Shown: in pieces, positions 1 through 42,151 of the stretch | Position numbering within the stretch: position 1 is the stretch's first letter | Layout: each line of letters begins with the position of its first letter | DNA from: an uncultured Bacteroidales bacterium | GTDB lineage: Bacteria; Bacteroidota; Bacteroidia; Bacteroidales; FEN-979 | Length of the DNA: 42,151 nt | Reading direction: 5' to 3' | Assembly (NCBI GenBank): GCA_903926565.1 | Contig: CAIYJU010000050.1 | Coordinates: 1-42,151, forward strand | Made by a program: the position numbers and the translations under genes | Notes under the pieces: generated by a model | Seen by the model: only the letters and a program-made list of their open reading frames with translations | Databases searched by the model: none | What the model was told of the DNA's origin: nothing

Positions 1-508
1 CGGAGCCTTCCCCGCTCTACTCTACTGTAATTAACTGGTTATTATAATATTATTAAGGGTCTAGGTTGTTGAAATAAAACAGACAAGACCCATCTGCATT
101 GAATGTTATTCCAGAAAATCAAGAATTTCACAGCAACTCCTGAAAAGTTACAAAAATGGAAAAGTTGTGTAGAAAGAGTAGCCTTGAAGGGGAGGGAGTA
201 CGTTTGTCGAGGATTTCAAACGATTTCATTGACGAATGAATGATCCTTGCAGTTTCACAATGAGGACATCTCTTTTTGCTGGCAGAGGGTTCCCCCTTCC
301 CTTCAAGGGGAGGGCAGGGGCGGGGTCATTGCCATACCGACGCAGGTTGATAGGTGTTCACTGGTATGATTGCGCCTTATCACTAAATAATATCCAGCCA
401 ACCTTGATGCAACCTATGGATTAAAAAAGTTATTAACAGCCGATTCACTTTTGCCCGAAACAATGATTAAGCGAAACAATAAACGTTTCACAACTTAATC
501 CAACAATC
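1..508. other. Intergenic stretch without a credible gene
   Basis: I see no convincing coding region here. A 62-codon open frame at 236-424 is composed largely of a GC-rich repeat and has no protein-like character. The stretch holds two related G-rich motifs (182-196 and 292-325), annotated separately. The last 80 bases before the next gene are AT-rich and probably its leader, but I find no TAnnTTTG box in it. Confidence 0.6.
182..325. repeat. Two copies of a GC-rich palindrome-like motif
   Basis: The motif TTGAAGGGGAGGG occurs at 184-196, and a longer variant at 292-325 reads CCCTTCCCTTCAAGGGGAGG within a run of C then G. The longer copy can fold on itself (CCCTT pairing with AAGGG). GC-rich short palindromes of this kind are scattered between genes in many environmental genomes. 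No function can be read from the sequence. Confidence 0.4.
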
Positions 509-1687
509 ATGATCCAGAAATATGTTGAACAACTGGCGGCAGATATACATCAGGCTGCCACAGTAAAAGCTGCGCCGGCTTCAAAGAAAAACAAAAGGCG
601 TTTCTCTGAAAAAGATATTGATGATCATTTTGCTGAGGTAGAAGCCTATCTGCATGGCCCGACGTTTAAACTATCCGGAATTGTGGGGATTGATAGAGCA
701 ATGCTGCCCTCCGATGATGTAATTAGCGATGATCAGGCGGACCTTCTTGCCGATGCCATGGTCTCCTTGTTGAATGCCCATAATTTCTATCCCGATTTTC
801 CACAGAACAATGGGCTGGAACTGCCGCCACGCCTGCGCTATAAGGCGCTAAGAGGCGTTTGGGATAGTGAGCAGGTGCCTGTATCTGCAGGGGAAATTCA
901 TTTGGAATTTTGCAGCTACGAGGAGGAAAATTGCCCGTTTCCGGGGTATTGCACGAGCTGCAGCGATTTTCGGCAGGATGATGGTTTTATTCCATCTATC
1001 CACAATTATTGTGATGCATGGTGCGAAAAATGTGCATTTACCCTGAAATGCAGCGTCTTTTCACTGAAGCCTGAATTAGACGAAACCCAGGATGATGGCG
1101 GAAAAACAATCTCGGAGAGATTTCAGGAAATAGAGGATTTACTGGTCAATTCAATTTATCCGAAGAATCAGGAGAATTCCTGGCCTGATATTTACTTTGG
1201 ACCGGAGGAGGCATCGGGGCAGGAAGATTTAGTTCTGAAGAGAACCTACATGCAGCAGCATCCTCTTGCTTTAATCACCATTGCTTATGCTGAAAAGGCA
1301 AACCTGTTGTTGCAGGCAATTATCAAAACCTGTAGCAGGGAGTACACCAAGTGGGTAGGAAGCGAAGATGCCGCCCGGATTTTCGATGCGTTTCAAACGG
1401 TGTGTTGGTATCATATTTTGATTTATCCGAAAGTTTTGCGCGCATTATCAGGCTATTACGAAATTGACAAGGATGAGTTTATTGAGGAGGATATGAATGG
1501 TTCTGCAAAAGTTACGCTCATTGCCATCGACCGGTCAATAGCGGCCTTCAATGTTCTTCAGGGTCTGCTGGAAGTGAACGAGACCGAAATGGTCGGATGT
1601 GTCGGACAATTGATTGACCTGGGTAACGATCTGGAGAAATACTTTCCTGATGCGCGAAAGTTCCGTAGACCGGGATTTGATGATTGA
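509..1687 (+). CDS. Unknown protein with an eight-cysteine cluster
   Basis: I do not recognise a named family for this 392-residue soluble protein. It has no signal peptide or membrane segment. The notable feature is a compact set of eight cysteines between residues 135 and 181, in two groups of four: C135, C142, C148, C151 and C168, C172, C175, C181. The second group sits in the pattern N-Y-C-D-A-W-C-E-K-C, a spacing (CX3CX2C) that could hold a metal or iron-sulfur cluster, though nothing else resembles radical SAM enzymes. The N-terminus is basic (KKNKRR at about 26-31) and the C-terminal half looks helical. The ATG at 509 is the first in frame. The gene stands alone, with a promoter for the next gene about 50 bp downstream. 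Existence as a gene is likely; function is unknown. Confidence 0.75.
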   Translation: MIQKYVEQLAADIHQAATVKAAPASKKNKRRFSEKDIDDHFAEVEAYLHGPTFKLSGIVGIDRAMLPSDDVISDDQADLLADAMVSLLNAHNFYPDFPQNNGLELPPRLRYKALRGVWDSEQVPVSAGEIHLEFCSYEEENCPFPGYCTSCSDFRQDDGFIPSIHNYCDAWCEKCAFTLKCSVFSLKPELDETQDDGGKTISERFQEIEDLLVNSIYPKNQENSWPDIYFGPEEASGQEDLVLKRTYMQQHPLALITIAYAEKANLLLQAIIKTCSREYTKWVGSEDAARIFDAFQTVCWYHILIYPKVLRALSGYYEIDKDEFIEEDMNGSAKVTLIAIDRSIAAFNVLQGLLEVNETEMVGCVGQLIDLGNDLEKYFPDARKFRRPGFDD

Positions 1688-1715
1688 CGTATGGGTTCTT
1701 GTCCTAAAGGAATCT

Positions 1716-1747
1716 GTTGGAGTTTGTCTGATTAGCATTTATCTTTG
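1716..1747 (+). promoter_or_regulatory. Bacteroidota-type promoter for the methyltransferase
   Basis: TATCTTTG at 1740-1747 matches the -7 consensus TAnnTTTG, and GTTG at 1716-1719 lies 20 bp upstream, close to the usual 19-bp spacing of the -33 element. The start codon follows about 53 bases later. Confidence 0.55.
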
Positions 1748-1800
1748 TTGTCAATTTGGGAATCCAAATCCTACCCGAATAGAAAATAAGACAAAGTGCT

Positions 1801-2574
1801 ATGAATAAAAAACAATGGTACGAATCGCTGTTTGAAAATTATGGCAGGAAATACGATAATGAGGTTTTTACACAGGGAACGATTGGAGAATGTGATTTTA
1901 TTGAAAACGAACTGAATTCTGATAAATCACTGAAGATTCTGGATGTCGGGTGCGGAACCGGACGGCATGCAATTGAATTGTCAAAAAGAGGGTATGCCGT
2001 TACCGGGATTGATCTCTCAGAGACACAACTTGCATGGGCAAAGGAAAAAGCAGCGCTGAGTAATATCAAAATTAATTTTATCCAGCAGGATGCAAGAAAT
2101 TTATCTTTCAAAGATGAATTTGATGTTGCCATTATGCTTTGCGAGGGAGGTTTCCCTTTGATGGAGACGGATGAAATGAATTTTCAGATACTGGAAAACG
2201 TGACAAAATCGTTGAGGGGAAATGGAAAGTTTATCTTTACAACACTAAACGGACTGTTTCCATTGTATCACTCCGTTGAAGAATTTTGTGCTTCAGGTTC
2301 TATGGAGGGTAATGCCACTTATCGAAGTAATACGTTTGATTTAATGACATTCCGAGACCATAATATCACTGAATTTGAGGATGATCTTGGAAATAAAAAG
2401 ACGCTTGATTGCAATGAAAGGTATTATGTTCCTGTTGAAATAACCTGGTTGTTAAAATCGCTTGGATACAGGAAAATCAACATATTTGGAGCGAAACTGG
2501 GAGCATTTTCGAGAAATGACAAATTGACTGCCGAAGATTTTGAAATGCTGGTAATTGCTGAAAAGCGGCAATGA
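1801..2574 (+). CDS. Class I SAM-dependent methyltransferase
   Basis: This 257-residue protein should transfer a methyl group from S-adenosylmethionine. Motif I is textbook (ILDVGCGTGRHAIEL, about residues 46-60), followed by an acidic residue at the end of strand beta 2 (VTGIDLSE) and a post-motif region (QQDARNLSF, FDVAIMLCEGGFPL). It resembles methyltransferase domain 11/25 proteins of about 250 residues. The acceptor-binding C-terminal half gives no clue to the substrate, which could be a small molecule or a protein. It starts at the first ATG, has its own promoter-like box upstream, and is separated by about 90 bp and another promoter box from the ABC-F gene downstream, so it is probably transcribed alone. 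Confidence 0.85.
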   Translation: MNKKQWYESLFENYGRKYDNEVFTQGTIGECDFIENELNSDKSLKILDVGCGTGRHAIELSKRGYAVTGIDLSETQLAWAKEKAALSNIKINFIQQDARNLSFKDEFDVAIMLCEGGFPLMETDEMNFQILENVTKSLRGNGKFIFTTLNGLFPLYHSVEEFCASGSMEGNATYRSNTFDLMTFRDHNITEFEDDLGNKKTLDCNERYYVPVEITWLLKSLGYRKINIFGAKLGAFSRNDKLTAEDFEMLVIAEKRQ

Positions 2575-2609
2575 TGTAGAAAAACACCCGTTTGTCCGCA
2601 ATAAATTCG

Positions 2610-2617
2610 TACCTTTG
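2610..2617 (+). promoter_or_regulatory. Probable -7 promoter box for the first ABC-F gene
   Basis: TACCTTTG fits TAnnTTTG and lies 50 bases upstream of the start codon. A TTTG at 2591-2594 is 15 bp away, shorter than the usual spacing, so the -33 assignment is uncertain. Confidence 0.45.
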
Positions 2618-2667
2618 CACCCTTTTTCAAGGAGTCTTTCCATCAATCATAACAAACATCATATTAA

Positions 2668-4278
<1,611 letters not shown>

Positions 4279-4317
4279 AAAGATTTGCGATTGATGATTT
4301 GATACTCCCAATAAAAA

Positions 4318-4424
4318 TTTAACCGCAGAGAACCGCAAAGAATACGCAAAGAACCACAGAGAAAGATCACTAAATACTTCTTTGCGGTTCTCTGCGATAA
4401 CCTCTGTGTCCTCTGCGGTAAAAA
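4318..4424. repeat. Inverted-repeat element A (about 45-nt arms)
   Basis: The left arm (4318-4365) is built of words such as ACCGCAGAG and CCGCAAAGAA. The right arm (4378-4424) is its imperfect reverse complement (TTCTTTGCGGTTCTCTGCG, then CCTCTGCGGT). The pair would form a long imperfect hairpin between two co-directional ABC-F genes and ends about 10 bases before the second start codon. It resembles elements B (7638-7750) and C (17523-17626) in architecture but uses different words. Confidence 0.75.
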
Positions 4425-4434
4425 AATATATTTG

Positions 4435-6075
4435 ATGATTGCTGCAGAAGGACTTACCGTGGAATTTGGAGGCACCACCCTCTTTAAAAATGTTTCGTTT
4501 TCCATCAATGAAAAAGACCGGATCGCCCTCATGGGCAAGAATGGCGCAGGAAAATCGACCCTGCTGAAAATTCTTGCCGGGGAGAGGCCGCCCACGAGCG
4601 GGAGGGTCTCTTCTCCCAAAGGCACCGTGATTGCTTACCTGCCCCAACACCTCATGACGGTTGACAACCGCACGGTATTTGAAGAGGCATCCCAGGCCTT
4701 CTCATCCATTTTTGACATGAAACACCGGATGGAAGAGCTTAACAACCTGCTCTCTACGCGCACCGATTATGAATCGGAGGAATACTATAACATCATCGAG
4801 GAGGTTTCGCTGCTGAGTGAGAAGTTCTACTCCATCGCCGATATCAACTACGATGCGGAGATCGAGAAGATCCTGCTGGGACTGGGCTTCTTGAGGAGCG
4901 ACTTCACCCGCCCCACCGGCGAATTCAGCGGTGGGTGGCGTATGCGCATCGAACTGGCCAAGATCCTGCTGCAAAAACCAGACCTGATCCTCCTCGATGA
5001 GCCGACCAACCACATGGACATCGAATCGGTGCAGTGGCTCGAAGACTTTCTCATCAACAGCGCCAGGGCGGTGATTGTGATTTCACACGACCGGGCGTTT
5101 GTCGATAACCTCACCACACGCACCATCGAGGTGACCATGGGACGGATCTACGACTACAAGGTCAACTACACGATGTATCAGCAACTGCGGATGGAACGGC
5201 GCCAGCAGCAGCAGAAAAAATTCGACGAGCAGCAGAAGATGATTGCCGAGAACCAGGAGTTTATCGAACGGTTCAAGGGCACTTACAGCAAAACCCTGCA
5301 GGTACAATCGCGGGTGAAGATGCTTGAAAAACTTGAAATTGTTGAGATCGATGAAGAGGATAATTCCGCTCTCCGCCTGAAGTTTCCACCCTCACCGCGT
5401 TCTGGCAGTTACCCGTTGATCCTTGGTGGAATGGAAAAAAGCTATGGAGGTCACAACGTGTTTTCGGATGTTTCTCTCAGCATCGAACGGGGTGAACGGG
5501 TCGCCTTTGTCGGGAAAAACGGGGAAGGAAAATCAACACTGGTCAGGGCGATCATGGGCGAGAAGGGATACACAGGCACCCTGACGATCGGGCATAACAT
5601 CATGATCGGCTACTTTGCGCAAAACCAGGCCTCCATGCTCGACGAAGAGATCACTGTGTTTCAAACCATCGACGATGCAGCAAAAGGCGATATCCGCACA
5701 AAGATCAGGGATATCCTCGGAGCGTTTATGTTTGGCGGCGACATCTCTTCCAACAAGGTGAAGGTGCTTTCGGGCGGCGAGCGCACACGCCTGGCCATGA
5801 TCAAACTGCTCCTTGAGCCGGTGAACCTGCTGATACTCGATGAGCCAACCAATCACCTCGACCTGAAAACCAAAGACATCCTGAAGAGCGCCCTGCAGGA
5901 TTATGATGGCACGATGATTCTCGTATCCCACGACCGCGATTTCCTGGATGGACTGGTTAATAAAGTCTTTGAATTCGGCAACAAAAGGGTGAAAGAACAC
6001 CTTGGCGATATCCACAGTTTCCTGCAGAAGAAAAAAATGGAAAATCTTCGCGAACTGGAACGGACTTTACCTTAG
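4435..6075 (+). CDS. ABC-F family ATPase (Uup/EttA-like)
   Basis: This second ABC-F protein (546 residues) has two complete ATPase domains: Walker A GKNGAGKST and GKNGEGKST, signatures FSGGW and LSGGERTR, Walker B ILLDEPTNHMD and LILDEPTNHLD, and H-loops ISHDRAF and VSHDRDF. A long Gln/Arg-rich linker (about residues 240-310, including RRQQQQKKFDEQQ) corresponds to the tRNA-interaction linker of the family. Members bind the ribosomal E site and influence translation; some confer antibiotic resistance, but nothing here argues for that. The frame opens at a TTG at 4432, but the ATG one codon later is the better start. No ribosome-binding site is visible, and the start sits just after inverted repeat A. 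The stop codon overlaps that of the convergent dioxygenase gene by 4 bp. Confidence 0.92.
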   Translation: MIAAEGLTVEFGGTTLFKNVSFSINEKDRIALMGKNGAGKSTLLKILAGERPPTSGRVSSPKGTVIAYLPQHLMTVDNRTVFEEASQAFSSIFDMKHRMEELNNLLSTRTDYESEEYYNIIEEVSLLSEKFYSIADINYDAEIEKILLGLGFLRSDFTRPTGEFSGGWRMRIELAKILLQKPDLILLDEPTNHMDIESVQWLEDFLINSARAVIVISHDRAFVDNLTTRTIEVTMGRIYDYKVNYTMYQQLRMERRQQQQKKFDEQQKMIAENQEFIERFKGTYSKTLQVQSRVKMLEKLEIVEIDEEDNSALRLKFPPSPRSGSYPLILGGMEKSYGGHNVFSDVSLSIERGERVAFVGKNGEGKSTLVRAIMGEKGYTGTLTIGHNIMIGYFAQNQASMLDEEITVFQTIDDAAKGDIRTKIRDILGAFMFGGDISSNKVKVLSGGERTRLAMIKLLLEPVNLLILDEPTNHLDLKTKDILKSALQDYDGTMILVSHDRDFLDGLVNKVFEFGNKRVKEHLGDIHSFLQKKKMENLRELERTLP

Positions 6076-6956
6076 ACTCCACCCGAAACTACCACCGAGG
6101 TCATCGAAATGGATCCCATCACCATTTTATCGTTGAAAAAGGTCGTGTTTTCACCCTTGTTTTTCAAGGCCAGCACATACAACAGGGGCAGGTAGTGTTC
6201 CGGAGATGGAATGGCCATTCCGGCTGCAGTGCCCAGTTTCTGATAGTCGGTAAGTTTCTGATGTTCGTTTCCGGAGATTAATTTTTTGAATGTTTCATTG
6301 GCATCCAGGGCCCAGTCGAATCCCGCGGTTTTCCCTGACCAGTCGAGCTTGCGCAGGTTATGAACCATGTTTCCGCTGCCAATGATCAGCACGCCCTTTC
6401 TGCGCAACGGGGCAAGATCTTTTGCCAGGTTGTACTGAGATTCTGCACTTTTCCGGTAGTCAAGGCTCAACTGGATCACCGGCACCGAGGCATCCGGATA
6501 CATCTGTTTGATCACGCTCCATGCCCCATGGTCAAGACCCCACTGTTCATCAAGGGCTACTTTGGTATCTGTGATTAGTTCCCGGGTCTCCCTGGCAAGT
6601 TCAGGACTTCCCGGCGCGGGATACTGAACATCAAAAAGCTTTTGTGGAAAGCCGCCAAAATCATGAACCGTGATGGGTTTTGGCATTGAAGTTACAAACG
6701 TGCCATTGGTTTCCCAATGAGCCGAGATGCATAATATGGCATTTGGTTTTGGCATTGATGCTGCGGTTACCCGCCATCCTTCTGTAAATTCATTGGTCTC
6801 AATGGCATTCATCGGGCTGCCATGACCGACGAAGAGCACCGGCATCAGGTCGGTGCGCTCCATCGATTGTGACAATTTACTAAAATCGTTCAGTTTCATG
6901 GCGGTGGTTGCAAAGGGTAAAAATGCCAGTGAGGTAAGAAATCTCTTCCTGTTCAT
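6072..6956 (-). CDS. LigB/DODA-type extradiol dioxygenase (YgiD-like)
   Basis: This 294-residue protein belongs to the class III extradiol ring-cleavage dioxygenases, the group of E. coli YgiD and plant DOPA 4,5-dioxygenase. Candidate metal and active-site histidines lie in GHGSP (H45), SAHWE (H80), LDHGAW (H143), GSGNMVHN (H199) and SPEHYLP. Unlike cytosolic YgiD it has a 30-residue extension starting MNRKRFLTSLAFL, a basic stretch followed by a hydrophobic one, resembling a weak Tat-type signal (R-K rather than R-R). The first in-frame codon is a GTG at 6959; the ATG at 6956 is preferred. It lies 6 bp downstream of the yceI-like gene, so the two are probably co-transcribed. The substrate is unknown; a catechol is expected for the family. 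Confidence 0.85.
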   Translation of the reverse strand: MNRKRFLTSLAFLPFATTAMKLNDFSKLSQSMERTDLMPVLFVGHGSPMNAIETNEFTEGWRVTAASMPKPNAILCISAHWETNGTFVTSMPKPITVHDFGGFPQKLFDVQYPAPGSPELARETRELITDTKVALDEQWGLDHGAWSVIKQMYPDASVPVIQLSLDYRKSAESQYNLAKDLAPLRRKGVLIIGSGNMVHNLRKLDWSGKTAGFDWALDANETFKKLISGNEHQKLTDYQKLGTAAGMAIPSPEHYLPLLYVLALKNKGENTTFFNDKMVMGSISMTSVVVSGGV

Positions 6957-6962
6957 CACTGA

Positions 6963-7550
6963 TTATTGAACAACCACGAGTTTCAGTTTAATCGTGAATT
7001 CGTCATAGATCACTTTGTCGCCAAGATCACTGAAGAATGTGCCTGAACCATACTTGATGTTATAAACAGTGCGGTCAACCACAATGCTGTTGGCATTGAA
7101 AACGTACGAATTGCCATCCTTTTTGATCACGGTTTTAAAAGAAAGTGGCTTGGAAATGCCTTTGATTGTGAGGTTCCCATGAACTTCAGTCACAGACTTG
7201 GTAAGGTCAACCGGTTTTGTGATGGTGAAGAGCGCTTCAGGAAATTTAGCCACATCAAAAAAGTCGGGTGAACTGAGATGGCCGACAAGCTTCTTGTTGT
7301 ATTCTGCATCGGTGAGGTCTGTGTTAACAATGCTGGTCATGTTGATCACAAACGATCCGGATGTGATTTTATCGCCGGCAACTTTAAAAGAGCCTGACTT
7401 CAGTCCGATGGTACCTTCATGGAACCCGGTAATCTTTTCAGCTTTCCAGTTTAATGTTGATTTTGTGACTTCAGCAGTATAGGTTTGTGCTGATACAGCT
7501 GCGATGGCTAATTGTGATAATAAAAATAATGCGATGATTTTTGTTTTCAT
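6963..7550 (-). CDS. YceI-family periplasmic lipid-binding protein
   Basis: This 195-residue protein has a clear signal peptide (MKTKIIALFLLSQLAIAAVSAQ) and the YceI-like fold: a lipocalin-like barrel that binds polyisoprenoid or similar amphiphiles. Family landmarks are the opening STLNWKAEKITGFHEGTI, the segment GHLSSPDFFDVAKFPEALF and the late LTIKGISKPLSF. It is first in a two-gene minus-strand unit with the extradiol dioxygenase. The roughly 300 bp upstream contains inverted-repeat element B, and I see no consensus promoter box there. Export to the periplasm is secure; the ligand is not known. Confidence 0.9.
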   Translation of the reverse strand: MKTKIIALFLLSQLAIAAVSAQTYTAEVTKSTLNWKAEKITGFHEGTIGLKSGSFKVAGDKITSGSFVINMTSIVNTDLTDAEYNKKLVGHLSSPDFFDVAKFPEALFTITKPVDLTKSVTEVHGNLTIKGISKPLSFKTVIKKDGNSYVFNANSIVVDRTVYNIKYGSGTFFSDLGDKVIYDEFTIKLKLVVVQ

Positions 7551-7851
7551 AAAATATATAATTTAAGTTGTTGATAATTAGTTGTTTGTTTTTGGTTTAC
7601 CTTAATCCACAATGAGTTGAAGATGTCTTGAGAGTTTTCTTCAACCACAATGACACAAAGTGAAAACACAAAGTACACTAAGAAACAGATTATGAGTTAT
7701 TTATTCTTTGTGTCTTTGTGACAACCTTTGTGTCTTTGTGGTTAACTTTTTTCAGACAACCTCCCGCAGGACAGGGTGAATTTTCAATGCCACAAAGGTA
7801 CAACACCCCCCCCACCCTGGAGTTACACAATCAGGAAGACAAGTGGTACAT
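7551..7851. other. Intergenic region with inverted-repeat element B
   Basis: This 301-bp gap separates the araC-like gene from the yceI-like gene, both on the minus strand. Most of it is inverted repeat B plus flanking AT-rich DNA. The yceI promoter should lie in the AT-rich 7551-7620 part, but no exact TAnnTTTG is present. A short open frame at 7718-7915 is made of repeat arm and gene antisense and is not a gene. Confidence 0.5.
7638..7750. repeat. Inverted-repeat element B (about 45-nt arms)
   Basis: The left arm (7638-7686) contains AACCACAATGACACAAAG and CACAAAG words. The right arm (7712-7750) contains CTTTGTGTCTTTGTG and CTTTGTGTCTTTGTGGTTAA, its imperfect reverse complement. The loop is about 25 nt. 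Layout and size match elements A and C. Confidence 0.75.
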
Positions 7852-8673
7852 TCAGGAAATGACCGGGTTCATTTGGTTACGGAAATCGGAGGGAGTGGTG
7901 CCGGTTTTCTTATGAAACACCCTTGAGAAGTATGATTTTTCATTGTAGCCAAGCTCAAAGCCGATCTCAGAAATGGTTTTTTCTGAATTCAGGAGCAGCT
8001 GCCTTGCCTCAATCAGCTTGCGTGTTTCGATGATTTCGGTGATGCTTTTGCCGAAAACCGCCTGGCTGATCAGGTTCAGGTTCCTGGCCGACATGTTTAA
8101 TTTATCAGCATAGAAATCGACTCCGACCGGGCGCTTAAAGTTATATTCAAGGATTTGCAGGAAGTTGTTAAACGTGATGAGCTGGGAGTTTCCTGCAACT
8201 TTCGGGTCAAGAAACTGTTTTTTTGTTGCCGATTCCAATTTTGAAAGGACGGCATTGAGCAGGTGCCGGATCATGGTGTAATCGACTGGTTCCTGGGCAT
8301 TTTCGCGAAGCATGATTTCACAGAGATCATGCATGGTGGTACTGCAAAAATCAACTTCCAGTTTGAAATTGATGTCATCGATGAAGGTAGAATAGAAATT
8401 AAAATTGCTTTGGGGGATGAAGTCGCTTGTGTACCGGATTACCCATCCACGGGTATGCTCATCAGGAATAAAACCATGCACCTTGCCCTGGGCAACGTAA
8501 ACAATGACAGGCGGAGTAAGGAATTCAGATTTGAAATCAATACTATGTGCCGGATGGCCATGCGTGAGTATGATCAGCTCTTCATGGTCATGCCGGTGGG
8601 GTTCCACCGGATTCAGGATGATGGAATCGACAACTTCACGGGTGATTTTTTCAATGTTGAATGGAGCCTTCAT
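7852..8673 (-). CDS. AraC-family transcriptional regulator
   Basis: This 273-residue protein has an N-terminal cupin-like ligand-binding half (HDHEELIILTHGHPAH, residues about 27-42) and a C-terminal AraC double helix-turn-helix (about 170-268). The second helix-turn-helix carries the family signature ISEIGFELGYNEKSYFSRVF followed by HKKTGTTPSDFR. It is expected to bind DNA as a regulator of nearby or distant genes, with the cupin half sensing an unknown ligand. It lies 3 bp after the ArfB gene, so it is probably transcribed with it. The YceI/dioxygenase pair 300 bp downstream is a plausible but unproven target. Confidence 0.9.
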   Translation of the reverse strand: MKAPFNIEKITREVVDSIILNPVEPHRHDHEELIILTHGHPAHSIDFKSEFLTPPVIVYVAQGKVHGFIPDEHTRGWVIRYTSDFIPQSNFNFYSTFIDDINFKLEVDFCSTTMHDLCEIMLRENAQEPVDYTMIRHLLNAVLSKLESATKKQFLDPKVAGNSQLITFNNFLQILEYNFKRPVGVDFYADKLNMSARNLNLISQAVFGKSITEIIETRKLIEARQLLLNSEKTISEIGFELGYNEKSYFSRVFHKKTGTTPSDFRNQMNPVIS

Positions 8674-8676
8674 TTT

Positions 8677-9087
8677 TCAGAGATTAAAGCTTCTTCGTTC
8701 CTTCTTTTCCGATAGCTGGCGTTTCGCCTCAAGCCGCTCCTCCTTTGAAGCCCTGGATGGTTTCGTGGGCTTGCGTTCTTTACGCGGTGTCAGGGCACGG
8801 GTAAGCAGGAGATAGAACTTTTCAGTTACTTTCTCTTTGTTTTGCAGTTGCGACCGTTCCGTTTGTGAAACAAGCACCAGTTCTCCTGCGGCATTGATCC
8901 TTGATGCAAGTTTTTCCGCAACAAGCAGCTTTTCGTCTTCTGTGAGCAATGCAGATGCAGCAACATGAAACCGTAGTTCCATTTTGGTACTCACCTTGTT
9001 CACATTTTGTCCGCCAGGGCCACTGCTTCGTGAGGCACTGAATTGGAACTCTGCTGAAAAATCCCGGTTATCCACAATCATTGGCAT
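8677..9087 (-). CDS. arfB: Peptidyl-tRNA hydrolase ArfB-like ribosome rescue factor
   Basis: This 136-residue protein carries the class I release-factor domain with the catalytic GGQ loop (SRSSGPGGQNVNKVSTK, about residues 19-35), and a basic C-terminal tail (RKERKPTKPSRASKEERLEAKRQ) like that with which ArfB/YaeJ enters the empty mRNA channel. It hydrolyses peptidyl-tRNA on stalled ribosomes. The size matches the family (about 135-140), so it is not a full release factor. Starts are possible at 9087 (MPMIVDN) and 9081 (MIVDN). A TAnnTTTG box on the minus strand at 9092-9099 would place the transcript start at or beside the first ATG, so the mRNA may be leaderless. Confidence 0.9.
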   Translation of the reverse strand: MPMIVDNRDFSAEFQFSASRSSGPGGQNVNKVSTKMELRFHVAASALLTEDEKLLVAEKLASRINAAGELVLVSQTERSQLQNKEKVTEKFYLLLTRALTPRKERKPTKPSRASKEERLEAKRQLSEKKERRSFNL

Positions 9088-9091
9088 CTAA

Positions 9092-9099
9092 CAAAAATA
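9092..9099 (-). promoter_or_regulatory. -7 promoter box for the arfB-like gene
   Basis: Read on the minus strand this is TATTTTTG, an exact TAnnTTTG match. It ends only 4 bases before the first ATG at 9087, implying a leaderless or nearly leaderless transcript or use of the second Met codon at 9081. Confidence 0.5.
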
Positions 9100-9176
9100 A
9101 ACCATTTTCCGCTATGTTCCATGAGATATTTACTGGGAGAAATTGATTACTTTTACACATTCAATCATGGAACACA

Positions 9177-10151
9177 TTGATATCACTGAACGAAATAAAA
9201 GCTCCCATTTCAGAACACATTGAGGCGTTTGAAGGAAAATTCCGTGCCTCCATGAAGAGTTCCGTACCTTTATTGAATACAATCACCCATTATATCATCA
9301 AACGCAAGGGAAAACAGATGCGCCCGATGTTTGTTTTCCTCTCGGCCGGATTATGTGGCGAAGTCAATGAAAGCACATTCAGGGCAGCCTCACTGATTGA
9401 ACTTTTACATACCGCCACCCTGGTTCATGATGATGTGGTGGATGATTCAAATTTGCGCCGGGGTTTTTTCTCCCTCAATGCACTTTGGAAAAACAAGATT
9501 GCCGTACTGGTGGGCGATTACCTGCTTTCAAGCGGGTTGCTGCTGGCCCTGGAACAGGACGAATTCCAGCTCCTTAAAATTGTTTCCAGTGCGGTGCGTG
9601 AAATGAGTGAAGGGGAGTTGCTGCAGATTGAAAAGGCCAGGAAACTCGACATCCGGGAAGATATCTATTTTGAAATTATCAGAAAGAAGACAGCCACGCT
9701 CATCGCCTCCTGTTGCGCCTGCGGTGCCTCGTCTGTCAATGTTTCAAAAGAGCTGGTTCAATCGATGTGGGCGTTTGGCGAGCATGCAGGCATCGCTTTC
9801 CAGATAAAAGATGACCTGTTTGATTACGAACGCAACAATGCGACAGGTAAACCAAATGGTACGGATATCCGCGATCAGAAAATGACGCTTCCACTGATAT
9901 ATCTGCTCAATCATGCAGATTTCATGGAGAAGCGCTGGATCATCAACACCGTTAAAAGTCACCACGACGATGCAGCCATGGTTTCGAAACTGATCAGTAA
10001 GGTGGTTGAGCGGGGCGGAATCGACTATGCCAGGGAGAAGATGCTTGAATACCGGCGGAAATCGCTCGAGATACTCCAGGCATTTCCCGACAACAAATAC
10101 CGGAAATCACTGGAGCAGCTGGTTATGTTTACAACAGAACGGACAAACTAA
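9177..10151 (+). CDS. All-trans polyprenyl diphosphate synthase (IspB-like)
   Basis: This 324-residue prenyltransferase elongates isoprenyl diphosphates and probably makes the side chain of menaquinone. It shows both aspartate-rich motifs: LVHDDVVDDSNLRR (first, about residues 79-92) and QIKDDLFDYE (second, about 211-220), plus the GKQMRP and LLHTATLVHDD context. The N-terminus (ISLNEIKAPISEHIEAF) aligns with the usual beginning of Bacteroidota homologues, so a TTG start at 9177 is the best choice. The upstream ATG at 9167 is out of frame and stops quickly. A near-consensus TACTTTTA lies at 9148-9155. The gene is divergent from the arfB-like gene and convergent with the histidine kinase. Confidence 0.92.
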   Translation: MISLNEIKAPISEHIEAFEGKFRASMKSSVPLLNTITHYIIKRKGKQMRPMFVFLSAGLCGEVNESTFRAASLIELLHTATLVHDDVVDDSNLRRGFFSLNALWKNKIAVLVGDYLLSSGLLLALEQDEFQLLKIVSSAVREMSEGELLQIEKARKLDIREDIYFEIIRKKTATLIASCCACGASSVNVSKELVQSMWAFGEHAGIAFQIKDDLFDYERNNATGKPNGTDIRDQKMTLPLIYLLNHADFMEKRWIINTVKSHHDDAAMVSKLISKVVERGGIDYAREKMLEYRRKSLEILQAFPDNKYRKSLEQLVMFTTERTN

Positions 10152-10169
10152 CACCGGGATTGAGATCCT

Positions 10170-11228
10170 TCACGCTTTTTTCAGGGTAAATCCAAAGGTT
10201 GTACCAACACCGATGGTGCTGCGCACATTGATTATCTGGTGGTGCGCTTCAACGATGTGTTTGACAATCGCCAATCCAAGCCCTTTCCCTTTTTTGGTTG
10301 CGGCCCTGCCGCGGACGGTGCGGTAAAAACGCTCGAAAACCCGTGCCATGTCAGCCGTATCAATGCCGATCCCATTGTCGGTGATCTCTGTCAGGATATT
10401 TTCATCCATGTCGTAAAACGTAATCTTCGTCTTGCCGTTTTCCCGGTTTCCATACCTGATGGAATTGTCGATAATGTTGGTGATCACCTGCCTGATTTTA
10501 TCCTTGTCAGCCTCAACCATGACCGGTTTTCCCGGGTCGTTTAACACAAACTGAATCTCGTTTTTGCGGGCCTTCATCTCCAGCAGCTCGGTTACCTCCC
10601 TGGTAAGGCTCACCAGGTCAAACCGTGTAACTCTCAGTTTCAGCTGCCCTGATTCAAGTTGTGAAATCTCGTCAAGGTCTTCAAGGATCTTCACCAGCCG
10701 TTCAATGCTCTTCTCAGTCCGCTTCAGGTATTCCCGGTTGACAGAAGGGTCTTCCAATCCGCCGTCAAGCAAGGTGGAAACATATCCCTGGATGTTGAAC
10801 AGGGGAGTTTTAAGTTCATGTGATACATTGCCAATGAAATCCCGGCGATACTGCTCCAGCCGCTTGAGCTGTTCAATTTCCCGCTGCTTGTCCGACTCCC
10901 AGTTTTCAACCTCTTCCTGAACATGGTCAATAATATTGTTGACCGCCTGAGGCAAGGGAGGGTCCCTTTTTCCTGTTTTTACAGAGTGAATGGATTTATA
11001 GATGAGCCTGACCTTACTGTAAATGAATCGTTCCAATGTGTACAGGAAAATGGAGTAGGCGATGATGAAAATGGCGGCAGAAGTGATAAGCAGCGCCAGG
11101 AATGTGTAAAAATGGATGAAAGCGTTTTCAAAGATGATACCAACCGAAAGTAAAAAAAGGATGATATAACTTCCTGTGATGATCCCCGCATTCAGAAACG
11201 CGAGATTTCTTGGCTCATGAAATTTCAT
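10170..11228 (-). CDS. PhoR-like sensor histidine kinase
   Basis: This 352-residue membrane kinase has two transmembrane segments (about 10-32 and 42-65) separated by only a few residues, so it has no real periplasmic sensor domain. The phospho-acceptor His137 lies in FIGNVSHELKTPL. The ATPase domain has the N box (NIIDNSIRYG), G1 (DNGIGI), F box (FERFYR) and G2 (GKGLGLAI). No PAS domain is visible between membrane and HisKA. The start overlaps the response regulator stop by 4 bp (ATGA), so the two are translationally coupled. PhoR-type phosphate sensing is suggested by similarity only; the signal could instead come from a membrane partner. Confidence 0.9.
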   Translation of the reverse strand: MKFHEPRNLAFLNAGIITGSYIILFLLSVGIIFENAFIHFYTFLALLITSAAIFIIAYSIFLYTLERFIYSKVRLIYKSIHSVKTGKRDPPLPQAVNNIIDHVQEEVENWESDKQREIEQLKRLEQYRRDFIGNVSHELKTPLFNIQGYVSTLLDGGLEDPSVNREYLKRTEKSIERLVKILEDLDEISQLESGQLKLRVTRFDLVSLTREVTELLEMKARKNEIQFVLNDPGKPVMVEADKDKIRQVITNIIDNSIRYGNRENGKTKITFYDMDENILTEITDNGIGIDTADMARVFERFYRTVRGRAATKKGKGLGLAIVKHIVEAHHQIINVRSTIGVGTTFGFTLKKA

Positions 11229-11911
11229 CCCTCATCGAATTTGTACCCAACCCCTTTGATCGTCCGGATGCTGTCGATACCCAGTTTTTCACGGATACGG
11301 CGTATGTGAACATCGATGGTACGGTCGCCAACCACCACATTTTCACCCCAGACATTGGTGAAAATCTCTTCACGCGATACCACCTTGTCAGGGCGGGAAA
11401 CAAGGAACTGGAGCAATTCAAACTCTTTACGGGCCAGGGTGATCTCCACGTTGTTTTTTACAACAAGGTATCGGTCTCTGTCGATGATAAATTCTTTGAG
11501 CGTAATGATGGCGGTCTCCCGGGGTTCTTCCTTGTAACGGCGCAGGAGCGCCTGGATGCGGCTGATAAATAGTTTTGGCTTGATGGGTTTTGTGATGTAC
11601 TCATCTGCCCCGGCATCAAATCCGGCAATCTGGGAATAATCTTCGCCGCGTGCAGTCAGAAAAGCAATGAGGGTTCCTGCAAGTTCCGGAATCTTCCTGA
11701 TTTCAGTGCAGGCTTCAATGCCGTCCATCACCGGCATCATCACATCGAGGATGACCAGCTGGGGTTTTTGCTCTATGGCTGTTTTTACCGCCAACCTGCC
11801 GTTTTTGGCTTTCAGCACCTTGTAGCCCTCTTTTTCGAGGTTATATCCAAGAAATTCAAGGATATCCGGTTCATCGTCGACCAGCAGGATGCTTATTTCG
11901 CTGTTTTCCAT
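11225..11911 (-). CDS. OmpR/PhoB-family response regulator
   Basis: This 228-residue regulator has an N-terminal receiver domain with phospho-acceptor Asp56 (LVILDVMMPVMDG), an acidic pocket (VDDE) and the conserved Lys in EYITKPIKP. Its C-terminal winged-helix DNA-binding domain ends in the familiar DVHIRRIREKLG...IRTIKGVGYKF pattern. It is the first gene of the two-component operon and overlaps the partner kinase by 4 bp. A near-consensus box (TACCTTTA on the minus strand, within 11931-11940) lies shortly upstream. The regulated genes are unknown; the divergent PorT-like barrel gene is the nearest candidate. Confidence 0.93.
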   Translation of the reverse strand: MENSEISILLVDDEPDILEFLGYNLEKEGYKVLKAKNGRLAVKTAIEQKPQLVILDVMMPVMDGIEACTEIRKIPELAGTLIAFLTARGEDYSQIAGFDAGADEYITKPIKPKLFISRIQALLRRYKEEPRETAIITLKEFIIDRDRYLVVKNNVEITLARKEFELLQFLVSRPDKVVSREEIFTNVWGENVVVGDRTIDVHIRRIREKLGIDSIRTIKGVGYKFDEG

Positions 11912-11986
11912 GGTGTTTTAATAACGACGTAAAGGTAAAAAAAAAACGACCCAAAAGATTTCCGTACTTTTATGAAAAATTTCCCG

Positions 11987-12607
11987 ATGAAAAAGATGCT
12001 TTTACTGCTCCTGATTTGTATTCCTTTTTCAGGATTGACCCAACGGTTCAACGGAGGTGTTCTGGCAGGAGGCCTGGTGAGCCAGATCGATGGCGATACC
12101 TGGGTAGGCTACCATAAAGTTGGATACCTGGCCGGTGCTTTTGTCAGTTTGAAGCTGTCGCCCCACTCATCATTCCAGCTGGAAATGGAGTACATCCAGA
12201 AAGGTATGCGGCAGGGGGCAGATACGGTTACCAATGTTGGAAACACCTTCCTTACCAGGTTGCATTACCTTGAACTCCCGGTTTTTTATCAATATACATT
12301 TGCAAAAAGGATACAGGCGGAGGCGGGTCTCGCTGCCGATGTGTTTCTTGGCTCCTATGATGAAGTAAACGGGTTGGAGGTTCCATACCTTACGGTTCCT
12401 TACAGTGCAGTCTCCTTATGCGGAATTGCAGGGATTTCCTGCTTCATTACCGAGCATCTTAAGGCAGGGCTCCGGTTCAACTATTCATTACTTTCTATCA
12501 GGAACGGTCATGTAGCAGGGGAACGAAAGATATTGTTCGAGTATGGCCAGTACAACAATGTATTGTCGCTGGGATTCAGCTGGTATTTTAAGCCGAGAGA
12601 CTATTAA
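11987..12607 (+). CDS. PorT-like outer-membrane beta-barrel protein
   Basis: A signal peptide (MKKMLLLLLICIPFSGLTQ) is followed by about 185 residues of alternating beta strands ending in a C-terminal aromatic-rich strand (LSLGFSWYFKPRDY), typical of the outer-membrane beta-barrel domain family (PorT/OMP_b-brl_2) of Bacteroidota. Repeated Gly-rich strand turns (GGVLAGGLVSQIDGD, FQLEMEYIQKGMRQG, LKAGLRFNYSLLSI) support an eight-stranded barrel. The frame opens at an ATG at 11972, but that codon overlaps a promoter-like TACTTTTA, so the ATG at 11987, which starts the hydrophobic signal directly, is preferred. Function is not predictable; PorT itself belongs to the T9SS, but many paralogues do not. 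Confidence 0.8.
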   Translation: MKKMLLLLLICIPFSGLTQRFNGGVLAGGLVSQIDGDTWVGYHKVGYLAGAFVSLKLSPHSSFQLEMEYIQKGMRQGADTVTNVGNTFLTRLHYLELPVFYQYTFAKRIQAEAGLAADVFLGSYDEVNGLEVPYLTVPYSAVSLCGIAGISCFITEHLKAGLRFNYSLLSIRNGHVAGERKILFEYGQYNNVLSLGFSWYFKPRDY

Positions 12608-12650
12608 AGAATATCGAATATTGAATAACGAAAAACGAATGTCGAAGTAT
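12604..12650. repeat. AT-rich GAATATCGAA-type repeat overlapping the ubiX start
   Basis: The stretch is a quasi-tandem of words such as GAATATCGAA, TTGAATAACG, AAAAACGAA and TGTCGAAG. It begins at the preceding gene's stop codon and contains the start codon of ubiX at 12639. Similar strings are, to my recollection, common between genes in environmental Bacteroidota, but I cannot confirm copies elsewhere from this window. Confidence 0.4.
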
Positions 12651-13259
12651 AAACTGATTGTCGGGATTACTGGGGCGAGTGGAGCCATTTACGGGAAATT
12701 GTTGCTTAAAAGGTTGCAGGGGCTTCAGGATCAGGTCGAAGCCTGCGGGGTGATCTTTTCTGAGAATGCGAAGGCCGTCTGGAAATATGAACTTGGAGAA
12801 GACCCTGACGGGGTCCACCACCCTGACGGGGTCTACCACCCTGACGGGGTCCACCACCCTGACGGGGTGAAGATGACGTTTTACCAGCCCGGCAACTTTT
12901 TCGCACCGATGGCTTCCGGCTCCGCCGGTTATGATGCCATGATTGTTTGCCCGTGTACCATGGGAACCCTTGGCCGGATTGCTGCAGGAGTGTCATCCGA
13001 CCTGCTCACCCGTGCCGCGGATGTGATGCTGAAAGAACGGAAGAAACTGATCCTGGTACCCCGGGAAGCCCCTTTCAGCCTGATCCATCTTAACAATATG
13101 AAACTGCTCACCGAAGCCGGCGCAATAATATGCCCTGCCTCGCCGTCTTTTTACAGCAAACCCGCTACCATCGAGGATGTGGCGATGACGGTTGTTGACA
13201 GGGTACTGGCCCTGGCAGGATTTGACCTGGAATCGTATGCCTGGGGATCATCATCGTAA
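12639..13259 (+). CDS. ubiX: UbiX-family flavin prenyltransferase with in-frame minisatellite
   Basis: This 206-residue flavoprotein makes prenylated FMN for UbiD-type decarboxylases. Diagnostic segments are GITGASGAIYGKLLL (about 10-23), the FMN/phosphate region MASGSAGYDAMIVCPCTMGT (91-110), and TRAADVMLKERKKLILVPRE (124-143) followed by P-A-S-P-S-F-Y and KPATIED near the end. The open frame extends upstream to 12543, but homologues start at MSKYKLIVGI, so the ATG at 12639 is chosen. Residues about 55-77 are an insertion of D-G-V-(H/Y)-H-P hexapeptides encoded by an 18-bp tandem repeat, placed in a variable loop after the first domain elements. All core motifs remain, so the enzyme is probably active. 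No ubiD partner lies in this window. Confidence 0.92.
   Translation: MSKYKLIVGITGASGAIYGKLLLKRLQGLQDQVEACGVIFSENAKAVWKYELGEDPDGVHHPDGVYHPDGVHHPDGVKMTFYQPGNFFAPMASGSAGYDAMIVCPCTMGTLGRIAAGVSSDLLTRAADVMLKERKKLILVPREAPFSLIHLNNMKLLTEAGAIICPASPSFYSKPATIEDVAMTVVDRVLALAGFDLESYAWGSSS
12803..12868. repeat. 18-bp tandem repeat inside ubiX
   Basis: Three complete units of CCCTGACGGGGTCCACCA (12803-12820, 12821-12838 with one C-to-T change, 12839-12856) and a 12-base partial fourth copy occur in frame. Each unit contains the near-palindrome ACCCTGACGGGGT and encodes D-G-V-H-H-P (Y in copy two). The length in multiples of three keeps the reading frame open. Confidence 0.95.
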
Positions 13260-13318
13260 ATACGGGGCATGCCGTTGATACGGGGCATGCCGTTGATACG
13301 GGGCATGCCCCGTATCTA
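13260..13318. repeat. 18-bp tandem array ending in a perfect palindrome
   Basis: Two full units of ATACGGGGCATGCCGTTG (13260-13277, 13278-13295) are followed by a third beginning the same way. The array ends in a perfect 22-nt palindrome at 13295-13316, centred on GGGGCATGCCCC. It begins one base after the ubiX stop, and its far end supplies the TAG stop (13316-13318) of the convergent queG gene. There is no T-run in the right place for a standard terminator. Confidence 0.92.
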
Positions 13319-14221
13319 CAAAAAACCACGTTTTAATCGGTGGAATCCAACGCGTTTAACCGGCGAATCCACGAAAATCCGGTTGAAATCCGGTTCGGTC
13401 ATGGCAACCCAGTCCTTCTTACGCAATTTCTTCAGCTGTTCTGATGGCAGAAATTCAGTGAATTGATGCAGGCTGGCAAACCGGTTGTAGGGACAAACAT
13501 CCTGGCAAATATCACAGCCATAAATCCGGTTGCTTAGTTTACTCTTCAGCTCTTCCGGGATGTCTTCCCTGTTCTCAATGGTCTGGTATGAGATGCACCG
13601 GCCGATGTCGAGCTGGTATGGCGTGCTGAGTGCTCCGGTCGGACAGGCCTCAATGCAGTTGCTGCAACTTCCGCAATGATCTGTTTCAGGAGTGTCCGGT
13701 TCGATATCAGCATCTGTGAGGATAATCCCGATAAAAAAGAAGGAACCTTCCGATTTATTTATGATGAGTGTGTTTTTTCCCTGCCATCCGAGGCCGCACT
13801 GCTGTGCCCAGGTTTTTTCAAGGACAAGCCCTGAATCAACAAATCCCTTTGCCTGGATGTCACTGCGGGAATTTTTCATGAACCCAATCAGTTCATTGAT
13901 TTTGGAACGCATTACCAGGTGATAGTCCATTCCATAAGCATATTTGGCGATGATAAAGTTGTCCTCCTGCGGTATGATTTCAGGAGGATAATAATTCATC
14001 AGCAGTGCAATCACCGATTTGGTTCCTTCCAGCACCAGCCCCGGATTGAGCCGCTTTTCAATATTGGATTCCAGGTATTTCAGGGTGACATGACCATTTC
14101 GCCGGATAAAACCGGAATAGAAAGGACGTAAATGTTCCAGGGTGTCGTTACGGGTAAATCCGCAATGTGCAAAACCTGACCGCAGGGCTTCCGTTTTGAT
14201 CAGTTCTTTCAGGTCGCTCAT
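13316..14221 (-). CDS. queG: Epoxyqueuosine reductase QueG
   Basis: This 301-residue iron-sulfur, cobalamin-dependent enzyme performs the last step of queuosine synthesis in tRNA. Two [4Fe-4S] cluster motifs are present: CGSCSNCIEACPTGAL (about residues 181-196) and CDICQDVCPYN (about 236-246), with the N-terminal QueG region (SGFAHCGFTRND, FIRRNGHVTLKYLE) and YAYGMDYH. It is at the short end of the family's usual 300-380 residues. Its last residues (SPVKRVGFHRLKRGFL) stop within the palindromic repeat at 13295-13318, and homologues often run a little further. It follows ruvB by 12 bp, an arrangement I recall from other Bacteroidota, and is probably co-transcribed with it. Confidence 0.92.
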   Translation of the reverse strand: MSDLKELIKTEALRSGFAHCGFTRNDTLEHLRPFYSGFIRRNGHVTLKYLESNIEKRLNPGLVLEGTKSVIALLMNYYPPEIIPQEDNFIIAKYAYGMDYHLVMRSKINELIGFMKNSRSDIQAKGFVDSGLVLEKTWAQQCGLGWQGKNTLIINKSEGSFFFIGIILTDADIEPDTPETDHCGSCSNCIEACPTGALSTPYQLDIGRCISYQTIENREDIPEELKSKLSNRIYGCDICQDVCPYNRFASLHQFTEFLPSEQLKKLRKKDWVAMTEPDFNRIFVDSPVKRVGFHRLKRGFL

Positions 14222-14233
14222 GGCCTGAATGGT

Positions 14234-15259
14234 TTAATCGAACAACTTTGGATGCTCACCGGTCTTTATTTTTCCAAGATGCCGGTAAGCAAGTGCGGTT
14301 ACCTCCCGGCCACGCGGGGTACGCATGAGGTAGCCTTCCTGGATGAGGAAAGGCTCATAAACCTCTTCAATGGTGCCTGAATCCTCCGAAACAGCGGTGG
14401 CAATGGTGCCTAATCCTACCGGTCCGCCCTTGAACTTATCGATGATGGTCACCAGGATCTTATTATCCATCTCATCGAGTCCGTTTTTATCAACATTGAG
14501 GGCCCCAAGCGCATACTGGCTGATCTCGAGGTCAATATTCCCGGTACCCTTTATCTGCGCAAAGTCGCGTACCCTCCGTAATAAAAGGTTGGCAATACGG
14601 GGTGTGCCACGGCTCCTGCGGGCGATTTCAGCTGTTGCTGCCGCGTCGATGGGAACACCAAGGATCTCTGCTGATCGGTGGATAATTTTATCGAGGATTT
14701 CTGCCTTGTAATAATTCAGCCGCGAATTGATGCCAAACCTCGAACGAAGCGGTGCCGTTAGCAACCCCGACCGGGTTGTGGCACCAACCAGCGTAAAGGG
14801 GTTGAGCTTGATCTGGATGCTTCGCGCATTCGGGCCGGTTTCGAGCATGATGTCGATCTTATAATCCTCCATGGCCGAGTATAGATACTCCTCCACAATC
14901 GGAGATAACCGGTGAATTTCGTCAATGAACAGCACGTCATTGGGCTCCAGTCCGGTAAGCAAACCAGCCAGGTCGCCCGGTTTGTCAAGCACCGGACCCG
15001 AGGTTACCCGCATGTTCACATTCAATTCGTTGGCAATAATATGTGCGAGGGTGGTCTTTCCCAAACCGGGAGGGCCGTGAAGCAGCACATGGTCAAGCGC
15101 CTCGCCGCGTTGTTTTGCTGCCTGGACGAAAATCTTCAGGTTCTCCACAATGGCTTCCTGTCCTGAGAATTCGATAAAACCTCCCGGGCGTAAGGTTCGT
15201 TCAAGCTCTTTTTCAGCGGGATTCAGCAATTTACCGGTAGGATCCAGGTTTTCGTTCAT
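14234..15259 (-). CDS. ruvB: Holliday junction branch migration helicase RuvB
   Basis: RuvB (341 residues) is the hexameric AAA+ motor that drives branch migration at Holliday junctions with RuvA. Walker A ([12 protein letters not shown]), Walker B (LFIDEIHRL), sensor 1 (GATTRSG), the arginine-finger segment (LRSRFG) and the winged-helix end (TPRGREVT) are all present. The open frame begins at a GTG at 15265 but MNENLDP at 15259 is the natural start. A minus-strand TACTTTTG box at 15265-15272 lies only 5 bases upstream, suggesting a leaderless transcript. It is the first gene of a ruvB-queG unit. Confidence 0.96.
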
Positions 15260-15264
15260 CTTCA

Positions 15265-15272
15265 CAAAAGTA
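15265..15272 (-). promoter_or_regulatory. -7 promoter box for ruvB
   Basis: On the minus strand this reads TACTTTTG, an exact TAnnTTTG match, 5 bases from the ruvB ATG. Its upstream region overlaps the oppositely directed box at 15276-15283, so the two promoters probably cannot be occupied at once. Confidence 0.5.
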
Positions 15273-15275
15273 AAT

Positions 15276-15283
15276 TAATTTTG
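15276..15283 (+). promoter_or_regulatory. -7 promoter box for the Usp operon
   Basis: TAATTTTG matches TAnnTTTG and lies 46 bases before the first Usp start codon at 15330. No clear TTTG is present 19 bp upstream. It is 3 bp from the divergent ruvB box. Confidence 0.45.
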
Positions 15284-15329
15284 TAAATAATTTTTTCTAT
15301 TTTTACGGTACTCAATTAACTTGCCCGTC

Positions 15330-16172
15330 ATGAAACCTATCATTGTAGCCGTTGATTTTTCGAACACCTCCATTCATGCCCTGGAGTATGCCATTTCCAT
15401 GGCCAATAAAATGAAATCGGATATTCATCTGGTATGGGTTGATAAGGTTAGTTCGCAGGAGTCTGTGTACCCTGATACATCGAATGAAAACAGGAAAGAA
15501 GCAAAAAAGAGGTTTGAAGAACTCATCGCCCTTTACAATCCAAAGCTTGTGAAAGGGATCTCCATCGATTTCAAACTCAAAAAGGGCAGAATCTACCGGG
15601 AGGTTGACAACATGGCCAAATTGCTTGAGGCAGAGATGATCGTAACCGGTGCTCATGGAATTTCAGGATATGAAGAGTTCTGGATCGGCAGCAATGCATA
15701 TAAGATCGTTACGTATGCCTCCAGCCCGGTGATTACGGTTCGCCACGATTTCCCCATCAGGAAAAAAATTGAGAGAATATTGTTGCCCATGGATGGTTCA
15801 GTGGAAACTTTACAGAAAATTCCTTTTGTTGTCAAGCTTGCGACCTTGTTTAAATCGGAGGTTCACCTTGTAGCTACGCACAACAGCCATTTGAAATCAA
15901 TCCAGCGGATCACCGATAAACTTGTGCAGACAGCACGTGAATACCTTCAAAAACATGAGATATCACTTGTCGAAGATATCATCGTGGCAAACGACCTTAC
16001 AAAAGCAGTGTTTAACTACGCGGAAAAAGTTGATGCAGATCTGATAGCCATTATGACAGAACTGGAAACACCTGTGAACATCATGCTGGGTGCACAGGCA
16101 CAACAGCTGATCAATCAGTCGAGTATCCCGGTACTCAGTATTCATCCACAGGAGAAGTTCAGTTTGATTTAA
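15330..16172 (+). CDS. Tandem-domain universal stress protein (first copy)
   Basis: This 280-residue protein has two UspA domains. The first (about 1-143) begins KPIIVAVDFSNTSIHALEYA and contains the ATP-binding pattern G-x2-G-x9-G-S as GAHGISGYEEFWIGS. The second (about 150-280) begins RILLPMDGSVET and ends PVLSIHP, but the matching position reads MTELETPVNIMLGAQ, so nucleotide binding there is probably lost. The open frame starts at a TTG at 15321; the ATG at 15330 is the usual start. It heads a three-gene unit with a SPOR-domain protein (3 bp downstream) and a second, similar Usp. The family is cytosolic and linked to stress survival. Confidence 0.9.
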   Translation: MKPIIVAVDFSNTSIHALEYAISMANKMKSDIHLVWVDKVSSQESVYPDTSNENRKEAKKRFEELIALYNPKLVKGISIDFKLKKGRIYREVDNMAKLLEAEMIVTGAHGISGYEEFWIGSNAYKIVTYASSPVITVRHDFPIRKKIERILLPMDGSVETLQKIPFVVKLATLFKSEVHLVATHNSHLKSIQRITDKLVQTAREYLQKHEISLVEDIIVANDLTKAVFNYAEKVDADLIAIMTELETPVNIMLGAQAQQLINQSSIPVLSIHPQEKFSLI

Positions 16173-16175
16173 ACC

Positions 16176-16604
16176 ATGCAGATAATTGGTTCATATTGCC
16201 TCATCCTTGTCATTACACTGATCCGTCTGAATACGGTGTCAGCACAGGCCCATGATACCACCAGCCGAAGCACCGAAATCATACAGGACAGCAGGGTGGA
16301 TGAACTTGTAAAGAAACATATCCAGATCAACCAGGTGTTAAATACCATGGATGGATTCCGGATCCAGATTTTTTCAGACTCCGGTACCAGTTCTAAAAAC
16401 AAAGCCCAGGCAGCACAGGAAGAGTTTCAGGCCGGATTTCCGGGAATGAGAGCGTATCTTACCTTTAAATCTCCCAATTACAAAGTCAGAATCGGCGATT
16501 TCAGGACCAAACTCGATGCCCAGCGATTTCTCATTGAACTGACAGCAGATTACCCCAATGCCTTCATTATAGCGGATCAGATTAATTTTCCCAACCCAGA
16601 TTAA
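16176..16604 (+). CDS. Exported SPOR-domain protein
   Basis: This 142-residue protein starts with a signal peptide (to about VSAQ, residue 24). A SPOR-type domain at about 60-135 is indicated by GFRIQIFSDSG, the central RAYLTFKSPNYKVRIGDF and the ending FIIADQINFP. SPOR domains bind denuded septal peptidoglycan. The protein has no other domain, so it is essentially an exported SPOR module with a short linker. It is embedded between two Usp genes (3 bp and 16 bp gaps), so it is almost certainly co-expressed with these cytosolic stress proteins although it acts outside the cytoplasm. Confidence 0.85.
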   Translation: MQIIGSYCLILVITLIRLNTVSAQAHDTTSRSTEIIQDSRVDELVKKHIQINQVLNTMDGFRIQIFSDSGTSSKNKAQAAQEEFQAGFPGMRAYLTFKSPNYKVRIGDFRTKLDAQRFLIELTADYPNAFIIADQINFPNPD

Positions 16605-16620
16605 CCTAAACCCTGCATAT

Positions 16621-17472
16621 ATGAATAAAATAGTTGTAGCCATTGATTTTTCCGAATGCTCGATCAATGCGTTTCTTCATGCATTGTCTATTGCAAACCA
16701 CTGCAATGGTGAGCTGATACTGCTTTGGGTGGAAAAGGCAACAAACGAAAAGGAAAAGTATGTGGACAAAGCTCTTGATCCGTCAAAGGATGTACAGAAA
16801 GCCTTTGAAGAGCTGATTGCCAAATATCAGCCGGAGTTCCCGGCTGTCGTTATCTCCTGGAAAATCAGGAAAGGAAAAATTTACAAAGAAGTTACCGGGG
16901 AGGCTAAATCTGTCAAGGCCATGCTTATTGTAACCGGTACACATGGCGCCTCCGGGTTTGAGGAGTTCTGGATTGGCAGCAATGCAAACAAAATAGTATC
17001 CTCAAGTACCTGTCCGGTCATCACCATCCGGGGAGGTATCAATATTCAGCGGCCCCTGATGAGGATCGTCCTGCCCATCGACAGTGCGGAGGAGACCCGG
17101 CAAAAATCATCTTTTACGGGATACATTGCAAAAAAGCATGGCGCTGAAGTGTTTATCGTAAAACTGTATACCTCCAAACTCAAAACCATGCGTCAGAAAG
17201 TGGACGTTTATACAGCCCAGGTGGCTGAGTATTTTGATGAGGAGAAAATTAAATATCACATCGACCAGGTGGTTTGTGAAAACATCTCCGATGCAACCAT
17301 TGATTATGCGACAAAGATTGATGCCAACCTGATCGCGGTCATGACGGCACAGGAGACCACCACGGCCAATATCTTCCTGGGGCCTTATGCCCACCAGATT
17401 GTGAACCATTCACCCTTTCCTATCCTCAGCATCCATCCGAAGGACACGCTGGCAGTCGGAGCCGGGTTTTAG
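16621..17472 (+). CDS. Tandem-domain universal stress protein (second copy)
   Basis: A 283-residue paralogue of the gene at 15330, with the same two-domain layout. Domain 1 opens NKIVVAIDFSECSINAFLHA and has the nucleotide motif GTHGASGFEEFWIGS. Domain 2 opens RIVLPIDSAEET, has a degenerate motif (MTAQETTTANIFLG) and ends FPILSIHP. Conservation of the E-E-F-W-I-G-S-N-A segment in both copies suggests tandem duplication, with the SPOR gene lying between. The short intergenic gap places it in the same operon. It ends about 50 bp before inverted repeat C, which separates it from the convergent aldolase gene. Confidence 0.9.
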   Translation: MNKIVVAIDFSECSINAFLHALSIANHCNGELILLWVEKATNEKEKYVDKALDPSKDVQKAFEELIAKYQPEFPAVVISWKIRKGKIYKEVTGEAKSVKAMLIVTGTHGASGFEEFWIGSNANKIVSSSTCPVITIRGGINIQRPLMRIVLPIDSAEETRQKSSFTGYIAKKHGAEVFIVKLYTSKLKTMRQKVDVYTAQVAEYFDEEKIKYHIDQVVCENISDATIDYATKIDANLIAVMTAQETTTANIFLGPYAHQIVNHSPFPILSIHPKDTLAVGAGF

Positions 17473-17522
17473 GGCGTATCAAGTGTGTTGTTGACAAATT
17501 GTGTTTATAGCGATTACAATTA

Positions 17523-17626
17523 TTATTTCACGAAGATGAACGAAGGACTTGGGAAGATACACGAAGATGTATATTCAATTACTTCGTGTAACTTCTTTCA
17601 TACTTCGGGTCTCTTCGTGAAATAAA
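17523..17626. repeat. Inverted-repeat element C (about 45-nt arms)
   Basis: The left arm (17523-17568: TTATTTCACGAAG, CGAAGGACTT, ACACGAAGAT) and right arm (17581-17626: ACTTCGTGTAACTTCTTT, CTTCGTGAAATAAA) are closely reverse complementary around a 12-nt loop. It lies between the convergent Usp and aldolase genes and could end transcription from both sides. It is the best-paired of the three elements of this design. Confidence 0.85.
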
Positions 17627-17658
17627 GCAACTATCTCAACGGGCAACTTCAGTCCCGA

Positions 17659-18738
17659 CTAATATCGGTCGAGGCAATTCAGATCAGTGAAAGCAACTTT
17701 TAAGCGCTCCACCATCGACTTTTCAGCTTCCCTCAGCCAGACACGCGGGTCGTAGAATTTCTTGTTTGGTTTATCATCGCCGTCGGGGTTGCCGATCTGG
17801 CCCTGGAGATAGCCCTCGTTCTTTTTGTAGAAATTCAGGATACCATCCCAGAAAGCCCATTGGGTATCGGTGTCGATATTCATCTTTACCACACCGTAGC
17901 CAAGCGCTTCCGCGATTTTCTCAGGTTCGGAACCCGACCCGCCGTGAAACACGAAGTTGACCGGATTGGGGCCCGTGTTATATTTCTGCTGGATGTAAGA
18001 CTGTGAATTATGGAGAATTTTCGGTTCCAGTTTTACATTTCCGGGCTTATAAACACCGTGAACATTGCCAAAAGATGCGGCAATCGTGAAGTTGGGACTC
18101 ACACTCAGAAGGGTCTCATAAGCGAAGGCAACGTGTTCAGGCTGGGTATAGAGGCGGGAACTGTCGATGCCGGTATTGTCAACTCCGTCTTCTTCACCAC
18201 CGGTCACACCCAGTTCGATTTCGAGGGTCATGCCTATTTTGCTCATCCGTTCGAGGTAACGCTTGCAGATTTCGATATTTTCCTCCAGCGACTCTTCTGA
18301 AAGGTCGAGCATGTGTGAGCTGAACAAGGGTTTGCCATAAGTTGCAAAGTGCTTCTCACCGGCATCCAGCAGCCCGTCGATCCATGGCAACAGTTTTTTC
18401 GCGGCGTGATCGGTGTGCAGAATTACAGGGATACCGTATAATTCAGCGATTTCATGAACGTGCTGGGCGCCTGCGATACATCCTTTGATGGCAAGGCGTT
18501 CGTTCTCATTTTTCAGGGATTTGCCGGCATAGAAAATCCCGCCGCCATTTGAAAATTGAATGATGACCGGAGAATTAACGGCTTTTGCAGCCTCCATAAC
18601 CGCATTTACGGTATCTGTTCCGGTAACATTAACTGCGGGCAACGCGAAACGGTTGGCCTTTGCAATACGGAAAATCTCCTTAACTGCTTCTCCTGTGGCA
18701 ACGCCGGGAGCAACTGAATCCTTTATTTTTTCTGACAT
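17659..18738 (-). CDS. fbaA: Class II fructose-bisphosphate aldolase
   Basis: This 359-residue zinc enzyme cleaves fructose 1,6-bisphosphate in glycolysis and gluconeogenesis. Zinc-site and active-site segments are VILHTDHAAKK (about residue 107), the Glu-rich EIELGVTGGEEDGVDN (about 174-189), GNVHGVY (H near 229) and NFVFHGGSGS (H near 267), and the substrate loop VVKMNIDTDTQWAFW follows. Length fits the longer FbaA (type A) group. It has a well-formed promoter at 18771-18801 and a 32-nt leader, and stands alone on the minus strand, divergent from the barrel protein gene. Confidence 0.96.
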   Translation of the reverse strand: MSEKIKDSVAPGVATGEAVKEIFRIAKANRFALPAVNVTGTDTVNAVMEAAKAVNSPVIIQFSNGGGIFYAGKSLKNENERLAIKGCIAGAQHVHEIAELYGIPVILHTDHAAKKLLPWIDGLLDAGEKHFATYGKPLFSSHMLDLSEESLEENIEICKRYLERMSKIGMTLEIELGVTGGEEDGVDNTGIDSSRLYTQPEHVAFAYETLLSVSPNFTIAASFGNVHGVYKPGNVKLEPKILHNSQSYIQQKYNTGPNPVNFVFHGGSGSEPEKIAEALGYGVVKMNIDTDTQWAFWDGILNFYKKNEGYLQGQIGNPDGDDKPNKKFYDPRVWLREAEKSMVERLKVAFTDLNCLDRY

Positions 18739-18770
18739 ATAATTGGTTTATGGTTCCTCAGATGAATAGC

Positions 18771-18801
18771 CAAAATTACGCATTAACCGGTGATCTGCAA
18801 A
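18771..18801 (-). promoter_or_regulatory. Complete Bacteroidota promoter for fbaA
   Basis: On the minus strand TTTG (18798-18801) and TAATTTTG (18771-18778) are separated by exactly 19 bp, matching the TTTG-N19-TAnnTTTG consensus of the Bacteroidota primary sigma factor. This is the best promoter match I found in the window. Confidence 0.75.
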
Positions 18802-18840
18802 ATAATTTATGTTAATTTAAACTTAGATTAAATAAATGAT

Positions 18841-18848
18841 TAATTTTG
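18841..18848 (+). promoter_or_regulatory. -7 promoter box for the barrel protein gene
   Basis: TAATTTTG matches TAnnTTTG, 27 bases upstream of the ATG at 18876. No good -33 element is present at the usual spacing. Confidence 0.45.
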
Positions 18849-18875
18849 CCTTGTGAAACAATAAACAATTCGGTT

Positions 18876-19676
18876 ATGAGATTTTTCGTGGTTTTGTTGA
18901 CAGCCTTTTGTCTGAGTACGGTTCTTTTTGCCCAGGACCGGGTTTTTAATTACACCTATCAAAGTGGTGTTTTAGGGAAGGGAGAAAAGGAGCTGGAGAT
19001 ATGGAACACCTATCGCACTGGAAGATCCGGTTTTTACCACAGGATGGACACCCGTGCCGAATTTGAGATCGGGTTAAGCCGAAATCTTCAGACGGCTTTC
19101 TACCTTAACTATACCTCAAAAGCAACCGGATATGAAGTGGATTCGATTTCAGAGATTGCCCATGAAAACGATTTCAGCTTTTCAAACGAATGGAAATTCA
19201 AGCTGAGCGATCCCGCCGCCAACATGATCGGGTCTGCATTCTACGGGGAGATTACGGTGGGTACGACGGAATTTGAAATCGAAGCCAAAGTGATCCTTGA
19301 CAAGCAGATTGGCCGGGTAACCCAGGCCTTCAACATCGGCTTTGAGCCGGAATGGGAATGGGAGCCCGGAATTGATGAAATAGCAGCACATGCCGAATAT
19401 AAATTTGAGTTCAACTATGGGATTGGTGCCAGCCTGGGCAAAGGATGGGTTTTAGGAGCCGAGATGCGGAATCCGAATGTGTATACTGATGGAGCCTGGG
19501 CGCACAGCGCACTCTATGCCGGACCAACGGTCTCGTGGGCAGGGATCGGTTTCTGGGTTAACCTTACACTGATGCCCCAGGTCGCGGGACTTCGGGGAAA
19601 AACTCCCGGCCAGGGCCTGAACCTGGAAGAATTTGAGCGGTATGAGGCGAGGTTGTTATTTTCGGTGGCGCTGTGA
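18876..19676 (+). CDS. Probable outer-membrane beta-barrel (DUF6662-like)
   Basis: This 266-residue protein has a signal peptide (MRFFVVLLTAFCLSTVLFAQ) followed by strongly amphipathic beta strands rich in aromatic and acidic residues (ELEIWNTYRTGRSGFYHR, LQTAFYLNYTSKATGY, AEYKFEFNYGIGASLG) and a final strand YEARLLFSVAL, as in outer-membrane barrels. I believe it belongs to a family of uncharacterised barrels (DUF6662), but this rests on memory of the pattern. The frame is open from 18846; the ATG at 18876 is chosen because the signal sequence starts there. The cytochrome lipoprotein gene follows after 65 bp, so co-expression is likely. Confidence 0.7.
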   Translation: MRFFVVLLTAFCLSTVLFAQDRVFNYTYQSGVLGKGEKELEIWNTYRTGRSGFYHRMDTRAEFEIGLSRNLQTAFYLNYTSKATGYEVDSISEIAHENDFSFSNEWKFKLSDPAANMIGSAFYGEITVGTTEFEIEAKVILDKQIGRVTQAFNIGFEPEWEWEPGIDEIAAHAEYKFEFNYGIGASLGKGWVLGAEMRNPNVYTDGAWAHSALYAGPTVSWAGIGFWVNLTLMPQVAGLRGKTPGQGLNLEEFERYEARLLFSVAL

Positions 19677-19741
19677 AAAGTGTCTGGCAGGCTCACAGAC
19701 AGACGAGGGGCACACATGGGTTTTTCAGGAGGGGGGTCAGG

Positions 19742-20041
19742 ATGAATGTTGAAAAGATGAAAAAATGGTATTTTATCGGGTTGGCGGTCATGCTCGCGTG
19801 TTCTCCGGCGCTTTATATTCCGACACAGGAAGTTGCGAAACGGAAAAACCTAAACATAAATAGTCTCAATGAGGGAAGACGGCTCTATACCGGTCATTGC
19901 GGAAGTTGTCACCGCCTTCACCTCCCCGGTGAATTCGGGGAACAGGCATGGCGCTCCTATACGAATTCGATGCAGCCCAGGGCTAAGGTCACCGATGAGG
20001 AGAAGCGTTTGATCCTTGATTATATTCTGGCAGGAAAATAA
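19742..20041 (+). CDS. Small monohaem c-type cytochrome lipoprotein
   Basis: This 99-residue protein has a lipoprotein signal with Cys20 as the probable lipidated residue (AVMLACS) and one haem c attachment site, C53-G-S-C56-H57. Met77 in TNSMQPRAKV, followed by a helical DEEKRLILDYIL, fits the distal ligand and last helix of a small cytochrome c fold. It would sit in a membrane facing the periplasm or the outside and carry electrons. The frame opens at 19673, overlapping the preceding gene, but MNVEKMKKW at 19742 gives a normal signal sequence. The tRNA gene starts 26 bp after its stop. Confidence 0.85.
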   Translation: MNVEKMKKWYFIGLAVMLACSPALYIPTQEVAKRKNLNINSLNEGRRLYTGHCGSCHRLHLPGEFGEQAWRSYTNSMQPRAKVTDEEKRLILDYILAGK

Positions 20042-20049
20042 TTAAATTG

Positions 20050-20057
20050 TATCTTTG
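20050..20057 (+). promoter_or_regulatory. -7 promoter box for tRNA-Arg
   Basis: TATCTTTG, an exact TAnnTTTG match, ends 10 bases before the mature tRNA 5' end. CTGG at 20027-20030 occupies the -33 position imperfectly. Confidence 0.6.
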
Positions 20058-20067
20058 CAGCCAGAAT

Positions 20068-20141
20068 GGCTCCGTAGTTCAATTGGATAGAATGGCAGAT
20101 TCCGGTTCTGTTGGTTGGGGGTTCGAATCCCTTCGGAGTCA
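20068..20141 (+). tRNA. tRNA-Arg (anticodon CCG)
   Basis: The 74 bases fold as a full cloverleaf: acceptor GGCTCCG/CGGAGTC, D stem GTTC/GAAT, anticodon stem GCAGA/TCTGT with loop TTCCGGT (anticodon CCG, reading CGG), variable loop TGGTT, T stem GGGGG/CCCTT with loop TTCGAAT, and discriminator A. CCA is not encoded. A promoter box precedes it and a terminator-like hairpin follows about 70 bases downstream. Confidence 0.95.
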
Positions 20142-20210
20142 CAGATATATAATGATTATCAATGTGTTAAAAATGTTTTGAACTTTGAATTAATCATTAG
20201 AATTAAAAGT

Positions 20211-20242
20211 GGGCATCCTTTGGGGATACCCTCTTTTCTTTT
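20211..20242 (+). terminator. Probable Rho-independent terminator after tRNA-Arg
   Basis: GGGCATCC (20211-20218) pairs with GGATACCC (20224-20231) with one mismatch around a short loop. The T-rich run TCTTTTCTTTT follows at once. Confidence 0.65.
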
Positions 20243-20271
20243 AAAGCACTATGGTAATTTCCTTGTGATTA

Positions 20272-20505
20272 CTATTTTGGAGTAGTATTTGATTGAGCAG
20301 GAGCAACTTTAACCTCTGTTGGTTTAACCTTGGTGGTTACTTTCTTCGCTATTGGCTTACTGAGTTTAGCAGAAGCTGCCATCTCCTGAATTCTTTGTTT
20401 TTCAGTTGATTTTCTCTTCACTTCTGATTTTATGTCCTTCTTTGGTATAATACATCATGAGCACGGACTCAAGTTCCTGATCACTAAATATTATTGTTTT
20501 ATTTT
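20272..20505 (-). pseudogene. Frameshifted remnant of an unknown gene
   Basis: Read on the minus strand, one frame gives a protein-like stretch (IFSDQELESVLMMYYTKEG) that soon stops. The next frame continues as VKRKSTEKQRIQEMAAS and then a Lys/Pro/Ala/Thr-rich tail ending at the stop at 20272-20274. A single frameshift near 20420 would join them into one C-terminal region. No start codon in a sensible place remains. I do not recognise the family. Confidence 0.4.
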
Positions 20506-20522
20506 ATTTGGATTTGTTTCAG

Positions 20523-20681
20523 GTGAAAAAGTACGGATTTCCAAAGGAATTTACGATTGTAGATAATTTCGATCGTAAGCAAGCGAATTTGATCGAACTG
20601 AATCTTTCATTGTTGTCAGGAGAGGTTTTATTGATAAGACTGCATTATCAGATTCATGAACAATGCATTGTACCTGGCTGA
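20523..20681 (+). pseudogene. Short open stretch, possible gene fragment
   Basis: From a GTG, 52 codons read VKKYGFPKEFTIVDNFDRKQ and on to an HYQIHEQC-type ending before a stop. Amino-acid composition is more protein-like than in the surrounding AT-rich DNA, but there is no ATG, promoter or recognisable domain. It may be a fragment of a lost gene or chance. It runs away from the remnant at 20272-20505. Confidence 0.25.
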
Positions 20682-20967
20682 TCAGGCATTTTTAAATTTC
20701 TTTCAGAATTTCTTTGACTTTACCTTTCAAATACCTTATATTTACATATTCGAAAACAGGACATGTATCATGAATACATCTGTTTCATATCCTCCCCTTT
20801 TACATGTATTTCGCTGTGAATTGCATAATTGGAATCCAATTTCATTCTTGATATTTTGCTTAGGATATTGCAGTTATACATTTAAACTTTCATTCAGTAA
20901 TTCATAAAGAAAATCAACTCTTTTTCTATTTTATAACATTATCCTTACATATTAAACGCTTTTGACT

Positions 20968-21864
20968 ATGAAAACACATTTCCTATTCATCATTATTGCA
21001 TTCCTGCTGTCGTCAATTAGTTTACAACTTTTAGCCCAGGTATCGGTCACTCCCGATGGCCGTGCTCCCGACAGTTCCGCCATGCTTGATGTGGTTTCAT
21101 TGAACAAGGGTTTGCTGCTTCCTCGTCTGACACATCAGCAGATTCAGTCTATTGCCAATCCCGCCAACGGATTGCTGGTGTTTTGCACGACCGACAAGAA
21201 ATTCTATGCTTTTCAGGCAGGCAATAACGTGTTCAGGGAAATTTCTTATGGTTCCGGCCGGATTACCTCCTGTTGCTATTGCGGCAATGATTTGACGGAT
21301 CAACGCGACGGGAAGATCTACCGGACGATTTTGATCGGGAACCAATGCTGGATGGCACAAAACCTTAATATTGGCATTCCATCGGACGGCAGCGTGACCC
21401 CGCAAAACAACGGTGCCATTGAAAAACACTGTTACAACGACTATGAAGACAACTGTAACTTATACGGGGGCCTTTACCGGTGGAAAGAGATGATGCACTA
21501 TGTCACCACGCCTGGTAGCCAGGGGATTTGTCCTGCCGGCTGGCATATTCCAACCGACGAGGAATGGACCACCCTGATCTCCTATCTTGGCGGAGCAGGT
21601 GTTGCCGGTGGTCCGATGAAAAGTACCGGTTTCTGGATGTCGCCAAACAACGGCGCAACCAATACGAGCGGATTCAGCGCTTTCCCGGGAGGAATAAAAG
21701 ATATTCCCGGTTTTGATAAACTTTCAACAAAAGGCTACTTCTGGTCCTCGACAAACAATAGCGATACAACTGCCTATGCCAGGGAACTCGGTTACGACAC
21801 AGGCACCGTGAACCGTATTGCAACACCCACGATGAATGGGGCCTCGGTTCGTTGTGTGAAGTAA
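20968..21864 (+). CDS. Secreted protein: shared head module plus FISUMP domain
   Basis: This 298-residue protein is the first gene of the surface-protein operon. After a signal peptide (to about Q24) comes a head module (about 25-92) shared with the next two genes: D-S-S-A-M-L-D at 35-41, then K-G-L-L-L-P-R-L-T and a hydrophobic G-L-L-V-F-C segment. The rest (about 108-298) is a FISUMP domain (Fibrobacter succinogenes major paralogous domain): YRTILIGNQCWMAQNLNIG, CPAGWHIPTDEEWTTL, YFWSSTNNSDTTAYARELGY and a final VRCVK. FISUMP is a secreted or surface module of unknown molecular role. The frame opens at a TTG at 20962, but the ATG at 20968 puts S-A-M-L at residues 37-40, exactly as in the two paralogues. 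No T9SS sorting domain is visible. Confidence 0.88.
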   Translation: MKTHFLFIIIAFLLSSISLQLLAQVSVTPDGRAPDSSAMLDVVSLNKGLLLPRLTHQQIQSIANPANGLLVFCTTDKKFYAFQAGNNVFREISYGSGRITSCCYCGNDLTDQRDGKIYRTILIGNQCWMAQNLNIGIPSDGSVTPQNNGAIEKHCYNDYEDNCNLYGGLYRWKEMMHYVTTPGSQGICPAGWHIPTDEEWTTLISYLGGAGVAGGPMKSTGFWMSPNNGATNTSGFSAFPGGIKDIPGFDKLSTKGYFWSSTNNSDTTAYARELGYDTGTVNRIATPTMNGASVRCVK

Positions 21865-21910
21865 CCCGCCATAAATAAATCCATTGCAACAGCAATAAAA
21901 TCCTACCACC

Positions 21911-22651
21911 ATGAAAAAACATTTTTTTTTAATCAGTTTGACAGGATTGCTGATTTTTTTTACGTTTCAGCTTTCTGCCCAGGTATCCATTTCAACCGAT
22001 GCGGCCGGTGCGGATAATTCAGCGATGCTCGATATCAGACCCCCCGTACCCAAAGGCGTTCTGTTCCCGCGTTTAACCGTGGAACAGATGCAGGCGATCG
22101 TTAACCCGACGAATGGATTGCTGTTGTTTTGCATTACCGACAATAAATTTTATACTTACATCGCTGCTGAAAACAGGTGGAGAGATCTGATTTATGGCGC
22201 GGATTCGATAAACCTGCTGCCTATGACCGCACCTGTTACGTGGCTTCCCGGAATCCAGTCGACTCCCGGTACCATCATCAGTGTTCCTGTAAAAGTTACC
22301 GGGTTTATCAACATCGGGGCCGTTTCGCTGACCATGCTCTTTGATACTGCGGTACTAACATACATTGAGGGTATCAACAGTTCGGGATTTCCTGGTATGC
22401 AAAGCAACAATGCATTACCCGGGAAAATCGCCCTCGGAGGCACTACGACAGGCGACGGGATCACCCTGCCGAACAATTCTACGCTTTATACCATTAACTT
22501 CCTTTATAAAGGCGGTTCAACACAAATGACATGGTGGGATTATGGCCCATCCTGTGAATATACAGGTCCGCCGGGTTACCCTGTCCTTCCTGATATACCG
22601 CAAGACACCTATTATATAAATGGTTCCGTTGGCCCTGTTAACCAACCATAA
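21911..22651 (+). CDS. Secreted protein: shared head module plus cohesin-like domain
   Basis: This 246-residue protein has a signal peptide (MKKHFFLISLTGLLIFFTFQLSAQ) and the same head module as its neighbours (S-A-M-L at 37-40, KGVLFPRLTVEQM, GLLLFCITDNKFYTY). The tail (about 112-246) resembles a cohesin-type beta sandwich: TIISVPVKVTGFINIGAVSL, MLFDTAVLTYIEGI, a Gly-rich middle and LYTINFLYKGG. Cohesins bind dockerins in cellulosomes, but similar folds occur as general adhesion modules, and no dockerin is evident in this window. The gene lies 46 bp after the FISUMP gene and 37 bp before the next, so co-transcription is likely. Confidence 0.8.
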   Translation: MKKHFFLISLTGLLIFFTFQLSAQVSISTDAAGADNSAMLDIRPPVPKGVLFPRLTVEQMQAIVNPTNGLLLFCITDNKFYTYIAAENRWRDLIYGADSINLLPMTAPVTWLPGIQSTPGTIISVPVKVTGFINIGAVSLTMLFDTAVLTYIEGINSSGFPGMQSNNALPGKIALGGTTTGDGITLPNNSTLYTINFLYKGGSTQMTWWDYGPSCEYTGPPGYPVLPDIPQDTYYINGSVGPVNQP

Positions 22652-22688
22652 TTTTTTAAAAATATTTATTTCCATAAGATCTCCCGTC

Positions 22689-24944
22689 ATGAAAAGAAAA
22701 CAAATATTACCCGGTTTCATTGCACTTTTCCTGGCCCTTTTTTTTCAGGTTCCGGCCCAGGTAGTCATCACCAACGACAGCACTGCCGCTGACAGTTCAG
22801 CCATGCTCGATGTAAAATCCACGACAAAGGGGGTGGCAATACCACGGTTAACTGTAGAGCAGATCCGGGCCATTCCCAATCCTGCGATCGGGCTTGTGGT
22901 GTTTTGCACCTCGGATGATCAGTTTTATACCTATACAGGCAGCGACACTGTGTCAGGAAAAACAGTTGCCGGCGGTGGAGTGTGGAAATTAACAGGAGGA
23001 ACAACCGCCTTTTTAAATGAATGTTATTGTATCTCATGGGGGGGGCAATCGGGCCCTGGGCCATTCCCTTACACATATGAACAAACATTAAGCTTTTGCA
23101 ATTCTGATCCAGTCTTTAACATTAATTGTCCTTTAGGTGTAGACCATTATTATACTGGTCCAGGTCCATTTCCGGTGTCTTGTTGGGCGTCGTATGCATG
23201 GACAGGCGCCACGCTTCCACCCCCGGCTTGGTCATCAACCCCTGTTTCATTGACTATTGACCCTTCCATGCTAACCTGCGGAAAATATACTTACACTTTT
23301 AACATAAAGGTTTGGGGAAATATCCTCTGTCACCAGGATTATACAGTTTATATATTCCCGGAATGTCTCACCATCGAGAAATTGACCGGAGGCGTGCCTG
23401 GCCCCCCTCATTCATCCTGCACAGCGGGGGATATCCTGGAATTTTGCAGGGATCAGGAAGGAAGGCTGTCCTCCGGATGCGCTGAGTTTCCTTTATCATG
23501 GGAATATAGTGATAATGGAGCGCCATTTCTGCCATGGAATCCTCCCACGACGCCAACCCCATATACCGATGATCCTATTTATCTGAACTTTGGTAATATC
23601 ACAAGCCCATCATCATGTCCGTCTACCAGTCCCGCAACAGATTGTTATTTACAGAGAACATACAGGGCGACCCTCACAAAACCGGCGGGATGGCCGGCAT
23701 GGCCATCTGGTTGCCCGAATCAGAATGTCCTGACCATCCCGGCAAAAATCTATTACCCCTCTATGGCAGGACTTAACATGGCTTATTTAAGCCATCCATA
23801 TACTGTCAGTGGAAATACCTATAAAGTCTGCAGCGATAAAAATGCAGATTGCATCCCTGATTATCCGGTAGATATAACACCCTCGCTTTGGCAACGAACA
23901 GGGCACATAACCAATGGAAGTCCAAACGGAATAGGCAATCAGTCATTTTCTGTATACGCACCGGGAACTTACGAATATTGGGCAACAGTCCAAAACGGTC
24001 CTGCTGGAACATGTGGCCCCGACACAAAATCGATATGGCTCATCGTGGAGGATCCCTTCTGCCCGGAGATCACGAACACCCGGGAATGGGCATGCCCGGA
24101 TAAAACGGAAGATATCATATCACTTTTACATTCTGAAGATCTGCCTCCGGGCGCGACCATCCAGTGGTATTACCAGATAAACTGTGTGGACCCCTGGTAC
24201 CCTGCGGATTATGTTCAGTTCGGTCCAAGCAACGGGTACCAGCAGAACACGAACATGATAGGAAGCCTGAATCCATGGTATAATCCTGTTTGTTCTTCGC
24301 TGATAACAGAAAGCCTGTGCTGGAAAGTTGAGATTACACCCGCCGCCGGTTCGGCCTGTACAGCCGCTACCTCTTCACGCGGATCAGATATAGAATTTCC
24401 CAATGGAAAAATAAAGCTCATCAAGAAGCCCGGAAAACCGGCCGTAAACATATCTCCGCCGCCACCGAGATGCTGCGGGACAAATTTTTTGCTCACCGCA
24501 AGTACGCCGGTGACGGGCACACCTCCTTTTTCATATGAATGGTACCACAACGGGCAGATCATCGGCGCCGGCAGCAGTATCAATGTTACCGCGCCGGGAG
24601 ATTATTTCGTGAGGGTTTATAACAGGAACCGCTGCGACTGGACCCAATCGGATACCACTCACCTTACGTGTTGCTCGGTCAATCTGAATGTAACAGCCGA
24701 TTGCTGTTCCGACGGTGTGACCCCCATGACCCTGGTTGCCTCAGCCACTTCGACATGCGGTAACGTAATAGGAACCTACACATGGAACGGTCCAAACGGA
24801 TATAGCTTTACTTCAACCAGCCCGGTTCTGGTTCTTGATCCGCCTCCGACCTTTCCGCCAGGAGAATGGATTTATACCGTAACGGCAAGAGATGCCATGT
24901 TATGCCAAAGTACGACGACAGTCATCATCCTGGCTTGTCCGTAA
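22689..24944 (+). CDS. Large secreted Cys-rich protein: shared head plus Ig/PKD-like domains
   Basis: This 751-residue protein begins with a signal peptide and the head module (S-A-M-L at 37-40, TTKGVAIPRLTVEQIR, GLVVFCTSDDQFYTYTG). The remainder is a chain of Ig/PKD-like beta domains unusually rich in paired cysteines, Trp, Tyr, Gly and Pro. Clear late units are RCCGTNFLLTAS...FSYEWYHNGQ and CCSDGVTPMTLVAS...GTYTWNGPNG. The protein ends directly after the last unit (TTVIILACP) with no T9SS sorting domain or FISUMP tail. The open frame extends upstream to 22620, but 22689 gives a signal sequence in register with the paralogues. Probably disulfide-stabilised, extracellular and adhesive or structural; the partner is unknown. 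Confidence 0.8.
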   Translation: MKRKQILPGFIALFLALFFQVPAQVVITNDSTAADSSAMLDVKSTTKGVAIPRLTVEQIRAIPNPAIGLVVFCTSDDQFYTYTGSDTVSGKTVAGGGVWKLTGGTTAFLNECYCISWGGQSGPGPFPYTYEQTLSFCNSDPVFNINCPLGVDHYYTGPGPFPVSCWASYAWTGATLPPPAWSSTPVSLTIDPSMLTCGKYTYTFNIKVWGNILCHQDYTVYIFPECLTIEKLTGGVPGPPHSSCTAGDILEFCRDQEGRLSSGCAEFPLSWEYSDNGAPFLPWNPPTTPTPYTDDPIYLNFGNITSPSSCPSTSPATDCYLQRTYRATLTKPAGWPAWPSGCPNQNVLTIPAKIYYPSMAGLNMAYLSHPYTVSGNTYKVCSDKNADCIPDYPVDITPSLWQRTGHITNGSPNGIGNQSFSVYAPGTYEYWATVQNGPAGTCGPDTKSIWLIVEDPFCPEITNTREWACPDKTEDIISLLHSEDLPPGATIQWYYQINCVDPWYPADYVQFGPSNGYQQNTNMIGSLNPWYNPVCSSLITESLCWKVEITPAAGSACTAATSSRGSDIEFPNGKIKLIKKPGKPAVNISPPPPRCCGTNFLLTASTPVTGTPPFSYEWYHNGQIIGAGSSINVTAPGDYFVRVYNRNRCDWTQSDTTHLTCCSVNLNVTADCCSDGVTPMTLVASATSTCGNVIGTYTWNGPNGYSFTSTSPVLVLDPPPTFPPGEWIYTVTARDAMLCQSTTTVIILACP

Positions 24945-24967
24945 ATCAGGAATCATATTTTTTAACC

Positions 24968-27703
24968 ATGATCAAACCATTTGCCATGAAAAAAATACAA
25001 TCTGCCGTGACCGGTCTGTTTTTGATTCCATGTTTTCTATTCATTTCCGGAAGAATGACGGCACAGGATAACGTGAAGGGTATCAACTGCAGCCTCTCCT
25101 CCCTGAAAGCAATCCAGGGATCCAACCAGAATGGATGTTATTTCGACATGCAGGTGATCCTGGATTACGATACGGTTGGCATGGTTCCCCAGGCGTGTCC
25201 GCATGGGATCAATGTGAGTCTCACCGGCGCAACCATCGTAAAAACTGAATTCCTGGCGAGCGGAACGAGCTTCCCGCAACCCTGGCCACCGGGTACCATT
25301 ACGGGAAGCAGTTTGAACTGGTTCACCAGTTCAAGTACCATCCAGTATCCGAATCCTGTCACTGACTTAACGACCTCAGTATGCTGGAGCAGGATATGTA
25401 ACCCTAACGCTTCCAACCCCTTTTTAAATATCCTTCCGCCAAAAATTGAATTTGAGCTGAGAATCTATGTTAAACCCGATCCAAGCGCGGTCAAAATTCT
25501 TGTGTCCCTGAAAACCATTCAGGGCTATGCCTGGGTTTCGCCTGCTGCGTCGCCCGGGTGCAATGTGTTTGATTGCCACAAGGAGTTCACCTTTGACAAA
25601 CCCTCGAAGGACTACATCATTGAATGTACAGAGAGTTCATCAACAATAAACTGTAACATATGCCTTCCTCCGGAAACTTACCGTAATTTACACCTGAATC
25701 TGCCAGTCCCTTCAGGGTCAACCGTGGTTTGGTATAACAGACCCTACCAGTTGTCTCCGCCACCGCCACCTCCCGCGGCTGGCTGGAATTTCTTTTCTCA
25801 ATCCAGCGGGCCTGACTGTCTGACGCCTTTAATGAATGTCTCAACCTATTGGGCTGCAGTGGTTACAACCGGTTGCTACAGCTATCCAAGTCGGGTAAAA
25901 CTTATTACTGTTTGCCATTCTAATACAGGGATCGGTACAACGGCGACAAATAATCTTTACTATCCTGTCTTAAAGTTGGTTGATGGGAAACCACATGCCT
26001 GTAGCCCATGGATGGGCACGATAAATCTTACCGGGCAGAATATAACCTGCCCAACCACCATAACATGGCAAAGAAAAGGTGGCAGTTTCGGGCCTGGATG
26101 GAGCTCTGTTCCCTCCTCCAACGGGCTCACGCAAATCCCGACAGGATCTTTGAACTATGTTTACGAATCGCAGAATCCGTGTTATGCAATATATTCTTTC
26201 AAGGTCACCCTGACCAATACGAGTAGCGTTTGCCCGCAGGTTAGCTCAACTATCGATATATACATAGACAAGGCAACCACAGCGGGATCGATCTCAGCAT
26301 ACTCCCTGGAAACAGGAATCGGAACTACAGGCGCTCCTGTTTTTTGCGACAGCGGATATACCAGCATTTCATATGCGGGCGCCTGTACAAAAGTGGATCA
26401 CTGGGAAAAAAGTGAAAATGCAGATCCATGCGGAACTGGTAATATCTGGCAGGATTGGACACTGATTCCCAACGCTCCTACAGGTGACAATACCACCTAT
26501 GCCACCAATGAGCTTTTCAGAACGACAAGATTCAGGACCCAGGTGTATAATTATGCCTGCGATACTGTTCCGTCCGAATCGTTGATTGTCAGAATAATTC
26601 CGCCATTATCGGTTACGGTCGCCGCCAATTCGCCTTGTCCCGATGTTTGTAATATGCCCGTCAGCCTTTCGGCCAGCGTTCCCTGTTCAACGGCATACGC
26701 TGCATTAACATATATGTGGTACAGGAATGGCGCTCCGGTTACCGGGATTCCACCGGGAAACACATTTAGCCCTTCACAGGGTGGTGATTACTATGTGGTC
26801 GTTTCCACCGGGACATGCGGAACAAAGCAATCGAATACAATTTCAGTTTGTGGCGCGCCCGGCGTTTCCATTTCCGGTCCCTGTGCCATTTGCTGCGGAC
26901 AAACGGCTACCCTGCAGGCAAATGTCGAGGGATGCAGTTGTCAAACCGTTACATACCTGTGGTCGACCGGCGCCACCACCCCCGTCATTGTTGTAAATTT
27001 ACCAGGTGTCTACGGCGTTACCGTAACAACCGGCAATTGTCAGGTATCGGCGTCCACCGTTCTTGATCAGTGCCCCTCGTCCGTATCTGGTCCTTTTCCA
27101 TGTGGAGATTCAATTACGATTAACCATCTGGTTTCAGGAGGCGTAGCCCCGGTCAATAAAACAGTGACTTACCAAACAGTTGCCAATATTCCGGGCGAAC
27201 CCTTAAAATGCTGGATAACCAGGAACCTGGGCGCCTCCCACCAGGCTGCCGCCGTTAACGATGTGTCTGAGGCATCGGCAGGCTGGTACTGGCAATTTAA
27301 CCGCAGACAGGGATTTCAGTTTATTAACTCGCGAATACCAAATACAACCTGGATAACTACTATCAATGAAAACCTTGGCTGGCAGGCTGCCAATGACCCC
27401 TGTTTCCTTGAACTTGGCTGTGGCTGGCGCATTCCTACCGCTACCGAATGGACGAATGTAGATGCTGCCGGCAACTGGCAGGGCTGGTCAGGACCATGGA
27501 ATTCCGCGTTAAGGATGCATGCGGCGGGGGCCTTGAATGGCAATGATGGTTCGATTCATGGAAGGGGTGTTTATGGCAACTACTATAGCAATACCGCTAG
27601 CGCGCTTACCGCCGCCTGGTTAATGAACTTTTTCGATAACCACAGTGCCGTTGACTCCGATATCAAGACTTGGGCAGATCCTCTCCGGTGTATTACAGAA
27701 TAA
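24968..27703 (+). CDS. Very large secreted protein: Ig-like repeats plus C-terminal FISUMP-like domain
   Basis: About 911 residues. It starts at 24968 (MIKPFAMKKIQ) or 24986 (MKKIQSAVTGLF), with a signal peptide ending near MTAQ. It lacks the head module of the previous three genes. A long Cys-rich region follows, with Ig/PKD-like units late in the chain (PVSLSASVPC...YMWYRNGAPV and QTATLQANVEG...YLWSTGATT). A Pro-rich patch (SPPPPPPAAG) lies near residue 260. The last 200 residues form a FISUMP-like domain: GEPLKCWITRNLGASH, ASAGWYWQFNRRQGFQ, CGWRIPTATEWTNVD, LRMHAAGALNG and LRCITE. The open frame reaches back to 24866 inside the preceding gene, but that part is antisense to nothing and lacks a signal. 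It sits 23 bp after its neighbour. Confidence 0.8.
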   Translation: MIKPFAMKKIQSAVTGLFLIPCFLFISGRMTAQDNVKGINCSLSSLKAIQGSNQNGCYFDMQVILDYDTVGMVPQACPHGINVSLTGATIVKTEFLASGTSFPQPWPPGTITGSSLNWFTSSSTIQYPNPVTDLTTSVCWSRICNPNASNPFLNILPPKIEFELRIYVKPDPSAVKILVSLKTIQGYAWVSPAASPGCNVFDCHKEFTFDKPSKDYIIECTESSSTINCNICLPPETYRNLHLNLPVPSGSTVVWYNRPYQLSPPPPPPAAGWNFFSQSSGPDCLTPLMNVSTYWAAVVTTGCYSYPSRVKLITVCHSNTGIGTTATNNLYYPVLKLVDGKPHACSPWMGTINLTGQNITCPTTITWQRKGGSFGPGWSSVPSSNGLTQIPTGSLNYVYESQNPCYAIYSFKVTLTNTSSVCPQVSSTIDIYIDKATTAGSISAYSLETGIGTTGAPVFCDSGYTSISYAGACTKVDHWEKSENADPCGTGNIWQDWTLIPNAPTGDNTTYATNELFRTTRFRTQVYNYACDTVPSESLIVRIIPPLSVTVAANSPCPDVCNMPVSLSASVPCSTAYAALTYMWYRNGAPVTGIPPGNTFSPSQGGDYYVVVSTGTCGTKQSNTISVCGAPGVSISGPCAICCGQTATLQANVEGCSCQTVTYLWSTGATTPVIVVNLPGVYGVTVTTGNCQVSASTVLDQCPSSVSGPFPCGDSITINHLVSGGVAPVNKTVTYQTVANIPGEPLKCWITRNLGASHQAAAVNDVSEASAGWYWQFNRRQGFQFINSRIPNTTWITTINENLGWQAANDPCFLELGCGWRIPTATEWTNVDAAGNWQGWSGPWNSALRMHAAGALNGNDGSIHGRGVYGNYYSNTASALTAAWLMNFFDNHSAVDSDIKTWADPLRCITE

Positions 27704-27800
27704 TTCAACCCGGTCGCTTACCGGTAAACCGGAATGCAAATGCCGTTCTAATAAAGATTCCGTTGAAAAATGAACACACAAAAATTAAATACATAAAACC

Positions 27801-29615
27801 ATGAAAAAGATCTTAGTAATGATGGTTCTTGCGCTTGCTGGCACAATGTCAAATGCGCAATGGTCGCCAGGGCCCGGCAACCTTTACATGTTAACAAATG
27901 GTAATGTTGGCATCGGGACAAGTAGTCCCACCAATACGCTTCATATTATCGGCATCGTAAATCCCGCAACAATTAGACTTGAAAATCAAACCCCGCTCGG
28001 TTACACTCAAATCACGATGTCTGACCTGGCGGCTGGAAATACCTGTGACTGGCGGTTTAAAACTGCCACCGGGGGTCAATTCAGGATCAGGGATCAGTCA
28101 GATGCCCGTGATGTTCTTATTTTTGAACGTGTAACTTCGGGAGCTCCGACATCGCTTTATCTTAACAGCAGTGGTGATTTTGGAATTGGAACAGTTACCC
28201 CTGCCCGAAAACTGGAAGTTAGCGGAATGGCGCGAGTTCAATTAACGCAAGGAGGCACAAAAATAGTTACTGCCAATGACTTTGGAGACTTGTATCATGG
28301 CGTAACTTTTCCATCCAACCCAAATGTATACTTAAATGGAGATGGTGCATTTACAATACCAGCAGTTAATGATGCAGATTGGTATGAAACAGGCACCACA
28401 CATCCACCTGCTGCCATGGGTCTGAATATTTATTCAACGGGAAATGTTGGAATCGGATCAACCAATCTTCCCTCAAATAAGTTACATATTTTCGGTCCCG
28501 GAACAAACGATGGGATGAGAATAACGCCAACAGGCGCAACTTTGACTAAACGGACAGGCGCAACCATATGGTTGGATGGTAACAAAGTGGGTGGTGCCGG
28601 CAGGGATTTTGTAATTCATACTACAGGGATAGATAATACGCAAGCCCCCGGTCAATTGGTTTTTCGTGATTTTTGTGCCAGGACTGATGTTCTGACATTG
28701 GATACCCGTAACATGAGGCCATGTGGTCAGGCAACGGGGGGGAAAGCTATTGTTAAGGTTAGGGGAGATTTTAAAGTTTATGGGATTCCCTGGACATCAA
28801 ATGCACTGTGGACGACATCAGATTCCACCATTAAAGAGAATATTCAAAGTATATCAAACGCATTGGGTACTATTGCCGGACTTCAACCAAGAACCTTTGA
28901 TTATAAAGTAAACGAATTTCCCTATCTAAATCTGCAAGCCGGCAACCAGTTTGGCTTTATCGCACAGGAAGTTGATGCCGTTTTGTCAGATCTTGTTCAG
29001 GATTTTAGCATTTCAGAAGAAAAAGACTCGCTGGGAAATATCGTTGTCCCTGCTTCGGCTTTCAAATCGCTGAATTATAATGGCCTTATCCCTGTTGCCA
29101 TTGCAGGCATCCAGGAACTTGACAATACGGTGACCCAGCTTTCCGCGGCAAGTATAAAAAAATCCTGCTCGCTGAATGTGAACTATCTTACCAAATCAAC
29201 GGGAGCGGATTTAGTGTGCAACAGCCAAATCTATGATAATGGTTCTTGTGTCGGAATAGGAACAAGCACGTTACCTTCAGGTTATAAACTGGTCGTTGAA
29301 GGAAAACTGGGGGCAAGGGATGTTTTTGTTGCATGTGTGGGATGGCCTGATTATGTATTCGGCAGCGCTTACCAACTGAAACCGCTTGAGGAGGTGGAGA
29401 AATATATTGCTGCCAATAAACACCTTCCGGGAATACCATCGGCCAATGAAATAGAAACAGAAGGAGGTTTAAACCTCGGAGAGATGCAAAAGAGGCAAAT
29501 AGAGAAGATTGAAGAGCTTTATAAATATATTATCGAAATGAATAAAAACATGCAGCAGCTCACGATTGAAAACAAGGAGCTGAAGGAGCGCGTGAAAGCC
29601 ATGGAGAATAAATAA
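27801..29615 (+). CDS. Secreted tail-fibre-like protein with S74 chaperone domain
   Basis: This 604-residue protein has a signal peptide (MKKILVMMVLALAGTMSNAQ), then repeated trimeric fibre motifs: GNVGIGTSSPTNTLHI, GDFGIGTVTPARKLEV, GNVGIGSTNLPSNKLHI and later VGIGTSTLPSGYKLVV. At about residues 338-430 is an intramolecular chaperone of endosialidase domain (peptidase S74): TTSDSTIKENIQSI, FDYKVNEFP and QFGFIAQEVDAVL. In phage tail spikes it trimerises the fibre and then cuts itself off at the Ser before its first Asp. A second module follows (WPDYVF, YQLKPLEEVEKYI, HLPGIPSANEIETEGGLNLGEM) common at the ends of Bacteroidota fibre proteins, then a coiled coil (YKYIIEMNKNMQQLTIENK). Expected to be a trimeric surface fibre. 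Confidence 0.88.
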   Translation: MKKILVMMVLALAGTMSNAQWSPGPGNLYMLTNGNVGIGTSSPTNTLHIIGIVNPATIRLENQTPLGYTQITMSDLAAGNTCDWRFKTATGGQFRIRDQSDARDVLIFERVTSGAPTSLYLNSSGDFGIGTVTPARKLEVSGMARVQLTQGGTKIVTANDFGDLYHGVTFPSNPNVYLNGDGAFTIPAVNDADWYETGTTHPPAAMGLNIYSTGNVGIGSTNLPSNKLHIFGPGTNDGMRITPTGATLTKRTGATIWLDGNKVGGAGRDFVIHTTGIDNTQAPGQLVFRDFCARTDVLTLDTRNMRPCGQATGGKAIVKVRGDFKVYGIPWTSNALWTTSDSTIKENIQSISNALGTIAGLQPRTFDYKVNEFPYLNLQAGNQFGFIAQEVDAVLSDLVQDFSISEEKDSLGNIVVPASAFKSLNYNGLIPVAIAGIQELDNTVTQLSAASIKKSCSLNVNYLTKSTGADLVCNSQIYDNGSCVGIGTSTLPSGYKLVVEGKLGARDVFVACVGWPDYVFGSAYQLKPLEEVEKYIAANKHLPGIPSANEIETEGGLNLGEMQKRQIEKIEELYKYIIEMNKNMQQLTIENKELKERVKAMENK

Positions 29616-29633
29616 TGCTAAAAGTATAAAGCC

Positions 29634-31007
29634 ATGATCAAAAGTAACAGATACCTGGTTATAAGGATAATCCTGCTGTTTTGGCTCACAGGAGGGTGTC
29701 CGTTTGCGCCGTTGAGAAGTCAGAACCTGATCATCAACAATACAAATTTCAATTCCGGACAGCACCAGTTTTTCAGTCCTGGAATGATCACTTCACCCGA
29801 TGCCTGTAACAAACCGGTGCAGGTAACCGGCAATGCAAATACGGAATATAAAGCTGTTAATTATGTTCATTTGGGCGGTGGTTTCAATACTTCGCTGATA
29901 ACCGGTTGCGGAACATTTCATGCGGGCACGGGAAGCCAGCCGCTGGGCTGTCCGACGGCCATTATTACCGGCGCTCAGGCCTTCTGCGGGAATACGATAC
30001 TTTCCGCGGCATCATCTGCAAACGGAGGCGGAACAATTACCTCCTACTGGTGGCAACTGAACGAAAATGACATCCAGGGGGCGACTAACGTGACTTATGC
30101 CGCATCCCTGTCAGGGAACTATACCGTAATAATTACAAATTCCAATAATTGTACCGTCATATCCGATGTGTTTCAGGCCGTCAGTAGTCCGGCCGTCGGA
30201 CTACCGACAGGGCTTACAGCCACAAATATAACAGGCAGTTCCGCCCAGCTCTCATGGACATCCGTCGCCGCTTTGTGGGATATCGAATTTGGCAATGTCG
30301 GATTCGCCCCGGGAACAGGAACCCTTGTGACAGGAATAACCCAGTTGCCCTACGAGCTTACTGGGCTTACACCAAATACCGGCTATGCCTACATTGCAAG
30401 GGCCGATTGCGGCGGAGGCCAATACAGCTCCTGGACAAGCGCTTTTCCGTTTACGACGCTGCCTGGCGTTCCAGCGAATGCAACCATAGAAAATGTCACC
30501 ATTTCCAACGGACAATCGGCATGTTACAATGCCACCAATACCATTACCGTTGCCGGCAATGGAAAGACCTTTACGGTTGATGAAGGAGGAGCGGCCATCC
30601 TGATTGCCGGAGATAAGATTATTTTCCACCCGGTGGTCGGGGTGTTTCCAGGAGGTTACATGCATGGTTATATCGTTTCCGGAGGACCCTGGTGCGGCGA
30701 AAAGGCGGCTTCGATTGTAACGCTTCCCGAAAAAGAAAGCCCGACTTATCAGGTGGTGGAAAAACCATTTTTCACAATCTATCCGAACCCAACCACCGGT
30801 GGGTTTTCACTGGAGCTCCGGGGCATTGACCAAACTGATGAACTCCGGGTTGAAATTTATGGAATGCTTGGGGAACGCGTTCTTTCAACAGATCTGTCAG
30901 GAAAGAGGAAATATGACTTTTCATTGGCAGGAGTGCCCAATGGAGCCTATTTCATCCGTGTGGTTTCCGGGAAATTTACCAGAACCGGGAAGGTTTTAAA
31001 GCAATAA
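29634..31007 (+). CDS. Surface protein with Fn3-like domain and T9SS type A sorting signal
   Basis: This 457-residue protein has a signal peptide, an Ig/PKD-like unit (TAIITGAQAFCGNTILSAAS, ITSYWWQLNEND), a fibronectin type III-like domain (LPTGLTATNITGSSAQLSWT, YELTGLTPNTGYAYIARADC, YSSWTSAFPFTT), a further beta region, and a C-terminal T9SS type A sorting domain (FTIYPNPTTGGFSLEL, VEIYGMLGERVLS, GAYFIRVVSG, KVLKQ). The sorting domain directs export across the outer membrane by the type IX system and usually attachment to A-LPS. It is the last gene of the surface operon (18-bp gap) and the only one with a recognisable sorting domain. Confidence 0.9.
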   Translation: MIKSNRYLVIRIILLFWLTGGCPFAPLRSQNLIINNTNFNSGQHQFFSPGMITSPDACNKPVQVTGNANTEYKAVNYVHLGGGFNTSLITGCGTFHAGTGSQPLGCPTAIITGAQAFCGNTILSAASSANGGGTITSYWWQLNENDIQGATNVTYAASLSGNYTVIITNSNNCTVISDVFQAVSSPAVGLPTGLTATNITGSSAQLSWTSVAALWDIEFGNVGFAPGTGTLVTGITQLPYELTGLTPNTGYAYIARADCGGGQYSSWTSAFPFTTLPGVPANATIENVTISNGQSACYNATNTITVAGNGKTFTVDEGGAAILIAGDKIIFHPVVGVFPGGYMHGYIVSGGPWCGEKAASIVTLPEKESPTYQVVEKPFFTIYPNPTTGGFSLELRGIDQTDELRVEIYGMLGERVLSTDLSGKRKYDFSLAGVPNGAYFIRVVSGKFTRTGKVLKQ

Positions 31008-31236
31008 AAAAGGCGCAAAGTTTCACAGAGAACATTTGAGACAGTCTTCCCTGCTATTTCGCTACAGAGTTGATCCTTATCAACTCACTTTTTTGATCGT
31101 TCAAATGCTTGCGGTATTTACCCGGGCAAAAATGTGTGCCTGGGAATACCAGCGAAAAAGAAAAAATAAAATCTCTAAAGCCAAATTGAAAACAGTTGAT
31201 ACCCATAATCCCCGCCAATATTCACATGCCGGTTTT
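31008..31236. other. Intergenic region between convergent genes
   Basis: About 230 bp with no credible gene. The first part contains a short string (GCGCAAAGTTTCACAGAGAA) reminiscent of one arm of the inverted-repeat elements. A 70-codon frame at 31036-31248 is basic and patternless and is not called. No clear terminator was seen. Confidence 0.45.
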
Positions 31237-32079
31237 TCAGAAATTTGATTTGTGCTTCAGCAGTGATAATTCATTATGATATTCAATTGTTCTGACCAGA
31301 ATTCTTTGCGGAATCAAATTTTCATATTCTGTCCTTTCAATCCAGTTGCCCATTTTGTCATACTTGTATTCATATGTATAATTCTCATAAACAAACTTAT
31401 ACCGCGAGTTAAAGAAATTGTTTACGTTCTTTTCAATGATGTCCCCATGTTCATTATGCCTGAAGGTTGTTACAACAATATTGCCATCCGGTTTGCTTGA
31501 ATAACATTCAATTATATTCCCGTCGCGGTCGTAAGTGTTCCTGTTGACAGTGCCATCAGAGTATTTTTCCTCCAATGCATTACCAACAGAATCCCGTTTG
31601 ATGGTTGTTTTTAATAAAACCTTACCCAAAAGATCATATATGGTTTCCTCAACAGGCCTGCCGTAGATGTCATTTTTATAAGTCATTCTGCACAGACCCC
31701 CGTAATTAAAGTTTGCAGACTCCAGAATAAATGGCATTTTTTCCATCGAGGTTTCCATATTCAACCTTACGTGGAAAGACTCAATTATGTTGTCCTCATA
31801 TCCGCTTTTTGCATCATAGATACAATCCATTGTTCCGTCTTCATGAAAATCGGTAGCCTGGGAAACATTCCCCTTTTCATCAAAAAACACCTGCTGATTG
31901 TGGAGGATTGTGTCGGCTAACCTGGACCCTTTTTTGATTCTTCCAAAATTCTCACGGATTGAATAATAACAGTCAGTGTATGATTTAACGCGACCCTTCA
32001 GGCGATGTGCCCAGGTTGGTTGCATTATGATGGAAAGAAGAAGAATGATCAGAAACTTCAGGATTAATTTTATTTTCAT
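31237..32079 (-). CDS. Secreted YD/RHS-type repeat protein
   Basis: This 280-residue protein has a signal peptide (MKIKLILKFLIILLLSIIMQPTWA) followed by short Tyr-Asp repeats of the type Y-x-x-x-G-x-x-x-E: FDEKGNVSQATDF, YDRDGNIIECY, HNEHGDIIEKN and KYDKMGNWIERTEY. Such repeats build beta shells in RHS proteins, but this one is far too short for a toxin cocoon and has no toxin tip or core-cleavage motif. It is more like the small YD-repeat exported proteins of Bacteroidota, of unknown role. The frame is open to 32199, but the ATG at 32079 starts the hydrophobic signal directly. It is convergent to the surface operon and divergent from the LruC gene. Confidence 0.75.
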   Translation of the reverse strand: MKIKLILKFLIILLLSIIMQPTWAHRLKGRVKSYTDCYYSIRENFGRIKKGSRLADTILHNQQVFFDEKGNVSQATDFHEDGTMDCIYDAKSGYEDNIIESFHVRLNMETSMEKMPFILESANFNYGGLCRMTYKNDIYGRPVEETIYDLLGKVLLKTTIKRDSVGNALEEKYSDGTVNRNTYDRDGNIIECYSSKPDGNIVVTTFRHNEHGDIIEKNVNNFFNSRYKFVYENYTYEYKYDKMGNWIERTEYENLIPQRILVRTIEYHNELSLLKHKSNF

Positions 32080-32580
32080 ATTATGGCCTTTATAACTCAT
32101 TGTGCGCCGGATAATTTTCAAAAGGTTTCGAACATGTTCCTGTTCATTTGCTGTTTGCCCGGCAAAATTAAACATACCTCCCGGAAGAAAGGTGTCCATT
32201 CATGGCAAATCCTGCGTTTTTAAGCCATTTTTAAGCCATTTTTAAGAATCATTTTAGCGAAAGGTTAATCCAATGCCCACAACTTGTTTCCCACTGTCTT
32301 GTCCTTACCCGCAACCGAATGTGTGTCAAAACCGGAAATAGTCTAAATAAGAGAAGCGGCTCTAAAAATTAGAATATTGTGATATTTACCATTTTTTTAT
32401 GTATCTGTTAATTAATGACATATGATTTTTTTTGTTAAGGCCTGGTATTTGTAATTTCTAAAATGTTTCCGGCACAAAGAAAAGTGAATTATTATTACAT
32501 TTACTGAAAAAAAGGTTTTTATATAGTCAATTAATCAAAAACTGAAAAAATTGATGCTAAACAATATAAAACTGCAGATT
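32080..32580. other. AT-rich divergent intergenic region
   Basis: About 500 bp with no gene called. It includes an 11-bp direct repeat AAGCCATTTTT (about 32220-32243, two copies plus a partial third). The rest is AT-rich and should hold divergent promoters for the YD-repeat and LruC genes, but no exact TAnnTTTG was found in either direction at a suitable place. Confidence 0.45.
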
Positions 32581-34626
32581 ATGAATACGACAAACAGAAC
32601 TTTACTGGTTTTCCTCCTTTTTATATCCATTTCGTTATTGCTTTTAAGTTCATGCAAAAAAAAGGAGGATGTTCCTTCCGATCCGGTTATCACGTCTATG
32701 GATGATCTGAAAGCTCCTGCCGGATTTACTTTCAGTACCAGCCAGGGTGTTGGGATTGAAGTGAGAATGCTTGACAATGAAGATAACCCTGTTCCCGGGA
32801 TGCGTGTTGATGTTTACACTTCCGACCCGGAAGACGGGGGCCGTTTAATGGTAGCAGGGATAACAGACGGGCAGGGCTACTATAAGGTAGATTATCGTAT
32901 TCCGGCATACCAGAAAAGTGTGGTTGTCGGCACACGTGCCATTGGTTTTCCGAACAGGACAACCGTCAATGTGACTGCCGGCCAGATCCGTTGTACCCTT
33001 GGCGGGAAAACCACGCCCTCCCGATACAAAAGTGGTGAAGCATTCTTCAAAAGTACTAACGCCGTGTATAAACCAATGGGAACCTACAACAGCCTGGGTG
33101 TGCCCAATTACCTTACGCCACAGAATGATGCCATCAATGCCGCCATGATCAACGACATCAATTCGACTCTGCCTGAATATCTGTCTGCCCCGACCAACCG
33201 TCCCGACTATTTTCTTGCCGCCAACCAGCACAATCTTACGCTCAGCCAGGCGTGCAATGTATGGGTGACGTTTGTGCACGAAGGCGCCGGGTATAAAAAT
33301 GTTCTGGGGTATTATAAATATAATGCAAACAATCCGCCGGCCACACCCAATAATATTGATACCGTGCACATCATTTTCCCGAACGTATCTTTCAATAATT
33401 CAGGTGGGGGATTAAACTCAGGCAACCGCGTGTACCTTGGACAGTTTGCCCCGGGCACGACACTGGCCTGGATGCTGATTGCCGATGGTTTCAGGAACGG
33501 GACTGTCACCAACGGCAACTGGGTAGTGTATTCCGATAACCAGCTGAACCCTGAAGCTGCGGCAAATAAAAAACAGCACACCATTTTTCTGAACGACATC
33601 GGCCGTGGAAAATTCCTGCTTAGCTTTGAAGATATCAGGCGTGATGGCAGCAGCGATAATGATTTTAATGATGCGATTTTTTATGTGTCAGCTGATCCCA
33701 TCCAGTCAGTCAATACGAGCAACATCCCTATGCCGAACTATACACAAACCGATTCCGACGGAGATGGCATTTCCAATGCTTTTGACGACTACCCGGATGA
33801 TCCCGCCAAAGCATTCAACAACTTCTATCCATCGGAAAACTACAATGGTACGCTTTCATTTGAAGACCTTTGGCCGGGTAAGGGTGACTATGACATGAAC
33901 GATGTGGTGGTCGATTATAATTTCAACCAGGTAACCAACGGCACGAACAAGGTGGTATCCATTGCAGGAGCATTGACCCTCAGGGCGATGGGTGCAGGAT
34001 ACAGGAATGGTTTCGGGCTCCAGTTGCCCATTTCACCAAACCAGGTTACCAGTGCGACAGGAATGCATATGACGGAAAATTACATTACGAATTCAGCCAA
34101 CGGAACCGAAGCCGGTCAGTCGAAAGCCACAATTATTGTTTTTGACAATGGATACACCGTTCTTGAAAAACCTGCATCCGATCCGTTTACCGGGGTGAAC
34201 ACCTCTGTTGGTTGCACCTACGTGGCCCCGGTCACGATTAATATTAATGTATCACTCAGCGCCCCGGTCGCTCTGAGTGTGCTCGGTACACCACCTTACA
34301 ATCCGTTTGTGATTGCCAATAAAACCCGTGGCCGCGAAATTCACCTTGTCAATAAAGCGCCGACCGATCTGGCCGATCCCGCTTTCTTCGGTACAGGTGA
34401 TGATTCAAGCATACCGGGCGGCAGCCGGTATTATACCACATCCAATAACCTTCCCTGGGCTTTTGATATTATTGATCAGTTTGATTACCCGATCGAAAAG
34501 AGACCGATACTGGAAGGATATACGAAATTTGCTCCATGGACAGTGAGTGGCGGGGCTGTCAATTATGATTGGTTTGTACCAAACCCGGGTTATCGGAACA
34601 GTCAGTATATTTTTTCTGCTCCCTGA
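32581..34626 (+). CDS. LruC/DUF4114-domain surface lipoprotein
   Basis: This 681-residue protein has a lipoprotein signal (FLLFISISLLLLSSCKKKED; Cys lipidated). A carboxypeptidase-like or Ig-like beta domain (GVGIEVRMLDNEDNPVPGMRVDVY, GQGYYKVDYRIPA) comes next. The middle contains DUF4114-type sequence (VTFVHEGAGYKNVLGYYKYN, LLSFEDIRRDGSSDNDFNDA) with Asp-rich runs that may bind calcium. The C-terminal half is an LruC-like domain (DUF4842): TDSDGDGISNAFDDYPDDP, GTLSFEDLWPGKGDYDMNDVVVDY, MGAGYRNGFGLQLP, GREIHLVNKAPTDLAD. DSDGDGISNAFDDYPDD is a thrombospondin type 3-like calcium loop. The open frame begins at 32551, but 32581 gives the cleanest signal sequence. A strong terminator follows. Probably outer-membrane or surface anchored; function unknown. 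Confidence 0.88.
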   Translation: MNTTNRTLLVFLLFISISLLLLSSCKKKEDVPSDPVITSMDDLKAPAGFTFSTSQGVGIEVRMLDNEDNPVPGMRVDVYTSDPEDGGRLMVAGITDGQGYYKVDYRIPAYQKSVVVGTRAIGFPNRTTVNVTAGQIRCTLGGKTTPSRYKSGEAFFKSTNAVYKPMGTYNSLGVPNYLTPQNDAINAAMINDINSTLPEYLSAPTNRPDYFLAANQHNLTLSQACNVWVTFVHEGAGYKNVLGYYKYNANNPPATPNNIDTVHIIFPNVSFNNSGGGLNSGNRVYLGQFAPGTTLAWMLIADGFRNGTVTNGNWVVYSDNQLNPEAAANKKQHTIFLNDIGRGKFLLSFEDIRRDGSSDNDFNDAIFYVSADPIQSVNTSNIPMPNYTQTDSDGDGISNAFDDYPDDPAKAFNNFYPSENYNGTLSFEDLWPGKGDYDMNDVVVDYNFNQVTNGTNKVVSIAGALTLRAMGAGYRNGFGLQLPISPNQVTSATGMHMTENYITNSANGTEAGQSKATIIVFDNGYTVLEKPASDPFTGVNTSVGCTYVAPVTININVSLSAPVALSVLGTPPYNPFVIANKTRGREIHLVNKAPTDLADPAFFGTGDDSSIPGGSRYYTTSNNLPWAFDIIDQFDYPIEKRPILEGYTKFAPWTVSGGAVNYDWFVPNPGYRNSQYIFSAP

Positions 34627-34697
34627 TTTGATGTAATCCGGCAAATAAATGAAGACTTGCCAACGGCAATAACCTATTGTAATTTAATTTTCAAACG

Positions 34698-34740
34698 AAC
34701 TCCGCGATGGGTGATCAATCACTTTCGCGGAGTTTTTTTT
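34698..34740 (+). terminator. Strong Rho-independent terminator after the LruC gene
   Basis: AACTCCGCG (34698-34706) pairs perfectly with CGCGGAGTT (34726-34734), with extra pairing of GTGAT/ATCAC in the loop, followed by a run of eight T including the stem end. Confidence 0.88.
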
Positions 34741-34754
34741 ATTAAAATTTGTCG

Positions 34755-34762
34755 TATGTTTG
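34755..34762 (+). promoter_or_regulatory. -7 promoter box for the GT14-like gene
   Basis: TATGTTTG matches TAnnTTTG and lies 21 bases before the ATG at 34784. It overlaps the TTG at 34760 that opens the frame, which argues against that codon as the start. Confidence 0.5.
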
Positions 34763-34783
34763 GCGAGTTTTTCAGATTATTTT

Positions 34784-35662
34784 ATGCCTGTTCCCTGGGA
34801 TGAACTAAAGTTGGTCGTTCTCATCACAGCCCATAAGAATATCGGGCAGCTTCTCCGTCTGATCAGTGCCATCAGTCATCCACAGGTAATCATCTATGTC
34901 CATCTTGATAAAAAAAGCGCCATTGATGGCTCCATGCTTCCGGTCCATGTAAGGATTGTGAAAAAAAGGGTTGAAGTTACATGGAGATTGTTCAGCCAGG
35001 TACAGGCGATCATCAACTCCATGATTGAAATCGTCCGTAATGAAGCGAAGTTTGACTATCTGACCCTTATCAGCGGGCAGGATTACCCGATTGTGCCCAT
35101 GGAGGCGGTTCTTGGTTTGCTTGCTGAACAGGCCGGTTCCGAGTTCATTCACCATGTGCCGCTTGACCAGACAGGATGGAACAAGGCAAGGATCCGGTTC
35201 GAGCGTTTCTATTTTCAATCGTATTCCAACCCGCTGATCCGGCTGGGAGGGAGCCTGATCACATTTGTCAGCGATAAGCTGAGGTTGAAAAGAAGGTTTC
35301 ACAAAGGGTTGCGTCCATGGGGCGGTTCAGCCTGGTGGACACTGACCCGTCCCTGTGTACAACATATTATCAACCTGTTGGAGACGGACCAGGCACTGGT
35401 CAATTTCATGATGAAGACGATTCATCCTGATGAGATCATATTCCAGACCATCATTATGAATTCCCCTTTTGCTGATAATGCAGTCAGCGAGAACTTTCGT
35501 TATATGGAATGGGTCAGCGGGAATCCAAATCCCAACATACTGACCAGGGGGGATTTTTCAAAGATCGTGGCTGGTCCGCATCATTTCGCAAGGAAATTTG
35601 ATCCGGGCATAGATGAAGAAATCCTTGATATGCTTGACGATTACCGGAACCGGAGCCGGTAA
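34784..35662 (+). CDS. GT14-like (Core-2/I-branching type) glycosyltransferase
   Basis: This 292-residue protein resembles the beta-1,6-N-acetylglucosaminyltransferase/xylosyltransferase family (GT14) in its bacterial form: VVLITAHKNIGQLLRLI at the N-terminus, YVHLDKKSA, FDYLTLISGQDYPI, the central GLRPWGGSAWWTLTR, and the late HPDEIIFQTIIMNSPF with the catalytic-type Glu. It has no membrane segment. Bacterial members decorate capsule or lipopolysaccharide. It is expressed from its own promoter between a terminator upstream and the convergent YdcF gene, whose 3' end overlaps it by 22 bp. Confidence 0.85.
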   Translation: MPVPWDELKLVVLITAHKNIGQLLRLISAISHPQVIIYVHLDKKSAIDGSMLPVHVRIVKKRVEVTWRLFSQVQAIINSMIEIVRNEAKFDYLTLISGQDYPIVPMEAVLGLLAEQAGSEFIHHVPLDQTGWNKARIRFERFYFQSYSNPLIRLGGSLITFVSDKLRLKRRFHKGLRPWGGSAWWTLTRPCVQHIINLLETDQALVNFMMKTIHPDEIIFQTIIMNSPFADNAVSENFRYMEWVSGNPNPNILTRGDFSKIVAGPHHFARKFDPGIDEEILDMLDDYRNRSR

Positions 35663-36420
35663 CCCCATAACCCGATGAACTCGCGCGCAGCCCGGCTGCT
35701 GTTCTCCAATGCTTCGGCATCGGGGACAAAATTAAGTAGCGAGAATGCCGAAGGGGTGACTTCATAATCGGTTGGAGCCGGGATTACCTTCAATCCTGAA
35801 CGGGTGAAGAGCCAGTATGCCCGCTTCATATGAAGGGCTGATGTTACGAGCAGTATTGACTTCCCTGGTGATTTCCCGATCAGGTTCTTAACTTCCTCAA
35901 GGTTTTCGACCGTATTCCTGCTTGTTGCACCTGCGATGATGTTCCGTTCAGGGATGCCAAGGGTTATCAGGAATATTTTCATGCCTGATACTGAGGGAAT
36001 TCCCTGTTTCACCGGATCTGCGCCACCGCTGAGGATAATTTGCCGGGATTTCCCTGCTTTATAAAGTTGAGCAGCGAATAGTTCCCGGTCGGCAGCCCTG
36101 TTCAGATCGATGGGGGGAAAAACATGCCCTGAATAGCCACTGATGCCGCCCCCAAGTACCACGATGGCATCTGCATTGGGATAGGCAGAAGGTGGCTGGT
36201 ATGGGAAAGCAGTTTCGAGCCGGCTGCGGATAAAATTACTCCATGCAGGTGTACTCCACAACCATAACCAGGATACTGACAGAAACAACAGGCTCATCGC
36301 CATTCTTTTCTTTCCACGCAAAAACAGAAAGAACGACAGCATCAGACCCGTCAGGGTTAAGCCCAATGGCATCATGAACTGGGATATTGCCTTGTAAAGG
36401 ATGAAAGAAGTATCGGACAT
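35641..36420 (-). CDS. YdcF/ElyC-family membrane protein (DUF218)
   Basis: This 259-residue protein has two N-terminal transmembrane segments (about 12-32 and 38-56) and a C-terminal DUF218 domain: DAIVVLGGGISGYSGHVFPP, RADRE-type helix, ILSGGADPVKQGIP, the NTVENLEEVKNLI motif, ILLVTSALHMKRAYWLF and a final EFIGLWGYRLRFR. ElyC and SanA of this family affect envelope polysaccharide or peptidoglycan metabolism. It is 3 bp downstream of the hybrid kinase gene, so the two form a unit. Its 3' end overlaps the GT14-like gene convergently by 22 bp. Confidence 0.88.
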   Translation of the reverse strand: MSDTSFILYKAISQFMMPLGLTLTGLMLSFFLFLRGKKRMAMSLLFLSVSWLWLWSTPAWSNFIRSRLETAFPYQPPSAYPNADAIVVLGGGISGYSGHVFPPIDLNRAADRELFAAQLYKAGKSRQIILSGGADPVKQGIPSVSGMKIFLITLGIPERNIIAGATSRNTVENLEEVKNLIGKSPGKSILLVTSALHMKRAYWLFTRSGLKVIPAPTDYEVTPSAFSLLNFVPDAEALENSSRAAREFIGLWGYRLRFR

Positions 36421-36423
36421 GGT

Positions 36424-38397
36424 TTACTCCTGGATTTTTTTCTGCAACTGTTTCACCAGTTCCGGAAAGTAACGGATAAAAGTATTGATCATTTCAAACA
36501 ATTCAGGCGTTTCCACGTAGAGTTCCGGAGTGTCCTTTCCTATTACCCCGATCCTGTTAATATCGACGATGAGCTCCCGCAAAAGGCTGGTTGAGAAGGA
36601 GCCAATAGCACCTTTTATTTTATGGGAATGGGCTTCAATGGCAATAATATCACGGTTTTGTGCAGCAATTTTCAAGTCATTGACATACGTCGGCATCACT
36701 TCAAGAAATTTCCTGATCAGATCTTCAATCATTTTTGGATCGTTGTTAAATATTTTTGCCAGGGGCATAATATCTGCCAACTCGACCGGGTCGGGTTTTA
36801 ATGAAATGACCGATATGATCTTTTCGAAGAGTTCGTCTTCGTCGATGGGTTTTGACACATAGCCCTGCATCCCGGCCTGCTCGCAGCGTTCGATGACGCC
36901 AACGAGCACATTGGCAGTGAGAGCGAGGATCGGGGTATCCAAACCAAGTTCCTTGCGGATGATTGTGGTTGCGGTTATTCCATCCATCACAGGCATCTGA
37001 AGGTCCATGAGGATCAGGTCGAAGGACTCCTTGCGAAGACGGTCGACGGCTTGTTCCCCGTTTTCGGAAATTTGAATTTCGGCGCCCCATTTTTCGAGGA
37101 TTGCCTGGGCGATGAACTGGTTGAATTTATTGTCTTCCACCAACAATACCTGAACTCCGTTCAGCGCTTGTTCTGTATTTGATTTGGGTTCGGCGATAAG
37201 TTTTTCCAGCGGTTTTTCGCCGTATCCGAGCCCGATGGAGAAAAAGAACCTGCTCCCCAGATCTTTTGTGCTTTCCAATTCCAGCTTCCCGTCCATCAGC
37301 TCAACAAGTTGCTTGCTGATGGCAAGCCCGAGACCGATTCCGCCGTAATTCCGGGTTATGCTCTCGTCTTCCTGCTCAAAACTGTTGAAAATTTTAAGCT
37401 GGTTTTCAGGGCTGATGCCAATTCCCGTGTCTTCAACCGAAAAGCGGATGCGTTCGGCATTCTCTCCGGCACCCAGTTGTTCCACTTTTACCTCAACGTT
37501 GCCTTCGACTGTAAATTTGATGGCGTTGCTGACCAGGTTATTCAGAATTTGCAGCAGCCGTAAAGGATCTCCTTTGTGATATTTGGTGATTTTGGGATCG
37601 ATCGTGTAAACAAATTTGAGACCTTTGTCTTCAGCCCTTAACTCATTTCCATCGTAAACCTTCCTGATGAGTTCATGGATGCTGAAACTGGAATTTGACA
37701 ACTCGAACTGGCCTGATTCAATTTTCGAAAAATCGAGGATGTCATTAACGATGCCCAGTAAATTTTCGGATGATGCTTTCAGGGTGTTGAGCAGCCTGAG
37801 TTGAGAAGGATCAATATGTGAATCGAGCAACAACCTGACCATGCCGATGATGGCGTTCATCGGTGTACGTATTTCATGGCTCATGTTAGCCAGAAACCTG
37901 GTCTTGGCGGCACTTGCCACCTGGCCATCCTTTATCCGGGTTTCATTGGTAATAATAGTCCGGATTTCGGCGATTGAATCGCAACTTTTTCCAAGGATGG
38001 ATATGATCTGGAGGAATTCCTGCAATTGACCCACGTCAAATGCCTTTTCCCTGGCAAGAACAAGATAACCTGCCGGCAAAACAGAAAAAAGGTACCAGTG
38101 AAGGCCATTGATCTCCTGGTGGAAACTCAGATCCTCAGATGGAATCCGGGATTTCAGATCAGCCCATTTGTTTTTTATTGAACTAAGAAACTGATCATCC
38201 GATGAGATTGAAGGCCAAAGAACATTTATAATTCCATGTTCATCACTGGCAAGCATTGCCCTGCTGCAGTTAAATTCACTGATCAACAGGGGAAGGGTGC
38301 GACTAAAAAAAACGGGTAAACCATTTACGGCATCTCCCTTTTGAAGACAGGCGGAAACGGCCATATGATAAAATTTGTGATCTTTGATCTCACCCAT
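36424..38397 (-). CDS. Soluble hybrid histidine kinase with receiver and Hpt domains
   Basis: This 657-residue BarA-like tripartite kinase lacks membrane segments. Domains in order: an N-terminal GAF-like sensor (about 10-150), HisKA with His174 ([19 protein letters not shown]), HATPase (about 280-392; N box [11 protein letters not shown]1 DTGIGI, G2 GGIGLGLAI), a receiver with Asp465 ([13 protein letters not shown]) and Lys516 (VSKPID), and an Hpt domain with His592 in [10 protein letters not shown]. Phosphate can therefore pass H-D-H within one protein and on to an external receiver; the divergent receiver-only protein at 38521 is the obvious candidate. It is co-transcribed with the YdcF gene and lies beside an exopolysaccharide locus, so control of envelope glycans is plausible but inferred. 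Confidence 0.92.
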
Positions 38398-38452
38398 ATC
38401 GTTCCGATATATAAATTATGTAATGCTGAAAATAGTTTTGCAAGAATTAATT

Positions 38453-38460
38453 TAACTTTG
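38453..38460 (+). promoter_or_regulatory. -7 promoter box for the receiver-only gene
   Basis: TAACTTTG matches TAnnTTTG, 60 bases before the start at 38521. Transcription from it would run through the opposing box at 38477-38484. Confidence 0.45.
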
Positions 38461-38476
38461 TAAAAGATAAATTCAT

Positions 38477-38484
38477 CAAAAATA
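38477..38484 (-). promoter_or_regulatory. -7 promoter box for the hybrid kinase gene
   Basis: On the minus strand this is TATTTTTG, an exact TAnnTTTG match, about 80 bases upstream of the kinase start. It faces the plus-strand box at 38453-38460, so the two transcripts would start within a few bases of each other and overlap. Confidence 0.4.
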
Positions 38485-38520
38485 GATATTATCAGTTAAT
38501 CAGTCAACCAAAATCCGGCC

Positions 38521-38967
38521 ATGTTTATACTTTTAGTTGAAGACGAAGACTTATACGCAAAAATGATCTGGACATTTCTGGAACAGAATGGTTATACGGA
38601 TCTGAAACGTGTTGACAATGCACTGGAGTGCCTTCAGCAGGTACATGTAGACAGGGTGCCCGACATCATCGTGCTTGATTATAACCTGGGGAATCTCGAC
38701 GGTGTATCAACCCTGAAGCAGATCAGGTCCTTCAGGCCTGATCTGAAAGTCATCCTGTTGTCGGGACAGAAAGATGTTAAGGTTGCCGTTCAATCCATCA
38801 AGAAAGGAGCCCGTGAATACATTATAAAAGAAGGTGGCAGGGAATTTGAAAGACTTCTCTCTATTATCAGGGAAATCGAGGCTGAATTGTCCCAAAAGAA
38901 AGAGAGCAAAAAACCCATTGCAAAGCTTTTCAACAAGGTAAAACATTTTCTCATGAACAATGATTGA
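38521..38967 (+). CDS. Receiver-only response regulator
   Basis: This 148-residue protein is a single receiver domain with phospho-acceptor Asp53 (DIIVLDYNLGNLDG), the acidic pair in LVEDED, Ser in ILLSGQKD and Lys in YIIKEGG. A short basic tail (KKESKKPIAKLFNKVKHF) follows with no output domain. Such proteins act by protein contact or as phosphate shuttles. It is divergent from the hybrid histidine kinase across 123 bp, so the two probably work together. The glycosyltransferase gene starts 76 bp downstream. Confidence 0.92.
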   Translation: MFILLVEDEDLYAKMIWTFLEQNGYTDLKRVDNALECLQQVHVDRVPDIIVLDYNLGNLDGVSTLKQIRSFRPDLKVILLSGQKDVKVAVQSIKKGAREYIIKEGGREFERLLSIIREIEAELSQKKESKKPIAKLFNKVKHFLMNND

Positions 38968-39043
38968 TATTGAATTACTTTTTTTTTTAATGTATATTCG
39001 CATTCACGATTGTTGATTCCGCTCACCTTGTTCCTTATTTCTA

Positions 39044-40036
39044 ATGAAAACTGTATTTTTTTTTCGCAGGGCGAATGCAGCATGGCATCACAGCATTGAA
39101 GAGTTGTTCGACACAATTATCAATGCATTGCCTGCGCGTGTGACATCCTCGAGGTATGTCATGCCAAGGAACAGTACCGGCTTGTGGAACAGGATTTACA
39201 ATACCATCGATTCAGTTTCTCACCAGGGTGATGTTAACCATATTACCGGGGATGTGCATTACATCGCTGCTTTCATGAAAAAGCGAAAGACCATTCTGAC
39301 GATACATGACATGCGGATCCTGTTATCGGGCAGCAGGTTGAAAATAGCTGTAATCAAGTTCTTCTGGTTTACCATGCCATCGTGGCGGGTACGGTTTATT
39401 ACGGTCATTTCAGAATTCAGCAAGTTGGAGCTGATAAGGCTTACAGGCATTCCTGCCTCAAAGATTCTCGTGGTTTACGACTGTGTTTCGCGCAACATTC
39501 AACCGGTACCCCGTGAATTCAATGCCGCCAGGCCTGTTATCCTGAATATCGGCACCACTCCCAACAAGAATCTTCACCGGGTAATCCCTGCACTTGAAGG
39601 GCTTGATATCACGCTTGTTATCATCGGCAAACTGAATGAGGAACAGGAGAGGTTGCTGAAGGAGCACCGGATCATTTTTGAGAACTATTTCAACCTGCCG
39701 TACGAGCATGTCCTCGATCATTACAGAAAATCGGATGTTATCCTGTTTGCATCAACCTATGAAGGGTTTGGTTTGCCCATCCTTGAAGCAAACTCCGTCG
39801 GCCGACCGGTTATTGCGGGGAACAACACCTCTCTCCCCGAAGTAGCCGGCAATGCAGCCTTGCTCGTGGATGCCGAAAGCGTTGAAGACATTCGTGGTGC
39901 AGTTGTTCGGATCATCAATGAGCCTGAACTTCGAAATCGTCTGATTCTTAATGGATTCGAAAATGTCAAGCGGTTTCATCCGGAAACGATCGGGGAAGAA
40001 TTTGCTGCTATCTACGAAAAAATAACAAAGAATTAA
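39044..40036 (+). CDS. GT4-type glycosyltransferase
   Basis: This 330-residue GT-B enzyme belongs to glycosyltransferase group 1 (GT4). The C-terminal nucleotide-sugar half shows PVILNIGTTPNKNLHRVI, LVIIGKL, the YRKSDVILFASTYEGFGLPILEA segment with the E-x7-E type donor motif, and GRPVIAGNNTSLPEVAGNAALLVD. The N-terminal acceptor half has VNHITGDVHYIA and KTILTIHDM. Retaining transfer from a nucleotide sugar to a lipid-linked glycan is expected for the family; donor and acceptor cannot be told. It begins the polysaccharide gene run and is separated by only one base from the next gene. Confidence 0.92.
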   Translation: MKTVFFFRRANAAWHHSIEELFDTIINALPARVTSSRYVMPRNSTGLWNRIYNTIDSVSHQGDVNHITGDVHYIAAFMKKRKTILTIHDMRILLSGSRLKIAVIKFFWFTMPSWRVRFITVISEFSKLELIRLTGIPASKILVVYDCVSRNIQPVPREFNAARPVILNIGTTPNKNLHRVIPALEGLDITLVIIGKLNEEQERLLKEHRIIFENYFNLPYEHVLDHYRKSDVILFASTYEGFGLPILEANSVGRPVIAGNNTSLPEVAGNAALLVDAESVEDIRGAVVRIINEPELRNRLILNGFENVKRFHPETIGEEFAAIYEKITKN

Positions 40037-40037
40037 C

Positions 40038-41174
40038 ATGAAGAAGATCCTCTCCTTTACCGATTATTACTGGCCTGGTTACAAAGCCGGCGGGACCATC
40101 CGGGCATTCATGAACCAGGTGGATTACCTGAAGGAAGATTTTGAATTTTTCATCGTTACACGCGATACGGATTACACCGAGACGGTGCCGTACACGGATG
40201 TTGTTAAGAATCAATGGACCCATCCTGAACCGAATGTTCACATTTATTACGTTTCAGCAGACGCCCAAAAAACCGGACTGTTCCGCAAACTGATTGCAGA
40301 GGTGGATCATGATGTCGTTTACATTCATTTGCTGTTCGGGTTCTGGTTTTCAATACTTCCTCTGGTTCTGGCAAAGATCCATGGAAGCAAAACGATCATT
40401 GTAGCCGCGCATGGCGTACTGGGTCATGGCGCGCTTGGCGTGAAACCGGGGAGGAAAAAGGTGTTCCTTTCGGCCATGAAATTGACCGGCTTTTACCGGG
40501 GAACGATTTTTCATTCTGTCACGGATCATGAGACCGTAGATATCCGGACACATATCGGCCCAAAGACAAAGATCAGGGAGGCCCGCGAGCTGCCCCGGAA
40601 GGTCTCAACCGTGCCGGTGCGCGGACAAAAAACAGAAGGGGAACTGAAGATTGTCACCATCGCCCGGATCTCACCGGAAAAAAACCAGTTATTTGCCCTG
40701 GAAATTCTTAAAGGATGTACAAAAAATAAGATTCAATACGACCTTGTCGGACCGGTTCATGATGAGAATTACTGGAGTTTATGCAAAACGGTTATTGAGT
40801 CCATGCCACCGAATGTCAGGGTAACTTACCGTGGAAGTATCAACAGCGAGCTGATCCCGGGGGAGTTGCAACAGTACGATCTGATGTTGCTGCCCACGAC
40901 AGGCGAGAACTTTGGCCATACCATCCTTGAGAGTTTCATGGCCGGATGCCCGGTAATCATCAGCGACCAGACGCCGTGGAAAAAATTGGCACAGGCTGGT
41001 ATCGGCCTGGATATCCCCCTGAAAGATCCGGATGTTTTCCGTGCCGGCATTGAACATTTTGCTGCTCTGGGACCCGTGGATTTTGAAGTTTATTCAGATA
41101 AAGCGTATAAATTTGCCTGGGATTACTGTGCAAACCCTGAGATGCTTGGTGAAAACAGAAACCTTTTCGAGTGA
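40038..41174 (+). CDS. GT4-type glycosyltransferase (second)
   Basis: This 378-residue protein is a group 1 glycosyltransferase. The N-terminal half begins KKILSFTDYYWPGYKAGGTIRAF, a pattern typical of exopolysaccharide GT4 enzymes, with IIVAAHGVLGHGALGVKPGRKK. The C-terminal half has LKIVTIARISPEKNQLFALE, VRVTYRGSINSELIPGELQQY, and LLPTTGENFGHTILESFMAGCPVIIS carrying the E-x7-E region. It follows the first transferase by one base and its stop overlaps the acetyltransferase start (TGATG), so the genes are translationally coupled. Confidence 0.93.
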   Translation: MKKILSFTDYYWPGYKAGGTIRAFMNQVDYLKEDFEFFIVTRDTDYTETVPYTDVVKNQWTHPEPNVHIYYVSADAQKTGLFRKLIAEVDHDVVYIHLLFGFWFSILPLVLAKIHGSKTIIVAAHGVLGHGALGVKPGRKKVFLSAMKLTGFYRGTIFHSVTDHETVDIRTHIGPKTKIREARELPRKVSTVPVRGQKTEGELKIVTIARISPEKNQLFALEILKGCTKNKIQYDLVGPVHDENYWSLCKTVIESMPPNVRVTYRGSINSELIPGELQQYDLMLLPTTGENFGHTILESFMAGCPVIISDQTPWKKLAQAGIGLDIPLKDPDVFRAGIEHFAALGPVDFEVYSDKAYKFAWDYCANPEMLGENRNLFE

Positions 41175-41752
41175 TGATCATGCGCACGGACCTTTCCAAA
41201 TACGACAACAGCAGCTACAACCCGGGTGGCGGAGCCATTAAACGGCTGGCATGGTATTATGTCAACATCATTTTTTTCAAGTCGGCCATTTTTCCCGTCA
41301 GCAGCCTGAAGTGCGCTTTACTTCGTCTTTTCGGCGCCAGGCTCGGAAAGGGTGTCAATATAAAACCCTGCGTAAACATCAAATATCCCTGGAGGCTGAC
41401 CATCGGCGATTACACCTGGATCGGGGAGAATGCATGGATCGACAACCTCGACGATGTGGTTATCGGCAGTCATTGCTGCATCTCGCAGGGGGCGATGCTT
41501 TTGTGCGGGAATCACAATTACCGGAAATCCACGTTCGACCTGGTCACTGGCAAGATCACCCTTGAGGATGGTGCATGGGTCGGGGCTTACAGCATTGTAT
41601 GTCCCGGGGTAACCTGCAAGTCGCATTCGCTTCTGGCCGTACATTCAGTCGCCACCCGTAACCTGGCGGCTTATTCTATCTACCAGGGGAATCCTGCCGT
41701 AAAGGTCAGGGACCGTGTGTTTGAATCTCAACCAGTCGCTGCGCAATCATAG
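41174..41752 (+). CDS. WcaF-like acetyltransferase (left-handed beta helix)
   Basis: This 192-residue protein resembles WcaF, the colanic acid acetyltransferase. It has N-terminal DLSKYDNSSYNPGGGAIKRLAWYYVN and a hydrophobic SAIFPVSSLKCALLRLFG, then hexapeptide repeats (IKYPWRLTIGDYTWIGENAW, DDVVIGSHCCISQGA) with the catalytic-type His in CGNHNY, and GAWVGAYSIVCPGVTCKSH. It should O-acetylate a sugar using acetyl-CoA. The frame opens with a GTG at 41171; the ATG at 41174 overlaps the previous stop by one base and is preferred, with MRTDLSK at 41180 as an alternative. Confidence 0.9.
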   Translation: MIMRTDLSKYDNSSYNPGGGAIKRLAWYYVNIIFFKSAIFPVSSLKCALLRLFGARLGKGVNIKPCVNIKYPWRLTIGDYTWIGENAWIDNLDDVVIGSHCCISQGAMLLCGNHNYRKSTFDLVTGKITLEDGAWVGAYSIVCPGVTCKSHSLLAVHSVATRNLAAYSIYQGNPAVKVRDRVFESQPVAAQS

Positions 41753-41777
41753 AACCAGAGACACATATCTTTCAAGT

Positions 41778-42151
41778 ATGAAAATATCAGTAATCACGAT
41801 CACCTACAACAGCGAAAAGACACTCCGCGACACAATCGATTCAGTGCTGAGCCAGACATACGAGGATATTGAGTACATCATTGTTGACGGAAAATCGAAG
41901 GACTCCACCTGCGACATCGTTCGCTCTTATGGCGACCGTATCACAAAATTCGTGTCGGAAAAAGACGCAGGACTTTACGATGCCCTGAACAAAGGCATCG
42001 GGATGGCGACAGGAGATGTTGTCGGATTTCTCCATTCCGACGACCTGTATGTCTCTGCAGATTCAGTTAAGCTGATCGCTGAGGCATTTATCCATTTTAA
42101 TGTTGATTCAGTTTATGGCGACCTTGTTTATGTTGACCAGGCAGATACATC
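41778..42151 (+). CDS. GT2 glycosyltransferase (cut by window edge)
   Basis: The first 124 codons of a GT-A family 2 glycosyltransferase: MKISVITITYNSEKTLRDTI at the start, DSVLSQTYEDIEYIIVDGKS, the FVSEKDAGLYDALNKGI segment, and GDVVGFLHSDDLYV with the metal-binding Asp-x-Asp-type pair. It resembles the WcaA/WcaE-like transferases of colanic acid-type loci. It follows the acetyltransferase by 25 bp in the same direction. The 3' part lies beyond the window, so full length and acceptor are unknown. Confidence 0.9.
   Translation, partial: MKISVITITYNSEKTLRDTIDSVLSQTYEDIEYIIVDGKSKDSTCDIVRSYGDRITKFVSEKDAGLYDALNKGIGMATGDVVGFLHSDDLYVSADSVKLIAEAFIHFNVDSVYGDLVYVDQADT

Follow-up and report, generated by a model that had tools for sequence, protein, structure and literature searches.

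The window, by which we mean the entire 42,151-nucleotide stretch of DNA that was analyzed, is contig C50 of a draft genome of 4.69 Mb (210 contigs, 93.84% complete). Six co-directional open reading frames (g1 to g6) occupy positions 20968 to 31007 on the plus strand. The gaps between them are, in order, 46, 37, 23, 97, and 18 bp, with the ATG at 22689 taken as the start of g3 for these figures. This run is likely an operon, and its layout agrees with the original prediction of six closely spaced genes. The features are as follows (N-module, N-terminal module; DGR, diversity-generating retroelement).

20068 to 20142, plus strand: tRNA-Arg (CCG), just upstream of g1
20968 to 21864, plus strand: g1; leader, N-module (about 21037 to 21264), FISUMP lectin-fold head (about 21280 to 21861)
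21911 to 22651, plus strand: g2; leader, N-module (about 21980 to 22207), cohesin domain (about 22250 to 22519)
22689 to 24944, plus strand: g3; leader, N-module (about 22758 to 22970), long Cys-rich region with 34 Cys
24968 to 27703, plus strand: g4; leader, Cys-rich Ig-like region with 39 Cys, C-terminal FISUMP-2, no N-module
27086 to 27700, plus strand: FISUMP-2 of g4 (residues about 707 to 911)
27518 to 27700, plus strand: last 61 residues of g4, which align to the DGR variable repeats of relatives and are without the adenine signature
27801 to 29615, plus strand: g5; leader, tail-fiber-like GIGT repeats, S74 chaperone domain (28818 to 28997), coil-like C-terminal end
29634 to 31007, plus strand: g6; leader, PKD-like and fn3 domains, T9SS type A sorting domain (about 30777 to 31004)
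31067 to 31086, plus strand: terminator-like hairpin 3′ of g6 (consensus match only)

Terminator-like hairpins number 10 across the region, against 11.9 expected by chance. Just past the g6 side of the operon, positions 32551 to 34626 of the window encode a LruC-domain protein (DUF4842 plus DUF4114).

Each of the six proteins opens with a hydrophobic leader that stops just before a Gln. This bears out the earlier claim of signal peptides on all six insofar as reading the sequence predicts secretion. The pattern corresponds to the Bacteroidetes "Q-rule" (PMC10653852). The FISUMP head of g1 (TIGR02145, E 5e-47; PF09603/TIGR02145, 128.5 and 160.7 bits) and the cohesin of g2 (PF00963, E 1e-6; 29.2 bits, cutoff 24.1) both scored over their curated cutoffs. 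A Peptidase_S74 domain was found in g5 (E 5e-14), which also matched phage tail-fiber families in PHROGs (phrog_9942, E 4e-23), and g6 carries fn3 together with the T9SS sorting domain TIGR04183 (E 6e-12). No T9SS sorting domain was matched on g1 to g5 in the Pfam and NCBIfam scans, leaving g6 the sole carrier among the six, as had been proposed.

Neither g3 nor g4 matched any Pfam or NCBIfam model at E 0.1. The Cys-rich region of g3 is Ig-like by weak similarity. The C terminus of g4 is a divergent FISUMP relative under the canonical FISUMP cutoff and was therefore given the working name FISUMP-2; the structure model of the g4 domain was poor. The original module identities were thus upheld for g1, g2, g5, and g6, but the C terminus of g4 is not canonical FISUMP, and the description of g3 as Cys-rich and Ig-like, which agrees with its Cys content and weak similarity, left out the N-module that it has in common with g1 and g2. 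Searches of profiles A2 and A3 against sequences of solved structures gave one insignificant match each (E 0.69 and 0.38), and a literature search for "FISUMP" by that name found no paper. With a T9SS marker (SprA_N, E 3e-159) and dockerins (six matches) present in the genome, export of g6 and retention of dockerin proteins by g2 are both possible. The two features of a T9SS substrate, a C-terminal sorting domain and a T9SS in the genome, are both present for g6.

The shared N-terminal module and gene order in relatives

The first 85 to 100 residues of g1, g2, and g3 are 47 to 49% identical and form a common module with the core QVxINxDxSxPDxSAMLDVKSTxKGxLxPRMTxxQxxAIxxPAxGLLVF. Its own genome holds 43 matches at E 0.01, some of them sharing an ORF, and tandem genes with the module occur at other loci as well. 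Among collected loci, the module lies within the first 60 residues in 62 of 65 complete unique ORFs and its match begins at Gln in 54, while a T9SS domain was detected by our own HMM in none (77, 67, and 0 of 79, respectively, when cut ORFs were included). In the protein database the module is labeled PF26696, which the Pfam release scanned here predates. The 25 PF26696 proteins that passed, out of 51 candidates, also bear accessions that we take to denote FISUMP, S74, tail collar, C1q, collagen, fn3, or FG-GAP; one PF26696 protein, P0161, has a T9SS domain. No occurrence of PF26696 or PF26707 was found in the literature searched.

In a confident structure model of g1, the module weakly resembles the C terminus of a phage tailspike and the trimerization domain of collagen XVIII. 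This likeness makes trimeric fibers likely, and the module is predicted to be, and likely is, a trimerization foot. A phage origin of the module was considered and rejected, with one match among 50,697 phage records and nothing better than E 0.014 in a PHROGs search with g1 to g4.

In none of the other genomes searched was the full set of six found together. The original prediction had named just such a result as grounds for refutation, which therefore stands in strict form, but blocks of the order recur in three congeners. When g3 was compared without its module with 60 relatives, a strong match was obtained in G018 only, plus two weak partial ones; among 18 same-genus genomes, the g3 core is present in G018 alone, and g5 is absent there. 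A scan of genome contigs with the g3 alignment (two peptide patterns), which may omit the window's own record, returned one locus, JAPLDF010000043.1, from the "Bacteroidetes bacterium" LacPavin MAG. The order in G018 is g1, g2, g3, g4, and then two T9SS proteins. Its g1 is 62% identical to that of the window, its g2 keeps the module (identity 0.70) with FISUMP replacing the cohesin, and its g4 has FISUMP replacing FISUMP-2. Both T9SS proteins match g6 over its last third (43% and 51%) and contain SprB repeats, and the operon's flanks differ from the window's neighbors. Among 18 congeners, one thus keeps the g1-to-g4 block, with other heads on two of the genes. These data show that g1 to g3 share a module and that g2 and g4 of the sister operon have different C-terminal heads.

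The g5-g6 pair recurs in G001 (50% and 47%; 16-bp gap), where g6 is cut by the contig end. Three consecutive genes on G015:C175 encode a FISUMP-2 protein (truncated where the stretch ends), an N-module-plus-S74 protein, and a T9SS protein, in that order. S74 neighborhoods were also counted, using the best 40 of 67 rows from outside the window. The next gene was co-directional in 30, of which 3 cut by a sequence end were dropped. A T9SS domain, as detected with an HMM built in this analysis, was present in 7 of the remaining 27 next genes versus 18 of 300 in a background of related genomes drawn nonrandomly from L071-L082, L117-L141, and L182-L195 (Fisher p = 0.002). Omitting the weakest of the seven calls (L206, E 3e-4) gave p = 0.007 to 0.009, and two of the ten neighbors that were not co-directional also have the domain (L218 and L239). 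The S74-to-T9SS adjacency is thus modestly above background, which lends modest support to the earlier suggestion of g6 as an anchor. No paper was found in a literature search for "tail fiber domain-containing" together with T9SS.

The window operon comes after a tRNA-Arg near an aldolase gene. Among 12 same-genus genomes fetched, a copy of this tRNA-Arg lies no more than about 1.5 kb from the aldolase gene in 11 and about 13 kb from it in G007, so that the site (20068 to 20142 in the window) is a landmark of the genus, and the content beyond it differs among the genomes fetched. In the seven genomes with at least 9 kb there, g1 to g4 were found in none, and module, S74, or FISUMP genes were found in three. 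The site is possibly an insertion hot spot.

Head families and diversity-generating retroelements

Matches to g4 were found in 41 of 61 genomes, its own included; among the matches listed, most cover the last ~205 residues only (FISUMP-2), mostly at 50 to 62% identity. Reverse transcriptases with the motif IGNLTSQ, which we read as marking the DGR type, are present in relatives, and a DGR reverse transcriptase query (E 1e-10) matched in 13 of 61 genomes, including 8 of 18 other same-genus genomes. Scanning the collected loci for template/variable repeat pairs revealed DGR cassettes with the variable repeat inside such heads in four relatives, three of the same genus (mismatch counts are for the best 90-base windows).

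G015:C169: DGR cassette, target N-module plus FISUMP-2; 9 of 9 mismatches at template A
G012:C29: DGR cassette, target N-module plus FISUMP-2; 9 of 9 mismatches at template A
G009:C6: DGR cassette, target FISUMP, ORF cut at contig start; 11 of 11 mismatches at template A
G048:C646: DGR cassette, target FISUMP-2, same order, ORF cut; 8 of 8 mismatches at template A

In G003 and G001, a FISUMP-2-like template adjoins a reverse transcriptase, and the template contigs yielded no variable repeat in the scan. The remaining DGRs of these genomes have other targets. One same-genus DGR (L123, G015:C149:194000-210000, positions 4985 to 10491) is a multi-target cassette that pairs a single template with three variable repeats, each in a target of its own; the targets end in GFRLVFVP and are, presumably, FGE-sulfatase-like. 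Another DGR (L137, G048:C250, positions 4007 to 5341) targets a protein in which collagen-like GATG repeats are combined with a DUF1566-like tail, a plan like that of Legionella Lcl under hypermutation.

Across 91 relatives of g4, mean entropy was 3.29 at the 18 template-Asn columns versus 1.19 at the other 42 (p = 6e-10). Across 84 relatives of g1, it was 3.40 at 21 such columns versus 1.70 at 42 others (p = 3.4e-9). These results show that the FISUMP head of g1 and the FISUMP-2 tail of g4 belong to families whose hypervariable columns are DGR template Asn codons. Heads of the window's kind appear to be rewritten in those relatives that have a DGR.

No DGR reverse transcriptase was found at E 1e-10 in the incomplete draft of the window's own genome. 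A PF00078 search gave two matches, which were rejected as a DGR, one being retron-like and the other an intron-type fragment; the former (L069, G000:C186, positions 1252 to 2373) has the motifs IGAPTSP and YADD, which we take as retron-like. No orphan template was present among 14 tail matches. Mismatches were not enriched at template A in the tail of either g4 (30 of 87; p = 0.28) or g1 (24 of 74; p = 0.65), in a test that is diluted by ordinary divergence because the templates come from other species. Template-A bias was seen in 8 of 15 own-genome tails tested at an uncorrected p of <0.01 (C204, C59, C162, C158, C179, C143, C126, and C108), g1 and g4 not among them. The two strongest cases are FISUMP-2 tails whose departures from the templates of other species fall mainly at A.

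G000:C204, 8231 to 8413: 22 of 32 mismatches at template A
G000:C59, 643 to 819: 20 of 31 mismatches at template A

The g4 tail agrees with 0.48 of constant template positions, below the minimum (0.55) of its 91 relatives, and g1 agrees with 0.52, 22nd from the bottom of 85. Compared with its G018 ortholog, g1 shows the same similarity (0.65) in module, core, and tail; comparison with three database relatives gives a lower value for the tail (0.49 to 0.57) than elsewhere (0.64 to 0.77). These tests did not support active DGR targeting of g1 or g4: template-A bias was lacking, no orphan template was matched, and the g1 tail is not extra-variable relative to G018. Both genes are therefore best regarded as static members of DGR-target families, and the heads look fixed rather than hypermutated.

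Interpretation and comparison with known systems

We favor, at a probability of about 0.58, a likely operon of predicted secreted adhesins in which three proteins place different heads on a shared N-module, likely a trimerization foot: a lectin-fold FISUMP (g1), a cohesin (g2), and a Cys-rich Ig-like region (g3). The structure model predicts both a lectin fold for the g1 head and a trimerizing fold for the module. The proteins would be exported via Sec and may assemble as trimers at the cell surface, where the heads could bind glycans, particles, or other cells. The g2 cohesin might capture dockerin proteins, and g6, with the only T9SS sorting domain, would help in export or anchoring. The surface fiber or adhesive role first proposed is consistent with the shared module, the trimerizing-fold matches, the lectin-fold head, and the blocks of order in three congeners.

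The genes could instead be a loose cluster drawn from a very large paralogous family, made neighbors by duplication or rearrangement and having no joint function. The abundance of the module in its own genome, the tandem module genes at other loci, the spread of g4 matches (mostly FISUMP-2) through two-thirds of the genomes, and the separate occurrence of g1-g4 and g5-g6, with all six together in no genome found, all point that way. However, the g1-to-g4 order is kept in G018 despite other flanking genes, the g5-g6 pair is kept in G001, and S74-to-T9SS adjacency exceeds background, and we regard this explanation as unlikely, though with a real chance of being right. A second alternative, in which the operon serves as an active array of DGR targets and the draft simply lacks the retroelement, is very improbable. 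In its favor, the assembly (210 contigs) is incomplete, g1 and g4 have heads of DGR-target families, and the tails on C204 and C59 keep a template-A bias, but neither a DGR reverse transcriptase nor an orphan template was matched, the g1 and g4 tails are without bias, and, relative to G018, the g1 tail shows no excess of variation over the remainder of the protein. Least credible is a phage origin, with the proteins building a prophage or phage-like particle and not serving as cell-surface adhesins. The tail-fiber match of g5 and the tailspike-like module would suit such a particle, but all six proteins have leaders, g6 has a T9SS sorting domain, the module is nearly absent from phage records, and no phage gene was present among the four window neighbors scanned.

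Beyond the favored adhesin operon, a two-stage scheme of recognition can be put forward, tentatively and as rather doubtful. Retroelements would make lectin-fold heads, recombination would put successful ones onto a collagen-XVIII-like trimer foot in fixed operons, and fibers without a sorting signal would surface on a partner with a T9SS signal in trans. The locus offers a plan, a single common foot with many heads, for a large and mostly unnamed group of Bacteroidota surface proteins. Through it, two questions can also be put to the test: do genomes without a DGR reuse heads that were hypermutated earlier and then frozen, and by what route do fibers that have no sorting signal and are encoded beside T9SS proteins reach the surface?

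The original description of an undescribed system is too strong, because proteins of the DGR type that join FISUMP/DUF1566 lectin-fold heads to a variety of N-terminal modules already form a known class (PMC4159848 and PMC8144416). As in the C-type-lectin variable proteins of DGRs (DUF1566/Fib_succ_major; PMC8144416, PMC4159848, and PMC8143477), the heads here are C-terminal and the N-terminal modules varied. The likeness extends to family hypervariable columns at template Asn codons and to cassettes with such heads in four relatives. In contrast, the window's heads are without the adenine signature, no DGR was found in the genome, and two heads stand in one run with cohesin, S74, and T9SS proteins. 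The Legionella collagen-like adhesin Lcl, the best Foldseek match of the g1 model, likewise has a C-terminal lectin-like head of the DUF1566 type and a trimer-type stalk (PMC11162425). It differs in that g1 to g3 are without collagen repeats, trimerization here is predicted from a monomer model, and several different heads occur per run. Mtd of Bordetella phage BPP-1 also joins an N-terminal trimer part to a lectin-fold head and aligns with g1 residues 49 to 298, loosely (rmsd, 11.5 Å). Mtd belongs to a phage tail and is not known to carry a leader. The S74 (endosialidase-chaperone) domain and GIGT repeats of g5 recall tail-fiber-like proteins, but g5 has a leader and adjoins a T9SS-sorted gene. 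Similarly, the g2 cohesin and the dockerins in the genome resemble cellulosome-type cohesin-dockerin attachment, except that this cohesin is fused to the N-module and its G018 counterpart gene has a FISUMP head. The parts are individually of known kinds; what sets the locus apart is the common foot, the exchanged heads, and the presence of DGR-family heads in a DGR-less run.
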